Source: Aurantiochytrium sp. KH105
Lineage: Eukaryota > Sar > Bigyra > Thraustochytrida > Thraustochytriidae
Reading direction: 5' to 3'
Length of the DNA: 64,000 nucleotides
NCBI GenBank assembly: GCA_003116975.1
Contig: BGKB01000141.1
Coordinates: forward strand, 1-64,000
Every line of letters begins with the position of its first letter. Within the stretch, counting starts at the first letter, position 1. The position numbers and the translations under genes were made by a program. Below the pieces are notes generated by a model. That model did no database searches, was not told the origin of the DNA, and saw only the letters and a program-made list of their open reading frames with translations. Positions 1 through 64,000 of this stretch are shown here, piece by piece.

Positions 1-2674
1 GTCGACCCACTCTCTCCGCGTTCCTCCCTGAGGAAACGGCAGAATGTGCTTGCGAACGAGCCGGAATCGAGGCTCCCCTTGGTATAAAGATTGTGGTGGT
101 GGCGACGGTTGATCGAGGGCCACCACAGATGATCCAGGCACTACAAGGCTCATCCGCGCTGTGCAGGCAGTTGGGCCGCTGCGTTACATTTATTTCTCTC
201 AGGGTGCCTGCCAGCCAGCCAGACAAGCACAAGCACAAACACTGCGGACAGACGCCTCGCATGCATCGCAGTGCAGCGAGGAATCCAGGCCCTGGCGGGG
301 CGCCATTCCGGCGAGTTCTGCCGGGTTCCGCCTAGTTCTGCACGCGCGGCGGGGTGCGCGGCGTGCTTCACGGAAGAACGCGCGCGAGAACGGCTGGAAC
401 GGGTCCTTCCCTAGTCGAAAAAAAGAAAAGACAAGAAGACAGGGAAGAGGAAAGAAAAGAAAAGAAAAGGAAAGAAAAGGGGAAGAAAAGAGGAAAAGAG
501 GAGGACAAGCGCCGAAAAAAGAAAAGACAACGCAGCAGCAGCAGCGACGCCGGCGAGGACGATTTCGAGAGACGCGGGGAAGAAGGCGAAGAAGCAGCCA
601 TGGCAGGCGGAGAAGAAGGCACGGCGCACGGAGGCTGTGCGCTGCACTGCTGCTGTCTGTCTGTTATTACTAGTAGAAAAGCTGCTTCAAGGACAAGTCG
701 CCTCCCGGCAGAGAAGAGGAGGATCCGCAAGATAAACAAGGGAGGGCAAGACCGCCATGGCATGCCTGCATGCGCACACGCACGCACGCACGCACGCACG
801 TAAAAGTGGACGCTGGCACGCTTGGCGAGAGGAGAGAGGACACGGGGGAGAGCCGGGATCGAGAGGAGCGGAGAGCCGGGATTTGCATGCATGCATGAAG
901 CGGAGAAGAAAAGAAGGCTTTGGACTCAAGGCGGGATGTGCGGCGCTCGCATGATGCCTTCAAGTTGATTGACGGTGAGGTGGACTCGACCCGAGTCGGG
1001 TCGAATCGATCGCAATGCGTGCGAGGCCCGGTGGGCTGGCCAGAGGCAAAAGCAGCGACGAGCATCGCGACGAAGGGAGCCTGCGAAGTAAGTCTATGCT
1101 ATGGTGCGGCCGCTTCCCGGCGGCTGGGAGAACCCCTGCGCACTGTGATCGACCGCGGAGGCCCGGGCGGCGACGCCTCTCGGCACTAACCTATCTTGAT
1201 CTTGTTCTTCCTCCTCCTCCTCCTCTGCAGCAAAGTCGTAGCGCCGCACCGCAGCTGTTCTGCAGAACCAACCTGAATTTGCGGCGCGCATGCACGCCCG
1301 CTCGCTCGCCTGCTCGTAGTTTGTTTAGCGGCCAGACCACGCCGCAGCGTCGTGCAGAAGGCGGACGTCCAACGGAGCGAGGTCTGCGAGCACGCAAGCA
1401 AGCACGCAAGCAAGCAAGCAAGCGAGCGAGCGCGCGAGCTCGCACGCAAGTGAGCGAGCGAGCTCGCAAGAGACCTTGAATCCCCGCTCGCTCGTGCATT
1501 CGATCTTCGCCATTCGTCCGCTCCGCTCGTCCTCCTCCGTCCCCCGCGTCTTGCGCCAGAGCCAAGCCAAGCCCGCGACGCAAGCCGCGCCAGGCCGAAG
1601 CAAACCGCCAAGCCCGAGCCGAGCCGGCGTGGTCTGCTGCTGCTGCGTCGAGTGGGTCGCGCTGCAGGAAACGAGGCAAGAAAGAAAGCCAAGAGCGCCC
1701 ACTCCGCTCCCGGCCGCCCGCCCGCCCCGCGCGCCGACCGCCGCCGCCTCCGCGCCGGCGGGCCGTGCGCGTCTGCGCGCGCCGCGGAGCGAGGCGCGTC
1801 GAGTCGAGGCGCGTCGAGCCGAGGCGCGTCGAGTCGAGTTGCGGCGAGGCGAGTTGCGGCGAGGCGAGGCGAGGCGAGGCGGCAGGCGCGTTTTTTTCCC
1901 TCGGCGCGCGGTCGTTGAAGTCGACTGCCGACTTGGCGTCCGCAAAGCGCACTTGCGCCGCGCATAGCGCACTTGCGCCGCGCCGCCGCAAGTGCGCGCC
2001 GGCCGCTATAGGCCCTTGCGCCGCCGAAAAAAAAGGCGGCGTCGCGCCCTCCTTTCTTTCTCTCCTTTCCCCTCTCTCCTCTTTCTTTCTCTCTCTCTCT
2101 CTCTCTCTTTGCCGCGCCCCGCGACTTCGGCCCGCGACAAACCCGCGCCACGAGACCGCGACGCGAGGCGAGGCGAGGCGAGACCCTCGGCGAGGCGAGG
2201 CCACGCCAGGCGCGCCGGCCGGCCAGCCAGCCTGCGGCGCGCGGGGAGCGCGGCCGGCTCGGGCGCGGCGCCAGCCGCCCGCACCCTAATAGTCAGGCGG
2301 GCGATCGTTCGGGCCAGGACCAGCGGCGAGAGCGCGAACCCGGCCAGGCGAGGCGACCCCACCCGGCCCGACCCGGCCCGACCCGCTGCCGGGCACGCCG
2401 CGGCCACGGACGCTCGCTGGAGCGGGGCAGGCCTCGGCGCGGGACGCCCGACGAAGCGGACGCTGTGAAGAAGACCAAGGAGGAGGAAACCAAGTTTGCT
2501 TGCGAGGGAGCGAGGGAGTGAGTGAGTGAGTTGAGAACAAGGTGTCCTCAAAGCCTCGAGGGAGCACCCTCCTTCGCCCACGTGCTCGTGCTCAGCATTG
2601 CAACGACGAGGACGCGCAAGAGCCCAAGTAAGTTCTGAAGGTCTCCCTTTACCCAGAATTTGCGAACAGGAATT
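1..2674. other. Non-coding, repeat-rich region upstream of the first gene
   Basis: I see no credible gene here. The long ORFs on both strands are Arg/Ser/Ala-rich translations of simple repeats. Visible repeats are a purine run built from GAAAAG units (about 416-530), an ACGC run (about 771-801), CAAG/CGAG runs (about 1388-1465), GTCGAG/GGCGAG repeats (about 1793-1890), a CT run (about 2076-2109) and GGCGA repeats (about 2161-2205). The last few hundred bases are probably the promoter and 5' leader of the gene starting at 2675. Confidence 0.7.
2628..2669 (+). other. Possible short 5' leader intron
   Basis: A GTAAGT donor-like sequence begins at 2628 and a CAG acceptor-like sequence ends at 2669, five bases before the ATG at 2675. 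Removing these 42 bases would affect only the leader. The intron is very short and the call rests only on the two splice-like motifs. Confidence 0.25.
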
Positions 2675-4282
2675 ATGATCGGCGGCGACGCGCGTGGGAA
2701 TGTGAACGCCCCCGGCGCCAACGTCATGATCATGGATGACGGCTCCGGGCAAGGCCATCACGGCGGAGTCATGGGCGGAGGCATGGGTGGCGGACATCCA
2801 GGCATGCACCACAAGGGTGGCGTCATGCACCACACTGCAATGGCCGAGTCTGCAACCTCCGCCGCCGCAGCCGCACCCCTGCCCCAGAGCCTGCCCTCCC
2901 TCAAGGCACCCGAAGGCGAAGACATTGAGCGCGTCGGCCGCGTTAGCATCGCGGGCCACTCGCCAAAAACGTGGCTCATGAGCAGTGTCGACACCAACGG
3001 TATCACCATCGCTGTACAGTGGCACGGAAAGACAAAGACGCTCTCGGACCCTGGTGACCCCTGGGGCCACTCGACCGGGCAGAACAGTGACCTCGTCTCC
3101 GACGTCGACGTCGCCGTCACGCTGGAGCGCTTCGAAGTCGAGCAGAATTTTGTGCGCACACCCAGCCAAAGCTTGACCGACAAGTTCAAGGCCATCCCGC
3201 TAGTATCTCTGCAACCATCGCGAGGCTATTTTTTCGAACTTATCTCGTTGAAACCGCGCAACGCGTCGAGAATCACATTCAAGAACAACCACAACGGTCA
3301 CCAGAATCGTCTTATTGTCCGTCTCACCTACACGCTCATTCTCCGCGGACGTGGCATCGGCATCACACAGTCGATCGCAACCAATCTCGTTGAAGTCCAC
3401 ACCAAGAACAGGTATATCGGCTCGGACGAAATGTCCCGCTTCCGCAGGGACTATATGGCCAACCTCGCCACGATCAAGAAAACTTGCGAGGGCGTGAACC
3501 GGAACATTCCCGTCAAGGTGACCTCGTATCTCGCGGGCCTCTTTGCGGCGGAGGACGAGCTCTGGCAGGCGTATTGCAAGTCTCGCGCAAAACAAAAGCA
3601 CGTCAAGGCACGGGAGCTCAATCGCAAGACGCGGAAGCGGGCCATGATTGGTTACATGGGCGATCAAACCATTCCTCCCGTCACCCCTTCCATCATGTCT
3701 CACCAACATTCAAATGTTGTCAACAGTCTCCTCGAACACCATCACCAACAGCAGCAGCACACGCAGCATCACCAACAACAACCGCAACACCACCATCTTC
3801 TCCACCACCAACACCAGCAGCAACAACAACAGCAACACCACCATCATCATCAACAACACCACCAGCAGCACCACCAGCAGCAGCAGCAACAACACCACCA
3901 CTTGCAACAACACCACCATCAACAGCAGCAGCAACAACAACAACATCGTCAGCACCACCTCCATCATGCCTCCTCGTCACAAGACTTGGACTCTTCCTCC
4001 CTCGAGATTGGCCGTGGCCACATGTCGCATGACTCGCACGTGCAAGGCGGCGGCCACAACGAAGGGGATAAGTCACCCGATGTTTCCATTATGTCAACGG
4101 CCCATGGCGCTGCGCTAAGCCTTCCTGTGCTCACCGAGTTCTCCGAAAAGTTTACAAATACAATGGAGGAAATGTCTATGAAGCTGAACGGCCTCGATCG
4201 ACGTATGCAGCACGCCCTCGGCAGGCTTGCCTACCTCGAAGAGAACTTAGAGCACGGCAAGGCCAAACGCGTACGTACCTAG
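2675..4282 (+). CDS. Unrecognised protein with Gln/His-rich tract and C-terminal coiled coil
   Basis: The protein is 535 residues from the first in-frame ATG; the open frame extends slightly upstream but only to a TTG. The first 90 residues are Gly/Met/His-rich. Residues about 90-330 form a compact, non-repetitive and rather basic domain that should be folded; it contains a hydrophobic strand-like stretch (LIVRLTYTLILRGRGIGITQ). A basic segment follows (RAKQKHVKARELNRKTRKR), possibly a nuclear signal. Residues about 354-430 are almost entirely Gln and His. The last 50 residues look like a short coiled coil ending in a basic KRVRT. The composition suggests a nuclear regulatory protein. I considered NDT80/Rel-like folds but could not match a signature, so no function is assigned. 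The next gene, a helicase, is convergent. Confidence 0.8.
   Translation: MIGGDARGNVNAPGANVMIMDDGSGQGHHGGVMGGGMGGGHPGMHHKGGVMHHTAMAESATSAAAAAPLPQSLPSLKAPEGEDIERVGRVSIAGHSPKTWLMSSVDTNGITIAVQWHGKTKTLSDPGDPWGHSTGQNSDLVSDVDVAVTLERFEVEQNFVRTPSQSLTDKFKAIPLVSLQPSRGYFFELISLKPRNASRITFKNNHNGHQNRLIVRLTYTLILRGRGIGITQSIATNLVEVHTKNRYIGSDEMSRFRRDYMANLATIKKTCEGVNRNIPVKVTSYLAGLFAAEDELWQAYCKSRAKQKHVKARELNRKTRKRAMIGYMGDQTIPPVTPSIMSHQHSNVVNSLLEHHHQQQQHTQHHQQQPQHHHLLHHQHQQQQQQQHHHHHQQHHQQHHQQQQQQHHHLQQHHHQQQQQQQQHRQHHLHHASSSQDLDSSSLEIGRGHMSHDSHVQGGGHNEGDKSPDVSIMSTAHGAALSLPVLTEFSEKFTNTMEEMSMKLNGLDRRMQHALGRLAYLEENLEHGKAKRVRT
3735..3965 (+). repeat. CAN-codon tract encoding poly-Gln/His
   Basis: About 230 bases are dominated by CAC, CAT, CAG and CAA codons, giving mixed runs of glutamine and histidine. 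Both Gln and both His codons are mixed, so this is not one clean trinucleotide microsatellite. That suggests selection for Q/H composition or an old, diverged repeat. Confidence 0.9.
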
Positions 4283-4859
4283 ACCAGATTTACCCGCACC
4301 TGATTTGACTGCTCGAAGAGGTCAGCATGAATTTATGTAGTTGCACGATCGTCATGTCTGAGATCTCGCTCGCTCATTCGTCCGCTCATCTGGCAGACAC
4401 GCAAACAGACAGACCCTGCTAGGGAGGGACTGGCTGGCCGGCTGGCTGGCTATCCAGCTGGCGGGCGAACGAACTGGCTTGACGAGATCCATCACTTCTT
4501 TTTATCCAAGGCATCTGACTTTTTTTTAAAAGCGACATCCCATACAACCTGTTCGCCTTTGCTTGTTCTCAATCCGTTTCTCTTCCTGAGAAAGCCCTTG
4601 CATAAAGTGGAAGGAAGTGATTTGACGGGAAGCGCCTTTGAGTCAAAGTTGCGCATTGGTATCAGCAGGCAACGGAAGATGTCCTGCGCGCATTAACGTC
4701 GTGGATGCGTTTTTTGAGTCCTGTACGACATTTGCGAACTTTCAGCTTCAAAAAATTGCGAAAAATACAGTTGAATACTTTAAGTGCCTTGCATCTACAC
4801 CGCTCTCTCTTTTCTTTGAAAGTAGATTCTTGTCACTGCGCCTTGACCTGCGCCTAGGT
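4283..4859. other. Convergent intergenic region
   Basis: This lies between the 3' ends of the Gln/His protein gene and the helicase gene. It is more AT-rich than the coding DNA and has a degenerate GGCT repeat at about 4431-4470. I see no gene; it presumably holds the two 3' untranslated regions. Confidence 0.7.
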
Positions 4860-6665
4860 TTAGGCATCAGACTCCGACTTGTTTGACGCTTGGGTTTTAA
4901 GGGGACGCTTCTTGTTGTCACGGCTTGGGCCGTCCTTGGTGGCCATTTTTCGCCGCTTCTTGGCCGAGGGCCGCGACGATATTGCCGCCCGTTTCGGTGG
5001 TCGCTGCTGCATCGCCTTGCGCTCGTTTGAGGAAGGCTTGCGCAGCTTGAGCATCCAATCTGGGACCTCGCAGCCCGACAACCGCATCACATTCGCGATA
5101 GGTCGCAAAAACTCAATGTCATCGTGCGTAAAAAACGTGTACGCTTTGCCAAGCTGATTCGCGCGGCCCGTGCGGCCGATGCGGTGCACATAACTGACAG
5201 CAGAAGTAGGAAAATCATAATTGACGACGCATCGGACGCCCTTGAAGTCGATGCCGCGGCCCAGAAGCTCCGTGCAAATGAGAATCCAAACCTGACCCGC
5301 GCGGAAGCGGCGCACCACATCATCTCGCTGCTGCTGCGTCCGGTCCGAGTGGATCGCGTCAATCTTGTAGCCATCGTAGACGAGCTCCTCGAAAAGCTGC
5401 TGGGCGCGCTCCTTGGTCTGCACAAAAATAAGCGTCGGAGGCGTCAACTCTCCATCCTGGATGAGCTGTTTCAGACCGGTCATTTTCCCGTTTTCTTGCC
5501 CTGCAAAAATGAGCTTTTGGTCAATTGTGGCGGCGCCAGCGTTCTTCGTGCCCACGACGACCTCAACGGGATCGCGCAACACGCTCTGCGCGAGTTCTTC
5601 GATCTGGGGGGGCATAGTGGCGCTCACCATGACGCGCTGCGTTTCAGGACCGCACGCATTGATAATCTCGTCGACATGTTCCAAGAATCCCATTTCAAAG
5701 AGCTTGTCCGCCTCGTCGAGCACCAAGTAGTGAACCGTCGACAAGTCGACACGCTTCTCAGCCACCATCGCCGCCAGACGCTCAGGGGTCGTTACGAGCG
5801 CGTCGAAGCGCCCCGGCGACTTGATGCCCTTGCGCAAGAGCGCTGCGCGAAGACCCTTGATGCCGAGCGCAAGCTTTTCGAACTCGCGCACAATCTGCGC
5901 GGCGAGCTCGCGGGTTGGCGCAATGATCAATCCCTCTGGCCCACGCACCTTGGTGGGCCGTGTTCGTAGCCGCATCAACATGGGCAACAAGAACGCAGCC
6001 GTCTTACCAGAACCGGTGGGCGCACAACCTAGCAGATCACGACCCGCGAGAAGGGCCGGTAGCGACTCCATCTGAATCGCCGTTGGTTCGGTATAACGGC
6101 TGCGCTCGACATTCTCGCAAATCGTTTGCGCGCGTTCTCTAAGCGCGGGGCCTGCTGCCGCCGCTCCAGCTTGCAAGCCGGCAACTGAAAAGCTCAACAT
6201 GGGATCGCGCACATCTGACCCGCGCACCTTGATGCGCATGCGTTTACGCAGAGCGCGCACCTCGCTCACGGAGAGTTTGTCGGCGTCAGCGTCAGCGTTC
6301 GCGTCAACAACAGCCTTTTCGGTCTCGGCCTCCTCGACGCGATCGTCGTCAGAGTCAGAGTCAGCGTGGGTCTTGGATTTTGTTTTACCCTTAAGCTTCG
6401 CCTCGGATTTCTTGCTGGTCTGCTTTTTTGACGTAGCTGCGGCAGTCTTGGCGGGACCTGCCGCAAAGAAATCGAGGGCGCTCTTGCGCTTGTTGTCGCC
6501 ATTCTTTGCAGCTCCAGAATTTGGTTCGTCCTTTGATTTCTCGTTGTCGACACGTGGTCTTTTGCGCATTACGTCCAACGCCAGCGCATTCGCGTTCTTA
6601 TCGAACTTGAGGCCGCCCACGAGGCTCGAGAAGACGTCCTCCGTCAGGGACCGGGGTCCGGACAT
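4860..6665 (-). CDS. DDX52: DEAD-box ATP-dependent RNA helicase, DDX52/Rok1 type
   Basis: The protein is 601 residues and starts with ATG at 6665. The N-terminal 170 residues are charged and low-complexity. The helicase core follows: Q-motif region (YTEPTAIQMESLP), motif I APTGSGKT near residue 220, PTRELA, TTPERL, motif II DEAD near residue 317, motif III SAT, and in the second lobe RGIDFKGV and motif VI HRIGRTGR. LICTELLGRGIDFKGV, NYDFPTSAVSYVHRIGRTGR and the DRTQQQRD segment are typical of DDX52/Rok1. That family acts in the nucleolus in 18S rRNA maturation and small-subunit processome remodelling. The C-terminus is Lys/Arg-rich, fitting nucleolar targeting. All core motifs look intact. 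Transcription is divergent from the aminotransferase gene. Confidence 0.95.
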   Translation of the reverse strand: MSGPRSLTEDVFSSLVGGLKFDKNANALALDVMRKRPRVDNEKSKDEPNSGAAKNGDNKRKSALDFFAAGPAKTAAATSKKQTSKKSEAKLKGKTKSKTHADSDSDDDRVEEAETEKAVVDANADADADKLSVSEVRALRKRMRIKVRGSDVRDPMLSFSVAGLQAGAAAAGPALRERAQTICENVERSRYTEPTAIQMESLPALLAGRDLLGCAPTGSGKTAAFLLPMLMRLRTRPTKVRGPEGLIIAPTRELAAQIVREFEKLALGIKGLRAALLRKGIKSPGRFDALVTTPERLAAMVAEKRVDLSTVHYLVLDEADKLFEMGFLEHVDEIINACGPETQRVMVSATMPPQIEELAQSVLRDPVEVVVGTKNAGAATIDQKLIFAGQENGKMTGLKQLIQDGELTPPTLIFVQTKERAQQLFEELVYDGYKIDAIHSDRTQQQRDDVVRRFRAGQVWILICTELLGRGIDFKGVRCVVNYDFPTSAVSYVHRIGRTGRANQLGKAYTFFTHDDIEFLRPIANVMRLSGCEVPDWMLKLRKPSSNERKAMQQRPPKRAAISSRPSAKKRRKMATKDGPSRDNKKRPLKTQASNKSESDA

Positions 6666-7435
6666 TCTGCCTGTTTTTTAATTCCTTCCTCCTCGGTCGC
6701 TCTCCCTCGCCTGCGCTGTCCTGCGCGGCCTTTGCTCGCGGCTCTCTCCCGGCCACTCTCCCGCGGAGGTGCAGCTCGCGCCGCGTCGCGCGGACTCCCC
6801 TCGTCCCAGACGGGCTCGCTGCCGGCCAAGCCAATCCGGACTGCGCTCGAGTCCGGGTCCTCCGCCTGCCGCCACCACCCACCACCCGCCGAGCTCGAGC
6901 CGCGTTCCCGTAGAACGCGCCCTGCCAGCCAGCCAGCCAGCCAGCCAATCGGCAAAGGTGTGTGCGAAACCCCTTTTCATCGGCCCTTCTCACTGAAAAC
7001 TGGGAGAACTGTGCCGTCAGCCTCCGTGAGATTAGCCATGGTAGGCAAAGCGCAGGCGCTTGGGATGCGACCGACTTGAACCAAGCAACAGCAATCAAAC
7101 CAAAGCCAAAATTCACAGACTGAAAAGGACTCGGGGTCGGCAGTGGCAGCCCCAGCAACAGCGCGAAGAAGAGCTTGTAGTGGTGGAGGCCTATTGTATC
7201 TTTTTCTCTCCGGCTGGCAATTTGCCGGGACTGTTCGGGAAACAAACTGACAGCTCGGACGGCCGAGCGAAGGAGAGCTGCGCGACAGTCCGCCAAGCGA
7301 GTCGGGGCGAGACGAGGCGAGGCGACAGAACTTTTGCAGAAAGACCCTCTTCGCAGCCGAGGTGACTGACGAAACGAACGAACGAACGAACGAACGAACG
7401 AACGAACGAACGAACGAACGAACGCGGAAACAAGG
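6666..7435. other. Divergent intergenic (promoter) region
   Basis: This 770-base region separates the starts of the helicase (-) and the PLP enzyme (+). It contains a short CCAG run (about 6928-6951) and a CGAA array at 7375-7424. I see no gene. Both core promoters must lie here. Confidence 0.7.
7375..7424. repeat. CGAA tetranucleotide microsatellite
   Basis: About twelve nearly perfect CGAA copies end 12 bases before the ATG of the PLP enzyme, so the array is probably in its 5' leader. Confidence 0.95.
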
Positions 7436-8797
7436 ATGATGATGCAGCGCATCGGCGGCCGAAGGACGCGCTCGCTCACGCGCTTGGGACAAGAGAGCGT
7501 GCCGCGCGCGGCAAAACGGACGCTTGCAACAAAGGCGTACGACTGGGAAGAGACCATCGACCGCAAATTCACGCGCAGCATCAAGTACGATCGGTATGCT
7601 GTGGACAGAGATCGTCCCGAGATGCGTTACAAGGATGTGATTCCCATGTGGGTCGCCGACATGGACTTTCGGGCGCCGGCACCAATGCTCAAAGCGCTGC
7701 ATGAGCGAATCGATCACGGCATCTTTGGGTACACCGGCCCTGATTACAAGGTCAAGAATGCCATTTGCGACTACCACGCCCGCGTGCACGGCGTCGAAGG
7801 TGTCAAGGCTGAGCATCTTGTGTTTTTGCCCGGCCTCGTTGTCGGCCTCAATCTCTTGGCCCGCATGGCAGCTAGACGCAACGAGGCCCTCATGACGGCC
7901 ACACCCGTGTACCCGCCATTTCTTTCTTGCGCCAAAAATGCAGAAACGGGAAGCGTGCCAGTCCCGCTCAAATGGCGCGACGACGTGGGGCACTATTCAT
8001 TTGACTTTGACGCCATGGAGCGTGCTGCCGACGCCAGTCTCGCTGGCAACCAGCGTGTAGGTGTTTTCGTGCTGTGCAATCCGCACAATCCCATGGGCCA
8101 TGCCTACACGAGGGAGGAGCTCAAGGCACTCGCAGACTTTTGCATGCGGCGAGACATTGTTGTCTGCGCGGACGAGATTCACTGCGACCTGGTTCTTGGC
8201 GAGCACCGCCATGTGCCATTTGCGAGCGTGCTTTCAGAAACCCAAGGTCTCGAACGCCATCTCATTGCTTTCCATTCCCCAAGCAAGACCTACAATTTGG
8301 CAGGCTACTCGACGTCGTACGCCATTATTCCTGGTGAAGATCTGCGACTTCGATTCAAACGCGAAATGCCTGGCATTACGGCCGACATTACAACACTGGG
8401 CTACACGGTTCTCGAAGAGGCTTGCGCTGACCGCGAGGGCGGTTTTGCAACCTATCGGGGCGAGCTCGTGTCACAAATTGCAAGCAACGTGGACCGTTTG
8501 CATAGCTTTACCGAGACGCACTTGGCACCGTACATCAAATTTGAGCACAGCCAAGAGGCGACCTACCTTGCGTGGCTTGATGCCCGCGAGCTTGCAGCGG
8601 CGACGCGGGCTCGAAACGTGGCTACATGGATCGAGCGTGAGGCTGGTGTCGGGCTCAATGATGGTGCGCCCTTCGGGGAGGGCAACATGTTTCAGGGCTA
8701 TGTGCGGATGAATTTGGCTTGCCCGCGCGCAACGCTTGACGAAGGTCTCGATCGCCTGGCGCGCGCTGTGGAAAGTGTTCGTGCGAAGGAAGCGTGA
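7436..8797 (+). CDS. PLP-dependent aminotransferase class I/II, PatB/MalY cystathionine beta-lyase type
   Basis: The protein is 453 residues starting with ATGATGATG at 7436. The first 35 residues are Arg/Ser-rich and acid-free at the start, resembling a mitochondrial targeting peptide. The enzyme begins near residue 37 with the MalY/PatB-like opening (IDRKFTRSIKYD, then IPMWVADMDF). CNPHNPMGHAYTREEL, the PLP-binding aspartate in CADEIHCDLV and the Schiff-base lysine Lys284 in SPSKTYNLAG are all present. Family members cleave cystathionine or other cysteine conjugates, and some act as aminotransferases. The exact substrate cannot be read from the sequence. It converges on the siroheme-pathway methyltransferase with a 254-base gap. 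Siroheme also serves sulfite reductase, so a sulfur-metabolism link is possible but unproven. Confidence 0.9.
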   Translation: MMMQRIGGRRTRSLTRLGQESVPRAAKRTLATKAYDWEETIDRKFTRSIKYDRYAVDRDRPEMRYKDVIPMWVADMDFRAPAPMLKALHERIDHGIFGYTGPDYKVKNAICDYHARVHGVEGVKAEHLVFLPGLVVGLNLLARMAARRNEALMTATPVYPPFLSCAKNAETGSVPVPLKWRDDVGHYSFDFDAMERAADASLAGNQRVGVFVLCNPHNPMGHAYTREELKALADFCMRRDIVVCADEIHCDLVLGEHRHVPFASVLSETQGLERHLIAFHSPSKTYNLAGYSTSYAIIPGEDLRLRFKREMPGITADITTLGYTVLEEACADREGGFATYRGELVSQIASNVDRLHSFTETHLAPYIKFEHSQEATYLAWLDARELAAATRARNVATWIEREAGVGLNDGAPFGEGNMFQGYVRMNLACPRATLDEGLDRLARAVESVRAKEA

Positions 8798-9051
8798 AAA
8801 GTGGGTCGAACTGACAGTGGTTGCCTTTTATTGCAGAGAGAGCCACCAAGTATCGCGAACATGCGTTCCAAATGAACTTCTCTTTATAAATTAGAAAAGA
8901 ATGATCCTCTATGTGCCCGCGCACACGCACACGCGCGCGCCCGCACACGAGCACGGTACCTTCACATGCAGTGCCATCTGATTCTTCGTGCTTTGTCAAA
9001 CAGAGTCTTTCAAGTCTTCCATGATGTGTAGGTCTGGTACAAACATTAGAA

Positions 9052-10071
9052 TTAGATGAGAAAACCTGCCGGCATGCCCGGAAAGGCCTCTGCTTTCGTT
9101 GTAGTAGGCAAAGACTCAGCCTCGTAGCGAACAGCGCCCGTGCCGGGAATATATGAAGCCACTGGAAGCGCGTGCGCGGTTCTCCCGATGACAATCGTTG
9201 CTGGAGAAATAAGAGCGGCCGCTCGACTCAGTGCGGCAATGTCCTCGAGCGTGCCTCGAATAACTCGCTGATTTGGCAGAGTGGCCCGCTCGATGACTGC
9301 GACAGGGGTCGACGCAGGGTATGCGCATCGGGTGCGTAGCCTCGTGACGAGGTTTTCCATGCGCGAGACGCCCATGAGGAAGACCGCGGTGCGGCTCTCG
9401 TCGAATTGCGGAGGGAGGCGTGGGACGGAGTCATGTTTTCCATGGCCCGTGGCAATGACCAGCTGATCGGCAACGCCGCGGGTCGTGACGGCCAAGCCTG
9501 CGGACAAAGGCGCGGCAAGCGCACTGGAGATGCCGGGAATTACCTCGATGGCAAATCCATGTTTTTGAACAACATCAACCTCTTCACCGCCGCGCCCAAA
9601 GAGGAAGGGATCGCCACCCTTGAGGCGCACGACATCCTCGCCGCGCTCGAGTGCCTCGATCATCCATTCGTGCAATTCGTTCTGTGCAAAATTGGCGCAG
9701 CCCTTGACCTTGCGCGAGTGCACCACACGACCACGGATGAGCTGGACGATGCCTTCGGGAACGAGTTGGTCCACGATGACCACGTCAGCCTCGGCGAGAG
9801 CCCTTCGCGCCGCCAAAGTAAGCAGCGCCGGGTCGCCGGGTCCTGCGCCCACGAGTCTGCATCGCGCCTGAGAACTTCCCGTCGTCCATGCGACTGCCTT
9901 GCGTGAGAGCACCGCTCGAGCTCGCAAGGGCCAGCCGCTCTGCTCGAGTCGCACGCCCAGAGCCACGAGTGCCAGCGCCAGCGCCAGCATCAAAGCTGTC
10001 GCGAGGATGCCAGCGCTCCACGATGCCTCGGCGGCCGCGCCGAGACTCGCGCGGAGTACCACCTCGTGCAT
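9052..10071 (-). CDS. Uroporphyrinogen-III C-methyltransferase (SUMT), siroheme pathway
   Basis: The protein is 339 residues, ATG at 10071. Residues about 18-40 are a strongly hydrophobic segment, likely a membrane anchor or uncleaved signal. The tetrapyrrole methylase domain runs from about residue 72: VGAGPGDPALLTLAA, VVIVDQLV, VRLKGGDPFLFGRGGEE (the family signature), and the later GISSALAAP and VFLMGVSRMENL segments. SUMT uses SAM to methylate uroporphyrinogen III to precorrin-2, the first committed step to siroheme (bacterial CobA, yeast Met1). There is no fused dehydrogenase/chelatase, so those steps must be encoded elsewhere. Its place beside nitrate transporter, nitrite reductase (a siroheme enzyme) and nitrate reductase suggests it supplies their cofactor. 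Confidence 0.95.
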   Translation of the reverse strand: MHEVVLRASLGAAAEASWSAGILATALMLALALALVALGVRLEQSGWPLRARAVLSRKAVAWTTGSSQARCRLVGAGPGDPALLTLAARRALAEADVVIVDQLVPEGIVQLIRGRVVHSRKVKGCANFAQNELHEWMIEALERGEDVVRLKGGDPFLFGRGGEEVDVVQKHGFAIEVIPGISSALAAPLSAGLAVTTRGVADQLVIATGHGKHDSVPRLPPQFDESRTAVFLMGVSRMENLVTRLRTRCAYPASTPVAVIERATLPNQRVIRGTLEDIAALSRAAALISPATIVIGRTAHALPVASYIPGTGAVRYEAESLPTTTKAEAFPGMPAGFLI

Positions 10072-11681
10072 CTCCTCTCGCTGTGTGCGCGAGAACCTCT
10101 TCTCCGATTAGGTAGACCGGGCTGGGCTGCCCTTGGGACTTGCTTTGCCTTGGTCCTCGCTTTGGCTTTTGGCTTACTTCCGCCTTGGCTTTGCCTTCAA
10201 GATGGCTTTGCCTAGCCCCTGCGCTCTCTTTGCTGGTTGATCTCCGTAGAAACGACCTTGCCTTGCCCTACGCTTGCAATGCGCTTGCAATGCTAAGAAA
10301 TATATTGCTTGTACAAAGCACGGCCGCGGGTCTTGCACAAACAGGAGCTGCTCGGCCTGAGCCTGGTTCGAGGGCCACAGCGGTTTGTGCAGCCGCTCTT
10401 CTTCTCGCTCGCCCTCAACCGCGAACGCCGGCCGCCAGGCAGCGTCGTCGCGGTCGTCGGCGCTGCGTCGCTCTTTCCTTTCTCGCGGTGCTCGCCGTCG
10501 CCCACACACGAGCCAGGCCGGGTCGCGTGGCAGGAGTGTGGCGGCAGCCACAGCCCGCACCTGGGTGCTGCTGCTTAGTTGCTGTTGCTTGCTTTCTTTC
10601 TTTTTTGATCGCTTGGCGTCCTGAGCCTTGCTTTCGCCGGCGGTATGGTGACGACAGGGAAGTGCCGAAGGACAGGCGGCGAGGCACGGCTTTGTCCGCG
10701 CCGTCTCGGGGCGCCCGTCCCATTCATCCGACTCGTGGCCCATCGGTCGGTCGGCCGATCGGTCGGTCAGTCGGTCGGTGGCTAGAAACACGCGCCGGGT
10801 GTAGCGATCGTTCGCGACGAGAGCCACACGTGAGGCGTCTCCCGTGGCTTCGACCCATTACGGCCTCACTGCCGCACGGTAGGGAAACACCCGCCGACAA
10901 AACGTCATGTGACGCCCCTCGATTTGCTGCCAGGAAGAGTTCGTGATCTGCTGGTATTAAAATTTTGTTACCACTAACTGTAAACAATCTAATGCCTACG
11001 AATCACCGAAATGGAAAACAATTTTCGAACTCTGCTGCTGGTGCTCGTGGCGCGTCGTCGACATCATGCATTCTAACTTCCTGCTGACGGTGGGGAGACA
11101 TGAAAAATGTTTTGATCATCTGTGGATAGATGTCAGGAGGGAAGCCGCGACATCCGCAATGAGTCCCTTGCAACAAAACTCCCGCACAAGCCAAACAAAG
11201 TTCCCACACCATAACTTGTGTGGGTCTGCGCTGTCGCAGAAGTGTGGGTTTTGCGGGGCGAAGCCAGACTCTTCCGTCTCATCATCATAAGCGGTGTTCG
11301 CGTATGTTGTCTGTTCGGGTATGTCTGTCGCCTCGGTCGATGCACAGATAGCAGCACATGCATGGAAGCGGAGTGGCGCACCCAGCAGCAGCAAGAAGCG
11401 ACTCACACCGCGTCGGCGGCCGGGCGCCGCCAGCCCGACCGCATTCTCGCGGACCAGATCTCGCCGGCGAGCAAGGCCCGGCGAGCAAGCCAGCCCAGCC
11501 ACCAGCCATCCAATTATCTACCTGCCATGGCTGTGGCTACTGGTCGTTCCCTGTCGACGCCGCACATCGCCGCAGTGGCCTCTGCCGACAGGGACTCGTG
11601 AACGCACACTTGTAGTGTTCGCGTCGTTCGCTCCCTCGCTCCCTCGCCCTTTTAAAAAAAATTAAAGAGAGACACCAGCCA

Positions 11682-11723
<42 letters not shown>

Positions 11724-12047
11724 CGAGCTATGGTGACCAGTGGCCAGTTGCCGGCTTCGCACTGGCCACCGTGAATCACCTGGCTGGTCGCTAGCGGCGG
11801 CAGTGAGGCGAAGCGAGCGCAGGGTGCGCGTGCACTTGGAAAACAAGCAAGCACGCAAGCAAGCATAAAAGCAAGCAAGCAAGCAATATCGTTCTTTTCA
11901 GCAGCTTCTTCTTGCTTCTGCAGCCCCGGGGGCTAAGCAAGCTACAAAGTGCTGCAGGCCAAAAATTCTGGTCCGCAGCGGCAATTTTCGCTCATGGCTA
12001 GCTTGGCGGGGGCTTTCTCTTGGCTCCGACCCTGACCTCACATCCAC

Positions 12048-12048
<1 letters not shown>

Positions 12049-12144
<96 letters not shown>
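12049..12144. repeat. AAGC tetranucleotide microsatellite, about 24 copies
   Basis: Ninety-six bases of uninterrupted AAGC units, one of the longest perfect arrays in the window. Reading frames through it give Ala-Ser-Lys-Gln or Leu-Ala-Cys-Leu periodic peptides, which are artefacts. Confidence 0.98.
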
Positions 12145-12145
<1 letters not shown>

Positions 12146-12987
12146 CAGGCAAGCAACTGCAAGCAAGAGAGCCCTACATCTAGCTGGCGCTGCTCTGCGA
12201 AAAGATAAAGACGGAGAGCTTTATCGGGCTCCTCCTCCATGCGTGCGCCGCGTACCCATTTCCCTCGCGCCCCGTTTCCGCCTACCGCAGCCATTAAACC
12301 TCTTTGTCGCGCTGAAATGCCACACGCCCTTCTCCCCCCTTCCGGAGCTTGTCCTTCCCTCCGCTGTGTGACGGCTGAGCTGCGTGAGGGGACGTGACGC
12401 GCCAGCTTTCTCTGCCCCCGCTGCCGCAAGTGCCCGCTCGACCATCGGTGCGGCGACAGGGCCTGGTGGCCGTACGACCCTGCGGCTGCGGCATGCGCGC
12501 GGCGGCGGCGGCGCTGGCGAGGGTGCTGTGCAGCCGCCACGGCGAGGCGAGGCAAGACAGGCGAAGCAGTGTCGGCGGCCGCGGCCTGGACGCGCGAGCG
12601 GGATTCAAGTGGCCGCGGCCACAGTCGAAAGCTGCAGCTTTGGCATACTGCTCGTAGACGCGCAGATCGCAACGCGGAAAGCCCAGAAAGGCGTCATCCG
12701 TCGCCCGAGGAGGTTCAGGGCGGGCACGAGCAGCGCGGCGTGCGAGCCGGCGACGCCCGGACGCACTCGTGCGTGCGCAGAGGAAGCGCGCGAGACAGAG
12801 GTGCGCGAGCCAGGCGACAGGCCAACGCCGAGCACGTGGCGAGCTGCAGGAACGCAGCGCAATCAAGCGAGCTGCGGCCCCGCCTGCGTCGCCGGGGTCG
12901 AGCGACGGCCCGAGGTCGCGACATCATCACGAGGTTCTTTGTTGCGCAGGAAGAAGAGGTGCAATGCCACGCTCGCTTGAAATCCAC

Positions 12988-13024
12988 TGCATTGCATTGC
13001 ATTGCATTGCATTGCATTGCATTG
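12988..13024. repeat. TGCAT pentanucleotide repeat
   Basis: About seven copies of TGCAT, 1.15 kb upstream of the NRT2 ATG. Related GCAAT/ATTGC units occur in shorter or less regular form upstream of SUMT (10272-10293) and nitrite reductase (19771-19868). Confidence 0.95.
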
Positions 13025-14168
13025 TTGTCGCGAAGCAGCGTATTCTTGCGACTAAAACACGCAGCGTCTCCCGGCGCGTGTCGACACCTTCGGCTCGTTG
13101 CCAGTGCTGGCCACCCCCCCCGCGCCAACGGCGGCGAGGGCCTGGTGTGGCTGGCGACGCGGTCGGCGAGCCTGTCCTGCCCGGCGCAATGCAAGCAATG
13201 CGGAGAGATAGGATGACGAGAAGAGGGGGGAAGGGGGGCTTGGGAACATGCAGCCTCGGCCCCAGGCTCGCTGGGTGCGCAATGCGCGGTGCAGCGCTCG
13301 CCCGAAAAAGGCTCAAGCCGGGACAGCGCCCTTCTCCAGCTCCCTTCTCCGCGCTGCTCGGCCCAAGCACCTGCGGTAGTCGAGGAAGGTACAAATCAAT
13401 CTGGGACTCCCTGGGGGTCGAGTTTCCAAAAAGCCTGTCGAGTCGAATCGAGCCGAGTCAGGCCGAGTCGAGTCGGATCGACGCGTGGGGGCGCGCTGGC
13501 AGCGGTGCAGCTCGCGCCGTCGAGCGGCGTTGGCTCTGCACCCGCGACGTAGGTAGAGCTTACGTGATCTTCTCTCACACGCGTGCGATCGCCAGCGACT
13601 TTGCATTGTCCGCAGAGCCATGGGAAGGCAGCGAGCGCGCGGACCATTAGTTTAGGTGGGCTCGGCAGGCATCGGCAGCGGAGCCTGCGCGGCGACCCGC
13701 AGCCAGCTCCTCTGCTGGCCCGCAGCCGGCAAAGTCCTGCTCGCGATGAGTCGCATGGAGAGGCGGCAAAGCGAGCGCTGCAGCTGGTGCGTTCGTCCAT
13801 TCGTTTGTTTCCTCTCTCTCGCCCTCACTCTGGCTCTCTCTCTCTATCTATCTATCTATCTGTCTCCGTGCAGCCCCAAACAAACACTTACACACGACCG
13901 CTTGAAGTGCAAGGGGGAGTCGCCTGCATCGTCTTTCTTTGCGCTCGTGCCAGAATAATAGAAAGGATTGAATAACTGCCAGCCATACCCTGGTCTGCCT
14001 TGCCTTCCCTTGCTTGGGTTTCCGTCGCGCCGCCCAAGAAGACTGTTTCGAGCAAAGAAAGCGAGCGCAGCACAAACTAGGGCAAGCAAATCTGTAAAGC
14101 AAAACTTCGTCCACCAAACCAAAGCTAAACAAGCAAGACAAGCAAGTAGAGCAAAAAAGTAAACAAGG

Positions 14169-15725
14169 ATGGTCGCCCTTGGCGCCACCGGCGGGATTTC
14201 CCGCGACATCAAGAATCAAGAGTACAAGGGCATCCCCACCGACGAGTATGGACGCGCCCTTGACTTCAAGGTCTTTTCGTGCATGCGCCCCTGGTACCGT
14301 GCTTTCCATGCGTCGTGGATCTCATTCTTTGTTGCCTTCCTGGGCTGGTTTTCCATCGTGCCCTGCCTCGAGTACATTGTTGCTGATACTAGCAACGATG
14401 TCACCAACGATGTCAAGAAGACCTCAAACATCGTCTCGGTGCTCGGCACCATCTTTGTCCGCTTCGCGCTCGGTCCTGTCTGCGAGCGCTTTGGTGCCCG
14501 TCGCCCACAGGCCGTCCTTCTCCTGGGCGGTGGCACCCTTGTGCTCATTTCCTCCTCGATCAACTCGGCTTCGGGCCTGCTCGCGATCCGCTTCTTCATT
14601 GGACTCGTGGGTGGTGCTTTCGTCCCGTGCCAGTACTGGACCACCATGATGTTCGGAACTCGCGTCGTGGGTACTGCCAACGCCTTTGCTGGCGGCTGGG
14701 GCAACCTGGGCGGTGGTGCTGCGCTTGCTCTCGTGGCCTCCATCATCTCTGGCATCCGTTCCAGCGGCGTTGAAGACGAGACGGCGTGGAGCTATGCCCT
14801 CATCGTTCCGGGCCTCATGATGATCTGTGTGGCCATCCCCATGCTCCTCTTCAGTGATGATTGCCCTCAGGGTCACTGGAGCAACCGTCTTTACAACGAC
14901 CCCAACGCTGACAAGATCGCGGACGAGGAGGCCCCTGTCAAGGACGCCCCTGTCAAGAAGGCCTCTCACCTTGACGTCGTCCTTGACTACCGCGTCTGGC
15001 TCTTGGCTCTCATCTACGCTGCCTGCTTCGGTGTCGAGCTCGCGCTCAACAACTCGCTCTCGGGCTTCCTCTACCGCTACTTTAACACGGACGCCGACCC
15101 CAGCTGCACCGACCTTGCCGTGCAGATCAGCACGAGCTACCCTGCCTCGTGCTCTACTCTCGGCAAGGACACAGCCTCGCAGATCGCTTCCCTCTTTGGC
15201 CTCATGAACCTCTTTGCTCGCGCTCTCGGCGGTGTGGGTAGTGACTTTGCTTTCTACCGCTTTGGTATGCGCGGACGCCTTGGTGTCCTCATGTTCACGC
15301 TGCTCGGCGAGGCAGCCATGCTTGTTGTCTTCAGCCAAGTCACCACCGTGCCCACTGCCATTGGCTTCCTCGTTTGCTTTAGCATCTTTGTCCAGGCCAG
15401 TGAGGGCGCGACTTTCGCCATTGTTCCCTTCCTCAATCCGGGCAACATCGGCAACGTCGCTGGTATTGTGGGCGCTGGTGGCAACATTGGCGCTGTGTCC
15501 TGGTCCACCATGTTCAAGAGCATCGACAGCCAGCGCGATGCTTACCTTTACCTTGCCTTCATCATTTTTGGCGTCGCCGCCTTCGTGTCGCTTATCCCTG
15601 TTCAGGGTCAGTACCTCTTTGGCTGCCGTTCCAAGCCTTTGTCCTCCGTCGAAACCGCGTCCGAGGCATCCGAGGATATTGGCGATTCCTCCGTTCATGG
15701 CACGAAGGAAACCGTGCAGGCCTAA
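14169..15725 (+). CDS. NRT2: Nitrate/nitrite transporter, NNP family (NRT2/CrnA type)
   Basis: The protein is 518 residues, ATG at 14169. It has about 12 predicted membrane segments from residue 50 to 490, as expected for the major facilitator superfamily. Diagnostic features are FVRFALGPVCERFGARRPQ in the loop after TM2, and the NNP signature AGGWGNLGGG at about residues 174-183; a second glycine-rich GIVGAGGNIGAVSW motif lies in the C-terminal half. The family imports nitrate by proton symport across the plasma membrane. Codon use is strongly biased to C-ending codons (GTC, CTC, GCC, GGC), fitting a highly expressed gene. The cytosolic C-terminus is Ser/Glu-rich and may be a regulatory phosphorylation site. 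It converges with nitrite reductase. Confidence 0.97.
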   Translation: MVALGATGGISRDIKNQEYKGIPTDEYGRALDFKVFSCMRPWYRAFHASWISFFVAFLGWFSIVPCLEYIVADTSNDVTNDVKKTSNIVSVLGTIFVRFALGPVCERFGARRPQAVLLLGGGTLVLISSSINSASGLLAIRFFIGLVGGAFVPCQYWTTMMFGTRVVGTANAFAGGWGNLGGGAALALVASIISGIRSSGVEDETAWSYALIVPGLMMICVAIPMLLFSDDCPQGHWSNRLYNDPNADKIADEEAPVKDAPVKKASHLDVVLDYRVWLLALIYAACFGVELALNNSLSGFLYRYFNTDADPSCTDLAVQISTSYPASCSTLGKDTASQIASLFGLMNLFARALGGVGSDFAFYRFGMRGRLGVLMFTLLGEAAMLVVFSQVTTVPTAIGFLVCFSIFVQASEGATFAIVPFLNPGNIGNVAGIVGAGGNIGAVSWSTMFKSIDSQRDAYLYLAFIIFGVAAFVSLIPVQGQYLFGCRSKPLSSVETASEASEDIGDSSVHGTKETVQA

Positions 15726-16317
15726 GTGAGCTGTCCGGACTGTTTGATTTGCGAACCTGCATCCTGATTCCCAGTTCTGATAACAATAATTGGTGTCTTT
15801 GTCAATCTACTGCTGCTGCCGCTGCTGGTCGCGAAACTTCTTGCCTTCAACTTTATCGCTTTTGTATCGCTTACGCAGCTTCCATCTTCTCCAGGAGATC
15901 AGAACGTCTCTGCAGGCCGCCGCCTCGCCTTTAGCCAAAAATTGCGAAGACTGGCGATTTGTCCGTCAATGTTGCAAAGAATCACACCAACGTCAACACC
16001 TCTAGTCGATCAGAACCACGTGACCTCGCCTACTGTTCTTGGCTCTACGTAGGCCTTCACGTGCCGACCCATTGGAAGCGGAGGATCGTCCCTGCAAGTC
16101 AGTCATTTCCCTCTCCACGCGATTGTTCCTGTGTCCAGGAGCACCTCATGCAAAAGGTGAATATGACGGTGACGGTCTTCACGGCTGAAAATTCATTGCA
16201 AGTGCAAGAAGAGTTTTGTGGCGTGCGAAAAAGCAAGCAAATGAGCAATAGAATACTGGAAAGAAGGAAAAGAACTTGACATGTTTTTGCAGTTATGATA
16301 GAGTTTGAGCATTTCGA
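15726..16317. other. Convergent intergenic region between NRT2 and nitrite reductase
   Basis: About 590 bases of lower-GC sequence without a recognisable gene, presumably the two 3' untranslated regions. Confidence 0.7.
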
Positions 16318-19300
16318 TTACCATTCAAGCTTCGAATCACCACAGCATGCAGTGCTCTTGGCCTCACCGCCGTCTGCAAGCGACGTCTCGACCTCGATGG
16401 TATGCTCCGCCGGGTTGTAGTCCTTCATTGCCGATGTGACACGGTACTTCTCGCTCGCAAGGATTTCGTCCAAGTCGGCTTCGGACGGAAGAAGAAGCGA
16501 GACCCGCCCCGTCGAGGGATCGAGACGCGTGCGGAAGGTCCAGAGCTCGTAGTTTTCGTCATCAAGGCACTTGCCCGTCGTGAGAATGTAGCGCTTCTTG
16601 TGAATAGGGCAGGCCACCTTGGGCAGCCCGCCCGCGTCACCGACCAAGCCGCTCGATAAAACGAACGAGTTGCGATGCGGGCACATGTTCTGTGTGGCAA
16701 AGAGACGAAATTTAGGGCCAGTCTTTGCAGAGGTCGCGAGCTTAAAGAGTGCTAGCTCCGACTTGCCGTAGCGCAGCGTGACGCCAGAGTCCATGAGTAC
16801 GTCGTCGACGTGCATCATATCCACCCAAGTCTCGCCACCCGGGAAACGCTGCGAAGACATCATTGGCGAGGACGACGGGTCCTTGGATTCGATGCTCTCC
16901 TCCGTCTCCGGCTCAAGCGCAATGACAGGGTTGTTCGAAGGCTTGGGCACGTGCGGGAGTGCGTCCCAGTTCTTAGGCCAGTCCGCAGGCCGCTGCTGAC
17001 CGCGCTGCTTGATAAACTCGATGCCGCGCTCCGACTTGGAGGGCTCGTTCGCGTACTGTGCGAACATCTTGCGGCGCTCCGGGTCCGTGACAATTTCCTT
17101 CCACTCACACTTGTACGTGTAAATGAGATGAGCCATCTGAGCCTCGAGCTCTTCGGCGATGCCGAGCTTGTCGTTCACCACAACCTCCTTGAGGTAGTCG
17201 ATGCCGCCCTCGAGGGCCTCGAGCCAGCGAGCCGTGCGCTGCAGCTTGTCGGCAGTGCGAATGTAGAACATGAGAAAGCGATCCAGGTAACGTCTGCAGG
17301 TTTCCTCATCAATGCCGGATGCCAAGAGGGTGGCGTGGCGCGGCTTGCTACCGCCGTTGCCGCAAACGTACAGGTTGTAACCTTGCTCCGTCGCGATGAG
17401 ACCAAAGTCCTTGCTCTGCGCCTCTGCGCACTCGCGGATGCAACCCGAGACACCACCCTTGAGCTTGTGCGGAGAACGAATGCCACGGTAGCGCTCCTCA
17501 AGCTCGATGGCAAAGCCTACACTGTCGCGCATGCCGAAGCGGCACCACGTCGAGCCAACGCAGGACTTGACCGTTCGCAAGGCCTTGCCGTAGGCATGGC
17601 CGCTCTCGAAACCGGCGTTGACCAGGTCCTCCCAAATTTGCGGAAGCTGGTGGCGCTCGGCACCAAAGAGATCGATGCGCTGGCCTCCGGTAATCTTCGA
17701 GTACAGGCCATAGCGTTGGGCGATCTCGCCGAGGGCAATGATCTTGGCGGGCGTGATCTCACCGCCGGGAACGCGAGGCACCACCGAGTACGAGCCGCCG
17801 CGCTGAATGTTGCCAAGGAAACGATCGTTGGTGTCTTGAAGTGGAGCGTTGTCCTTGCTGATCACCAGCTCGTTCCACAACGAGGCCAAGATGCTTGCCA
17901 CGGCCGGGCGGCAAATCTCGCATCCACGGTACACGCTGGCGGTATCGGAGCCGTGAGACTCAAAGAGCTCGTTAAAGCTCTTGATCTTGTTGATCTGCAC
18001 AATATGGAAGAGCTCTTGGCGCGTGAAACGAAAGTGCTCGCAAAGGCTCTTGTCCACCGTCTTGCCGAGCTTGCCCATCTCGTCGACGAGAAGCTCTTGC
18101 AGGAGCGGCTTGCAGCCTCCGCAACTGATGCCGGCCTTGGTGCAGCCGCCAATGGCACCGACCGTTTCGCAGCCTTGGTCACGCACCGACGCACAAATCG
18201 CGCCCTTGCTCACGTCGTTGCACGAGCACACCTGGGCGTCGTCGTCCATGTCCACAATACTGACACCAGCTCCGCCCGAGCCGCCGTTCGCACTCGGCGG
18301 AGGCAGCAGCGAGGTGGGGGACACCTTGAGAGGCTTGGTGCTCTTGGCGAGCATCGAGAGGGTGCCGTAGTCCTCGGCATCGCCGACCAAGATACCTCCG
18401 CGAAGGTTCTTGCCGTCAGCCGTAAAGGTGAGCTTGCGGTAGATGCCCGCAAGAGGGTCCTGAAAGACCAGCGAAAGGGCATTGTCGTCGTTCTCCTTGT
18501 CCTCTTCGATCGAGTAGTCGCCAAAGCTAGCGACATCGACACCCATGAGCTTGAGCTTGGTGCTTACATCACCGATGGAGAACGTCTTGGGTTCCTCTTT
18601 GGCGCTCGGGTTAACGAGATTGTACGCGAGCACGGCAGCCATATCGTAGCACGGTCCAACGAGGCCGTAGCACATGCCGTTGTGGCTCGCGCATTCGCCG
18701 ACAGCGAAAATATGCGGGTCCGAGGTGGCCATGTGGTCGTCGACCTGGATGCCTCCACCCGTGGCATCAGCCATGGTCAGAGTTCCCGCAGTGCGGGCCA
18801 GCTCGTCGCGAGGGCGAATACCGGCCGAGAGGATGACCATGTCAACGTCAATGTCAAAGCTGCCCTCGGCGCCGGCCTTGCCCACGTAGAGCTTCTTGCA
18901 GAGTCCATCTTCGGCCTCGATGCGGGAAGTCCGCGCGCGGGTGTGAACCTTGTAGCCCATGCTTTCAATGGTGCGGATGAGCTGGCGGCCACCCTTGCCG
19001 TCGAGCTGGCGGCGCATCAGATGCGGTGAGCTGTCGAGCACGCGGACGTCCTCAACACCGAGGTGCTCCGAGCAAACGCGCATGGCCTCGAGGCCCAGCA
19101 GACCTCCGCCAATGACGGCGGCGGCCTTAATCTTGTGCTCCTTGGAGTACTTGACCATGGCATCGAGGTCGTCGATTGTCCTGTACACAAAGACGCCCTT
19201 GGGATGCGCCTCGGGTTCGCAAGCGCAAGAAGAAACCCCGTCGCTGCCACCGTAGAATTGGGCGAGCAGGTGGTCCTTGCAGACGCCCTCAATGGGCGGC

Positions 19301-19668
19301 GCAAAGGGCACGCTGCCGGTGGCCAGGACCAGCTTGTCGTATCCGAGCTCGTCGCCCTCGCGCGTCTTGATCACACGCTTGGCGCTGTCGATGGCCACCA
19401 CGCGGTCGCCGCTGCGCAGCGTCACCTGGCTCTTGTTGTCATCATACCACTCACGCTGCTGAAGGTGGAGACGCATGGGATCCATGTGCTCAAAGTACGA
19501 GGTCAGCTTGACTCTGTCATATGCGGGTTGCGACTCCTCTCCGAACACCACGATCTCCGGCCGCTGCTCCGCGTCTAATCCGGCGCTGTGCTCCACAAGC
19601 TTCTCCACGAACCGCTGGCCGGTCATGCCATGGCCCACGACCACGATCTTCTCCCGTGCGGGCGCCAT
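16318..19668 (-). CDS. Assimilatory NAD(P)H nitrite reductase, NirB-NirD type fusion
   Basis: I chose the ATG at 19668, giving 1,116 residues. An upstream ATG at 19872 adds 68 residues of repeat-derived sequence, and the flavin-binding strand (KIVVVGHGMTGQ) begins right after the chosen start. Order of domains: FAD/NAD(P)H oxidoreductase (about 1-430); a BFD-type [2Fe-2S] domain near 475-530 (CSCNDVSKGAI, CTKAGISCGGC); sulfite/nitrite reductase ferredoxin-like and siroheme-[4Fe-4S] domains with CVGSTWCRFG near 704 and GCIRECAEA near 742; then a Rieske NirD-like domain near 960-1070 with CPHRN and CPIHKKR. The reaction is six-electron reduction of nitrite to ammonium in the cytosol. This is the type found in fungi and oomycetes, not the ferredoxin-dependent plastid enzyme. 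All cofactor ligands I can recognise are present. Confidence 0.97.
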   Translation of the reverse strand: MAPAREKIVVVGHGMTGQRFVEKLVEHSAGLDAEQRPEIVVFGEESQPAYDRVKLTSYFEHMDPMRLHLQQREWYDDNKSQVTLRSGDRVVAIDSAKRVIKTREGDELGYDKLVLATGSVPFAPPIEGVCKDHLLAQFYGGSDGVSSCACEPEAHPKGVFVYRTIDDLDAMVKYSKEHKIKAAAVIGGGLLGLEAMRVCSEHLGVEDVRVLDSSPHLMRRQLDGKGGRQLIRTIESMGYKVHTRARTSRIEAEDGLCKKLYVGKAGAEGSFDIDVDMVILSAGIRPRDELARTAGTLTMADATGGGIQVDDHMATSDPHIFAVGECASHNGMCYGLVGPCYDMAAVLAYNLVNPSAKEEPKTFSIGDVSTKLKLMGVDVASFGDYSIEEDKENDDNALSLVFQDPLAGIYRKLTFTADGKNLRGGILVGDAEDYGTLSMLAKSTKPLKVSPTSLLPPPSANGGSGGAGVSIVDMDDDAQVCSCNDVSKGAICASVRDQGCETVGAIGGCTKAGISCGGCKPLLQELLVDEMGKLGKTVDKSLCEHFRFTRQELFHIVQINKIKSFNELFESHGSDTASVYRGCEICRPAVASILASLWNELVISKDNAPLQDTNDRFLGNIQRGGSYSVVPRVPGGEITPAKIIALGEIAQRYGLYSKITGGQRIDLFGAERHQLPQIWEDLVNAGFESGHAYGKALRTVKSCVGSTWCRFGMRDSVGFAIELEERYRGIRSPHKLKGGVSGCIRECAEAQSKDFGLIATEQGYNLYVCGNGGSKPRHATLLASGIDEETCRRYLDRFLMFYIRTADKLQRTARWLEALEGGIDYLKEVVVNDKLGIAEELEAQMAHLIYTYKCEWKEIVTDPERRKMFAQYANEPSKSERGIEFIKQRGQQRPADWPKNWDALPHVPKPSNNPVIALEPETEESIESKDPSSSPMMSSQRFPGGETWVDMMHVDDVLMDSGVTLRYGKSELALFKLATSAKTGPKFRLFATQNMCPHRNSFVLSSGLVGDAGGLPKVACPIHKKRYILTTGKCLDDENYELWTFRTRLDPSTGRVSLLLPSEADLDEILASEKYRVTSAMKDYNPAEHTIEVETSLADGGEAKSTACCGDSKLEW

Positions 19669-21895
19669 CGTTCTGCCTCCCTCTCGTGTCCTCTTTCTGC
19701 GCCTCTTGCCTGTGCGCTCAGGCGCGCCTCGTTCGTGCTTTGCCCGTCGCTCCGCCTTCCTTGCTATGCTGGGTGCGATGCAGCGTGCAACGCAATGCAA
19801 TGCAACTTGAATGCAACTTGAATGCAATACAGTACTGCGCGATGCAATGCGATCTTGTGCAATGTAGTGCAACGCGACGCTCCCTCCAGCAACCCGGCTC
19901 GCCTCGGAGACACCGCCAGACCCGCCACAAGAACCGCGAATGGCCGCGCCGGCGTGGACTTCAACTCAAACCCGGCGGGCGCTTGACCGCGAAAGGCGAG
20001 TGGGCGCCACGCGAGCTCGTCCTCGCGCAACTCTTGTCTTGCCTTGTCTTGTCTTGTCTTGCTCGCTGTTGATGCGACCTCCCGCGCAGCAGCAGACAAG
20101 AAGGAGAGAAGAGGAAGAAGGAGAATGAGGAAGTAAAGAAAAAAAATAAGACCTTGGCTGGCGGCGGCGCATCTACGTCTTGCCCGCACGCGCCTCCGGT
20201 CGGCCGGCCGGCCGGCCAGCGATCCGCGCAGGAGCCGCCCGGGAGAAGCCGGACAAACTCGTGCGCGTTCGCGAGCCTGGCCGCGGCCGCAGGTGCTCGC
20301 TCAGAAATCTCTTTCTCCAGCGAGCCAGCCAGCCGACCGACCAGCCAACAGACCGTCAGCAACAGTCTGCTGGGGAGAACGAGGGACTGGCGAGCAAGTA
20401 ATAATGAGTCGTAATCAAAACGAGCAACCCACGCTCCCCGAACCCCCTTCAGCCGCGGTCATTCGCTGTGGCCCACACCAGTCCCCTCAGATGATCGCCA
20501 CTGGCGCTGCGGGGAATGTAGGCGGGCGTGGTGGCTGGTTGCCGTGGCTGCTACTATTCCTTCTTAGTAATGATGGCAAATTCTGGCTCAAGCGACGCGA
20601 TCGCGATCGTGGCCACCGTCGCCTCTGCCGGCGGCGAGCGAGAGGCTCCCGCGCGAACGCAGGTTGAGATGGTAGCGTGATCGCGTCCGCCTCCGCCGCT
20701 GCCGGCCATAGGGCACGCGACAGCGAGAAAAAGCAGCCGGCCAGCTGCGGCTTGTGCAGGTGCTACCGCTGTCGAGTGAGTTTTCAGCCACCGGCCACGC
20801 GCCAGGGCGGTCGCCGCTTCTGCCTCCGCTCCGATCGAGGGCTAGACAACGTCCTCTGCCACGGGCATTTATCTATCATTGTGGGCAGGAAGGAAACCAG
20901 CCAAGCCATCAAACTCGTCATCGTCGGCGATCCGTCAGAGCCGCCTATTGAAGAAAGGCCAGTGGAGACCCACACCAGGGCGTATTTAGAAAACTTCCGT
21001 TTCCTCTTCGCTTCCCATTCGCGACGCCCCGCTGCGTCGACATGCGAGCGAGCAATGGGTGCTGCGACCGGGAGACGCCCAGCTGTGGAGGCACGAGCTT
21101 TTCCTCTTCGACGCGAGACGGGGAGGGGGGCCACTGATGGGGACTCAAAAGAATTCGAAATCCAGTTTCTGCACAAGAAATCAGTGGGCGAGCGCGCGCG
21201 AGCGACTGCAACGATCGAGCGCGCGAGCGGCCGAGCTTTGCAAGAACAAATCAAGCACCGCCACCTCTTTCACTCGGCGGGCCTGCCGGACGGAGGCCTG
21301 GTCGGCCGGCTCGTGTCGCTCATTCTCGCAGCGAAACCTGCACTGCGCGCGTTGCAGTTGCACACGTTTCTTGTGGCCTCCCCAATTCCCGGGCGATCGA
21401 TCGATCGATCAAGTAAGCCGCCAGGGCACGAGGGACGCCCCAGATTTTCAGCGCGAGCAATTCTGTTGTGTGTAAGAACGAGAGCCCTCGGTTTGCCCCT
21501 TGCTCGCCGTACCTGACAGACAAGCCGGCCCATCACCAGCCTCCTCCCGCGCGGCCCGAGTCTGTGACAAACAACAGACAGCCAGACAGATCCTGGCTTC
21601 TCGCGGGTGCAAACGCCCGCTTGCGGGCGGCCTGGTCTCGGAGTCCGCGAACACGCGACAGCGGCGGCGACCTGCAACGCGTAGCTTGACTCATCGCGCA
21701 TTGACAGCCTTCTTCATACATACTATACATACGAATACGTGCATAGTTCCGTGCGATCCGACCGACCACGGAGTCTCAAGCCACCGTGACCGCGCAGCAA
21801 GCAGTGAGCGCTCTTCGAAGGTCACCAAAGCAAATCGAGACAAGTCCTGCCACTGCTGCCGTCGCCGCTTGTGAAAGGGAAAGGAGGCCAAGACG
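19669..21895. other. 2.2 kb divergent promoter region between nitrite reductase and nitrate reductase
   Basis: No credible gene. It holds a GCAAT-rich cluster (19771-19868), a CTTGT array (about 20029-20062), a GGCC run (about 20198-20218) and a GATC run (about 21398-21416). Because it separates the starts of two enzymes of one pathway, it is the obvious place for shared nitrate-responsive control. Confidence 0.7.
19771..19868. repeat. Irregular GCAAT/TGCAA cluster upstream of nitrite reductase
   Basis: About a dozen GCAAT, GCAAC or TGCAA pentamers lie 100-200 bases upstream of the nitrite reductase ATG, interrupted by unrelated bases, including two copies of the 10-base unit TGCAACTTGA. It is less regular than a young microsatellite. 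Confidence 0.8.
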
Positions 21896-24535
21896 ATGAA
21901 GACGCGCAAGCTCAAGTACGAGGTGGACGAGTCCCTGTACGCAGAGGACGTGGTCCCCGACCCGCGCGACGCCAAGACCCCTGATGCCTGGGTCCCCCGC
22001 CACCCGGAGATGGTGAGACTGACGGGAATCCACCCCTTCAACGCGGAGGCCCCCGCGCAAAAGCTCATGGAGGCTGGCTTCATCACCCCGACGAGCATTC
22101 ACTACACGCGTAACCACGGTCCAGTGCCCAAGCTCGACTGGGACTCGCACAAGCTGGAGATCGTCGCAGATGAGGACGACGTGGCGCGCGGTTTCACGAA
22201 TGTGAGCCTGTCCATGGACGAGCTCATTGCGCTCCCTTCCGTCTCCGTGACGGCCACTCTGACGTGCGCCGGAAATCGTCGCAAGGAGGAGAACCTGACC
22301 GACAAGACGGTGGGCTTTAGCTGGAATACCGGCGCTGTTTCAACTGCACAGTGGCGCGGCGTGCGCATGCGCGACGTTCTGCTCAAACTCTGCAACCTCC
22401 CTTGGCGCTCCGATGAGGACGAAGACGAGGATGACGAGTATCCCCTCGAAGAGCGCTACCTTTGGATGGTCGGTGCTGACGATCTTCCCAAGGGCAACTA
22501 CGGAACGTGCATTCCCCTCGGCCTCGCCATGAACCTAGCGAGTGACGTGATCCTCGCGTTTGAGGTGAACGGCAAGCCTTTGCCCCCTGATCGCGGCTAC
22601 CCCGTGCGCGTGGTTGTTCCCGGCTGGATTGGCGGTCGCATGGTCAAGTGGCTCAAACGCCTTGAGGTCCGAAAGGGTGAGAGCGACAGCTATTATCACT
22701 ACTTTGACAACCGGATTCTCCCGCCTGGCATCACCAAGGAGCTCGCTGACAAGGAAGGCTGGTGGATGCGCAAAGAATATCTCTTTAACGAGCTCAACAT
22801 CAACAGCGCCATCGTCACTCCATTCCACGAGGACACTATGGTGTTGCCCAAGACTCAATCCGAAAACAAACCTGCGCTCACGCTCAAGGGCTATGCGTAC
22901 ACGGGCTCTGGCAAGCGGGTGACTCGCGTGGAGGTCAGCTTTGACTATGGCCACACGTGGAAGCTCGCAGAGCTCCACGTGCAAGAGCGCCCCTCGCGCT
23001 ACGGCATGTACTGGTGCTGGGTTCATTGGTCGTACGAGGCCACGGCCGAAGAGCTGGCAACGCCGCATCGCATGATGCATTGCCGTGCTTGGGACCAATC
23101 GAGCAACACTCAGCCCAACAGACTTACGTGGAATGTCATGGGCATGGGCAACAACTGCATCTTTGGCGTGCGCATCGACCACCGCGTCCGCGATGATGGC
23201 AGCACGGAGTTGTGCTTCGTGCATCCTACGCAGGAGGCCGGCATGTCCACGGTTGGATGGATGACCGCCAACCACCGACCGCCCGCCGCAGTACCACCTG
23301 TCCGGATTCCCGATGCCCCCGGCAGCGACGACACCGAGGGCAGCAGCGTGAGCATGGGCGACGACGATGAGGACCCCGCGCAAATGGACGAGGAAGACCT
23401 GGCTCTCCTCAAGTCGCTCCCTGAGTTCACTCTGGACGAGGTCGCCCGCCACGATACCGAGGAGAGCGCCTGGATCGTTGTGCGCGACAAAGTCTATGAC
23501 TGCACGCCCTTCATGGAGGACCATCCCGGCGGTCCTGCCAGTATCTTGATGGCTGCTGGCGCGGACGCTACGGAAGACGTCGAGGCCATCCACTCGCCCA
23601 AGGCCCTTGGCATGCTCCGTGACTACCTCATTGGCCGCCTCGCCTCGGCGCCGCTCGCCAAGCAGCTCGAGCAGGTCAGCAGCGAGCCCGCGGCGACGCC
23701 GCAGCAGATGCAGAACCAGCCTTGGCTTCAGCCGAAGGCCTGGGTCGACTTCGAGATCGTCAGCAAGGAGGACATCACGAGCAACACGATCCTCTTGCGC
23801 TTTGCTCCCCGGCATCGTGATGAGAAGCGCGAGCGCCCGCTCGGTCTTCCCGTGGGAATGCATGTCATGATCAAATCGAAAATGCCAGACGGCAGTCCCG
23901 TCATTCGCCCGTACACACCAATTGTGCTTGCGGCGCGTAGCGAGGAACGCGATGAGTTCACGATGCTCGTCAAGGTCTACCGTGCCAACGAACACCCCAA
24001 ATTTCCGGAGGGCGGCAAGATGTCCCAGGTCCTTGATTCGCTCTCAGAGGGAAGCTTCGTCCAGGTCAAGGGACCGTGTGGTCACATCCAGTACCCGCGT
24101 GCGGGTCAATTGCGCGTCGGTTCCAAGAACATTGAGATCGACAACCTTGGTTTCATGTGCGGAGGTACGGGCATCACGCCCGCCTTTCGTGTGATTGAAT
24201 CTGGCCTCGCGAATCCTGACGACAAGACTGTATTTTGGCTCATTTATGCCAATAACAGCACGGCCGACATTGCACTTCGTGCTGAGCTTGACGAGATGGC
24301 AGCGGCGCACCCCGATCGTCTTCATGTCTTTTACACGGTTTCCAATCCGCCCGAAGACGAGGTGTGGAAGGGGGGCATCGGTTTCATCAATGAAGACATG
24401 GTGCGCGCCAACATGCCACCGGCAGGTGCGCGCAACTTTGTTGGTCTTTGCGGTCCTCCGCCGATGATCAAGTTTGCTTGCATCCCGAGCCTGGAGAAGA
24501 TCGGCTACGGGACCGACCGCTTCGATTGTTTCTGA
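21896..24535 (+). CDS. Assimilatory nitrate reductase (molybdopterin, cytochrome b5, FAD/NAD(P)H)
   Basis: The protein is 879 residues, ATG at 21896, a usual length for the eukaryotic enzyme. Residues about 60-330 form the molybdopterin domain, with the Mo-ligand Cys124 in TLTCAGNRRKE. A dimerisation domain follows to about 460. An acidic linker leads to cytochrome b5 (about 510-585), with haem ligands His543 in DHPGGPA and His566 in EAIHSPKAL. The FAD-binding part has RPYTP near residue 671, and the NAD(P)H part has CGGTGITPAFRVI near 754-766 and CGPPPMIKFAC near the end. It reduces nitrate to nitrite in the cytosol. The C-terminus (FDCF) has the usual terminal aromatic. Its start is divergent from nitrite reductase. 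Confidence 0.97.
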   Translation: MKTRKLKYEVDESLYAEDVVPDPRDAKTPDAWVPRHPEMVRLTGIHPFNAEAPAQKLMEAGFITPTSIHYTRNHGPVPKLDWDSHKLEIVADEDDVARGFTNVSLSMDELIALPSVSVTATLTCAGNRRKEENLTDKTVGFSWNTGAVSTAQWRGVRMRDVLLKLCNLPWRSDEDEDEDDEYPLEERYLWMVGADDLPKGNYGTCIPLGLAMNLASDVILAFEVNGKPLPPDRGYPVRVVVPGWIGGRMVKWLKRLEVRKGESDSYYHYFDNRILPPGITKELADKEGWWMRKEYLFNELNINSAIVTPFHEDTMVLPKTQSENKPALTLKGYAYTGSGKRVTRVEVSFDYGHTWKLAELHVQERPSRYGMYWCWVHWSYEATAEELATPHRMMHCRAWDQSSNTQPNRLTWNVMGMGNNCIFGVRIDHRVRDDGSTELCFVHPTQEAGMSTVGWMTANHRPPAAVPPVRIPDAPGSDDTEGSSVSMGDDDEDPAQMDEEDLALLKSLPEFTLDEVARHDTEESAWIVVRDKVYDCTPFMEDHPGGPASILMAAGADATEDVEAIHSPKALGMLRDYLIGRLASAPLAKQLEQVSSEPAATPQQMQNQPWLQPKAWVDFEIVSKEDITSNTILLRFAPRHRDEKRERPLGLPVGMHVMIKSKMPDGSPVIRPYTPIVLAARSEERDEFTMLVKVYRANEHPKFPEGGKMSQVLDSLSEGSFVQVKGPCGHIQYPRAGQLRVGSKNIEIDNLGFMCGGTGITPAFRVIESGLANPDDKTVFWLIYANNSTADIALRAELDEMAAAHPDRLHVFYTVSNPPEDEVWKGGIGFINEDMVRANMPPAGARNFVGLCGPPPMIKFACIPSLEKIGYGTDRFDCF

Positions 24536-25075
24536 TTTTCCCGGTTTACCAATGAGAGCCTCGCCCGCGCGGTCCGCGACCATCACAAATTATAAGGGGG
24601 GGCATGCAATACATGCACACAAGATTGCAAATCAAACAAAATATTTTTGTCATGTTTTATCTCGAGTCTCGAAAGAGGAGCAAAAGGAGGAGGAGGGGGG
24701 GGCGTTGCAAAAACACCTACCTCAGCAACAAGAGAAGCAGCGATAGTAGCGACACAGACGTAGTAGTAAAACAGCTCGCGCCCATCTTGAGGTTCTGAGT
24801 GGAAACGGCAAATGCTATGCTTCGCCGTGGTCTCTGCTGCGTTCCTGCTTGATATCGTATCACCCAGCAGATGATTTGAACGTTGGGCCAATTGTGCCTT
24901 CACAGCAGAGGGCATGAATACGGCGAGAAAGATACTGCACTTTGCGGTCTTGGATTCTCGGTTCAGCCTGCGCACCATATCCTGTGGGGCTAAAGACCGC
25001 CGAGTTGCGACCTAAACTGATGAAACCCCGACCAGGCGTGAAGGTGAGATCTGGAGGACAGAGCTTTCGGTCCTC
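24536..25075. other. Convergent intergenic region
   Basis: About 540 bases between nitrate reductase and the membrane-protein gene, without a recognisable gene. It has a short G-rich AGGAGG run near 24675-24705. Confidence 0.7.
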
Positions 25076-27637
25076 TTATGCCATATCTTTGCCGTCTTGG
25101 GCCCAATGATCCGGCTGCTTGTACGCCATGGAGACCATGTGATTCATGTAGCATCTGTAGAGGATGAGAAAGCAAGTAGGGAACGCGAAGAGGAGAAGCG
25201 CATACCATCCGAGCGGCTTTACGATATTGAGCGCATTGCCTCCAAGATCATTTTCGATCGAATCGCTCACCTCAAATGAAACGAAGCAGTACGAACCCAA
25301 GAGCTGGAACATGTAGCACGAGATCGTCATGCAGAGCGCCGAAAAGACGAGCATAAAGCGAAGAAAGTATCCCGAGTGCTCCCACGATGAGATCACCGAA
25401 TACAACTTGTTGCGCCGTTCACTGTTGCGTTCGAGTTTGAGGACCTCTTCGTCAGGCGGGATCTGCATCAGCTCCTCGCGCTTTTCCACAGAGGTCTTCG
25501 CGATAAAGTGCACTGCAATGAGCATGGCTCCAGCTTGCGTGACGACGGCCAAGGCTAGCGTCATGGTGGAGAGACTTGACCAGATGCCGCCCTCGTTGGC
25601 GCGCAACAGCATCGCACCCGCCAGGACGCAGGGCGCAATGAGAAAAATAATGGGCAAAGAGCCAATAAGCATGGAGACAAGCGAGAGGCGCAAAATACCC
25701 GTGGTCACAGAAGTAGGCCAGTCCGGGCCGCCGCAGAGGACCGATACTTTGGGCAAAGTGAGGCCAGGCTTGAGCAAAATCTCCCTGATCGCGCGCATCT
25801 CAATGCTGTTCACGCCCACAAAGCTACGCACCCAGACGCGAGTCGAGGCCAGGTGTTCGCCAAAGTACTTTTGTTGAATGACGATGGCGAGCATCTTGAG
25901 CGAAAAGCAAATGGCCATAGTGAAAGCGATGCCGCCCCAAAAGCCCAATGTAGGCTCCGCGCCCGAAACGAGAATGATGCCGCCAGACACGTAAACGGGC
26001 ACACCTGGAACGGGTGGCAAGAGAAACATGCAAATGCCAACGAGGAAGAAGATGACGGTCGTAATCCCGAAGGAGACCGAGGCGAGCTCGCCATTGAGCC
26101 ATGACAGAAAGAGCGTGGTGAGGCGCGTGACGCCGACGGAAAAGAGAAAAAAGAGGACGCCCAGCCAAAGGACCTTGATCAAGACACTGGACCAATTCCA
26201 TGCGCGGACCGACTGAAACATCTCGTGCGCATTCGCGGTGATCATGTATGAGCGGTGCTCCGGCTCGAGCGGCTTGGTGCAAGACCACATTTTGCGGTTT
26301 GCCTGGGTGAATACGCTGAGCACGAGGTACAAGAGAAAGACTGGGGAGATGAGCATGAGCATCATGGCTTTGACCCAGTCGGAGCTGGCGAACTCGAGAA
26401 GACGGTTTCCGAGCGGCGTCTGCATCAGATTTTGCGTGACTTTTGCCCAGCCAAAGACGGCAACAACAACAATGGCCGCAATGACGAGTGCAAGAAAGCC
26501 CAGGGCGAGCACCATGTTGGTAATGGCCATCTCTGCGCCGGCGATTCCGGAGGCCATGTAAATGCCGAGCAGGCCAAGCGAGACAAACATGAGAAAGGCC
26601 TGCGCGAGGGGGTCCATGGACCGCGTATTCGCAGTTGCCGAGCGCGATTGCTCCAGAGCGCGAGCGATAAAGTAGAGCACGCCGGAAAAGGTAAAGGCCC
26701 AAAGGGAGAGGATAAAGGGCAGCAGCCAGAGCACGAATGCACTAGTGCATCCCGCCACGATAGCATCAGCCTCGGCGTAGGCCTCGGTGCTCAAGGAGCT
26801 AATGACCTCGTCGGTCAGTTCGTCCAGGGTAATCGTCGACGTGGAGTTCTCGAGGGAGCACTCCATGCGTTTGTAAAAGTCCACGCGCGTTTTCAAGTCC
26901 CACCAGTTGTCCTCGACGATGATCCAACTGAGCCACAGACCGAGCGCAAGCGCAAAGACAAGCCAAAGACCGGCGCACAGAGCGTTGAGAAGGTGCACAG
27001 CGTCCATGCGCGTAAAGATGGTGACCTTGAGACTGAGAAAGAGAAAGGGGGCGCCAAAGAGGAAGACGGCGATGGGGGCCACGACGTAGTCGCGCGTGGC
27101 CAGCAGCATGGCGGTCGAGAAGCCTAGCACCGTTCCCGCGACGAGCAGAATGCCGAGGTACATCCAGGGTCCCCTCCAGAACCGCACGTCGAAAATATAG
27201 AGAAAGGTGGCGGCGGCGAGCGAGCCCAAGAACACATAAGGAAAGAGGTTGTACACGCTGCTGAGCCCGACATAGATGGTTTCTCCGAGGCAGTACGGGA
27301 GTCCGCTAAAGAGGAAGAGGAAGAGGAGTGCGGTGGCGATGACCAGGAGCACGATGAAGACCTGCTGGGGAAGCGTTGCCTCTTCGCCTTTTTCCAGGAT
27401 GATGGACCCCTGGCGCTCGAGCGCGCTGTTGATGGACCTGACCGAGGCCCTCTTGTCCACGAGGTCTTCCTCCGCGAGGCCGACCTGTCGCGCACTGGCG
27501 CCCATGGTCGCGGTCTTCTCGTCGCTTCGCGTCTCCACGAAGCTGGTGCTCCCGCTCTGCGACGAGTCCGCGCCCACGCTCTCGTCGCTGCCGGGCCTGC
27601 GCGCCCGATCCGAGTCTGCGTCGGCGGCGAGGGACAT
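25076..27637 (-). CDS. Large multipass membrane protein, possibly distantly VTT/DedA-like
   Basis: The protein is 853 residues, ATG at 27637. A hydrophilic, Ser/Asp-rich N-terminus of about 85 residues precedes roughly 15 predicted membrane segments running to near residue 830, with a hydrophilic loop near residues 730-755. In the middle (about 540-570), LPPVPGVPVYVSGGIILVSG resembles the conserved Pro/Gly re-entrant stretch of VTT (SNARE-associated Golgi, DedA) proteins such as TMEM41 and VMP1. That would imply a role in lipid scrambling or vesicle traffic, but the match is one motif and the protein is much longer than a standard VTT protein. I do not recognise the rest. It lies next to nitrate reductase, but nothing in its sequence ties it to nitrate use. 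Confidence 0.85.
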   Translation of the reverse strand: MSLAADADSDRARRPGSDESVGADSSQSGSTSFVETRSDEKTATMGASARQVGLAEEDLVDKRASVRSINSALERQGSIILEKGEEATLPQQVFIVLLVIATALLFLFLFSGLPYCLGETIYVGLSSVYNLFPYVFLGSLAAATFLYIFDVRFWRGPWMYLGILLVAGTVLGFSTAMLLATRDYVVAPIAVFLFGAPFLFLSLKVTIFTRMDAVHLLNALCAGLWLVFALALGLWLSWIIVEDNWWDLKTRVDFYKRMECSLENSTSTITLDELTDEVISSLSTEAYAEADAIVAGCTSAFVLWLLPFILSLWAFTFSGVLYFIARALEQSRSATANTRSMDPLAQAFLMFVSLGLLGIYMASGIAGAEMAITNMVLALGFLALVIAAIVVVAVFGWAKVTQNLMQTPLGNRLLEFASSDWVKAMMLMLISPVFLLYLVLSVFTQANRKMWSCTKPLEPEHRSYMITANAHEMFQSVRAWNWSSVLIKVLWLGVLFFLFSVGVTRLTTLFLSWLNGELASVSFGITTVIFFLVGICMFLLPPVPGVPVYVSGGIILVSGAEPTLGFWGGIAFTMAICFSLKMLAIVIQQKYFGEHLASTRVWVRSFVGVNSIEMRAIREILLKPGLTLPKVSVLCGGPDWPTSVTTGILRLSLVSMLIGSLPIIFLIAPCVLAGAMLLRANEGGIWSSLSTMTLALAVVTQAGAMLIAVHFIAKTSVEKREELMQIPPDEEVLKLERNSERRNKLYSVISSWEHSGYFLRFMLVFSALCMTISCYMFQLLGSYCFVSFEVSDSIENDLGGNALNIVKPLGWYALLLFAFPTCFLILYRCYMNHMVSMAYKQPDHWAQDGKDMA

Positions 27638-28995
27638 GCGTCTGTCTCTCTCTTACCCGCTGGCCGCCTGCTGGCCGCCGCGGCTATTCGCAGCGCGTGT
27701 TCGTGCACGCACAGAAGTATAGTAACAAGGGAAAAGGAAAGTCAGCCAGTCGGGCAAGAGGAAGTCGAGCGGCGGCCTCGAGCGCACACCCCTCCCGCGG
27801 TTAGGACTCCTAGCCGGCAAGCAGCCCTTGCCTTTTTTTATTATTACCTTCTCGTCCCCTTTCGCTGCCCGGTCGCCGCGTCGCAGCCAGGGCCGCGGCT
27901 GGCCGGCTGGCGTGCTGGTGGCCTGGAAGCGTCAGTCAGAAAGGAAGGAAGGCAGTCGCGTCCGTGGCTGGCTTGGCCTGGCTTGGCTTGGCTTGGCTTG
28001 TCTTGTCTTGGCTTGGCGTGGCTCAGACGAACAGCCAGCGTGCGGGACCTCGCTGGCAGACTAACCGACCTTGGCCGGCACGGAGTAGAGTCCCCGACCT
28101 CGAGAGCGTGCGTGGAGCAGCGCAGCCGAGAAGAAGCGGGTGCAGAGCACGAAAGGGACTGAGCGAGCGAGCGATTGAGCGAGTGAGCGGTTGTTTGGTT
28201 TGTGCGGACAGACAGAGAGACAGACAGGCAGAGAGACAGACAGACCAGACAGAGAGCCTACACTGCAAGGTGCGCGAGAGATGATCGGCGAAAATGCTCA
28301 AGAGATGAAATGATCTTTGCGATCAGAGTTTTTCTTCGTGATGGACCCGTACGACGAGTGGATTTCGAGAATCGCGTGCACGGAGGATCGAACGTGGTGG
28401 CTTCGGCGTCGGTGTGCTGCGAAACCTTCACATCGAAAAGCCAAAAATTGTCGCAGGGGATCAGTCAGTTTCAAAGTCAACGTGTGTACCATGTCCCTCG
28501 CTCTGCCCCACTGGACACCCGCTCTCATATTCTGCGCATAGCAAATGAGGTGTATTCGCAGTAGCGCTGCAACAGTAAGGACGACGCCCTACCCGCAGCC
28601 TAGCACCTCACGAGCCAGCGGCGTGTCTGAAGAGTGTGCGCTGGCCGGCAGCGGCTAGCACTAGCACCTCCCTCTCCCACCCTCTAGCCACCGCTAGCAC
28701 TCCGCCGCCCATCTCTAGGACAGGAACGCGTGCGTCCCCCATCCGTTCCTCTTACCTTGCCCAGTGATGAACGCGGCGGAACGTTCTCTCGTTTCAACCA
28801 ACCGCTCAGGGGGACTGAACGCGTCCGTCCTCGCGTTCCAACCCGATGCGTTCTCCTGGTACGCGTTCTCTTCCCGCTGTCACACGTGGCCGGACCGCGT
28901 TGTGCAGTTTGGTGAGTGCGTTGTCCCGAGTCCGAGACGGGAGGCCGCTGCGCTGCGCTTGCTGGGCTGACTTGGCTGATTGACGCCGACGCAAG

Positions 28996-29030
<35 letters not shown>

Positions 29031-29243
29031 CGCGGGCGGGTCAGCGAGACGCCGGCGGGCGCGTGCGCCTGGGCCCGGCCTGCTGCGTGCGTGCGCCTGC
29101 GAGGCGCCTCGGATCGATCGAGCGGTCGACCGCCGCAGGTGCCGCGGGGATGGACGATCGCTATCTGCAGTTAGCTGCTTGCTCGCTGCTCCGGGTCCCA
29201 AGGCTCGCAGCCGCGACGATGATGCGGCTGCGCGGGAGGGGAA

Positions 29244-29299
<56 letters not shown>

Positions 29300-30336
29300 G
29301 AAGCGGAGCGCGCCGCGAGCCTCGACGCGACGCGTGCTGCGCAGAGCGGAGCAGACGGGGTTGGTTGTTTGCTTTTGCGGGCTGCCAAGAAAGAGCGAGT
29401 ATAGAGGCCGGCCGCTGCCGCACGCGGCCACTCGTCGGTCTTTCTTCTCTCGCTTTTATCTCTTCTTTCGCAGTCAATCTAGGTGCTAAAAATTCACACG
29501 CGCCGCTCTGCGTCCGATGCGAGGACGCTCGCGACGAGGCACGCGTACGCCCCGCCCCCCCCCCCCATCCCCTCTTGCACGGCACGTGAGCCAGCCAGAG
29601 ACATGCGCAGAGAGAGATGGCGAGCTCGTCGGATGATCCAACGCTGCGACGGGGTTGATTGATGGACCAGGGCCCAACGCGATGACAGACCGCATCGGCC
29701 ACTTATTTCGTCGGCGACCAAGTATACGTAGACTATACATGCCTCAACCTGGCTAACTGCGATGTCTTGTGTTTGTGACCGACCGGTGACACAAGAACGC
29801 GCAAAAATCAAGCCAGCTGAGCGTGTCCCGGACCGGGACGTCAATTTTTTTCTTCTTTTTTGCCTTTCTGCTTGCTTCTTGTGGGCTACCGTGCTTCTAC
29901 CTGCCTGACGAGGCCGACTCGAAGTCGCAAGGTTGTGATAGGCAAGAGACCAAGGGAAAGAGGAAGACAGAGAAAAAGCCGTCATTGGTCGTCGACGAAT
30001 GACCACTAACCTGTCTCTTCCTTCTCGCTTAATCCGCGAAGACTCTCATGTCAAGACTTCCCTTCGCTATCATTTTGAAATATTAGGCGTGGTGGAGATC
30101 ATGACATCAACAACGAAAGGAAATTAATTTAAAGTTAAGTTTGGCTGGCTCGACATTGCCGACTCAGCTCCATTCTCTTGACAAGGTAATGCATCGACTC
30201 GCGAGATAGATGTCGAGGACCACGACAACCAAGGCTTGGAACTATGTTTGGCTTCACATCAAAAAGAAAAAGAAGAAATTCTAAAAAAGCTTTGGCTCTA
30301 CATTGGCAACTCAAATCAGCACTCCTAGCGGTGCGT
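27638..30336. other. 2.7 kb non-coding region
   Basis: It lies upstream of the membrane-protein gene and downstream of the DnaJ gene, both on the minus strand. Repeats: GGCTT (about 27965-28020), CAGA (about 28206-28253), GGCA (about 28995-29030 and 29245-29297) and a C12 run (about 29555-29566). Open frames here are repeat translations. No RNA gene is recognisable. Confidence 0.65.
29245..29297. repeat. GGCA tetranucleotide microsatellite
   Basis: About 13 perfect copies. A second, shorter array of the same unit lies 215 bases upstream at about 28995-29030. Confidence 0.95.
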
Positions 30337-31683
30337 TTACTTGCTCTTTTGCTTCTTGGCCTCCTCCTCCTCTTGAAATTCCTTCATGAGCTCGCGCTGA
30401 CGGTCCGTGAGCTCCGTAGGCATTTCAACCTCAATCTTAACAAAGTGGTCACCTCGCGCGCCGGGGCGGTTCACCTGGGAAATACCCTTGTTGCGCAGAC
30501 GGTGCGTCTCACCATTATTGACACCCGTGGCTACCTTGAGGTCAATCTCGCCGTCGAGCGTCCGCACGGGGACCTTGCCGCCCAAGACAGCCTGGGCCAG
30601 CGAAATTGTGCAGTCCGTGTAAACATCGGCGCCGCGGCGACGAAAATACTTGTCTGGCAGTACGCCAAACTCAATCACCAGGTTTCCCGGTCGCCCGCCG
30701 CGAACGCCGGCGCTGCCGAGGCCAGCGCGTGTCATGGTCATGCCATTGTCCACGCCAGCGGGAATATCCAGCTCCATGGTTTGCCGCTGATCCTTTTCAA
30801 CACCAGAACCCGAACACGTAGAGCATTTGTTCTTGATAGTGCGACCCGCGCCCTGGCACACCTCGCAGGCCGTAGGGACCTGAATGAAGCCGCCCACCAA
30901 GCTCATACGGACGCCCTGACCATTGCAAGCTGAGCAGGTCTTGTAGTCCGGTGACTCGCCCTCCTTTGCGCCTGAGCCACTGCACGAAGAGCACTTGATG
31001 TCTGCCAAATAGTTGACGGTCTTGGTCGTACCACGAACCGCCTCATCGAACGTAAGGTTCACGCGGATCCCAAGATCCTCGCCGGCAGTGTTCGCCGCGC
31101 GACCGCCGCCCTGCTGCGAAAAGCCGCCCGAGAAGAAATCCTCAAAGCCGCCGAAGCCGCCACCGCCGCCGCCGAATCCACCAAAACCTCCGCCTCCACC
31201 GCCGCCGCCCATATTCTCAAAGTTTGGCCCAAAGTTGTCATACGCTTGGCGCTTTTCCGGGTTCGAAAGCACCTCGTACGCTTGCGTGATTTCCTGAAAG
31301 CGCGCCGTGGCATCCTCTTCTGAGCTCGAGTCTGGGTGGTACTTTTTTGCGAGCTCGCGGTAGCGCTTCTTGAGCGTCTTCTCGTCGGCGTCGCGGCCCA
31401 CGCCGAGGACCTCGTAATAGTCTTTGTTGAGTAACCGCGACGAACCGTGGAACCCTCGCCTCCACGAGTTCGTGGCGGTGGCGCTGCCGCCTGAAGACTG
31501 CAGCGTCGAGGCCAGAGGTCTGCTCCCGGCGCCACTTCTCGCGGCCGACCTGGCCTCCGCGCCCGCTGCCCTCCTCGCGCCGCTCTGCGCGAGGCCCTGC
31601 TGCGCCGTCAGCGACGCGAGCTCTCGCTTCTGCGCCGCCGCGCACGACGAGCAGACCTGCCGCGCCGCGGGTCTGGCCCACAT
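30337..31683 (-). CDS. Type I (DnaJA) co-chaperone, mitochondrial TID1/Mdj1-like
   Basis: The protein is 448 residues, ATG at 31683. The N-terminal 80 residues are Arg/Ser/Ala-rich with almost no acidic residues, fitting a mitochondrial presequence. The J domain spans about 88-152 with the HPD motif at 116-118. A Gly/Phe-rich linker (about 153-195) follows. The zinc-binding region (231-294) has all four CXXCXGXG motifs: CSSCSGSG, CSACNGQG, CEVCQGAG and CSTCSGSG. The C-terminal substrate-binding domains run to about 425, with a charged Lys/Glu-rich tail. It should stimulate mitochondrial Hsp70 and bind unfolded protein. The start is divergent from the amino-acid transporter gene. Confidence 0.95.
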   Translation of the reverse strand: MWARPAARQVCSSCAAAQKRELASLTAQQGLAQSGARRAAGAEARSAARSGAGSRPLASTLQSSGGSATATNSWRRGFHGSSRLLNKDYYEVLGVGRDADEKTLKKRYRELAKKYHPDSSSEEDATARFQEITQAYEVLSNPEKRQAYDNFGPNFENMGGGGGGGGFGGFGGGGGGFGGFEDFFSGGFSQQGGGRAANTAGEDLGIRVNLTFDEAVRGTTKTVNYLADIKCSSCSGSGAKEGESPDYKTCSACNGQGVRMSLVGGFIQVPTACEVCQGAGRTIKNKCSTCSGSGVEKDQRQTMELDIPAGVDNGMTMTRAGLGSAGVRGGRPGNLVIEFGVLPDKYFRRRGADVYTDCTISLAQAVLGGKVPVRTLDGEIDLKVATGVNNGETHRLRNKGISQVNRPGARGDHFVKIEVEMPTELTDRQRELMKEFQEEEEAKKQKSK

Positions 31684-32200
31684 CCTCTCCTATCTGATCG
31701 CGCTCGCGCGCGCCCTCGCGCGTACGCCCGCCCGCACGCACGCCGCGGCCCCGCTGCCCGCCTGCGCTGCCCAGCCCTGCGCCGCGCCGCGCTGCTGCGC
31801 TGCCCTGCCGCCGCTCGCGAGGATCCCGCTCTGCTCGCCTGCCTCCGCGAGCGCCTCGCCTCCTCCGCGCCTTCGCGATTCTTCGCCTCGCAGCCACCCA
31901 CCCACCTGCACGCACTGCGCGCACTGCACGCCCCCCGGCCCGGATCGGATCGGGGCGCGCGCGAATTTCGCGCGCGCGGCTCTGCTGCGCTCGCGCGCGC
32001 GGCTGGCAGAGCTCGCGCGCTCGCTCGCGCGGCGACGACGCGCGGGAAAGCTTTTCTCGCTGCTGCGAGGCGATGCGAGTCTCGGGTTTTTCGGTTCGGC
32101 GTCTCGTCTCGTCTCGTCTCGTCTCGATCGACTTGTCTCGACTCGACTCGACGCGACTTGGCTCCGAGGTGCCGTCGTCTTCAAGCTGTTGCGCATCTTC

Positions 32201-32236
<36 letters not shown>

Positions 32237-33231
32237 AGAGCAATCTCGTCTGGCTGCTGCACTGCCGTCGAGGATGGGATCTCCATGAAGAAGAACTCGA
32301 GGGCGCCATGGCTTTTCGGGATCCGAAGTCAATCGTGAGGCCGCTGGCAGCTGCGAATGGCGGCACGTGCAGCAAGTTTGGCGACCACACGCCACATCAA
32401 AGAGGCGACGACTGCGACGGAAGCCAACAGCAAGCCTGGCGCTGTCGCGTGCGGTCAATGCTTATTACTTTGGCCGGCCGCACGACCAGCCATGGGACGC
32501 ATTTACGTTTACATCTGCTCCTGCTGCTCGCCGAGTCTTCGTTGCCGTCGCGGCAATACCTGCGAGGTGAAGACAAGCGACTGAGGGCTGGCTGCAAACA
32601 AGACAGACGTGCATGTCTGGTCGACGGTGAGCGACCAACAGCAGCAGTAGCAGCAGCAGCAGGCACAAACTTTCCACGAGTCGCCAATGTTGTTTGGCTG
32701 GCGACTCACCGGTCGGTCATCTTGGGAGCGGCGACGATGGCAGCTTGGGAGCCGCCTTTTGTGGTATACTGTGCCTTGGGCCATTTACCCTACTTGCGCG
32801 CCGCAATTGCTCCACTTCGACGCGGCCATCACAAGTGCAGAAAACAGCCACTCACTTGGGCTCGCGCCTTCCCAACTTGTCAGCGACAAGGAGACAAGCA
32901 GGCGAACGAACGACCAGGTCCGCTGCCGTGCGCGCGCGCCGCACCGCCTGCGTCCAGCCAGGCGTCCATCCGCCGCACGCCGCGCCCGGCGCCCGGCACC
33001 CAAACCAGGCTAGGTCTGCGAGCCTGCGTGCCTTGCCTTGCCTTGCCTTGCCTTGCCTTGCCTTGCCTTGCCTTGACTCTCGTCGGCCAGTCTCTCTGTC
33101 AAGTTTTGCCCGTCGGAGAGAGGGCCGAGTAGGCTACGAACGACTCCAACGCGACGGCGCGCCGAGCAGAAACGCTGGCCGCGCGGAGACAGACGCCCAC
33201 GCAGACGCGCAAGCTCGGCGGCGCAGCAGCC
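31684..33231. other. 1.5 kb divergent promoter region
   Basis: This lies between the DnaJ (-) and amino-acid transporter (+) starts. Very GC-rich next to DnaJ. Repeats: GTCTC/GACTC (about 32097-32160), GGCT (about 32200-32235) and CCTTG (about 33030-33075, about nine copies). No gene seen. Confidence 0.65.
33030..33075. repeat. CCTTG pentanucleotide microsatellite
   Basis: About nine perfect copies, 157 bases upstream of the transporter ATG, probably in its promoter or 5' leader. Confidence 0.95.
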
Positions 33232-34950
33232 ATGCTCGAGGGCGAGGAGGACCGCGCCAGCCTCCACCCCAGGCGGAGCGCAGCGTCCCGGAAACGGAGC
33301 CAAAACGGCATGGAGCTGTCCAGCGTCGGCACCGCCGCAAACGGCGGCAGCAGCGGCAGCAGGCCGCCGCGACCGGAACCCTCGCTTGCCAACGGGTCCA
33401 GCGGGGCTTACGCGTACGCTCCCACGCAAAACAGAGACTTTGACGATGCCGCCAGCGCCCAGTCCATGCACAGCTGGGATGGCAGACGGGGCAGCTTTGA
33501 CCTCGACCGCGCCGACAGCAGCGGCAGCGGCTATGGCGAGTCCGACGCATTCAGAGCCTCCGCACCCAAAGAATTCGATCATGAACCCCATCGCGAGACC
33601 AGCTTTGATGATTACGATGACAAAGATGACGTCAGTCTCGTCCTCAACGGCGCCGACGACGATGACAACCGTCTCGGAGGCGACGATGACGACGAGCGCA
33701 AGAGCAAGCTCGCGCGCGAAGACACGGTCGCCCCGGCCATGCTCAACTCGGACCGATCCACCGCGGCACACATGTTCATCTCCTTTGTTGGAGCTGGCGT
33801 CCTTGGCTTGCCCTACGCCTTTATGAAAACGGGTCTCCTCGGTTCTGTCCTCGTCGTATCCATCGTCGGGTCCATGTCCACCTACGCCATGTCCATTCTC
33901 GTCGACTGTAAAATTCAGCTGCAGCAGCAGGGGAAACTCATTCGCGGCTACGGCGACATCGCCTTTGGCGTACTCGGGAGCACAGGTTCCAGTGTGGTCG
34001 ACTTTTTGCTCATTCTCACACAGGTCGCCTTTTGCTGCGCTTACATTCTCTTTATCGGCGAAAATGTGCACAGCGTCATGCCATCCTTTTCGAATTCGAC
34101 AATCATCCTCCTGACGATCCCTGGGCTCTCGCTGTTGGCCCTCTTCCGCCACATCAAGCATCTTTCACCCTTTGCCCTCGTTGCCGACGTCGCCAATATC
34201 TTGGGCATGCTCGTCGTCATCTCCTTTGACGTGGAGGTCTTTCGCGAACACGAGACTCATATGCAGTCACCCCTGCGCGATGTCGTTTTTGGAATCGTGT
34301 TCGCCAATCTTCCGTACTTTTTTGGCGTCGCAATCTACTGCTATGAGGGCGTCGGCGTCATTCTCAACATTCAAGAGTCCATGCAGAACAAGACAAACTT
34401 TAGAAGGATCCTCGTCACGACCATGACCGCCGTCACCACGGTCTATGTTGTTTTTGGCTCACTTGGCTACATTGCCTATGGCGCAGCAACAAAGGAGATC
34501 ATTACCCTCAACCTTGGAGCCGGTGTCCCAACCAAGGTCGTCAAACTTGCTCTTTCAACTGGCCTCTTCTTTACCTTCCCGCTCATGATGTTCCCTGTGT
34601 ACACCATCATCGAGACCTCGCCTCTCATTGTTCACCAGTCGCAGTGTGTCAAGAGTGTTGTACGCATTGTCATTGTTTTCGGAGCCGTCTTTATTGCCAT
34701 CGGAATTCCCAACTTTGGCGACTTCATCTCGCTCGTAGGCGCTGGCGCCTGTGCCCTTTTGGCCCTGGTGTTGCCCGCCTACTTCCACCTTCGCATTTGC
34801 AATGCGCAAATGTCCAAAATGGGTTTTGTCGTTGACGTGACCATCATCGTCGTAGGCACCATCCTTGGTATTATTGGCACCATTCATGCGGGCCAAGAAC
34901 TTTTTTCCAAGCTGGGAGCCGATGCTGCGTCTTCTCCAAGCTCACCCTGA
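33232..34950 (+). CDS. Amino acid/auxin permease (AAAP) family transporter
   Basis: The protein is 572 residues, ATG at 33232. The first 170 residues are hydrophilic, rich in Asp, Ser and Gly, and probably cytosolic and disordered. The transporter domain opens with STAAHMFISFVGAGVLGLPYAF, the typical first helix of the AAAP/SLC36/SLC38 group, and continues through about 11 membrane segments. The segment IYCYEGVGVILNIQESMQN matches the conserved helix 6-7 region of proton-coupled amino-acid transporters (SLC36, fungal Avt). It probably moves small neutral amino acids across the vacuolar or plasma membrane with protons. Substrate and membrane cannot be told from the sequence. It converges on the TANGO2-like gene and lies 2.7 kb before the NRPS. 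Confidence 0.92.
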   Translation: MLEGEEDRASLHPRRSAASRKRSQNGMELSSVGTAANGGSSGSRPPRPEPSLANGSSGAYAYAPTQNRDFDDAASAQSMHSWDGRRGSFDLDRADSSGSGYGESDAFRASAPKEFDHEPHRETSFDDYDDKDDVSLVLNGADDDDNRLGGDDDDERKSKLAREDTVAPAMLNSDRSTAAHMFISFVGAGVLGLPYAFMKTGLLGSVLVVSIVGSMSTYAMSILVDCKIQLQQQGKLIRGYGDIAFGVLGSTGSSVVDFLLILTQVAFCCAYILFIGENVHSVMPSFSNSTIILLTIPGLSLLALFRHIKHLSPFALVADVANILGMLVVISFDVEVFREHETHMQSPLRDVVFGIVFANLPYFFGVAIYCYEGVGVILNIQESMQNKTNFRRILVTTMTAVTTVYVVFGSLGYIAYGAATKEIITLNLGAGVPTKVVKLALSTGLFFTFPLMMFPVYTIIETSPLIVHQSQCVKSVVRIVIVFGAVFIAIGIPNFGDFISLVGAGACALLALVLPAYFHLRICNAQMSKMGFVVDVTIIVVGTILGIIGTIHAGQELFSKLGADAASSPSSP

Positions 34951-35698
34951 CCTCTTCATTCACGGCACAGAACATAAGAGCAAAGTGCTTGCTGCCTTGC
35001 TTCTGGCACCGTTCTGCGAAAGGAAATCCGGAAAAGAGAAAAAGTCTTTTGAATGATAGGTAGCAGGCGGACTGGGTCCCATCGGTGATCGTTGTGGACC
35101 TGTGCATTCCCCTCCTTACAATCAATGTGTCGCAGACGTTGTCTTTGACAAACGCGGCGCAGCCGAGGAGATCTGCCCAATCGGTGCGTTTATTCGGTTG
35201 TTTTCTCTTAGAGCGGGTGCACTGCATGATGGATGGATTGACTGATTGATCAATAAGGTCAAAGGCCTCGAACAACAAGGTTGTCGACCTTACTTGAGTT
35301 TTGAAACACCCTTCCCCCCCCCCCCAAAAAAAAAAAAAATCAAAAAAAATGAAGAAGAAAACATACATCAATTTCTTTTCTGTCTGACCGTGAGCTCCCT
35401 TCTCAAGTGCTTTTAAAAAAACGACAAGGAAACGACACTGGCGTGGTATGTCACAGATACAGTATCCAATCAAGGCCTTGCCGAACTGTGATTCTCAACA
35501 AGTCATCATCAGCAATGCTCCAATGTATGTAGTAGAAAGCTGAGAAACGATAGAATTCGATAAGTTACTTACTTGCTAAACGGGTTGACTAGGAAGAACC
35601 GAGATCGATGACACCATTTCTGGGTTTGGCATGCCAGCGATTTTTCGGGGGACGCGCAGAAACGAAAAAACTGACTCGTCCACAACATCCGCCGCAGC
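34951..35698. other. Convergent intergenic region with C12-A14 run
   Basis: About 750 bases without a gene, lying between two 3' ends. At 35314-35339 a run of 12 C is followed directly by 14 A, and then another short A run. The homopolymer junction is a likely site of assembly or length error. Confidence 0.75.
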
Positions 35699-36646
35699 TC
35701 ATGCGGAAGGGTTGTAAATGAGCTCGTAGCGCTCCGCAATCCAATCATCATCCTGCGTGCCCGGCGTGTACTTTTCACTGTAGCTCACGGTGCCATCCTC
35801 CCGCACCAAAATGACCGCGGTACTCCTTGTCCCGTACCAGCTCGGCGCGCTTGCATTGGGGTGGGCAGATATCTGCTTCACATAGATGCTTGAAAAGTGG
35901 TGTTCTACCTTTCGATCAAAAGCACCGGTGTACTTGTCCACACCATGAGGCGTAGTATCTGCCATGATACGGAAAATACCATCGATGAGAAGACCTTCTC
36001 CAGAGACCGCCATGCGACCACCCTTGGAAATGTGGTGTTCCACAACATCAGCAAACATCTGCTTTCCGGAAACAACTTTGGGCCAATTGTCATCGAGCGT
36101 ACCATTGCTCATGCCATGCACGCCGGGTTGCAGGTGCACAGGCGAGGGGCTGGACATGTTACGATTTGACACAAAGTACAGGCCCTCCTTGTCGCCCAAA
36201 AGTAGGTTGTAACCAGCATAACTCTCGCCCTGCTTCGCCAACTCAGCGGAGGTCGCGTGAGCGTCGAGCGAATTCTTGTCCGAGAGGAAATGAGTAATGA
36301 GGTCGCCACGCGACCTGAGCTTGGCCGCCTCTGATGGTGGCGCAGCTTTCTCACGGACATTTGTCACAAGCCCGAGCCTAAAGCTGGCCTCGGAATCGCT
36401 TGGCTTTGGCTTCGGCCCAAGGAGGCTCTGCTCTGCACCTGTGCGCAGCAACTCGGCGCGGACACCGAGCCACGTCCCTTTCGCGGTCAGGTCCTGCCCA
36501 GCAAAGGTAAACTTGTGTCCTTCCGCCGGCTTGTGCCACGCATGCGCGGGCTTGCACGGCCTCGCCATAAACTCATCGCGATTCGCGCCAATGATGTACT
36601 TGTACGGGGTTGAGCCGTCGCCCACGTACACAAAGGTGATGCACAT
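35699..36646 (-). CDS. TANGO2: TANGO2-like NRDE-domain protein
   Basis: The protein is 315 residues, ATG at 36646, close to the usual family length. It begins MCITFVYV and has the eponymous NRDE motif at residues 22-25 (GANRDEFMARP). Cys2 is conserved, as in the family. Later conserved blocks include TAKGTWLGV, FRLGLVTNVREK, YAGYNLLLGD, HGMSNGTLDDNWPKV, and GTRSTAVILVREDGTVSYSEKYT near the C-terminus. TANGO2 proteins have been linked to Golgi organisation, mitochondrial lipid and haem handling; the reaction, if any, is not settled. No targeting peptide is obvious. Its start is divergent from the NRPS, with about 950 bases between. Confidence 0.95.
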   Translation of the reverse strand: MCITFVYVGDGSTPYKYIIGANRDEFMARPCKPAHAWHKPAEGHKFTFAGQDLTAKGTWLGVRAELLRTGAEQSLLGPKPKPSDSEASFRLGLVTNVREKAAPPSEAAKLRSRGDLITHFLSDKNSLDAHATSAELAKQGESYAGYNLLLGDKEGLYFVSNRNMSSPSPVHLQPGVHGMSNGTLDDNWPKVVSGKQMFADVVEHHISKGGRMAVSGEGLLIDGIFRIMADTTPHGVDKYTGAFDRKVEHHFSSIYVKQISAHPNASAPSWYGTRSTAVILVREDGTVSYSEKYTPGTQDDDWIAERYELIYNPSA

Positions 36647-37602
36647 CTCTGCTAATGCGCTGCGCCGTTGTCGCGGCGCGGCTCTCTTCGCAGCCGCCTG
36701 CCTATCTGTCTGCCTGATCGCGCCGTCCCCGATTTGCTTTCGTCCTTCACTTCACTCTTGACGGCGAGTCCGTGGTGGTGACAGGTGAGTGGAGGCCCTT
36801 TTGCCTTTGCTGTGACGGTGGACAACCCATTTCCTAGCAATGTTTACGACCCCAAAGGCGGTGCGCGCAATCGTCATCATCATGACCATTGCAAAACGGC
36901 CGGGGATGGCACGAACTTGTGCTGCTGTCATGTAGGTGCCGCTTTAATGGAGACCTGAATGACAGACCAGTTTTCGCGCCTCAATTGACCATGAAAGAAA
37001 AGGTCGAACAGCATGCCATCAAGTAGTCCGTTGTCAATCACAAGGGAAGAATGAGCGAGAAAGATTTTCTCGCAGCACGCCACTGAAGACGACAAGCTTC
37101 AATGTTGGTAGCGACAGCGGCCTGTCCGAGCAAGAAATGTTAATTTTGTTCACCCCCGTCTGACAATTACATTCGCTCAACATGAAACAGCCAGCCAGCC
37201 AGATATTAAGCGTACGACCCTATACAGCAATTAGCGAGCCAAAACGTTTGGTGTAACGTGATCATCACACGCGAGACCGCTATCTCCTTCTTGCCGAGGC
37301 AAACGGCGTCGCTCAACCTCACCTCAAGTTCTGCGCTGGTTCCGGACCTGTTCCGCCAAGTATACGTATCTTTTTTTGGGCGGCAGCGCGGCAGAGAGTC
37401 AGAGGGGGATGCGTGACCCCGTTTGTGGCCGCAATTCTAATAGATACCGAGAGCCGCGGCGCAGCACACCTGCCGGCGAGGGTCTGCGAGGCGGCAGCCC
37501 GGCCAGCAGTCTGGGCCGTAGCCCTCCACGCGGCCGTGCGGCCCTTTGCTGCAAGCTGCCGAGTCGCTTTGCGCGCCTCGCAGGCTCGGGCCTAGCGGTG
37601 TC
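36647..37602. other. Divergent intergenic region upstream of the NRPS
   Basis: The 956 bases separate the TANGO2-like and NRPS starts and are more AT-rich than the other divergent regions. No gene and no long microsatellite. The NRPS open frame extends to 37546 without an ATG, so 37546-37602 is treated as leader. Confidence 0.7.
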
Positions 37603-40600
37603 ATGTTGAACCCGCCGCCTTCGGCAGGCCGGGCCTCGGCTCTTGCCTCGTCAATGTCCACAACGACGAGCTCATCGTCGTCGTCGTCGTCGTCGTCCTC
37701 GTCGCGATCCCCATCAACTGCATCGAGCTCCCCGACCTCCCCACCAACGGAGCAAAGGGCGCGAGCCTCCGCTGCTGCCGCTCGGGTCTCGGTCGTCCAG
37801 TTTGCGGCCACGAGCACAGGTAGTCTCGACGCCGAAGCCCTTGAGTCCAGCGTTACCCGAGCGTGCGAGCGCCAGGCACTCTTGGCGGGGCCGGGAAGAC
37901 TCAACTTTAAGATCCTCACGGTCCAAGAGGCGCACGAAAAGGGCAAGAGCGACGTCGACCTTGCGCAAGAAGCCCTCGCCCCAATCGACTTTTCAGGCCG
38001 CCAAGAGGAGTCAAATGTGCTAGTCGTGCGTCTCTTACGATGCTTTCCGGGCAAGGACATTCTCGTCATCGTCGCCGACAGACGCTTTATCGACCCGCTC
38101 TCCTTCTCCCTGCTGCTCTCTGACGTCAAGCTGCTCTACGAATCTGGCGTCAGTTTCTCGCTGGCGCCGCTCGAGGTGCAGTTCGAGGAGTACAAGGCTT
38201 GGCGTACCGATCAACGCGAGGCGGCCCTTGCTGCGGGCGAGGACACCCAGACGAGCTTTTGGCAACACCACCTCGCGGGCCCGCTGCCCAAACTCGAGCT
38301 CCCGCCCGACCCCGCGACCACCGCCCACGCACCGCCCCGGTCCCAAGGCAGTCGAAACCTTGCTGCCCAGCTTGCAATGCCTCTACCCCCCGAGCTCTGC
38401 GATAGCCTTCGTGTGCTTGCGGTGCGAGAAGACCTCGCGTTGCGAACCCTCTTGCTTGCTGCCTTTCACACGCTTCTGGCAAAGCACGCCGGAAATACTG
38501 ACATTATCCTCGGCTGCCACGTCTCGGGACGTACGCAACACGCCGAGCTGAAAAATATCGTTGGCGCCTTTGAAAACTGGGCTCCACTTCGCCTGCAAAG
38601 CGCTGATCACCCTTCTGTCCGCGAGTTTGCTGAGCGCTGTGGTCAGGGACTTGCCGATGCAGAAGCAAACGCAGAAATCCCTCTTGACGACATCATGCGT
38701 TCAGTCGGCTGCTCAGAGTCGCTCTTCAAGGCAGGATTTGAGGTGTACGGGAATATCGTTGAAGACTACGGCCTCCCACTCATTAGTTCTCGCGTCATGC
38801 GCTTCATTCTCGGCCTCGAGCATGGTTCGCAGTCATCTGGTGGCGGCGCTGACAATCGCCAGGAGGAAGAGGAGGACGGTTTCTCCGTGCCGTCCTCGCT
38901 GGATACCTTTTCCTCCCTGCACGCGCAGCAACAGACCAAACCACTCATGCTGGGAGGCGTGAGACTCGACTCAATTCCACTTCGTTTCTTGATGGAGCGC
39001 GGGGACGATGACCTGCGCCTTGTCGGTACCACTTCACCAGTCTTTCGACTCGCATTTCACTACAAGTCCAGCGTACTGTCAGAGGCTACCGTTGCACGAA
39101 TGTGCTCCCACTTCCAAACTTTGCTCGAGGATGTGGTCCGTCGATTTGCTGATGTCCGTATCTCCGACCTTCGCATCCTGTCGGCACCTGAAGAAGATAT
39201 CGTTCTTCGAAAATTCAATGAGACTGCGCGCACCTTTGATTCGACTATGGACAATCTTTACGTTCACGAGCTCGTCGACAGACCGGCCGCTCGCACACCA
39301 GACGCCGTTGCCGTTTCTGTACATGGCGGTCGGGAAAGCCTTACGTATCGTGAGCTCGTGGCAAAGGCTAATCAGCTTGCAAACTTTCTACAACTCGTCG
39401 GCATCGGTCTCGAGGATCCCGTCATGGTTCTCTTGCCGCGCTCGCCGATGCTCACCGTGGCGTGGCTCGCTGTTCTCAAGGCAGGGGCAGCCATCATGCC
39501 GACCGACACAAAGTACCCGGCGTCCAGGATCCGTGTCATGCTCGAGGACGCACGCTGCAGCGTTGCCATCACAGACTCCTCGCTCGAAGATCACTTTGCG
39601 GGCACATCGACACGTCTTATTCTAATCGATCGCGACTGGGAGCGCGCCGTCGAGCTTGGTAGCCCACAGCCACCCGTGCTGCGTCCTCCAGAGGATCCGA
39701 GTCAAAAGCTGGCGAGTCTGGCATATGTCATCTACACGAGCGGATCCACGGGGAAACCCAAGGGCGTCATGCTCGAGCACGGCGCGCTTGCAAATTATAT
39801 TCGCTGGCACATCGAATACTATCACATGTCTGCAAAGGACCGCGTCTTTGCCTGCGCAGGTCTTGCTTTCGACGCCTCCATTGCCGACACCTGGCCCACG
39901 CTCGTCGTTGGCGCCTGCCTCTTGCCCATCGTCGACGCAGACATTGCAATTGTTCCGCCTCGTTTGCTCGACTGGATCGTGCGCGAAAGGGCAACAATGG
40001 GCTTTCTCACCACGCAAATTTGTGAAATGGTTCTCGAAGAAGACTCTTCGCATCCGCGTAAGGATCTCGGGTCCCTGCGGCTCATATACACTGGAGGAGA
40101 TCGCTTGCACATGGGTCCGCGCAAAGGCGCACCTTATGAACTTGTTAACATTTATGGCCCTACCGAAAACACAGTCAACGCGACCATGACGTATGTGCAG
40201 GAAGGCCTTCGGACGCCTCCCTCAATTGGATCTCCAGCACCTAACACGCAATGCTTCATTCTTGATCCAGAGTCCTTCACACCGGTTCCCATCGGAGTCT
40301 TCGGCGAGCTCTTTCTCGCGGGTGTTCAGCTTGCACGCGGATACCTCAACCTGCCAGAGCTCTCCGCAGAACGCTTTCTTATCAATCCATTTGATATCGG
40401 TTCGAAACGCATGTACCGGACAGGCGATCTTTGTCGTTGGCTCCCCGATGGCCAGATTGATTTTCTTGGACGCATTGACACGCAAGTCAAGATCCGGGGA
40501 AACCGCGTCGAGCTTACCGCGATTGAATCGTGTATGCTCTCGTGTCCAGGCGTCAAGGATGCCATCGTCATTGCCCGCGAGGACAAGCCCGGGAACAAGC

Positions 40601-43600
40601 GTCTTGTGGCCTACTACATTGCCAAAGATGGTTCCCGAAGCGACAACGAACGCAGCAAGCTTGCCGCATCAATTCATGACGCTCTTGCGAACGAGCTGCC
40701 TGCCTTCATGGTTCCCTCGGCATTTGTTGATCTTGAGAGCTTTCCGCTCACGGCAAACCACAAGGTTGATCGACGCAGTCTTCCTGCGCCAATGCCATCG
40801 CGTGGCACGTCTTCGCATCAAGCACAAGAAGACAGCGACGACGCAGCCTCGCTGTCGCAGACGACATCAAATCTGAGACTTCAGGTGAAAGGCACACAAG
40901 ACAGCTCCCGTGGTGAAACTGGGGGCGGAGATCGCGCGGCACGCGCTGCCACTGAGTCCCGCAGCAAGTACAGTGCGCTTGTCGATAACATGTGGTCCAC
41001 CTTTTGTGAAGCTCTTAGCATGAGCCAACAAGACATGGTGCGTGCGAGTCCGCGAAGTCTGCACTTTTACGAAGCTGGAGGTGACTCGCTTGGTGCAGGG
41101 CGCGTCACGGCGCAAATGAGTCGTCTTTTACATACCGACATTCCCGTTTCCCTCTTGTACAAGTTCCCTCGTCTGGAAGCGTACTGTCACGCTGCTGCAA
41201 CCAGTGCATCGTCTCCGAGCTCTGCACGAATCAATATTCCTGCGGTATCATCGCCTCCTTCCTCCGCCTCATCCTCTGAGAATTTTGGCATGGGCATTTT
41301 ACAGGAAGCAGACGAGCACGATCTGGCCCTGGCGGCTCCAGTAAGCGAAAAACAGGCCTCGTATAATGAAGAGTCGCTTTGGCTTGTGTGCCAGGCACAG
41401 ACAGAGATGGCCAGTCGAGCATACAATGTCTCCTTTTCGTGCAAATTGGCACCTGGACACAGCTTTGACGCCGCCAAGATGCGCCGAGCTCTTGTGCGAA
41501 TCACGCGCGACAATGAGGCCCTCCGAGCCACATACGTTCCAGCCTCCCGAGCGGACGCTACAGTGGACCGTATCATTCTACCCGCGGGGAACGATGACCA
41601 AGACTGCTCAGCGCTTATTGACATGGCTGAATCGACCTTGGATGTCGCGATCGAGTCCGATATCAAGCAATGGCTCGAAAAGGAAACATATGCTCCCTTT
41701 GATCTTGCCAAGGGCCCATTGTTGCGAGTCCGTCTTGCCAATCTTCGTGCTACCGCAAGCGGAGGAAATAGCGAGGCATGGGAAGGTCGGCAGATTTTTC
41801 TCGTCGTCGTGCATCATATCGTCACTGACCTTTGGAGCATGGTGCTTTTGCTTGACCGGCTCATGGACGCCTACCGGGATGATGATCCTGCGTCATCACA
41901 TGAGAATGGTGCCTACACGTACAGCCACTTTATTGCGACCCAACACAATCTCGTGCACGGTGAGCGCGGAAAGCGTTTGCTTGACTTTTGGATGCGTGAG
42001 CTGAGCAGTCTCCGCGACGAAGACGCGAGGGACTCCCTCGATCTCTTGTTCGATCGACCCCGGCCTGCGGTCAAGTCTTTTCGAGGAGCGGCCATTCGCT
42101 TCGAGCTCGATCGCAATGTCACTAAACAGCTTCTTGGCATTTGCTCCAAGACAAGCTTCACGCTCTCGGTGATTTTGCTCTCTTGCTTTAGCATTCTCCT
42201 TCGATCGTTTGCAGGAAGCAACCAGGTTCAGGTCGGAGTTCCAACCGCAGGACGCTGGCGTGAGGAATTTGAGCATCTCATCGGCTACTTTGTCAATCCT
42301 ATTGTCGTGCGGACCGACCTCGCGGGAGATCCTACTCTAGTGCAGCTTTGGAACCGCGTTGCAGCGGTCATGCTGCGAGGTCTTGATAACCAAGCGCTTC
42401 CGTTTCCCGTCCTTGCGGAGCAGCAGGCGCAGTCTGGGGCAACTCGTACCGGAGGGAGTAGCGGAGAAAATCCACTCTTTAGCGTTGCCTTTGTGCTGCA
42501 ACGTCCGCACGTGCAGCGCCCGGGCTTGGCCAAGTCCCTTCTTGGATTCGACGGCGTGAAACTCAACTTTGGCGATGGCGTCCCTCTCATGGAATCGCTG
42601 AGCTGTCCGCATAGGCACGCCCAGTTCGACCTTACCCTCATGTTGTGTCTCGAGGACGGCCAGCTGGCGGGATCAATGCAATACAGCACCGACGTTTTCA
42701 AGGACGAGTCCATAGCTCGCCTCGTGTCCGGTTTGGAACGTATCGTAACGCATGTTGCCGCCGCAGACCCAGAGCGTACGCACATTTCCGACATCCGTTT
42801 GCTCGCTGACGAAGAGCGCGCGCGGGTTTTGACCGAGTTCAACTCAGCGAGAACCAGTGGCCCACCTGCCGGGGCTACGGCAACGGTCCATGCTCTTGTC
42901 GAGGCCCAGGCAGCACGCACACCGGACAAGATTTGCATTGAGACCCCGACACTTTCGCTGACATATCAAGAGCTCAATCGAAGGTCGAATCGCCTCGCTA
43001 ACTTTTTGCGCTTTGCAGGTGTCCGACGAGAGAGCCTTGTTCCTGTCTTTCTCTCTCGCAGTGCCCATCTCATCGTGGTCTGGCTAGCTATCCTTAAAGC
43101 TGGCGGCGCTGTCATGCCCCTTGACCCCAAGTACCCTGCCGAGCGTGTGCGCGGCATGCTCGAGGACGCCGACTCGTCTCTCGTCATCACCGAGGAGGCT
43201 CTCCTTGGCGGCATTCCTTCGAGCTTTTCGGGAAGAAGAGTGGTCATCGATCGCGACTGGGACCAAGTCATCTCTCTGGCGAGCGATGCCAAGGTTAGCA
43301 CCTCGGATCACACAAGCAAGCAACTCGCGTACGCTATATTTACCTCGGGTTCCACTGGAAAGCCCAAAGGAGTCCTCCTCGAACATGCGGGCCTTTTGAA
43401 CTATATTCGCTGGCATCTCGAGTACTATCAAATGACGCCCGATGATCGCGTCTTCGCCTGCGCTGGTCTTGCCTTCGACGCGGCCATGGCGGATACTTGG
43501 CCCACGCTTGCCGTCGGCGCCTGCCTGGTACCTGTCACCGACTCCGATATTAGCGTCGTTGCACCACGACTCTTGGACTGGATTGCTGAGAAAAAGGTGA

Positions 43601-46600
43601 CGATGGGTTTTCTAACAACCCAGCTCTGCGAAATGGTCCTGGAGGAAGACACGGAGAATCCTCGCGATAATCTCGGGTCACTCCGCCTCCTCTATACAGG
43701 TGGAGATCGGCTTCACTTTGGTGCCCGCAAGGATGCGCCGTATCGTCTTGTCAACATCTATGGACCGACAGAGACGACCATCAATGCCACCATGACTACG
43801 GTCCCGCCAGGGATGCGCGAGCCTCCAAGCATTGGAAAGCCTGCTTCTGGGGTAGTTTGCCTCGTGCTTGATCAAGAACACCTTACGCCGCTGCCAGTAG
43901 GAGTGTATGGCGAGTTATTTATTGCTGGTGAGCAGGTCGGTCGGGGATATTTTAACCTTCCCAAGCTCACAAAGGAGCGTTTTCTACCGGTCCCGGCCGA
44001 CCTCGCCATTGACTGTCCATCATTTCTGGGCGATCACCCGCGCATGTACCGCACAGGAGACCTTGTACGCTGGCGCGAGAACGGCCATATCGAGTTCCTT
44101 GGTCGACGAGACACGCAAGTGAAGATTCGAGGCAACCGCATCGAGCTCGTGGCCATCGAGTCTGTTCTCTTGCAACACCCCGCTGTCCGAGAAGCTGTTG
44201 TAGTTGTCAGCGAGCGCGACCGGGACAAGTTTCTCGTTGGCTATGTTGTGCCGCGTGAAGGAGCAGAAGTATCCTCGTCTGCGCTGCGCAAATTTCTTAG
44301 CGCGTCGCTCCCGGCCTTCATGGTGCCAAGTGCGCTCATTTCCATGAAGTCGTTTCCTCTTACGCAAAATCACAAGGTCGATAAGCGCGCGCTTCCAGCG
44401 CCAGGTGCGACCGCTCGTCGAGACAAGAACGCCGAGGGAGCCTCGCGGAGCTCACGGCCACGACGTTTCGACTCAAACTCGACCACAGGCTCACGAACTC
44501 GTCGCGGACCTAGTGATCAGAGCTCGGAGCTTGCTCAGAGCGTTCGCAAAATTTTTGCAGAGAGTCTTGGTCGTCGTCCGGAAGACCTCGAGGACACGAT
44601 GGATTTTTTCGAGGAAGGTGGACACTCGCTCTCTGCGGCGCGCATGATGAGCAGACTTCGTGCTGACTTTGGCGTCGACATGCCTCTGTCCAAATTTCTG
44701 CAGTCACCTACACCTCGCAGCGTCATTCTCTTTGTCGAGTCTGCCAAGGGGAAATCGGCTAGATCCTCAGGGTCCGTGAGCGGGGCGGGTGGGTCGAGCG
44801 CACCTGGGGGTACACGATCGTTGGGGAGAGCGTCGCAAGGGGACTCGCAGTCTTTCTCGTCAGGTGTCTTTTCCATGAAGCAAACCCAGCAAGATTCGCG
44901 CCCTTCGCTCATCTCCTTGCAGCAGAAGCAACAGGCCTCGGCGCGTCCTCAGGGCTCGCTCGTGGGTCAGCTCATGGGCGCCTCAAGCACTACAAAACTT
45001 ATGCCTAGCTCGTTCGTTTCGTCAAGCTACCGTGACAGTGGTATTAGCGAGTGGCTTCAGGAGCGTCGTGCGCCCCCTCTCCGCAGTGAGACACATCGGG
45101 AGCGGGAAGAAGGAGGGACGAGCGACAGCCTTACTTCTGGATCGCAGACATCGTCAGTGCTACGTCGCGTGCGAGAGCAGCAGACACCCACTTCCGACCC
45201 GCGTGGGCATCAATCTTTGCTCTCGCAATTCACATCCGGTGGGTATTCAGACGCTGCTAAATTGCAAACCTCCCGAGACAACGCTCCGGCTGTTCCACTT
45301 TCAATGGCGCACGCATCAATGTGGTCAGGGAGCATGCAAAGCCAACAGGCCCTTCAAGATCGTTTGCGAAAAGCTGCTCAGGCCAGTGAAGCGGGCTCCC
45401 GAGTCAAGGCCCGCGACGAAACACCTGAAGTCTGTGTACTTTCTTACAACCAGCAGTCGCTGTGGTTCATGCACAAGATGGACCCGAAGCGTGTCGACTA
45501 TGTCGTCCATTTGTGCTGCACGATTGAAAGTTTTGCAGAGACGAGCGATTCGAGCGCAAGCAAGGATCTCAATGTCGATTATCTTCGAATTGCTCTTCAA
45601 GGCCTCGTCAATCGCCATCAATCTTTGCGGACCTTGTATGGCGAGGAGAACGGTCTGCCGTATCAAATCATCTACCCTGTTCACCAACCCAAGAGTACTT
45701 TGTCCGCCAACAATACTTTGGCGCAATCCAAAACAGAGCAAGCTGCAAACCCGAGCAAAGTGGACTTCAAGGCAGACCTTTCGCCCGCGACATCGCAGGA
45801 GGACCTCCACAAGGTGCTTCAGGCTGACCTGCACACACCTTGGGACCTCCAGGGAGGTACTCCATTTCGCGCGCGTCTTTATGCAGACAGCGACAAGAAT
45901 CCGGTGCTCTTGCTGACTGCGCATCACATTGCAATGGATGGCTGGTCTCTCGATGTTATCCTCAAGGATCTTGGCGAAATGTACGATGCAGTGACAAAGA
46001 GCGGGGGCATTCTCGAGGCGACGATCTATGAAACACCGCCAGAGTCAACCTTTACCGTCGCCCAGTTTGCCAAGATGCAAAAAGAGGAAATGAATTCGGC
46101 AACCGGCACGCGGCTGTGGAGTTTTTGGCAGCGACAGCTGGCGGGACATGAGGCCTCCTTGGACTTGCCAACGGAGTCGGATCCTGCCGAAAGTGTCCCG
46201 TCGCCGTCACAGTCCGTATCTGACAGCACGGAGGCGACCCGTGATGGCGCATGGTATTTTTTCGATCTCGAGGCGGATTTTTTTGCAAAGCTGCAAGAGA
46301 CGATACGTTTAGAGCGTGCGACGGAGTTCATGGCGCTCGTGGCCTTTTACGCTGGGTTGTTGTACCGCTACACTGGCAAAGAAGACATTTTGATTGGCAC
46401 GCCCATGGCTTGTCGTATGGTGCCGGAACTGGACCGGACCGTCGGCAATATTACCAACATTGTGGTTCTTCGCATGCACGTCAGCAAGGAGGACCACTTT
46501 CGCAGTCTCTTACGTCAGGCGCGGACCGTCGTGCTGGCCGCATTAGAGCATCAGGAGCTCCCTTTTGCGGTTTTGGTGGAAAAGATGGGAAGCCACCGCA

Positions 46601-49600
46601 GCGCAGGGCGCAGTCCGGTCTTCCAGGTCCTTCTGTCCCTGAATCAATCTTTTTCGAGCGAGGACAAGGATTTGCCATCGCTGGCCCGTCTCGAGGCGGG
46701 TGAAAGCGTTCCCGTCGGATCTCGCATGCGCATGCGGCTTCGCAAAGACGTTGTGCAAGAGGCCTCGCCCTACGATTTGCAGCTCATTGTGACAAAGGGC
46801 AACTTGAACGGAGATGCCCTTCGAGCGGGCCTCCAATATAAGACGGCCCTCTTTGCCGAGGAAAGCATTCGCAATCTTGCAGCTCACTTTCAAGCTCTTG
46901 TACGCGGCAGTGCTGAGAACCCGACGCGTCTGTATTGCAGCCTACCTCTCCTCACGGCTCACGAGAAAGAGGTAATTCTTGCTGACTGGAATCGCACGGG
47001 CCAAAAGTTTGACGAGTCCACGTGCGTGCACGTCCTGTTCGAGACATGCGCAGAGAAGAGCCCGCTTGCGACCGCGCTGAGTTGGCGCGGCAGGATTTGG
47101 ACGTATGGCGAGCTCAATGCGCGGGCAAATGTCCTGGCGCGATACCTTCGATACAAATGCCACGTTGAGCCCTCATGCAATGTCGGCCTTTTTTTGGAGA
47201 GATCGCCCAACATGATTTTGGCGATGATGGCAGTTGCCAAGGCGGGGGGCGCCTACGTCCCCATGGATGTTTCCTGGCCGCAGGACCGTCTCGCTTATGT
47301 TTTCAAGGACTCCCACATGCGTGTGCTTCTCTGTGACCGGTCTTCGTTAGGGCTTTTGGAAAAGCTTGATGCTGGAACAGCATCTTCGTTGCCTCTTGTG
47401 GTACCTCTTGACATTCGGTGGGAGCGCATTGCGGGCAAGGTAGAGCGCGCTTTCGGCGGGCGGAGCATGACGAATCTTCCACCTCCAGCATCCTTGTCGT
47501 GGGGTTCTAATGCGCAGCAGTGGCGTGGCTCGCGCAGCACACTGTACATGATCTACACTTCGGGGAGCACAGGTAATCCGAAAGGTGTACTCGTGGAGCA
47601 TCGTTCCATGGTCAATCTTGTCAGCTGGCACATTCGCGAGTACAGCATATCGGCCCGGGATCGCGCCTCGCAGCTCGTGGGCTCAGCCTTTGACCCTGTA
47701 GGCCTGGAAATATGGCCCTTTCTTTCGGCTGGAGCATCGGTTCACTTTGTGGAGGACGAGGAGAAGAAATCCCTCAACGATTTACGCGCCTCTTTGCACG
47801 ATAACCGCATCACGGTGTCGCTACTCCCCACGCCACTTCTCGAAGTATTCCTGCGAACCAAGGCATCGTCAGCTACGCATCACCCTGCTTGGCCTTCAAG
47901 TCTTCGCGTCGTCTATGGCGGCGGCGATAAGCTCCACGTGCCTCGCGAGGTCTTAGCGCGGGTCCCATTCCGTCTTGACAATCACTACGGCCCGTCGGAA
48001 GGTACTGTCATGTGCACCTACTTTGTCACCAATTCGCTGCTTCGTAAAAGAGCTGATTCAACGTCTTCCTCCTCGTCGTCGTCGTCGTCTACCTCGTCTT
48101 CTTCTTTGATACCCGCTGGTCGAAGCAAAGCTGTGCTCTCGCCTTCGATTGGAAAACCTCTCGACAACTTTGCTGCCTTTGTCCTGGATGATTTTCTCGA
48201 GCCTGTGCCCGCGTTGGTTGCTGGAGAACTTTGCATTGCCGGGCCAGGTATCGCGCAAGGCTACTATGGCCGTCCTGATTTGACGCGCGAGCGCTTTGTA
48301 GATATGCCACCAACACTTTTGGAAAGTATTGAGCAATCTCCAACGCTCTCGTATCTCAAAGGTTCGAAACTGTACCGTACCGGGGACCGGGTGCGTTTTC
48401 AGCGCGACGGCAACATTGAGTTCATTGGCCGGGTCGATTTTCAAGTGAAGATTCGCGGCATGCGTGTAGAGCTCGGAGAGATCGAGTCGGTGCTCAAGCA
48501 GCACGACGCAGTTCTCGAAGCATGCGTTCTCGCACGCGAAGACGTCCCTGGTCAGCAGAGGCTTTGCGCTTATGTGGTAGCCGCCTCGCCTTCTGATGGC
48601 GAGGAGGGCTCCTCCTACGGGGAGGTAGAGCGTATTCATTCGCTGCAGAGCCTTGTCAAGGACAAGTTGCCTGCCCACATGGTTCCAGTCGCCTGGGTTT
48701 TTATGAATAAACTGCCTGTCACCGCCAACGGGAAAATTGACCGGCGCGCTCTGCCCGCGCCCACGGAAAGCGAGCATGATGTGCATGGTCAAGCCCTTCA
48801 AGCGGTTGTCCCGCCGCGGTCCAAAGAAGAGGTCATGATCGCCGCGCTTTGGAAGGAGACTCTAGGCCTGCAGTCGATCAGCATCCACGACAACTTTTTC
48901 GACCTTGGAGGACATTCACTTGCTGCAACACAGCTTCTTGCCATGGTTCAAGAGAATCTCAAGGTAGACTTGCCAATATCGGTGTTTTTTGCTGACCCAT
49001 CTATCGAGGGCATGGCGGCAGCTGTAGCCGCGCGTAATGGATCTTCAGGGGATGGACTTCGCGACGGCGCGACGCCCACACCAGAGACCGCAGACGCCTT
49101 GCTCGGCTTCGACCCGGAGGTCGAGTGTACCCTCGACGAAGACGTTGTTCCCTCAGCAACGAGTGTCTTCGACCCGGACATGGCCCAGACATGGTCGCGC
49201 ATTTTCGTCACAGGAGCGACTGGATTCTTGGGGGCCTTCTTTGTCCACCAAGTCCTTGAGACTCTCGCAGAGTCAAAACCGGAACTGACGATTCTCTGTC
49301 TCATTCGAGCTGACAGCGACGCGATCGCGATCGCACGCCTGCGCGAGGCACTTCTCCAGTTCAATCTTTATAACGAGGAGACAATGCCAAGCATGGGGAG
49401 CTTTGAGGATTCTCATTTGGACTGGACTGACTCGAACGGCTCAGGAGGAATGTCGTCGCGGCATCATATTCTCGTTGTGCGTGGCGACTTGGGCCAAGCA
49501 CGCTTTGGCATGCCCGAGCGCGACTTTGTACGCTTTGCGCAGGAGCTGGACGTGATCGCTCACGCGGGAGCCTACGTCCACGCGTGGTATCCATACAAGC

Positions 49601-50952
49601 GACTCCGCGCAGTCAATGTTGATGGCACGCAGGAGGTCATTCGTCTTGCTTGTGCACGCAAGGACAAGCGCGTCTGGCTCTTGCATGTGTCCACACTTTC
49701 CGTCTTCATTCCACCGACCCACGAAGCCAGAATGGATGAGCGAGGTGCCGCAGAGACCGTCGATGATGGCGATGAAACGTGCTGGTTTGGCGAAGACGCT
49801 TCCCTTCCAGACGCCAGTGACCTGCACCACCTTGAATCAGGTTACGCGCAAACAAAGTGGGTCGCGGAGCACTTGGTGCGGGAAGCGCACTCGCGCGGCG
49901 TACCTGCGTTTATCTTTCGTCCGGGGCGCATCACGGGTCACTCGGTCACGGGAATGGCGAGCTTTGGAGATTTTATGTGTCTCTTTCTCAAGGGATGTCT
50001 TCAGCTTCAGGCCGCGCCAAGGCTGAATTGGGTGATGGACATGAATCCCGTCGACTTTGTCTGTCGCGCAATGTTGCAGTTGCTGAGCTCGCCCGTCGCG
50101 CCCGCCCGAGTGCTCGGCCGCGCGTTCAACATGTGCCATCCCGACCCATGGTTTCTGCCCGAATATTTTGATTGGGTTGCCTCGACAGGGTACGCCTGTG
50201 AACTCGTCCCTTATGCGGAGTGGCTTGTCCGCCTCAATCGCGCGGTCAATCACACCGCATCCGCATCGTCATCCGGGCAAGGGTCGTCGAGTCGTGATGG
50301 TGGTGGTTCGGGTGCTTTCGAAGATGGCAGTGACCCCTTCACTCGCGCGATCTCAACTTCCTCCTCTTCCTCATCTTCCTCTTCGTCTTCGTCAACTGCC
50401 GCCTCGTTGCTGGCAGGGGGCGCGGCAAGGTCTTCTTCTGCCTCGCCTGCGTTGCCATCGTCCTCGCAGAATGGCGCTGGGTTTCCGGAACGGTATCGGC
50501 CAGCAAGTCGTCAAGACTCGGTTCCATCGAAACCAATGTCTGTGCAGCCATCATTGCATCCGGGAAGTCGCTCGGAATCGATATCTTCCAAGCCAATGTC
50601 CATGCTTCCCTCGCAGCAAGGCTCGCACACGTCGGCGCAACAAGGCGCAAGTCCTCGGCGTCCAGAGATTGCGTCCAAGACATCTTCTGCTGCGCCTCCG
50701 ACACGAAGACAATTGGCTAAAGTGGAACACGAGGAGCCCGCGAACGCATTGCATCCTTTGCTGGTCGTCTTCAAGCCGAACGTTGAAGACATGGAGCCCC
50801 CCTGCAAGCTCAAGTTTGAGGTAAGCTCCCTCATTGACGTTAATTACCCTCCACAAGCGACGTTGAACCAGACCAGCATGGATTGCATGATACGCTGTGG
50901 TTTTATTCCTCCTCCCGCTCGCGATGCTGATGCTTTCTTTACATTTGAGTGA
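37603..50952 (+). CDS. Three-module non-ribosomal peptide synthetase with terminal reductase
   Basis: A single uninterrupted frame encodes 4,449 residues; the ATG at 37603 is the first in frame. Domain order (residues, approximate): Ser-rich leader 1-60; degenerate condensation 62-530; adenylation 539-1063; carrier with Ser1162; condensation 1246-1730 with HH at 1404-1405; adenylation 1746-2266; carrier with Ser2342; Ser/Gln-rich linker 2381-2606; condensation 2610-3120 with HH at 2774-2775; adenylation 3127-3723; carrier with Ser3772; Lys2-like thioester reductase 3865-4213; Ser-rich tail. It should activate three amino or hydroxy acids, condense them on phosphopantetheine arms and release an aldehyde or alcohol using NAD(P)H. 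There is no epimerase, methyltransferase or thioesterase. A phosphopantetheinyl transferase must come from elsewhere. Codon use resembles its neighbours, with no obvious sign of recent transfer. Substrates are unknown. Confidence 0.95.
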   Translation: MLNPPPSAGRASALASSMSTTTSSSSSSSSSSSSRSPSTASSSPTSPPTEQRARASAAAARVSVVQFAATSTGSLDAEALESSVTRACERQALLAGPGRLNFKILTVQEAHEKGKSDVDLAQEALAPIDFSGRQEESNVLVVRLLRCFPGKDILVIVADRRFIDPLSFSLLLSDVKLLYESGVSFSLAPLEVQFEEYKAWRTDQREAALAAGEDTQTSFWQHHLAGPLPKLELPPDPATTAHAPPRSQGSRNLAAQLAMPLPPELCDSLRVLAVREDLALRTLLLAAFHTLLAKHAGNTDIILGCHVSGRTQHAELKNIVGAFENWAPLRLQSADHPSVREFAERCGQGLADAEANAEIPLDDIMRSVGCSESLFKAGFEVYGNIVEDYGLPLISSRVMRFILGLEHGSQSSGGGADNRQEEEEDGFSVPSSLDTFSSLHAQQQTKPLMLGGVRLDSIPLRFLMERGDDDLRLVGTTSPVFRLAFHYKSSVLSEATVARMCSHFQTLLEDVVRRFADVRISDLRILSAPEEDIVLRKFNETARTFDSTMDNLYVHELVDRPAARTPDAVAVSVHGGRESLTYRELVAKANQLANFLQLVGIGLEDPVMVLLPRSPMLTVAWLAVLKAGAAIMPTDTKYPASRIRVMLEDARCSVAITDSSLEDHFAGTSTRLILIDRDWERAVELGSPQPPVLRPPEDPSQKLASLAYVIYTSGSTGKPKGVMLEHGALANYIRWHIEYYHMSAKDRVFACAGLAFDASIADTWPTLVVGACLLPIVDADIAIVPPRLLDWIVRERATMGFLTTQICEMVLEEDSSHPRKDLGSLRLIYTGGDRLHMGPRKGAPYELVNIYGPTENTVNATMTYVQEGLRTPPSIGSPAPNTQCFILDPESFTPVPIGVFGELFLAGVQLARGYLNLPELSAERFLINPFDIGSKRMYRTGDLCRWLPDGQIDFLGRIDTQVKIRGNRVELTAIESCMLSCPGVKDAIVIAREDKPGNKRLVAYYIAKDGSRSDNERSKLAASIHDALANELPAFMVPSAFVDLESFPLTANHKVDRRSLPAPMPSRGTSSHQAQEDSDDAASLSQTTSNLRLQVKGTQDSSRGETGGGDRAARAATESRSKYSALVDNMWSTFCEALSMSQQDMVRASPRSLHFYEAGGDSLGAGRVTAQMSRLLHTDIPVSLLYKFPRLEAYCHAAATSASSPSSARINIPAVSSPPSSASSSENFGMGILQEADEHDLALAAPVSEKQASYNEESLWLVCQAQTEMASRAYNVSFSCKLAPGHSFDAAKMRRALVRITRDNEALRATYVPASRADATVDRIILPAGNDDQDCSALIDMAESTLDVAIESDIKQWLEKETYAPFDLAKGPLLRVRLANLRATASGGNSEAWEGRQIFLVVVHHIVTDLWSMVLLLDRLMDAYRDDDPASSHENGAYTYSHFIATQHNLVHGERGKRLLDFWMRELSSLRDEDARDSLDLLFDRPRPAVKSFRGAAIRFELDRNVTKQLLGICSKTSFTLSVILLSCFSILLRSFAGSNQVQVGVPTAGRWREEFEHLIGYFVNPIVVRTDLAGDPTLVQLWNRVAAVMLRGLDNQALPFPVLAEQQAQSGATRTGGSSGENPLFSVAFVLQRPHVQRPGLAKSLLGFDGVKLNFGDGVPLMESLSCPHRHAQFDLTLMLCLEDGQLAGSMQYSTDVFKDESIARLVSGLERIVTHVAAADPERTHISDIRLLADEERARVLTEFNSARTSGPPAGATATVHALVEAQAARTPDKICIETPTLSLTYQELNRRSNRLANFLRFAGVRRESLVPVFLSRSAHLIVVWLAILKAGGAVMPLDPKYPAERVRGMLEDADSSLVITEEALLGGIPSSFSGRRVVIDRDWDQVISLASDAKVSTSDHTSKQLAYAIFTSGSTGKPKGVLLEHAGLLNYIRWHLEYYQMTPDDRVFACAGLAFDAAMADTWPTLAVGACLVPVTDSDISVVAPRLLDWIAEKKVTMGFLTTQLCEMVLEEDTENPRDNLGSLRLLYTGGDRLHFGARKDAPYRLVNIYGPTETTINATMTTVPPGMREPPSIGKPASGVVCLVLDQEHLTPLPVGVYGELFIAGEQVGRGYFNLPKLTKERFLPVPADLAIDCPSFLGDHPRMYRTGDLVRWRENGHIEFLGRRDTQVKIRGNRIELVAIESVLLQHPAVREAVVVVSERDRDKFLVGYVVPREGAEVSSSALRKFLSASLPAFMVPSALISMKSFPLTQNHKVDKRALPAPGATARRDKNAEGASRSSRPRRFDSNSTTGSRTRRGPSDQSSELAQSVRKIFAESLGRRPEDLEDTMDFFEEGGHSLSAARMMSRLRADFGVDMPLSKFLQSPTPRSVILFVESAKGKSARSSGSVSGAGGSSAPGGTRSLGRASQGDSQSFSSGVFSMKQTQQDSRPSLISLQQKQQASARPQGSLVGQLMGASSTTKLMPSSFVSSSYRDSGISEWLQERRAPPLRSETHREREEGGTSDSLTSGSQTSSVLRRVREQQTPTSDPRGHQSLLSQFTSGGYSDAAKLQTSRDNAPAVPLSMAHASMWSGSMQSQQALQDRLRKAAQASEAGSRVKARDETPEVCVLSYNQQSLWFMHKMDPKRVDYVVHLCCTIESFAETSDSSASKDLNVDYLRIALQGLVNRHQSLRTLYGEENGLPYQIIYPVHQPKSTLSANNTLAQSKTEQAANPSKVDFKADLSPATSQEDLHKVLQADLHTPWDLQGGTPFRARLYADSDKNPVLLLTAHHIAMDGWSLDVILKDLGEMYDAVTKSGGILEATIYETPPESTFTVAQFAKMQKEEMNSATGTRLWSFWQRQLAGHEASLDLPTESDPAESVPSPSQSVSDSTEATRDGAWYFFDLEADFFAKLQETIRLERATEFMALVAFYAGLLYRYTGKEDILIGTPMACRMVPELDRTVGNITNIVVLRMHVSKEDHFRSLLRQARTVVLAALEHQELPFAVLVEKMGSHRSAGRSPVFQVLLSLNQSFSSEDKDLPSLARLEAGESVPVGSRMRMRLRKDVVQEASPYDLQLIVTKGNLNGDALRAGLQYKTALFAEESIRNLAAHFQALVRGSAENPTRLYCSLPLLTAHEKEVILADWNRTGQKFDESTCVHVLFETCAEKSPLATALSWRGRIWTYGELNARANVLARYLRYKCHVEPSCNVGLFLERSPNMILAMMAVAKAGGAYVPMDVSWPQDRLAYVFKDSHMRVLLCDRSSLGLLEKLDAGTASSLPLVVPLDIRWERIAGKVERAFGGRSMTNLPPPASLSWGSNAQQWRGSRSTLYMIYTSGSTGNPKGVLVEHRSMVNLVSWHIREYSISARDRASQLVGSAFDPVGLEIWPFLSAGASVHFVEDEEKKSLNDLRASLHDNRITVSLLPTPLLEVFLRTKASSATHHPAWPSSLRVVYGGGDKLHVPREVLARVPFRLDNHYGPSEGTVMCTYFVTNSLLRKRADSTSSSSSSSSSTSSSSLIPAGRSKAVLSPSIGKPLDNFAAFVLDDFLEPVPALVAGELCIAGPGIAQGYYGRPDLTRERFVDMPPTLLESIEQSPTLSYLKGSKLYRTGDRVRFQRDGNIEFIGRVDFQVKIRGMRVELGEIESVLKQHDAVLEACVLAREDVPGQQRLCAYVVAASPSDGEEGSSYGEVERIHSLQSLVKDKLPAHMVPVAWVFMNKLPVTANGKIDRRALPAPTESEHDVHGQALQAVVPPRSKEEVMIAALWKETLGLQSISIHDNFFDLGGHSLAATQLLAMVQENLKVDLPISVFFADPSIEGMAAAVAARNGSSGDGLRDGATPTPETADALLGFDPEVECTLDEDVVPSATSVFDPDMAQTWSRIFVTGATGFLGAFFVHQVLETLAESKPELTILCLIRADSDAIAIARLREALLQFNLYNEETMPSMGSFEDSHLDWTDSNGSGGMSSRHHILVVRGDLGQARFGMPERDFVRFAQELDVIAHAGAYVHAWYPYKRLRAVNVDGTQEVIRLACARKDKRVWLLHVSTLSVFIPPTHEARMDERGAAETVDDGDETCWFGEDASLPDASDLHHLESGYAQTKWVAEHLVREAHSRGVPAFIFRPGRITGHSVTGMASFGDFMCLFLKGCLQLQAAPRLNWVMDMNPVDFVCRAMLQLLSSPVAPARVLGRAFNMCHPDPWFLPEYFDWVASTGYACELVPYAEWLVRLNRAVNHTASASSSGQGSSSRDGGGSGAFEDGSDPFTRAISTSSSSSSSSSSSSTAASLLAGGAARSSSASPALPSSSQNGAGFPERYRPASRQDSVPSKPMSVQPSLHPGSRSESISSKPMSMLPSQQGSHTSAQQGASPRRPEIASKTSSAAPPTRRQLAKVEHEEPANALHPLLVVFKPNVEDMEPPCKLKFEVSSLIDVNYPPQATLNQTSMDCMIRCGFIPPPARDADAFFTFE
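37786..39190 (+). other. NRPS N-terminal condensation-like domain, catalytically degenerate
   Basis: The segment has condensation-domain length and pattern (FWQHHLAGPLPKLELP, LLLAAFHTLLAKHAGNTDIILGCHVSGR). At the active-site position HHxxxD it reads ADRRFIDPLS: both histidines are replaced (Asp159, Arg160) and only the aspartate (Asp164) remains. It probably cannot condense, and may be structural or recruit a partner. Confidence 0.85.
39217..41190 (+). other. NRPS module 1: adenylation domain 1 and carrier domain 1
   Basis: Adenylation cores are clear: YTSGSTGKPKG (39733-39765), NIYGPTENTVNATM, YRTGDLCRW, and NHKVDRRSLPAP at the end with the catalytic lysine. By eye-alignment to GrsA, pocket residues read about D-A-A-F-I-T-I-V-N-K. 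The carrier has EAGGDSLGAG with the attachment serine codon at 41086. An unstructured stretch of about 60 residues lies between the two. Confidence 0.9.
41338..44740 (+). other. NRPS module 2: condensation, adenylation 2, carrier 2
   Basis: The condensation domain keeps VVHHIVTDLWS (His codons 41812 and 41815). The adenylation domain has FTSGSTGKPKG, NIYGPTETTINATM and NHKVDKRALPAP. Its pocket reads about D-A-A-F-L-T-I-I-N-K, almost the same as module 1. The carrier has EEGGHSLSAA with the serine codon at 44626. Confidence 0.92.
45430..49020 (+). other. NRPS module 3: condensation, adenylation 3, carrier 3
   Basis: Condensation motif TAHHIAMDGWS (His codons 45922 and 45925) is intact. The adenylation domain has YTSGSTGNPKG (47554-47586), NHYGPSEGTVM and TANGKIDRRALPAP; its pocket reads about D-P-L-L-V-G-H-V-M-K, clearly different from modules 1 and 2. 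A Ser-rich insert (48055-48110) interrupts it after the A5 motif. The carrier has DLGGHSLAAT with the serine codon at 48916. Confidence 0.92.
49195..50250 (+). other. NRPS terminal thioester reductase (NAD-binding_4, Lys2 type)
   Basis: The Rossmann motif VTGATGFLG (49207-49233) opens the domain. VVRGDLGQARFGM, VDVIAHAGA-like sequence (LDVIAHAGAYVHAWYPY), VNVDGTQEVIRLA and the catalytic Tyr-x-x-x-Lys in GYAQTKWVAEHL (Tyr codon 49843, Lys codon 49855) follow, then FRPGRITGHS. These match the reductive release domains of Lys2 and NRPS. It should cleave the final thioester to an aldehyde, possibly on to an alcohol. Confidence 0.92.
50270..50949 (+). other. NRPS C-terminal Ser-rich tail
   Basis: After the reductase come about 150 low-complexity residues rich in Ser, Gln and Pro, including a 13-serine stretch near 50362-50400, and then about 70 more ordered residues that resume reductase-like sequence (HPLLVVFK, ending FFTFE). 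The tail is inside the same frame. Confidence 0.8.
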
Positions 50953-51525
50953 ATGTTTGGAGCAAAGCAACTCTCTGCATTTCTGTTCTGCCAGACTCTA
51001 TGGATCCTATCGTGTTCTGTGGGCAGTAGGAAAGAAAGTCATTCACATTGGTGGCGCCGAAGACCGATTCATCATCTGCTAGGCCTAGACTCTTATTTTT
51101 TTTTTATCATTGCAGCAGTGCAACACGCGTTGCGCTCAAGACTGACTGACTCTGCCAAACTGATTTTTGTGTAAATTATTCTTTCGTTTCGACGATTTTT
51201 TCCAATTTTTTCTTGGCTTGGAGATGCTCCTTGGGTGTAGCTCTTAGTCCCGTATCCGATAAGGTCTTCCTCTGCACTTCGAAACTTTTGCCATGTGTAG
51301 TAAGGACTTTTCTTTTTTATCTTCTCCTTAGGTCCACGGAGACGTATGGTACACACTGTTTGGCAAGATAACATTCTCTTTTTGAGAACTGAGAACGCTG
51401 GTCCGCGCTTTCTTTCCTTCTTGCAAAAGGCGCGATGCGATATGTCTCCCTTGGAGCTATGAAGCGTGCGCGCAAAGCGAAGGCAAAGCGCTCCGAGACG
51501 CCCAGGTGAGCGACCACGGGCCATC
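50953..51525. other. Intergenic region between NRPS and repeat-protein gene
   Basis: About 570 bases, AT-richer, with a T10 run near 51096-51105. No gene is clear. A GTGAG donor-like site at 51506 follows a short basic frame starting at ATG 51459, so an upstream exon cannot be excluded, but I found no acceptor that makes it convincing. Confidence 0.6.
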
Positions 51526-54500
51526 ATGTCGTCAGCGCCTGCGGTCGGACATCCCATGTCTTTACTCCGAGCGAAAGCGTGGCTCGAGGAATACCAAGGC
51601 TCGGGGGGGTCTTCACCTCCGGCTGCAAAGGGGGACAAATGTCGGCCAGAGCTCATGAATGCGAATCGGGGCCTAGGGCCGACGCATTCGCTACAGAAAG
51701 CGAAAAAGGTAAAGCGCAAAGCGAAGAAAAACAAGGGTGCCACCAAAATGTTGAGCGAGCGGGTAGGCGCTCAACAAGGTGTCGCAATAACTGTTCAAGC
51801 GACAAGGAGAGCAATGCCACGGCAAAACAAGAACAAGAACAAGAAGACCGACACCACTATCCTTTCCAGGGTGCCAATCTTGAGCCCAGGTATTAATCCG
51901 ACAGCGTACGCCAAGTCGAGGAAGGCATTCGAGAGTTGCGACCTCGAGGACATTTTTGATGAAACAATCGCGCTGCTATATTCTCTTGACGCCTTGAAGG
52001 TCCCCAAGCATCAGCATAGCAACAAAAAGAAGCAGCCGGGGCAATCTGATTTAGCCCACGGCGCAAGACTTCGTCGCTTAGAATGTTGGGGAAATGATGC
52101 GACATTATTGGAAGCTTTGCGCGATTTGCAAACGAAGCGTGCAAATCGCGCGCTCCCGAAGAAGCCAGAGTTTGTGATCGAGGTTAACGCCTCGCCACAT
52201 TGTCGCCCGCGATCTGCGGCTCCGAGACGCGCCACTGGATCACCGGGCGACCCAGCCGTCAACTTGAGGCCTAAATCTGCTCCTCGATCGCGTCCCACAA
52301 CCCCAAAGCAACGAGCAATTGCGCGTGCGATTACCTCAGCGGGCGACCGTGCACGAAAAGACAGCCAGCTTAGTCCTAATGCCCTTCGGAAAGAAAAGAT
52401 TCGACGCTCTCAGGACTTTCGTGTGTCGTTTTTGACGCGCTCGCACAAATCTTTCAATCGCAATATTGATATTCTCAACGAGCGTGTGCAGAGAGCCCAA
52501 GCCCGCGAAAAAGAGGATTCTTTTCATCAAAACGTGCAGCAGGAAAAGACAAAGCGTAGATCTGAACCCGAACCCGAACGCCATTTGTCGCACGAAGAGT
52601 CTGATTTGCAAGATGGGCGGCCAGAGGTAATCGAAGGACAAGCCACATTAGGGAGGCTAGCGTCCTCTACAATTCCGAGCTTGGTCGACGTTGAATCAGC
52701 AAACAACCCAAGTCTTTCTCGTGCGTATACTGAGTTGTCCCCGCGAGATGAGAAGCACCTCGAGGTCCTGCCGATAGACTCACCAAGGAAAGAAAATTAC
52801 TCGGAGACGAAGAGGTTCTCGGAAGAAATGCGACTTTTGCAAGACTTTTCTTCGATGGTCAGCAGAAGGAACTTGTCTGCAACATCGACTCATGCAAGTC
52901 TGCCTGCCGCTCTAGCTCAAGTCGATGCGATCATGGATGAGCTCGACCTTGGCAAGAGCTCGAAAAAGATGTCCACTGTAGCTACGAGTGGGATGGACTT
53001 CTCAACCTTTGCGACGGGTCTTACGCAGTCACATGACATGAATACCTCCGCCGGAGACAAAGCTCTAGAACCAGGCCTTGAAAGGGCTATCCAGGAGGCA
53101 AACAGAACAAAAGACGCTGATATCCATTCACCTGTACAAAGCGCACAATTAAGCGACCGAACGGCGCTGAAGGTTTCTACTCTTGAGCGGCGGATCGAGG
53201 AAGACGACGAGACAATTTCCGCAAGTGAGAGTGCTCACGAACACGCGGCAGCTTCCGTCGGTGATCGTGGTCAGGGCGCGCAAACACGATCGTATAGTTT
53301 GTCTCTGGCGATTGAAACTGAAGACGAAAACGCTACGACCACCGAGGCTGACTCCGAAAGAGGCGTCAGTGATCGCCAAAGAAGTTGTCGAAGGTCTTAT
53401 CGCTCGACGGGTACAGGGGAATATTCGTCTGGAGAGTCTGCGTCTGATGAAAGTGAAAATGTGGATGCGATCATGAACCAGATCGATTTTGACGTCACGA
53501 CACCAACACCACTCGCCCGCGCCAGCAAGAGGCATCTTCTGTCCACACCGACAGCGGCTACAGCGAACAGTTTGTCGATAACACTCGAGGCTAACGAGCA
53601 GAAAGACGTGGACGCTATAATGGATGGTCTTGACTTTGGGATCAGCACGTCAACTCCGGTTAACTACGTGAGCAAGAAGTCTCTTTTGACGACTGTAACC
53701 AGATCTAGCCTGCCTGTTGTTCTCGATGACGCAAACGAGGTGGAGGAAAAGGAGGAAGAGGAAGTGGAGGCTATTATGGGTGCCATCGATTTTGGCATCA
53801 CAACTCCCACGCCGCTTGCTCGCGCAAGTAAGAAAGATCTTATGACAACACCCACAGGAAGGAGTTTGCGAAGCGCACTCAATTATGAAGAGCAAAGCGA
53901 CGTGGATGTAATCATGGAGGGACTCGATTGTGGTGTCAGCTTGTCGATGTCGGCCCGTCGTGACGGCAAGGAGACGATTCATGCGACGTCGACGCGGGAC
54001 ACTTTGCCCATTTCTCTGGACACAGGCACCGATTGTGGCGCTGAAGACGTGGACGCCATCATGAATGACATCGACTTTGGTATCACGACACCAACTCCGC
54101 TCGGCCGTAGCAGTAAACGAACGCTTCTGGCCACTCCTACAGGTTCGAGCTTGCTTGGTACACTGGAGATAGATGAGGAAGCGGACGTCGATGCGATTAT
54201 GGATTTTGGCATTTCCACGCCGACGCCGCTCGCAAGCCGTCACGATGTGCGAGGTGCATTAGGCTCGCCCAGCCAAAAGCATTTGGCCAGCAAAGGTTCG
54301 CGGGACGTCAGCGATCTCCGTACAGCGTTGCATTCGTCCCCGCAGAGTGGTTTGGGCAACATTTTTTCCGACGCTACGCGGAGTGCGGTGCCTATCCGGG
54401 ACGACACGGTCGAGACAAAGGGAGAAGAATCAGTCGTGAGATCGCGAAGTACGGAAGGCGACGGTTTCGACCTCGACGAGGATCTTTTTGGCAGGCTCGA

Positions 54501-54567
54501 TATCGAAGACGAGGAAGTCGAAATCGCGTCAAGCACGGCAAATGAATACCAGGAGTCGAAGCGATGA
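51526..54567 (+). CDS. Unrecognised disordered protein with VDAIM-type repeats
   Basis: The protein is 1,013 residues from the first in-frame ATG; the open frame extends upstream only to a GTG. Residues 1-330 are Lys/Arg/Pro/Ser-rich and look disordered, apart from a helical patch (CDLEDIFDETIALLYSLDAL). The middle is charged. From about residue 460 comes a seven-copy repeat: VDAIM followed by two or three residues, then (L/I)DFGI(T/S)TPTPL-R-SK and a Leu/Thr-rich segment. The C-terminus is acidic (DLDEDLFGRLDIEDEEVE). I see no enzyme motif, signal peptide or membrane segment. The repeated helical VDAIM followed by TPTP (possible proline-directed phosphorylation sites) suggests a multivalent scaffold, but that is inference only. 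Confidence 0.85.
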   Translation: MSSAPAVGHPMSLLRAKAWLEEYQGSGGSSPPAAKGDKCRPELMNANRGLGPTHSLQKAKKVKRKAKKNKGATKMLSERVGAQQGVAITVQATRRAMPRQNKNKNKKTDTTILSRVPILSPGINPTAYAKSRKAFESCDLEDIFDETIALLYSLDALKVPKHQHSNKKKQPGQSDLAHGARLRRLECWGNDATLLEALRDLQTKRANRALPKKPEFVIEVNASPHCRPRSAAPRRATGSPGDPAVNLRPKSAPRSRPTTPKQRAIARAITSAGDRARKDSQLSPNALRKEKIRRSQDFRVSFLTRSHKSFNRNIDILNERVQRAQAREKEDSFHQNVQQEKTKRRSEPEPERHLSHEESDLQDGRPEVIEGQATLGRLASSTIPSLVDVESANNPSLSRAYTELSPRDEKHLEVLPIDSPRKENYSETKRFSEEMRLLQDFSSMVSRRNLSATSTHASLPAALAQVDAIMDELDLGKSSKKMSTVATSGMDFSTFATGLTQSHDMNTSAGDKALEPGLERAIQEANRTKDADIHSPVQSAQLSDRTALKVSTLERRIEEDDETISASESAHEHAAASVGDRGQGAQTRSYSLSLAIETEDENATTTEADSERGVSDRQRSCRRSYRSTGTGEYSSGESASDESENVDAIMNQIDFDVTTPTPLARASKRHLLSTPTAATANSLSITLEANEQKDVDAIMDGLDFGISTSTPVNYVSKKSLLTTVTRSSLPVVLDDANEVEEKEEEEVEAIMGAIDFGITTPTPLARASKKDLMTTPTGRSLRSALNYEEQSDVDVIMEGLDCGVSLSMSARRDGKETIHATSTRDTLPISLDTGTDCGAEDVDAIMNDIDFGITTPTPLGRSSKRTLLATPTGSSLLGTLEIDEEADVDAIMDFGISTPTPLASRHDVRGALGSPSQKHLASKGSRDVSDLRTALHSSPQSGLGNIFSDATRSAVPIRDDTVETKGEESVVRSRSTEGDGFDLDEDLFGRLDIEDEEVEIASSTANEYQESKR
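52917..54240 (+). repeat. Seven-copy protein repeat, about 46-52 residue period
   Basis: Copies of the VDAIM core begin near 52921, 53461, 53609, 53766, 53905, 54047 and 54185. The last six are in tandem at 138-157 bases; the first stands alone 540 bases upstream. Copies 2, 4 and 6 are closest to each other (DFGITTPTPLARASK-like). Copy 5 has lost the TPTP segment and copy 7 the residues between IM and DFG. Confidence 0.9.
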
Positions 54568-54756
54568 GAGAAATAACTTAGACCTAGAAAGAAGCAAAAA
54601 GCAAGTCCAGAGTGAGTGAAGAAGCTGCCGAAGGAAAAGTTGTTCAAGCGAAATACCGCGTCCTCTTCCTCTCTGTCTCTCTCACAGACACACTTCGTAG
54701 GAAAGGCTGGTGGTCGGAATTTCTCCGCACCCAGCGGCGGAGCAAGCATGAGAAAA

Positions 54757-54842
54757 GCAAGGCCAAGCAAGGCAACGCGACAAGGCAAGGCAAGGCAAGG
54801 CAAGGCAAGGCAAGAGGCAAGGCAAGGCGAGGCAAAAGCAAG
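54757..54842. repeat. CAAGG pentanucleotide microsatellite
   Basis: About a dozen CAAGG/GGCAA copies with a few interruptions, ending 44 bases before the ATG of the chorismate mutase gene. Probably in its 5' leader. Confidence 0.92.
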
Positions 54843-54885
54843 ACAGGTTTGCGTGGAGCGAGAGAGAGCACCCCGCCCTGGCACG

Positions 54886-55049
54886 ATGGAGACGCTTCCG
54901 CTCAAGGTACGTGAACAGCCGAAAGCGCGCACGATGTTCTTCACGTCTTTGCGCAGCCTCTCGAGACGGTGGTGAACGAAGGCGCGGAGGATGGAGGGGT
55001 GACTTGCTTGGAGACAATGCCGCACGTGGTGAAAGTATGGTTGCGGACA

Positions 55050-55081
<32 letters not shown>

Positions 55082-56500
55082 GGTGTGTGTGCGTGTAGAC
55101 GCGCCGGCGCCACGTTCGGGCAATCGCTTCCTTCAGTGGACTGACTGGATGTGGATGCACAGCTCGCCGACATTCGCGGTGCCCTGATCCGGCAAGAGGA
55201 GACCATTATCTTTGCGCTAATCGAGCGCTCGCAGTTTGCTCGTAACAAGGTGTGCTATGAAAAGGGCGAGTCTGAAGTGCTGCGCGCTCGCGTGAGCACC
55301 CAGGGCGCCTCCATGCTGGACCCGGACCTCTCCTTTATGGAGCATTTCCTTGTGGAGACCGAAACGCTGCACGCCAAGCTGGGCCGCTACAACAGCCCTG
55401 ACGAGAACCCCTTTTTTGGGGCCCTTCTCCCGAACAGCATCGTGAGCGCAAACTCGAGCAAGAGCCCTCTCAAGCCCAACCTTATCAACATCAATCGCGA
55501 GGTGAGCAACGTGTACGTGTCCAAGATCCTCGACGAACTGTGTGCTTCCAACGACAGTGAAGATGACGGCGAATACGGCTCGACGTGCTCGTGCGATATT
55601 GCTGTTTTGCAAGCGCTCTCAAAGCGCATTCATTACGGCAAATTTGTGGCCGAGGCCAAGTTCCAGGCGGAACGCGAGCGCTTCAGCAAAATGATTGCTG
55701 AAAACGACTCGGAGGGCATCATGGACGCTCTCACCAACATTACCGTCGAGGATGCCGTAGTGGAGCGTGTGCGCACAAAGGCGTCCCGCTACGGTACGGA
55801 TGGCGCCGAGGGTGACCAGACGAACGCGTACAAGGTGAACCCGGACGTAATTGCTCGTCTCTATCGCAACTACCTGATCCCGCTCAATAAGGACGTCCAG
55901 GTCGCGTACCTTTTGCAGCGCCTCGATCGCCCGGCTGTGGCCATTGTTAGCGACGGCAGTGACTCGATGGCATCCGCGGCAGCGCAAACGCGCTTTGTGG
56001 ATGTCAAGGACAGCAACTTTCTCAGCTGCGGCACGGTCGAAGAGGCTTTTCTCGCTGTGGCACGCAACCAGGTCGGCTTTGGTCTGGTCCCGATCCAGCG
56101 CGCATCAACCGGATTTTGCAAGGAGACCCAGCGCGCTCTTCTCGCCTCGAACCTCAAGGTGTGTGACCTCGTTCACTATGTAGACCCGGAGGATTCAACG
56201 AGGTGGGAGCGTTTCTATGTCATCAGTCCTACTGAGTCCACCCTGGGTGAGGGCAAGTCCCACGTCGTTGCCTTTTTTGGCGTGGCACACAAGCCAGGAG
56301 CTCTTATTGAGTCGCTTCGGGCTCTCGATGCGGTCAATCTCTCCTGTCTGGAGAGCATGCCGCAGCCTGCAGGCGCCTCGTCCGAGTATGCATTCTTTTG
56401 CGAGATCGAGAGCAAGCAGCTGGACAATGCTGCGTTGCGCACGGCCCTTGAAAAGCTTGACGCTGCAACTCCCTTTATGCGCGTTGTTGGCGCGTACTAA
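54886..56500 (+). CDS. Chorismate mutase (Aro7/AroQ eukaryotic type) fused to shortened prephenate dehydratase-like segment and ACT domain
   Basis: I read it as two exons, 54886-54906 and 55163-56500, giving 452 residues. The uninterrupted frame downstream has only a GTG at its start. Exon 1 (METLPLK) ends at a consensus AAG/GTACGT donor, and joining at the CAG ending at 55162 gives LADIRGALIRQEETIIF, matching known chorismate mutases. Residues 1-255 are a complete Aro7-like enzyme: FLVETETLHAKLGRY, LQALSKRIHYGKFVAEAKF (catalytic Arg and Lys), and NYLIPLNKDVQVAYLLQRLD. It converts chorismate to prephenate. Residues about 263-365 resemble prephenate dehydratase (FGLVPIQRASTGFCKETQ) but are only about half the usual length. 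Residues about 370-452 are an ACT domain (KPGALIESLRALDAVNLSCLES), likely a phenylalanine sensor. Dehydratase activity is doubtful. Confidence 0.88.
54907..55162 (+). other. Intron in the chorismate mutase gene
   Basis: A 256-base intron with GTACGT at its start, a CTGAC branch-point-like site about 20 bases before the end and CAG at the end. It contains an ACGC microsatellite (55048-55082). The reading frame across the junction restores the conserved N-terminal helix of chorismate mutase. A nearer CAG ending at 55136 would not keep the frame. Confidence 0.82.
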
Positions 56501-56757
56501 GTGAACCAATTTTTGAGCGGGATAATAAAAGCGCGAACGATCGATTGACTGGCTCAATCAAACCTCTCCTTCTATTTTCGAAGAAAGACCACATCAGAAT
56601 CAGCATTAATGGGCAAGTAGTAAAGATCTCGTAACTGTTAGCGCCTCTCTTATTTTCTTGATAACTTGTCTCACTCTCGACTTGTGCGAATCCATCCATG
56701 TGCATGGCGCTTTCGGCATTCTTTTCTTTTCTAGTTGATGGGTATACAAACTTTATG
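56501..56757. other. Convergent 3' intergenic region
   Basis: 257 bases between two stop codons. AATAAAA at 56523-56529, about 25 bases after the chorismate mutase stop, resembles a polyadenylation signal. Confidence 0.55.
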
Positions 56758-58188
56758 TTAGACGACGTCTGTGGTCTCGTCGTAACTGTCAGGTGCATAT
56801 GACGCAGCGTTTGTGGCTGCACTCAAACGAGTTGTCGCTACGTTTTCGACGACCCGGTTCGATGAATGCTCTTGCTGATATTGACGCATGCGATTCGCCG
56901 TCGAAATGGGTGCCATTGAAAGCGGTGTTTCTCCGGACGCGTCTTCGAGTGTCGGGTCCGCCCCTGCGGCCAAAAGACGCATGCAGATATCTTCGCGCTT
57001 GAACATAGCCGCCAAATGTAAGACGGAAACATTCTGACCGTCCTTGGCGGTAGCGAGCGTTGGGTTCGAAGACAAAATCCTTTCCACAAGGCTCAGATCT
57101 CCAGCTTTAACAGCATTGCGCAGTGCTGCCGCATCGCTGTCCATGGCTCCACTCTCGTTGGCGTCCGCAGCGATGGAAAGGTTGTTCATCCGTTGCATGG
57201 CTTCCCCAGACGAAGTCCGCTGAACGGGCTGGCGAGCTGGAACGCGAGGTTTGGCCTTGCCTGCTTTGCCTGCAGCATGTCGGCCACCTCGCGCGCGAGG
57301 AGAGCCAGCACGGCTTGACGTAAGCGCTGGTGCTGGCACGTCTAGCAAATAGGAAAGCGGGTCATCGGCATCGGGGGGTGGAGGAGGCGGCACAAAATTT
57401 TCTGGATACCGATGCGACAAGCGCGTTCCGTCGAGGCTTTCGTCGTCGTCAACAACGTCATGATTGTCTTGGCTGCTTCTCGCGGCATCCGTTTTTTCGC
57501 CCTGCTCCGTTTCAAAGTCAACCTCGTCTTCTTCGATGGTTGCAGTCGAACACGCCTCGGCGTCTGGTGCGCCCCCGGGTCCTGCACTCGGTGGCGTAGT
57601 TGCTGTTGCTGATGTGGCAGAGAAGGCACCAGCTCCACCTTGGGCGGAGCTGGCGAGCGCGGTAGTGGCCCCTGCCGCATTGTTCCTTTTGCTTGCTTGA
57701 AGACGTGGGGGCGATCGAATGGCCGTCTGGATTTGCGAGATCCAGTTCTGGCGATCCTCTTCGCTGAGAGCGCAAAAGATCAAGTCCTGATTTTTGGCGG
57801 TCCTAATTTGAAGCGTAAATCTCTTGCTTTGGTCTGGAACACTCACTGATGCAACTTGAGCGCCAATGAGGGGAATCTCTCCGCGCGCAATCTTGCTCGT
57901 TTGGCTCTCGTAATAGCACAGCGTTCGACCTCGGATCCGGAAATACCTCGAGTTCCAATTCTTGAGCCATTCTGATTTCTTGAGCATCGGGCCTTCAAAC
58001 GTGCACGCCTTTTCCCACGGCGCCCGCACGCCGATCGGGACTCTTCGTTGCGCCTGTTGTTCTTGCTGCTGCTGCTCCTGCTGCTGGCTACTGGCCCCTT
58101 GGACAAAGGCTTGTGCACCGGCGCCACCGAGGCCCCTTTGCTGCGCCTCCTGGCCAAAGGCCCCGTCGCTGCTAGGGAAGCCCTGCAT
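56758..58188 (-). CDS. PH-domain and ankyrin-repeat protein
   Basis: The first in-frame ATG is at 58188, giving 476 residues; the frame upstream reaches only a TTG at 58338. A Gln-rich stretch (about residues 20-45) precedes a pleckstrin homology domain at about 60-165: FEGPMLKKSEWLKNWNSRYFRIRGRTLCYYES, and the closing Trp helix in SEEDRQNWISQIQTAI. The middle 190 residues are low-complexity with an acidic segment. Near 355-440, LRNAVKAGDLSLVERILSSN and VLHLAAMFKREDICMRLLAAGADPTLEDASGETPLSMA form two to three ankyrin repeats. It likely binds phosphoinositides or membrane and a protein partner. No enzymatic domain is present. Start is divergent from the myosin. Confidence 0.9.
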   Translation of the reverse strand: MQGFPSSDGAFGQEAQQRGLGGAGAQAFVQGASSQQQEQQQQEQQAQRRVPIGVRAPWEKACTFEGPMLKKSEWLKNWNSRYFRIRGRTLCYYESQTSKIARGEIPLIGAQVASVSVPDQSKRFTLQIRTAKNQDLIFCALSEEDRQNWISQIQTAIRSPPRLQASKRNNAAGATTALASSAQGGAGAFSATSATATTPPSAGPGGAPDAEACSTATIEEDEVDFETEQGEKTDAARSSQDNHDVVDDDESLDGTRLSHRYPENFVPPPPPPDADDPLSYLLDVPAPALTSSRAGSPRARGGRHAAGKAGKAKPRVPARQPVQRTSSGEAMQRMNNLSIAADANESGAMDSDAAALRNAVKAGDLSLVERILSSNPTLATAKDGQNVSVLHLAAMFKREDICMRLLAAGADPTLEDASGETPLSMAPISTANRMRQYQQEHSSNRVVENVATTRLSAATNAASYAPDSYDETTDVV

Positions 58189-58982
58189 CGCCGTCTTTTC
58201 CGGCTCGCTGCCCAAGCTCCGCGCGTCCTCCTCCCCGTCCACCTTCGCACGAGCGTCTCGCACGTCTGCACGGCCAGAGGCGCGCGCTCGCGCGCATGAG
58301 TTTTGGGCGGAAAAGGATACCGATGCCGCGCCCGTCAAACGATAAAAAGACCCAAGCGCTTCTCAGCACACTTGGGTCTCTTTTCCTCTTCCTGTCCTGT
58401 TCTCGCCCAAATGCGAAAATCCGAAAACTCGCGCACAGCACAGCTCAGGCAAAGGCCGGTCCTGCCCGCCCACGCAGGACCGTCGTCGCAAAGGTCGCGA
58501 CGCGGTGCAGAGCGTGAAGACGGGCCTGCGCGGAGACTGCTCGCGGCGCCGAGGCCTCTCGAGGCACGCGCGGGGAGTCGCTCTCGCGCGATCGGAGAAG
58601 AAACTGTTTCAAACGCCCTGAATTTGAATTCAAACCTGCATTCCTTCGCATCCGGAACACGACTCAACTCGCAGTCAGAGACTCGCCAGCGCAGGGCCGG
58701 CTGCGCGCGGGGCCGGCCGACCCGCCCGCGCGACGGCGGCGTCCCGAGCGGCGCCCGTCCACCGCTCCGCCACGCAAAGCGCAGCGCGAGCGAGTTCGCG
58801 ACGCAGGCAGCGAGAAAGACGCTGCGCTGCTCTGCTCTGCTCTGCTCTGCTCTGCTCTGCTCTGCGGCACGAACTAGGCGAGTACTAGTACACAACGAAC
58901 AGCTGTTCGTCAGGGTTCTGCGCAGGTACGCGCGGGACCGGCGGCAGCAGCGCCGTCGGGAACCCAAGCGCAGGCCGCTGCG
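58189..58982. other. Divergent promoter region with GCTCT repeat
   Basis: About 790 bases between the PH/ankyrin and myosin starts. A GCTCT array lies at about 58824-58865. No gene seen. Confidence 0.7.
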
Positions 58983-61900
58983 ATGAGCACTCGCAAGGTC
59001 TGGGTAAGGTCGAACGCGGCCGCCACCGCCGCCGCCGCCGGTGGCGGAGCAACCCAAGCCGTTTCGACCTCGGCGACAGACGCCAACGACGACGAAAACG
59101 AACAGGTCGGATGGGTACCGGCGGTCGTCGTCACGAACGGCAGGGACGAAGATAGTTCCGCGGATCAACTAAGTGTACATCTTGAGACGTGGGAAGCATT
59201 GAACAAGAAAAGACCCGGCGCCAACGCTGGCGCCGACGACAGTGATGACAGTGATAGCGACTTTGGTAATGACCAAGACGACGGTGCCATTGACGAGGAT
59301 GCCGTGTTGCACGTAGCAGCAGCAGACGTGGTGGAGCGCAATGCATGGGATGAGCCTCCAGCCGACCTCGTGCAACTTGTGCACTTGCACGAGCCCGCAA
59401 TTCTTCAGGCACTTTGCGAACGATTTTGGACATCGATGATTTACACTTGGTGCGGACCGATTCTGCTGGCGCTCAATCCTTTTGAGCGTCTTCCCCTGTA
59501 TCAGCCGAGCGTGCTTGAGAGCTACCGAAAGGCGAGCGCTTTGCCATCCTCTGCAGATGCCGAAGACGGCGGAAACCAGCCGCATGTCTATGCCGTAGCT
59601 GCCGATGCATACGCTTGTCTCGTGGACAAGAGTGGTCGTGAAGGCGGTGATCAAGATCAGTCAATTCTCATTAGTGGAGAAAGTGGAGCAGGCAAAACCG
59701 AGTCTACAAAGATTGTCATGCAATACCTTGCAACAGTGGCTCGCCGCCCTCGAGAGGACGGCGTTTCGGTCGAGGAGCTCCATGTTTCCGAATACCTTGG
59801 CGGCACGGAAGGGAATTCATCACCAAAGGCTTCGCATGTAGAACCAGAAACCGCCACAACCGAGCACTACTCTATCGAGCAGCAGGTGCTCGAGAGCAAT
59901 CCAATTCTGGAAGCCTTTGGCAATGCGCGCACAATTCGCAACGACAATAGTTCACGATTCGGCAAATTCATCCAGATCCAATTCGATGCCGAGGGATTTT
60001 TGGTGGGCGCCTCGATCGCCACTTATCTTTTAGAAAAGGTGCGCATCACGCAGCAAGGAGAAGGGGAGCGAGGGTACCATGTGTTTTACCAAATGTTGTA
60101 CGGTGGTTCAGGAGAGGAAAAGGCCAGCTGGCATCTAAGCGCCAGTGACGAGCCCGAAGATTTCACGTTCCTAAATGCAGGAGGCTGCTATGATCGTCGC
60201 GACGGGGTGTCCGACGCCGAACAGCTGGCTGTGACCAAGCGCTCCATGGCAATCATGGGACTGCGCGATGAGGAGCGCATCGACGTCCTCAAAGTGGTTG
60301 CCATTGTTCTGCATCTGGGTAACATCATTTTCGTCGATGCAAAGGGCGGGGACCAGGATGCCCCCGGTTCCACAGTCGACTCTTCTGATGAGCAGTCCGA
60401 AAAGGCTCTCGAGGCGCTTGTCGCGCTGCTCGGGCTCGATCGCGAGGTTATCATCAAAGCGCTGTGTATGCGCAATGTCAATGCGGGCGGGGAGACCTTT
60501 GAGGTCCCTCTCAAGCCAAGCGACGCGGTTGACAGTCGCGACGCCCTGGCCAAATCGCTTTACAGTCGTACCTTTGACTGGATCGTGGGCCGGGTCAACG
60601 AGTGCATCCGACACCGAACCAAGGTGAAGCGATTTGTTGGTGTTTTGGACATCTTCGGCTTTGAGATTTTCAAGCACAACTCTTTTGAGCAGCTCTGCAT
60701 CAACTACGCGAATGAACGTCTGCAGCAACAATTCAACGATTTCGTCTTCAAACATGAGCAGTCGATTTATGCCAAGGAGAAGATCAACTGGAGTTTCATC
60801 GATTTCCCCTCAAATGCTGCTACGGTAGAACTCATCGACGGTGGTATTGGAGCGTCGAGCGGCAAGGAAGACGCCGGGAGCATGGGCATTCTTGCTGTTC
60901 TCGACGACGAGTGCCGCCTTCCCAAGGGCAATGATCAGAGTTTTGTACGCAAACTCTACGACAAGTGCGCTTCCCGAGAGCAATTTGATGCGTCCAAGCC
61001 ACAGCAAGTGCGTGGAGAATTTGTCGTGCATCACTACGCGGGCGCAGTCACGTACGACTCTGCAGGATTCTGCGACAAGAACAGAGACGCCTTGCGCCAG
61101 GAGGTGGTGGACCTCTTGAAGGGGTCTGCGTTTGGCTTTGTGAGCGCACGTTTCAGTGTTTCGGCAAATGAAGGGGGATCACCGTCGAAAGGCAAACGGG
61201 GCAATGGGTCCTCTTCTTCTTCTTCGAGTTCGGCTTCGGCATCGCAACGTCGCTCTGCTCTCTCTCTGGCGTCAGTGAGCGCTGAATTTAAGCGACAGCT
61301 CAACTCGCTTATTGAGACGATTGAAGCTACCGCCCCGCACTATATCCGATGCATCAAACCCAACGACGCCGCCAAAGCCAAGCTCATGCATCGAGGGCGC
61401 GTTGTTGGTCAACTTCGGTGTGGCGGTGTTTTAGAGGCCGTTCGCGTGGCGCGTGCAGGCTTTCCGATACGAATGCCGCACCGCACCTTTGTTGAACGAT
61501 ACGGTCGCCTCGTTGGTCCCGCGGCGCTCAAAGTGCTTTTCCACGCTTCTCCCGTGAACGCGACTCGCAGCCGCAAGATTCTCGAGGAAATCCCCAAAGT
61601 CGGTGATTTCGACCGGAGCGCGTCCCGTCAGCTCGGCAAGGACATTGTCTCTTTGCTCCGGGCGCAACAGCAACAACAGCCACAGGAGGGCTGCGATGAA
61701 GAAGAAGACGGACAGTCCAACACCAAAGGCAGTGACGGTAGTGATGACGTTGAGGCTTTGACGCAAATTGGCAGGACCAAGGTCTTTATGCGAAAGCAAG
61801 GCCACGATGTGCTTGAGCGGTGGTGGGCGCGTTGGCATAGGCGAGCCATGGCTCTTGTTGTGGCCGCTGTTCGCGCTCGTGCAGGCCGACTCAAGTATCA

Positions 61901-64000
61901 ACGACAACGTGCTTCTGCGCTTCGCATCCAATCGGTTGTGCGGATGAAACTTGCTCGTAATAAGCTGCAGCATTTGCGGCGCGAGCGCGCAAGTCTCAAA
62001 ATACAGACGTGGATGCGTATGAAGTTCTATCGCATGGCATATAGCCAGATCCGGAATGCGACGATTGCCATTCAGGCGGCCTCTCGAGGTCGCAAGGGCA
62101 GAGCCGAGGCGCATGTGTTGCGTGTAGAGCGCGCTCGACTTCGGTTGCAGAGTTGGGCGCGAGGGGTCAAGTATCTGCGCCTACTCCGTAGGGAGCGTCG
62201 GGCCGCGATCACACTACAGTGCGCTGTGCGCGGTCGTCAAGCGCGCGACGCAGTTCGCGCCGCGCGTCGAGGCGCAAAGGATCTCGGAAACGTTCTCAAG
62301 GAGCGCGACGCTCTCCGAGCGCAAGTGCAAGCCTTGAAACAGCAACTGGCTGTAGGAGGACGTGACAGTGAAACTCCTGCCAGTGACGCAACGACTGGGG
62401 ATATACGGGGCGTGGTGGAAGGACAATCTCCCGAACGCCAGGCTCGCGCTGTTGCCGTTCTTGCCGCGGCGTCGGTAACCGTGCGAATGTGGTTCTACAT
62501 GAAAGATGTGATGAAGACGGTCGAACGTAAGCGTCTCGACTTGGCTCAGCAAGCAGCAGCTCAGCAGCCTATTGTCGACACAAGCGCGTCCGCCCCTTCT
62601 CTGCCATTGCAAAGCGCGCCTTCGGCTCTTGCTGACGGCTCTCCACGCAAGTCGAGCGAGGCTCTAGGTTTGGAGACATCACCACCACCACAACAACAAC
62701 ATCTTCTTATCGGTCTCGGTCCTGGCAGTGTGTCTGACGCTGACTGGTATGCTCGTACCTTTGGCGAAGAGTTAGAGGAGCTCGGCCGTGCGAACCAGGG
62801 CGTTGTTGCTGCAGACGACGTGGGTGATGGCGCGGGAGGCGCAGGAGCGAAAGATGCCGCGAGCAATGCAAAGGATGCCGCTGACATCGCGGACGGCACG
62901 ACTTCAAGCGATGAGTTGCGTCGCATCGAAGAGGAGCTGAAACAGAAACGATTGTCGATCGAAGCGAAACGAGCGAAACTGGAAAGCGAAGCGCCGTCGC
63001 ACGCAACAGCAACCGAGACCGAAACAGGCGGCAGCGAATCTCCTGACGCAAAGCTCGGCGACTTTGAAGAGCGTCTCGCGGAGCTTGTCGAAACCTTGCA
63101 CACGAAGGAGAACGAGGTGATTGAGGTGAAAAACTTTTTGGCCCAGCAGACAAGCTTAAAGAACAAGGCCGAAATCAGGCAAAGTGAGCTGGAGCTCGAG
63201 CTGAACGCCACCAAAGAAGGTCGAGTCAAGCTCGAGGCTGATCTTGCCGCCGCGGCCAAGACACGGGAAGATCTCGAGGCCCGCGTGGCTGAGCTCGAGC
63301 GAGAGCGCGACGCCAATCGGGAGGTAGCGCGATCCGCTGCGGTTATTGACCTGGAAACAGAACTTCGAAGTGCGCACCAAGATGCGGATGGCCTTCGCGA
63401 AGAGCTGGCCCAAGCCAAGCAAGAAACAGAGCGTCTTATCCGGGAGGGAGAACTCAAGGCCATGTCTCTCGATGACTATCGCTCCTCGTCGGCGGCGAAA
63501 ATGAAGCTTTTGGAAACCCAGCTCAGTGAAGTGAAGAGAAGCAAGGCCAAGACGACGAGCATGCTTCAAGCTCGCATTCTCATCGACAGAAGGTCGCGGC
63601 GTACTGCGCAGCACGTCATTAGCGTTTGGGCTGCGGCGGTGCGTGAGTCCAAGTCGCTCCGCATGCGCGCCGCATTTGCGCAGCGCCTTCTCGAGCGACG
63701 CCGGTTGCAGCGCGCGTTCGACAAGCTCGCGGCCGCTGGATCACAGGAACGATTTGAAGAGGCAGTGGTGAGCAAGGCACTCGCGCGACGGGAACATCGA
63801 CTACTTTACAAAAGTTTCCAAGGATGGGCCGACGAGACGCGTCGCGGAGTGCATGCCGAGCGCGTGGACGCCGCGCTGGCAGGTCGGGACGCGCAGCTTT
63901 TATGCATGCGCGTTTTCCGTGCTTGGCACACGTGGGCAACGTTGCGGCTGGAAGAAGAGGTGCAGTTCAATCGCTTGACAGAGGTTTTCCATGGGCATCG
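58983..64000 (+). CDS. Unconventional myosin heavy chain with IQ motifs and Sfi1-like tail (partial, runs off the window)
   Basis: The frame is open from ATG 58983 to the window end, at least 1,672 residues with no stop. An acidic N-terminal extension (about 1-110) precedes the motor: P-loop GESGAGKT at residues 232-239, NDNSSRFGKF (switch I), VLDIFGFEIF (switch II), and APHYIRCIKPND near 780. Loop 2 has a poly-Ser insert. The converter is followed by about six IQ motifs (for example LRIQSVVRMKLARNK, ITLQCAVRGRQARDA), which bind calmodulin-like light chains. After a low-complexity spacer comes coiled coil at about 1315-1530. The last 130 residues have Sfi1-like units (LLYKSFQGWADETRR, CMRVFRAWHTWA). 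The motor is an actin-dependent ATPase; the class cannot be assigned without the rest of the tail. Confidence 0.93.
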   Translation, partial: MSTRKVWVRSNAAATAAAAGGGATQAVSTSATDANDDENEQVGWVPAVVVTNGRDEDSSADQLSVHLETWEALNKKRPGANAGADDSDDSDSDFGNDQDDGAIDEDAVLHVAAADVVERNAWDEPPADLVQLVHLHEPAILQALCERFWTSMIYTWCGPILLALNPFERLPLYQPSVLESYRKASALPSSADAEDGGNQPHVYAVAADAYACLVDKSGREGGDQDQSILISGESGAGKTESTKIVMQYLATVARRPREDGVSVEELHVSEYLGGTEGNSSPKASHVEPETATTEHYSIEQQVLESNPILEAFGNARTIRNDNSSRFGKFIQIQFDAEGFLVGASIATYLLEKVRITQQGEGERGYHVFYQMLYGGSGEEKASWHLSASDEPEDFTFLNAGGCYDRRDGVSDAEQLAVTKRSMAIMGLRDEERIDVLKVVAIVLHLGNIIFVDAKGGDQDAPGSTVDSSDEQSEKALEALVALLGLDREVIIKALCMRNVNAGGETFEVPLKPSDAVDSRDALAKSLYSRTFDWIVGRVNECIRHRTKVKRFVGVLDIFGFEIFKHNSFEQLCINYANERLQQQFNDFVFKHEQSIYAKEKINWSFIDFPSNAATVELIDGGIGASSGKEDAGSMGILAVLDDECRLPKGNDQSFVRKLYDKCASREQFDASKPQQVRGEFVVHHYAGAVTYDSAGFCDKNRDALRQEVVDLLKGSAFGFVSARFSVSANEGGSPSKGKRGNGSSSSSSSSASASQRRSALSLASVSAEFKRQLNSLIETIEATAPHYIRCIKPNDAAKAKLMHRGRVVGQLRCGGVLEAVRVARAGFPIRMPHRTFVERYGRLVGPAALKVLFHASPVNATRSRKILEEIPKVGDFDRSASRQLGKDIVSLLRAQQQQQPQEGCDEEEDGQSNTKGSDGSDDVEALTQIGRTKVFMRKQGHDVLERWWARWHRRAMALVVAAVRARAGRLKYQRQRASALRIQSVVRMKLARNKLQHLRRERASLKIQTWMRMKFYRMAYSQIRNATIAIQAASRGRKGRAEAHVLRVERARLRLQSWARGVKYLRLLRRERRAAITLQCAVRGRQARDAVRAARRGAKDLGNVLKERDALRAQVQALKQQLAVGGRDSETPASDATTGDIRGVVEGQSPERQARAVAVLAAASVTVRMWFYMKDVMKTVERKRLDLAQQAAAQQPIVDTSASAPSLPLQSAPSALADGSPRKSSEALGLETSPPPQQQHLLIGLGPGSVSDADWYARTFGEELEELGRANQGVVAADDVGDGAGGAGAKDAASNAKDAADIADGTTSSDELRRIEEELKQKRLSIEAKRAKLESEAPSHATATETETGGSESPDAKLGDFEERLAELVETLHTKENEVIEVKNFLAQQTSLKNKAEIRQSELELELNATKEGRVKLEADLAAAAKTREDLEARVAELERERDANREVARSAAVIDLETELRSAHQDADGLREELAQAKQETERLIREGELKAMSLDDYRSSSAAKMKLLETQLSEVKRSKAKTTSMLQARILIDRRSRRTAQHVISVWAAAVRESKSLRMRAAFAQRLLERRRLQRAFDKLAAAGSQERFEEAVVSKALARREHRLLYKSFQGWADETRRGVHAERVDAALAGRDAQLLCMRVFRAWHTWATLRLEEEVQFNRLTEVFHGH

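Follow-up and report, generated by a model that had tools for sequence, protein, structure and literature searches.

A three-module nonribosomal peptide synthetase with a reductase end, encoded in one open frame of the thraustochytrid Aurantiochytrium sp. KH105

Large nonribosomal peptide synthetases (NRPSs) have been described from algae. According to the accessible part of PMC4661987, Bigelowiella natans possesses a 490 kDa NRPS of ten domains, of which three are condensation (C) domains, with a product that is called mysterious, and the stramenopile Aureococcus anophagefferens possesses an NRPS of the same arrangement (460 kDa); the same portion names a 'Red' domain in the legend of a figure with PKS/NRPS examples. 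Compared by text and not by domain order or sequence, these algal enzymes (PMC4661987, as accessible) resemble the NRPS analyzed here in their ten domains, their three C domains and their size. In the available part of PMC7073580, the three-module NRPS of B. natans is read with an epimerase, and the reductive end is assigned to a separate two-module NRPS, so it is doubtful that the B. natans enzyme has the same architecture as the one analyzed here. Two cyanobacterial proteins, from Mastigocoleus (L042) and Brasilonema (L071, which begins at the edge of its locus, with its N-terminal start outside the view), share the three-module order C-A-C-A-C-A-R and approx. 30-33% identity over long stretches; however, they differ in their adenylation (A) codes, and the reductase (R) domain of the family described below lies outside the cyanobacterial group.

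The NRPS gene lies in a 64,000-nucleotide window, positions 1 to 64,000 of contig BGKB01000141.1 (C141) of Aurantiochytrium sp. KH105. The initial annotation presented it as the strongest candidate for an undescribed pathway, which goes too far: algal ten-domain NRPSs of similar size have been published (PMC4661987, in its accessible part), and the protein is already in public databases under a different name. In the open-access literature searched, to the extent that the texts were available, no thraustochytrid nonribosomal peptide product is described; antiSMASH was run on thraustochytrids in PMC6050695, section 11 of which, within the portion available, gives details for PKS only, and the NRPS terms looked for are absent from PMC12221091, PMC7179369, and PMC8917795. 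The enzyme is of a known kind and uncharacterised, and its novelty resides in the features of its family, namely, the kept A codes and a kept first C domain (C1) marked by arginine.

The gene occupies positions 37603..50952 of the plus strand, on which all features described below are also encoded. A single open frame spans 37546-50952; from the first ATG (37603) to the stop codon (50950-50952), it encodes 4449 amino acids without an internal stop. Scanning of the whole protein with Pfam yielded three stretches each of PF00501, PF00668, PF13193, and PF00550 and one of PF07993, all far over the curated cut-offs, and established the order C1-A1-T1-C2-A2-T2-C3-A3-T3-R, i.e., repeated C-A-T modules with carrier serines. 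A chance frame is excluded by the 4449 codons and the ten ordered domains. The NRPS proposed for this stramenopile, with three modules and a terminal reductase in one frame, is thus genuine; the structural points of the initial annotation were right, and its interpretation is supported in part and holds in outline.

A protein search gave 1416 matches among 1465 scored candidates, of which the best 120 were listed. Besides a record from Hondaea fermentalgiana (P0002), five relatives were picked by eye on identity and layout: P0004 (47% identity to the window protein), P0005 (45%), P0021 (47%), P0087 (45%), and P0118 (35% over 70% of the query). All five appear to come from labyrinthulomycetes. 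Identity of the individual C, A, and R domains to four measured relatives ranges from 25 to 66%. The whole layout is kept in P0004 and P0005 and also in P0118, whose A3 gives fragmentary matches; in P0021 the N-terminus is missing, and P0087, which originates from an MMETSP transcriptome, stops inside C3. The occurrence of P0087 in a transcriptome set suggests that the NRPS gene is expressed. Three further reductase-ended proteins (P0070, P0071, and P0099; 30-32% identity) were not counted as family members. Two more protein searches (best 120 matches each) revealed no further close relative but were insensitive, as they also missed P0005 and P0118. When bacteria were searched with the reductase domain, 80 loci were kept of 163 relatives among at least 588 stretches, and 15 of the 20 first-listed bacterial relatives of the T3-R region were cyanobacterial. 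In a quick reductase tree with weak deep forks, P0118 and four family members group together with an SH-aLRT of 90, and the four with 100; the NRPS family falls outside the cyanobacterial group, and no bacterial donor can be named from this domain. Viral contigs contributed three relatives among 65 stretches, one of which (L119) forms a single row in the reductase tree.

H. fermentalgiana is itself a thraustochytrid stramenopile, and P0002 represents the same gene: over 4125 aligned residues (45-4240), it has 17 differences from the window protein, and over 4124 it has 76 from the second allele of KH105 (see below), so the window comes from H. fermentalgiana or from a strain very near to it. 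The public entry for P0002 bears the name ACV synthase and includes a chorismate-mutase domain. Its gene model lacks window residues 2519-2582 and follows the NRPS frame to residue 4250 or thereabouts; beyond that point it takes in residues 745-1007 of the frame at 51466-54567 (83% identity) and 447 residues of the frame at 55151-56500 (99.8% identity). The skipped residues belong to the long linker between T2 and C3 (44731..45414), in which an alignment of six sequences exposes two short, loosely kept patches: one around SSYRxSxISxWL, missing in P0118, and PLxxAHxxxW, found in four of the six (the window protein, P0004, P0005, and P0087). Since the latter patch also occurs in the three relatives, the skipped segment is very probably coding. 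Of the two frames downstream, 51466-54567 (+) encodes 1033 amino acids with no Pfam match and with repeats around VDAIMxxxDFGITTPTPL, and 55151-56500 (+), downstream of the NRPS gene and on the same strand, encodes a type II chorismate mutase with a sub-threshold prephenate-dehydratase match.

The public name would make the protein an ACV synthase feeding β-lactam synthesis, and the three modules agree with such a role. ACV synthase, however, uses three different residues and is defined by a thioesterase end and an epimerisation domain. The domain scan revealed no thioesterase in the frame, which ends in a reductase, and no fourth domain of the C type (epimerase), and A1 and A2 have one shared code; an ACV synthase is therefore scarcely credible. 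The single-frame reading is better supported by the sequence comparisons than the public gene model, and both the name and the model of P0002 appear to be wrong.

The genome assembly comprises 76.0 Mb in 367 contigs, in which matches are mostly paired, as with two haplotypes. At least six condensation-domain matches were found genome-wide, all at this locus (three on C141 and three on C44, a contig of 1.1 Mb); thus, the condensation-domain search, whose counts are lower bounds, located a single NRPS locus. The allele on C44 is likewise one open frame of 4449 amino acids with the same ATG. The two alleles differ at 342 of 13,344 aligned nucleotides and at 77 residues, besides which two serine runs each show a gap of one residue, and the NG86 estimates are 0.0084 for dN and 0.083 for dS (dN/dS about 0.10 overall). 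By domain, dN/dS is 0.07 for C2, 0.15 for C3, 0.10 for A1, 0.02 for A2, 0.04 for A3, and 0.13 for R, and it reaches up to 0.45 in the stretch around T1. Judging from these ratios, the NRPS gene is under purifying selection. The synonymous divergence of the haplotypes, ~8% in the NRPS gene, seems high for one diploid.

The same comparison bears on whether the region might be bacterial contamination joined by misassembly, as the initial annotation had cautioned. The A and R domains do group, broadly, with bacterial ones. Nevertheless, C44 is collinear with window positions 26719-60680 (~34 kb, in four stretches) at 92-97% identity, the neighbours are eukaryotic, and the same gene is recorded from Hondaea with the few differences given above. 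Moreover, in codon use the NRPS gene has a correlation of 0.94 with a myosin gene at a distance of 8 kb and of 0.84-0.91 with four further genes in the window. Contamination is so very unlikely that its probability is close to nil. Nor does a decaying pseudogene retained by chance fit the locus well: low-complexity runs occur and the catalytic histidine of C1 is gone, but both alleles are open, the overall dN/dS is low, and the C1 change is shared by all five sequences compared and hence old and kept. Such decay is barely plausible.

Scanning of 20 flanking frames gave no evident sign of a biosynthetic cluster around the NRPS gene. The chorismate mutase lies downstream of the gene in the window, but P0004 runs on into other domains after its reductase, and no conserved cluster was found. 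Elsewhere in the window, an MFS transporter (14169-15725, +), a nitrite-reductase-type protein (16318-19872, -), and a molybdopterin oxidoreductase with cytochrome b5 and FAD domains (21896-24535, +) form what looks like a nitrate assimilation group (14169-24535). Several further loci were noted in the genome. A protein of ~1290 amino acids with the layout A-T-R-SDR is encoded on C70 (195500-200500; L034), with a paired frame on C274; its A code is only partly readable, and its layout is, we assume, that of fungal NPS10-type enzymes. A 1033-residue protein on C55 (L035) and C4 has acyl-CoA-binding, NAD_binding_4, and short-chain dehydrogenase domains, as scanned in the C55 copy. Thioesterase matches lie within frames of 5708 and 5831 amino acids at C27:318450 and C56:310123 (L122 and L123), which possibly encode a large polyketide synthase.

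Catalytic residues were tallied in the window protein, P0004, P0005, P0087, and P0118. The three carrier domains retain their attachment serines: Ser1162 (41086-41088) in T1 (41056..41190) and Ser2342 (44626-44628) in T2 (44539..44727; PF00550, 58.5 bits), each in 5/5 sequences, and Ser3772 (48916-48918) in T3 (48838..49026; 57.9 bits) in all four sequences that reach T3. The T1 score is modest in the piecewise PF00550 scan (26.4 bits vs. a cut-off of 20.8). The lysine of the A10 motif is kept in A1 (5/5), A2 (5/5), and A3 (4/4). It had also been proposed that one C domain is degenerate and two are intact, which was borne out. In particular, C2 (residues 1240-1745; 41320..42837; PF00668, 201.5 bits) reads HHIVTDL, with both histidines in all five tallied sequences; in a six-sequence comparison, the histidines and the aspartate are present in 6/6, as is a leucine in place of the glycine of HHxxxDG. 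C3 (residues 2605-3125; 45415..46977; 228.5 bits) reads HHIAMDG and matches the motif of elongating C domains exactly; its second histidine is kept in 5/5 and its first in 4/5, being asparagine in P0118.

C1 (residues 60-536, ends set by hand; 37780..39210; PF00668, 105.5 bits), in contrast to C2 and C3, lacks both catalytic histidines and covers just profile positions 142-349 of PF00668 in the piecewise scan. Its active-site loop (38080..38094) lies in the segment ADRRFIDP, where Arg160 replaces the second histidine and Asp164 is kept; both features occur in all five sequences including that of the window, and the first histidine position holds D, L, R, D, and P. As the change is common to the five, it is old and has been kept. 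C1 aligns to C3 of the NRPS family over 430 columns (hhalign, E 3.4e-46). Its identity to the four measured relatives is 38, 35, 41, and 25%, compared with 46, 47, 44, and 34% for C2 and 59, 56, 58, and 38% for C3; it is thus the least conserved C domain (35-41% vs. 44-59% in P0004, P0005, and P0087). The allele dN/dS of C1 is 0.12, and C1 is, as far as sequence informs, under constraint, though below that of a normal C domain.

The N-terminal position of C1 is where starter C domains sit, and C1 might accordingly be a working starter domain that acylates the first residue, which would make the product a lipopeptide aldehyde; the alignment with C3 is in keeping with this. In the part of PMC11546977 that was available, mutation of the second histidine does not always abolish C-domain activity, so C1 is not proven dead. 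However, starter domains of lipopeptide synthetases have a catalytic histidine, whereas in C1 the second is arginine and the first is absent in 5/5 sequences, and low conservation also speaks against a working domain; we regard acylation by C1 as quite unlikely. Most likely, C1 is a kept pseudo-domain that would have a structural or docking role and has lost acylation.

A parallel is offered by the X-domain of glycopeptide synthetases, which, according to the same available portion of PMC11546977, carries HRxxxDD and recruits oxygenases; like C1, it is a C-domain relative with arginine at the position of the second histidine (PMC11546977, in part). Of that motif, the arginine and the first aspartate are present in C1, whereas the first histidine and the second aspartate are absent in 5/5. 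Unlike the X-domain, C1 is N-terminal, has no known partner oxygenase, and is closer in sequence to ordinary C domains (74 bits to 2jgp, from TycC, vs. 42 bits to the X-domain structure 4tx2). The fold model of C1 is weak (mean pLDDT 55, pTM 0.45); its 50 listed PDB matches are C-type domains or chains that contain them, X-domains included, with query TM values of 0.34-0.40, which suggests a C-like fold and allows nothing finer to be read. The likeness to X-domains may therefore serve as a lead only.

The A codes were read at pocket positions anchored by motif, according to a scheme that we presume to apply here. A1 (residues 537-1075; 39211..40827) has the code DAAFYGIVN, A2 (residues 1746-2272; 42838..44418) DAAFYGIIN, and A3 (residues 3126-3731; 46978..48795), which contains a serine-rich insert near 48064, DPLLYGHVM. 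The code DAAFYGI(V/I)N is present in 10 of 12 A1 and A2 domains of six proteins, the exceptions being A1 of P0021 (DAAFFGIVN) and A2 of P0118 (DASFYGAMF), the latter of which means that the residue is not fixed over the whole set; DPLLYGH(V/I)(M/L) is present in 5/5 A3 domains. The family codes match no other domain in a set of 723 adenylation stretches, drawn from 121 proteins that include the family itself; the nearest other codes share 5/9 positions with A1 and A3 and 6/9 with A2. Consequently, no substrate can be called from the codes.

In the A-domain tree, the A1 and A2 domains from the five closer proteins group in a single clade (100/100), which P0118 joins at 100/100, and five A3 domains form a separate clade (100/100). 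With clades chosen after a first tree had been seen, a single clade of all six A1 domains was rejected (p-AU 2.65e-7), whereas five A1 domains without P0118 (0.157) and all 17 family domains (0.268) were not. Given the rejection of the six-A1 clade, A1 and A2 of P0118 may not be one-to-one counterparts of those of the others. Gene conversion as a cause of A1/A2 homogenisation was weighed and set aside, since A1 and A2 of one protein (49.7-61.5% identity in six proteins) are no more alike than those of different proteins (up to 64.9%). A larger tree, built with FastTree, places all family domains in a clade with 21 others, and 13 of these 21 have the code DAWFLG(N/H)VV, which we take to be a leucine code. 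As the family pockets sit among domains with this leucine-type code, the substrates are probably hydrophobic.

The R domain (residues 3860-4240; 49180..50322; PF07993, 198.7 bits) is an NAD_binding_4 end with the motifs TGATGFLG, STLSV (Ser4030/Thr4031), and YAQTK (Tyr4081 and Lys4085), as in reductase-terminated NRPSs. The tyrosine and lysine are kept in 4/4 sequences, and the active-site residues in 5/5 rows of the reductase alignment. The solved structure closest in sequence is the MxaA reductase (PDB 4u7w; E 5.8e-55), presumably from bacterial myxalamid synthesis. The domain is followed by a C-terminal tail with a low-complexity insert (50323..50949), whose end (FIPPP ... FF) looks, by eye, like those of P0005 and P0021 and like the corresponding stretch of P0004.

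The domain had been called Lys2-like, which holds in the sense of a thioester reductase and fails in the sense of Lys2. That the third module and the reductase act as an α-aminoadipate reductase for lysine is favoured by a match to the Lys2 equivalog TIGR03443, yet the score is 906 bits for the whole protein (433 bits for A3-T3-R) against a curated cut-off of 1030. Moreover, the module lies in a three-module chain in which the C2 and C3 histidines are kept, and the A3 code is, by our assumption, not that of Lys2. A lysine-pathway enzyme is very improbable.

These features make it probable that the gene encodes a single-protein NRPS that would produce a linear, unacylated X-X-Z tripeptide aldehyde or alcohol by reductive release. 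A phosphopantetheinyl transferase (PPTase) would prime the three carriers; a candidate with AASDHPPT_N and ACPS domains is encoded on C29, with a paired frame on C39 found by its ACPS match. A1 would place the first amino acid on T1, and C1, which has no catalytic histidine, would most likely not acylate it but play a structural or docking part. C2 would couple the first residue to a second of the same kind, given that the A2 code equals the A1 code, and C3 would append a different third residue selected by A3. Finally, R would free the tripeptide from T3 with NAD(P)H as the linear X-X-Z aldehyde, and a second reduction would give the alcohol. The hydrophobic nature of the residues, the choice between aldehyde and alcohol, the linearity of the product, the fate of C1, and the biological role are the parts of this explanation that we infer. 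A tripeptide-derived aldehyde or alcohol, as envisaged in the initial annotation, is the natural prediction from three modules and a reductase end. The accompanying suggestion of closure to an imine is not favoured: in the portion of PMC7586950 available, it is a dipeptide aldehyde that closes to a cyclic imine and goes on to pyrazinones. Closure of a tripeptide aldehyde would take a ring of nine members, as no such six-membered path is open to it, so a linear product is likelier. A role of the product as a protease inhibitor would be a guess by analogy with known peptide aldehydes.

A broader reading, which we consider unlikely as a whole, is that labyrinthulomycetes, and possibly other SAR protists (e.g., Aureococcus), share an ancient NRPS line that has preserved one hydrophobic X-X-Z tripeptide aldehyde as a near-core metabolite, e.g., a protease inhibitor or signal; C1 would then be a docking platform marked by Arg, in parallel with the X-domain of glycopeptide synthetases. 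The single-frame reading itself would correct a public record that hints at a β-lactam pathway, and the unmatched codes, together with a kept pseudo-C domain, would carry reductive-release chemistry into thraustochytrids. Thraustochytrids are cultivated as a source of omega-3 oil, and, with a single NRPS locus located in this genome, a knockout could reveal the metabolite directly.
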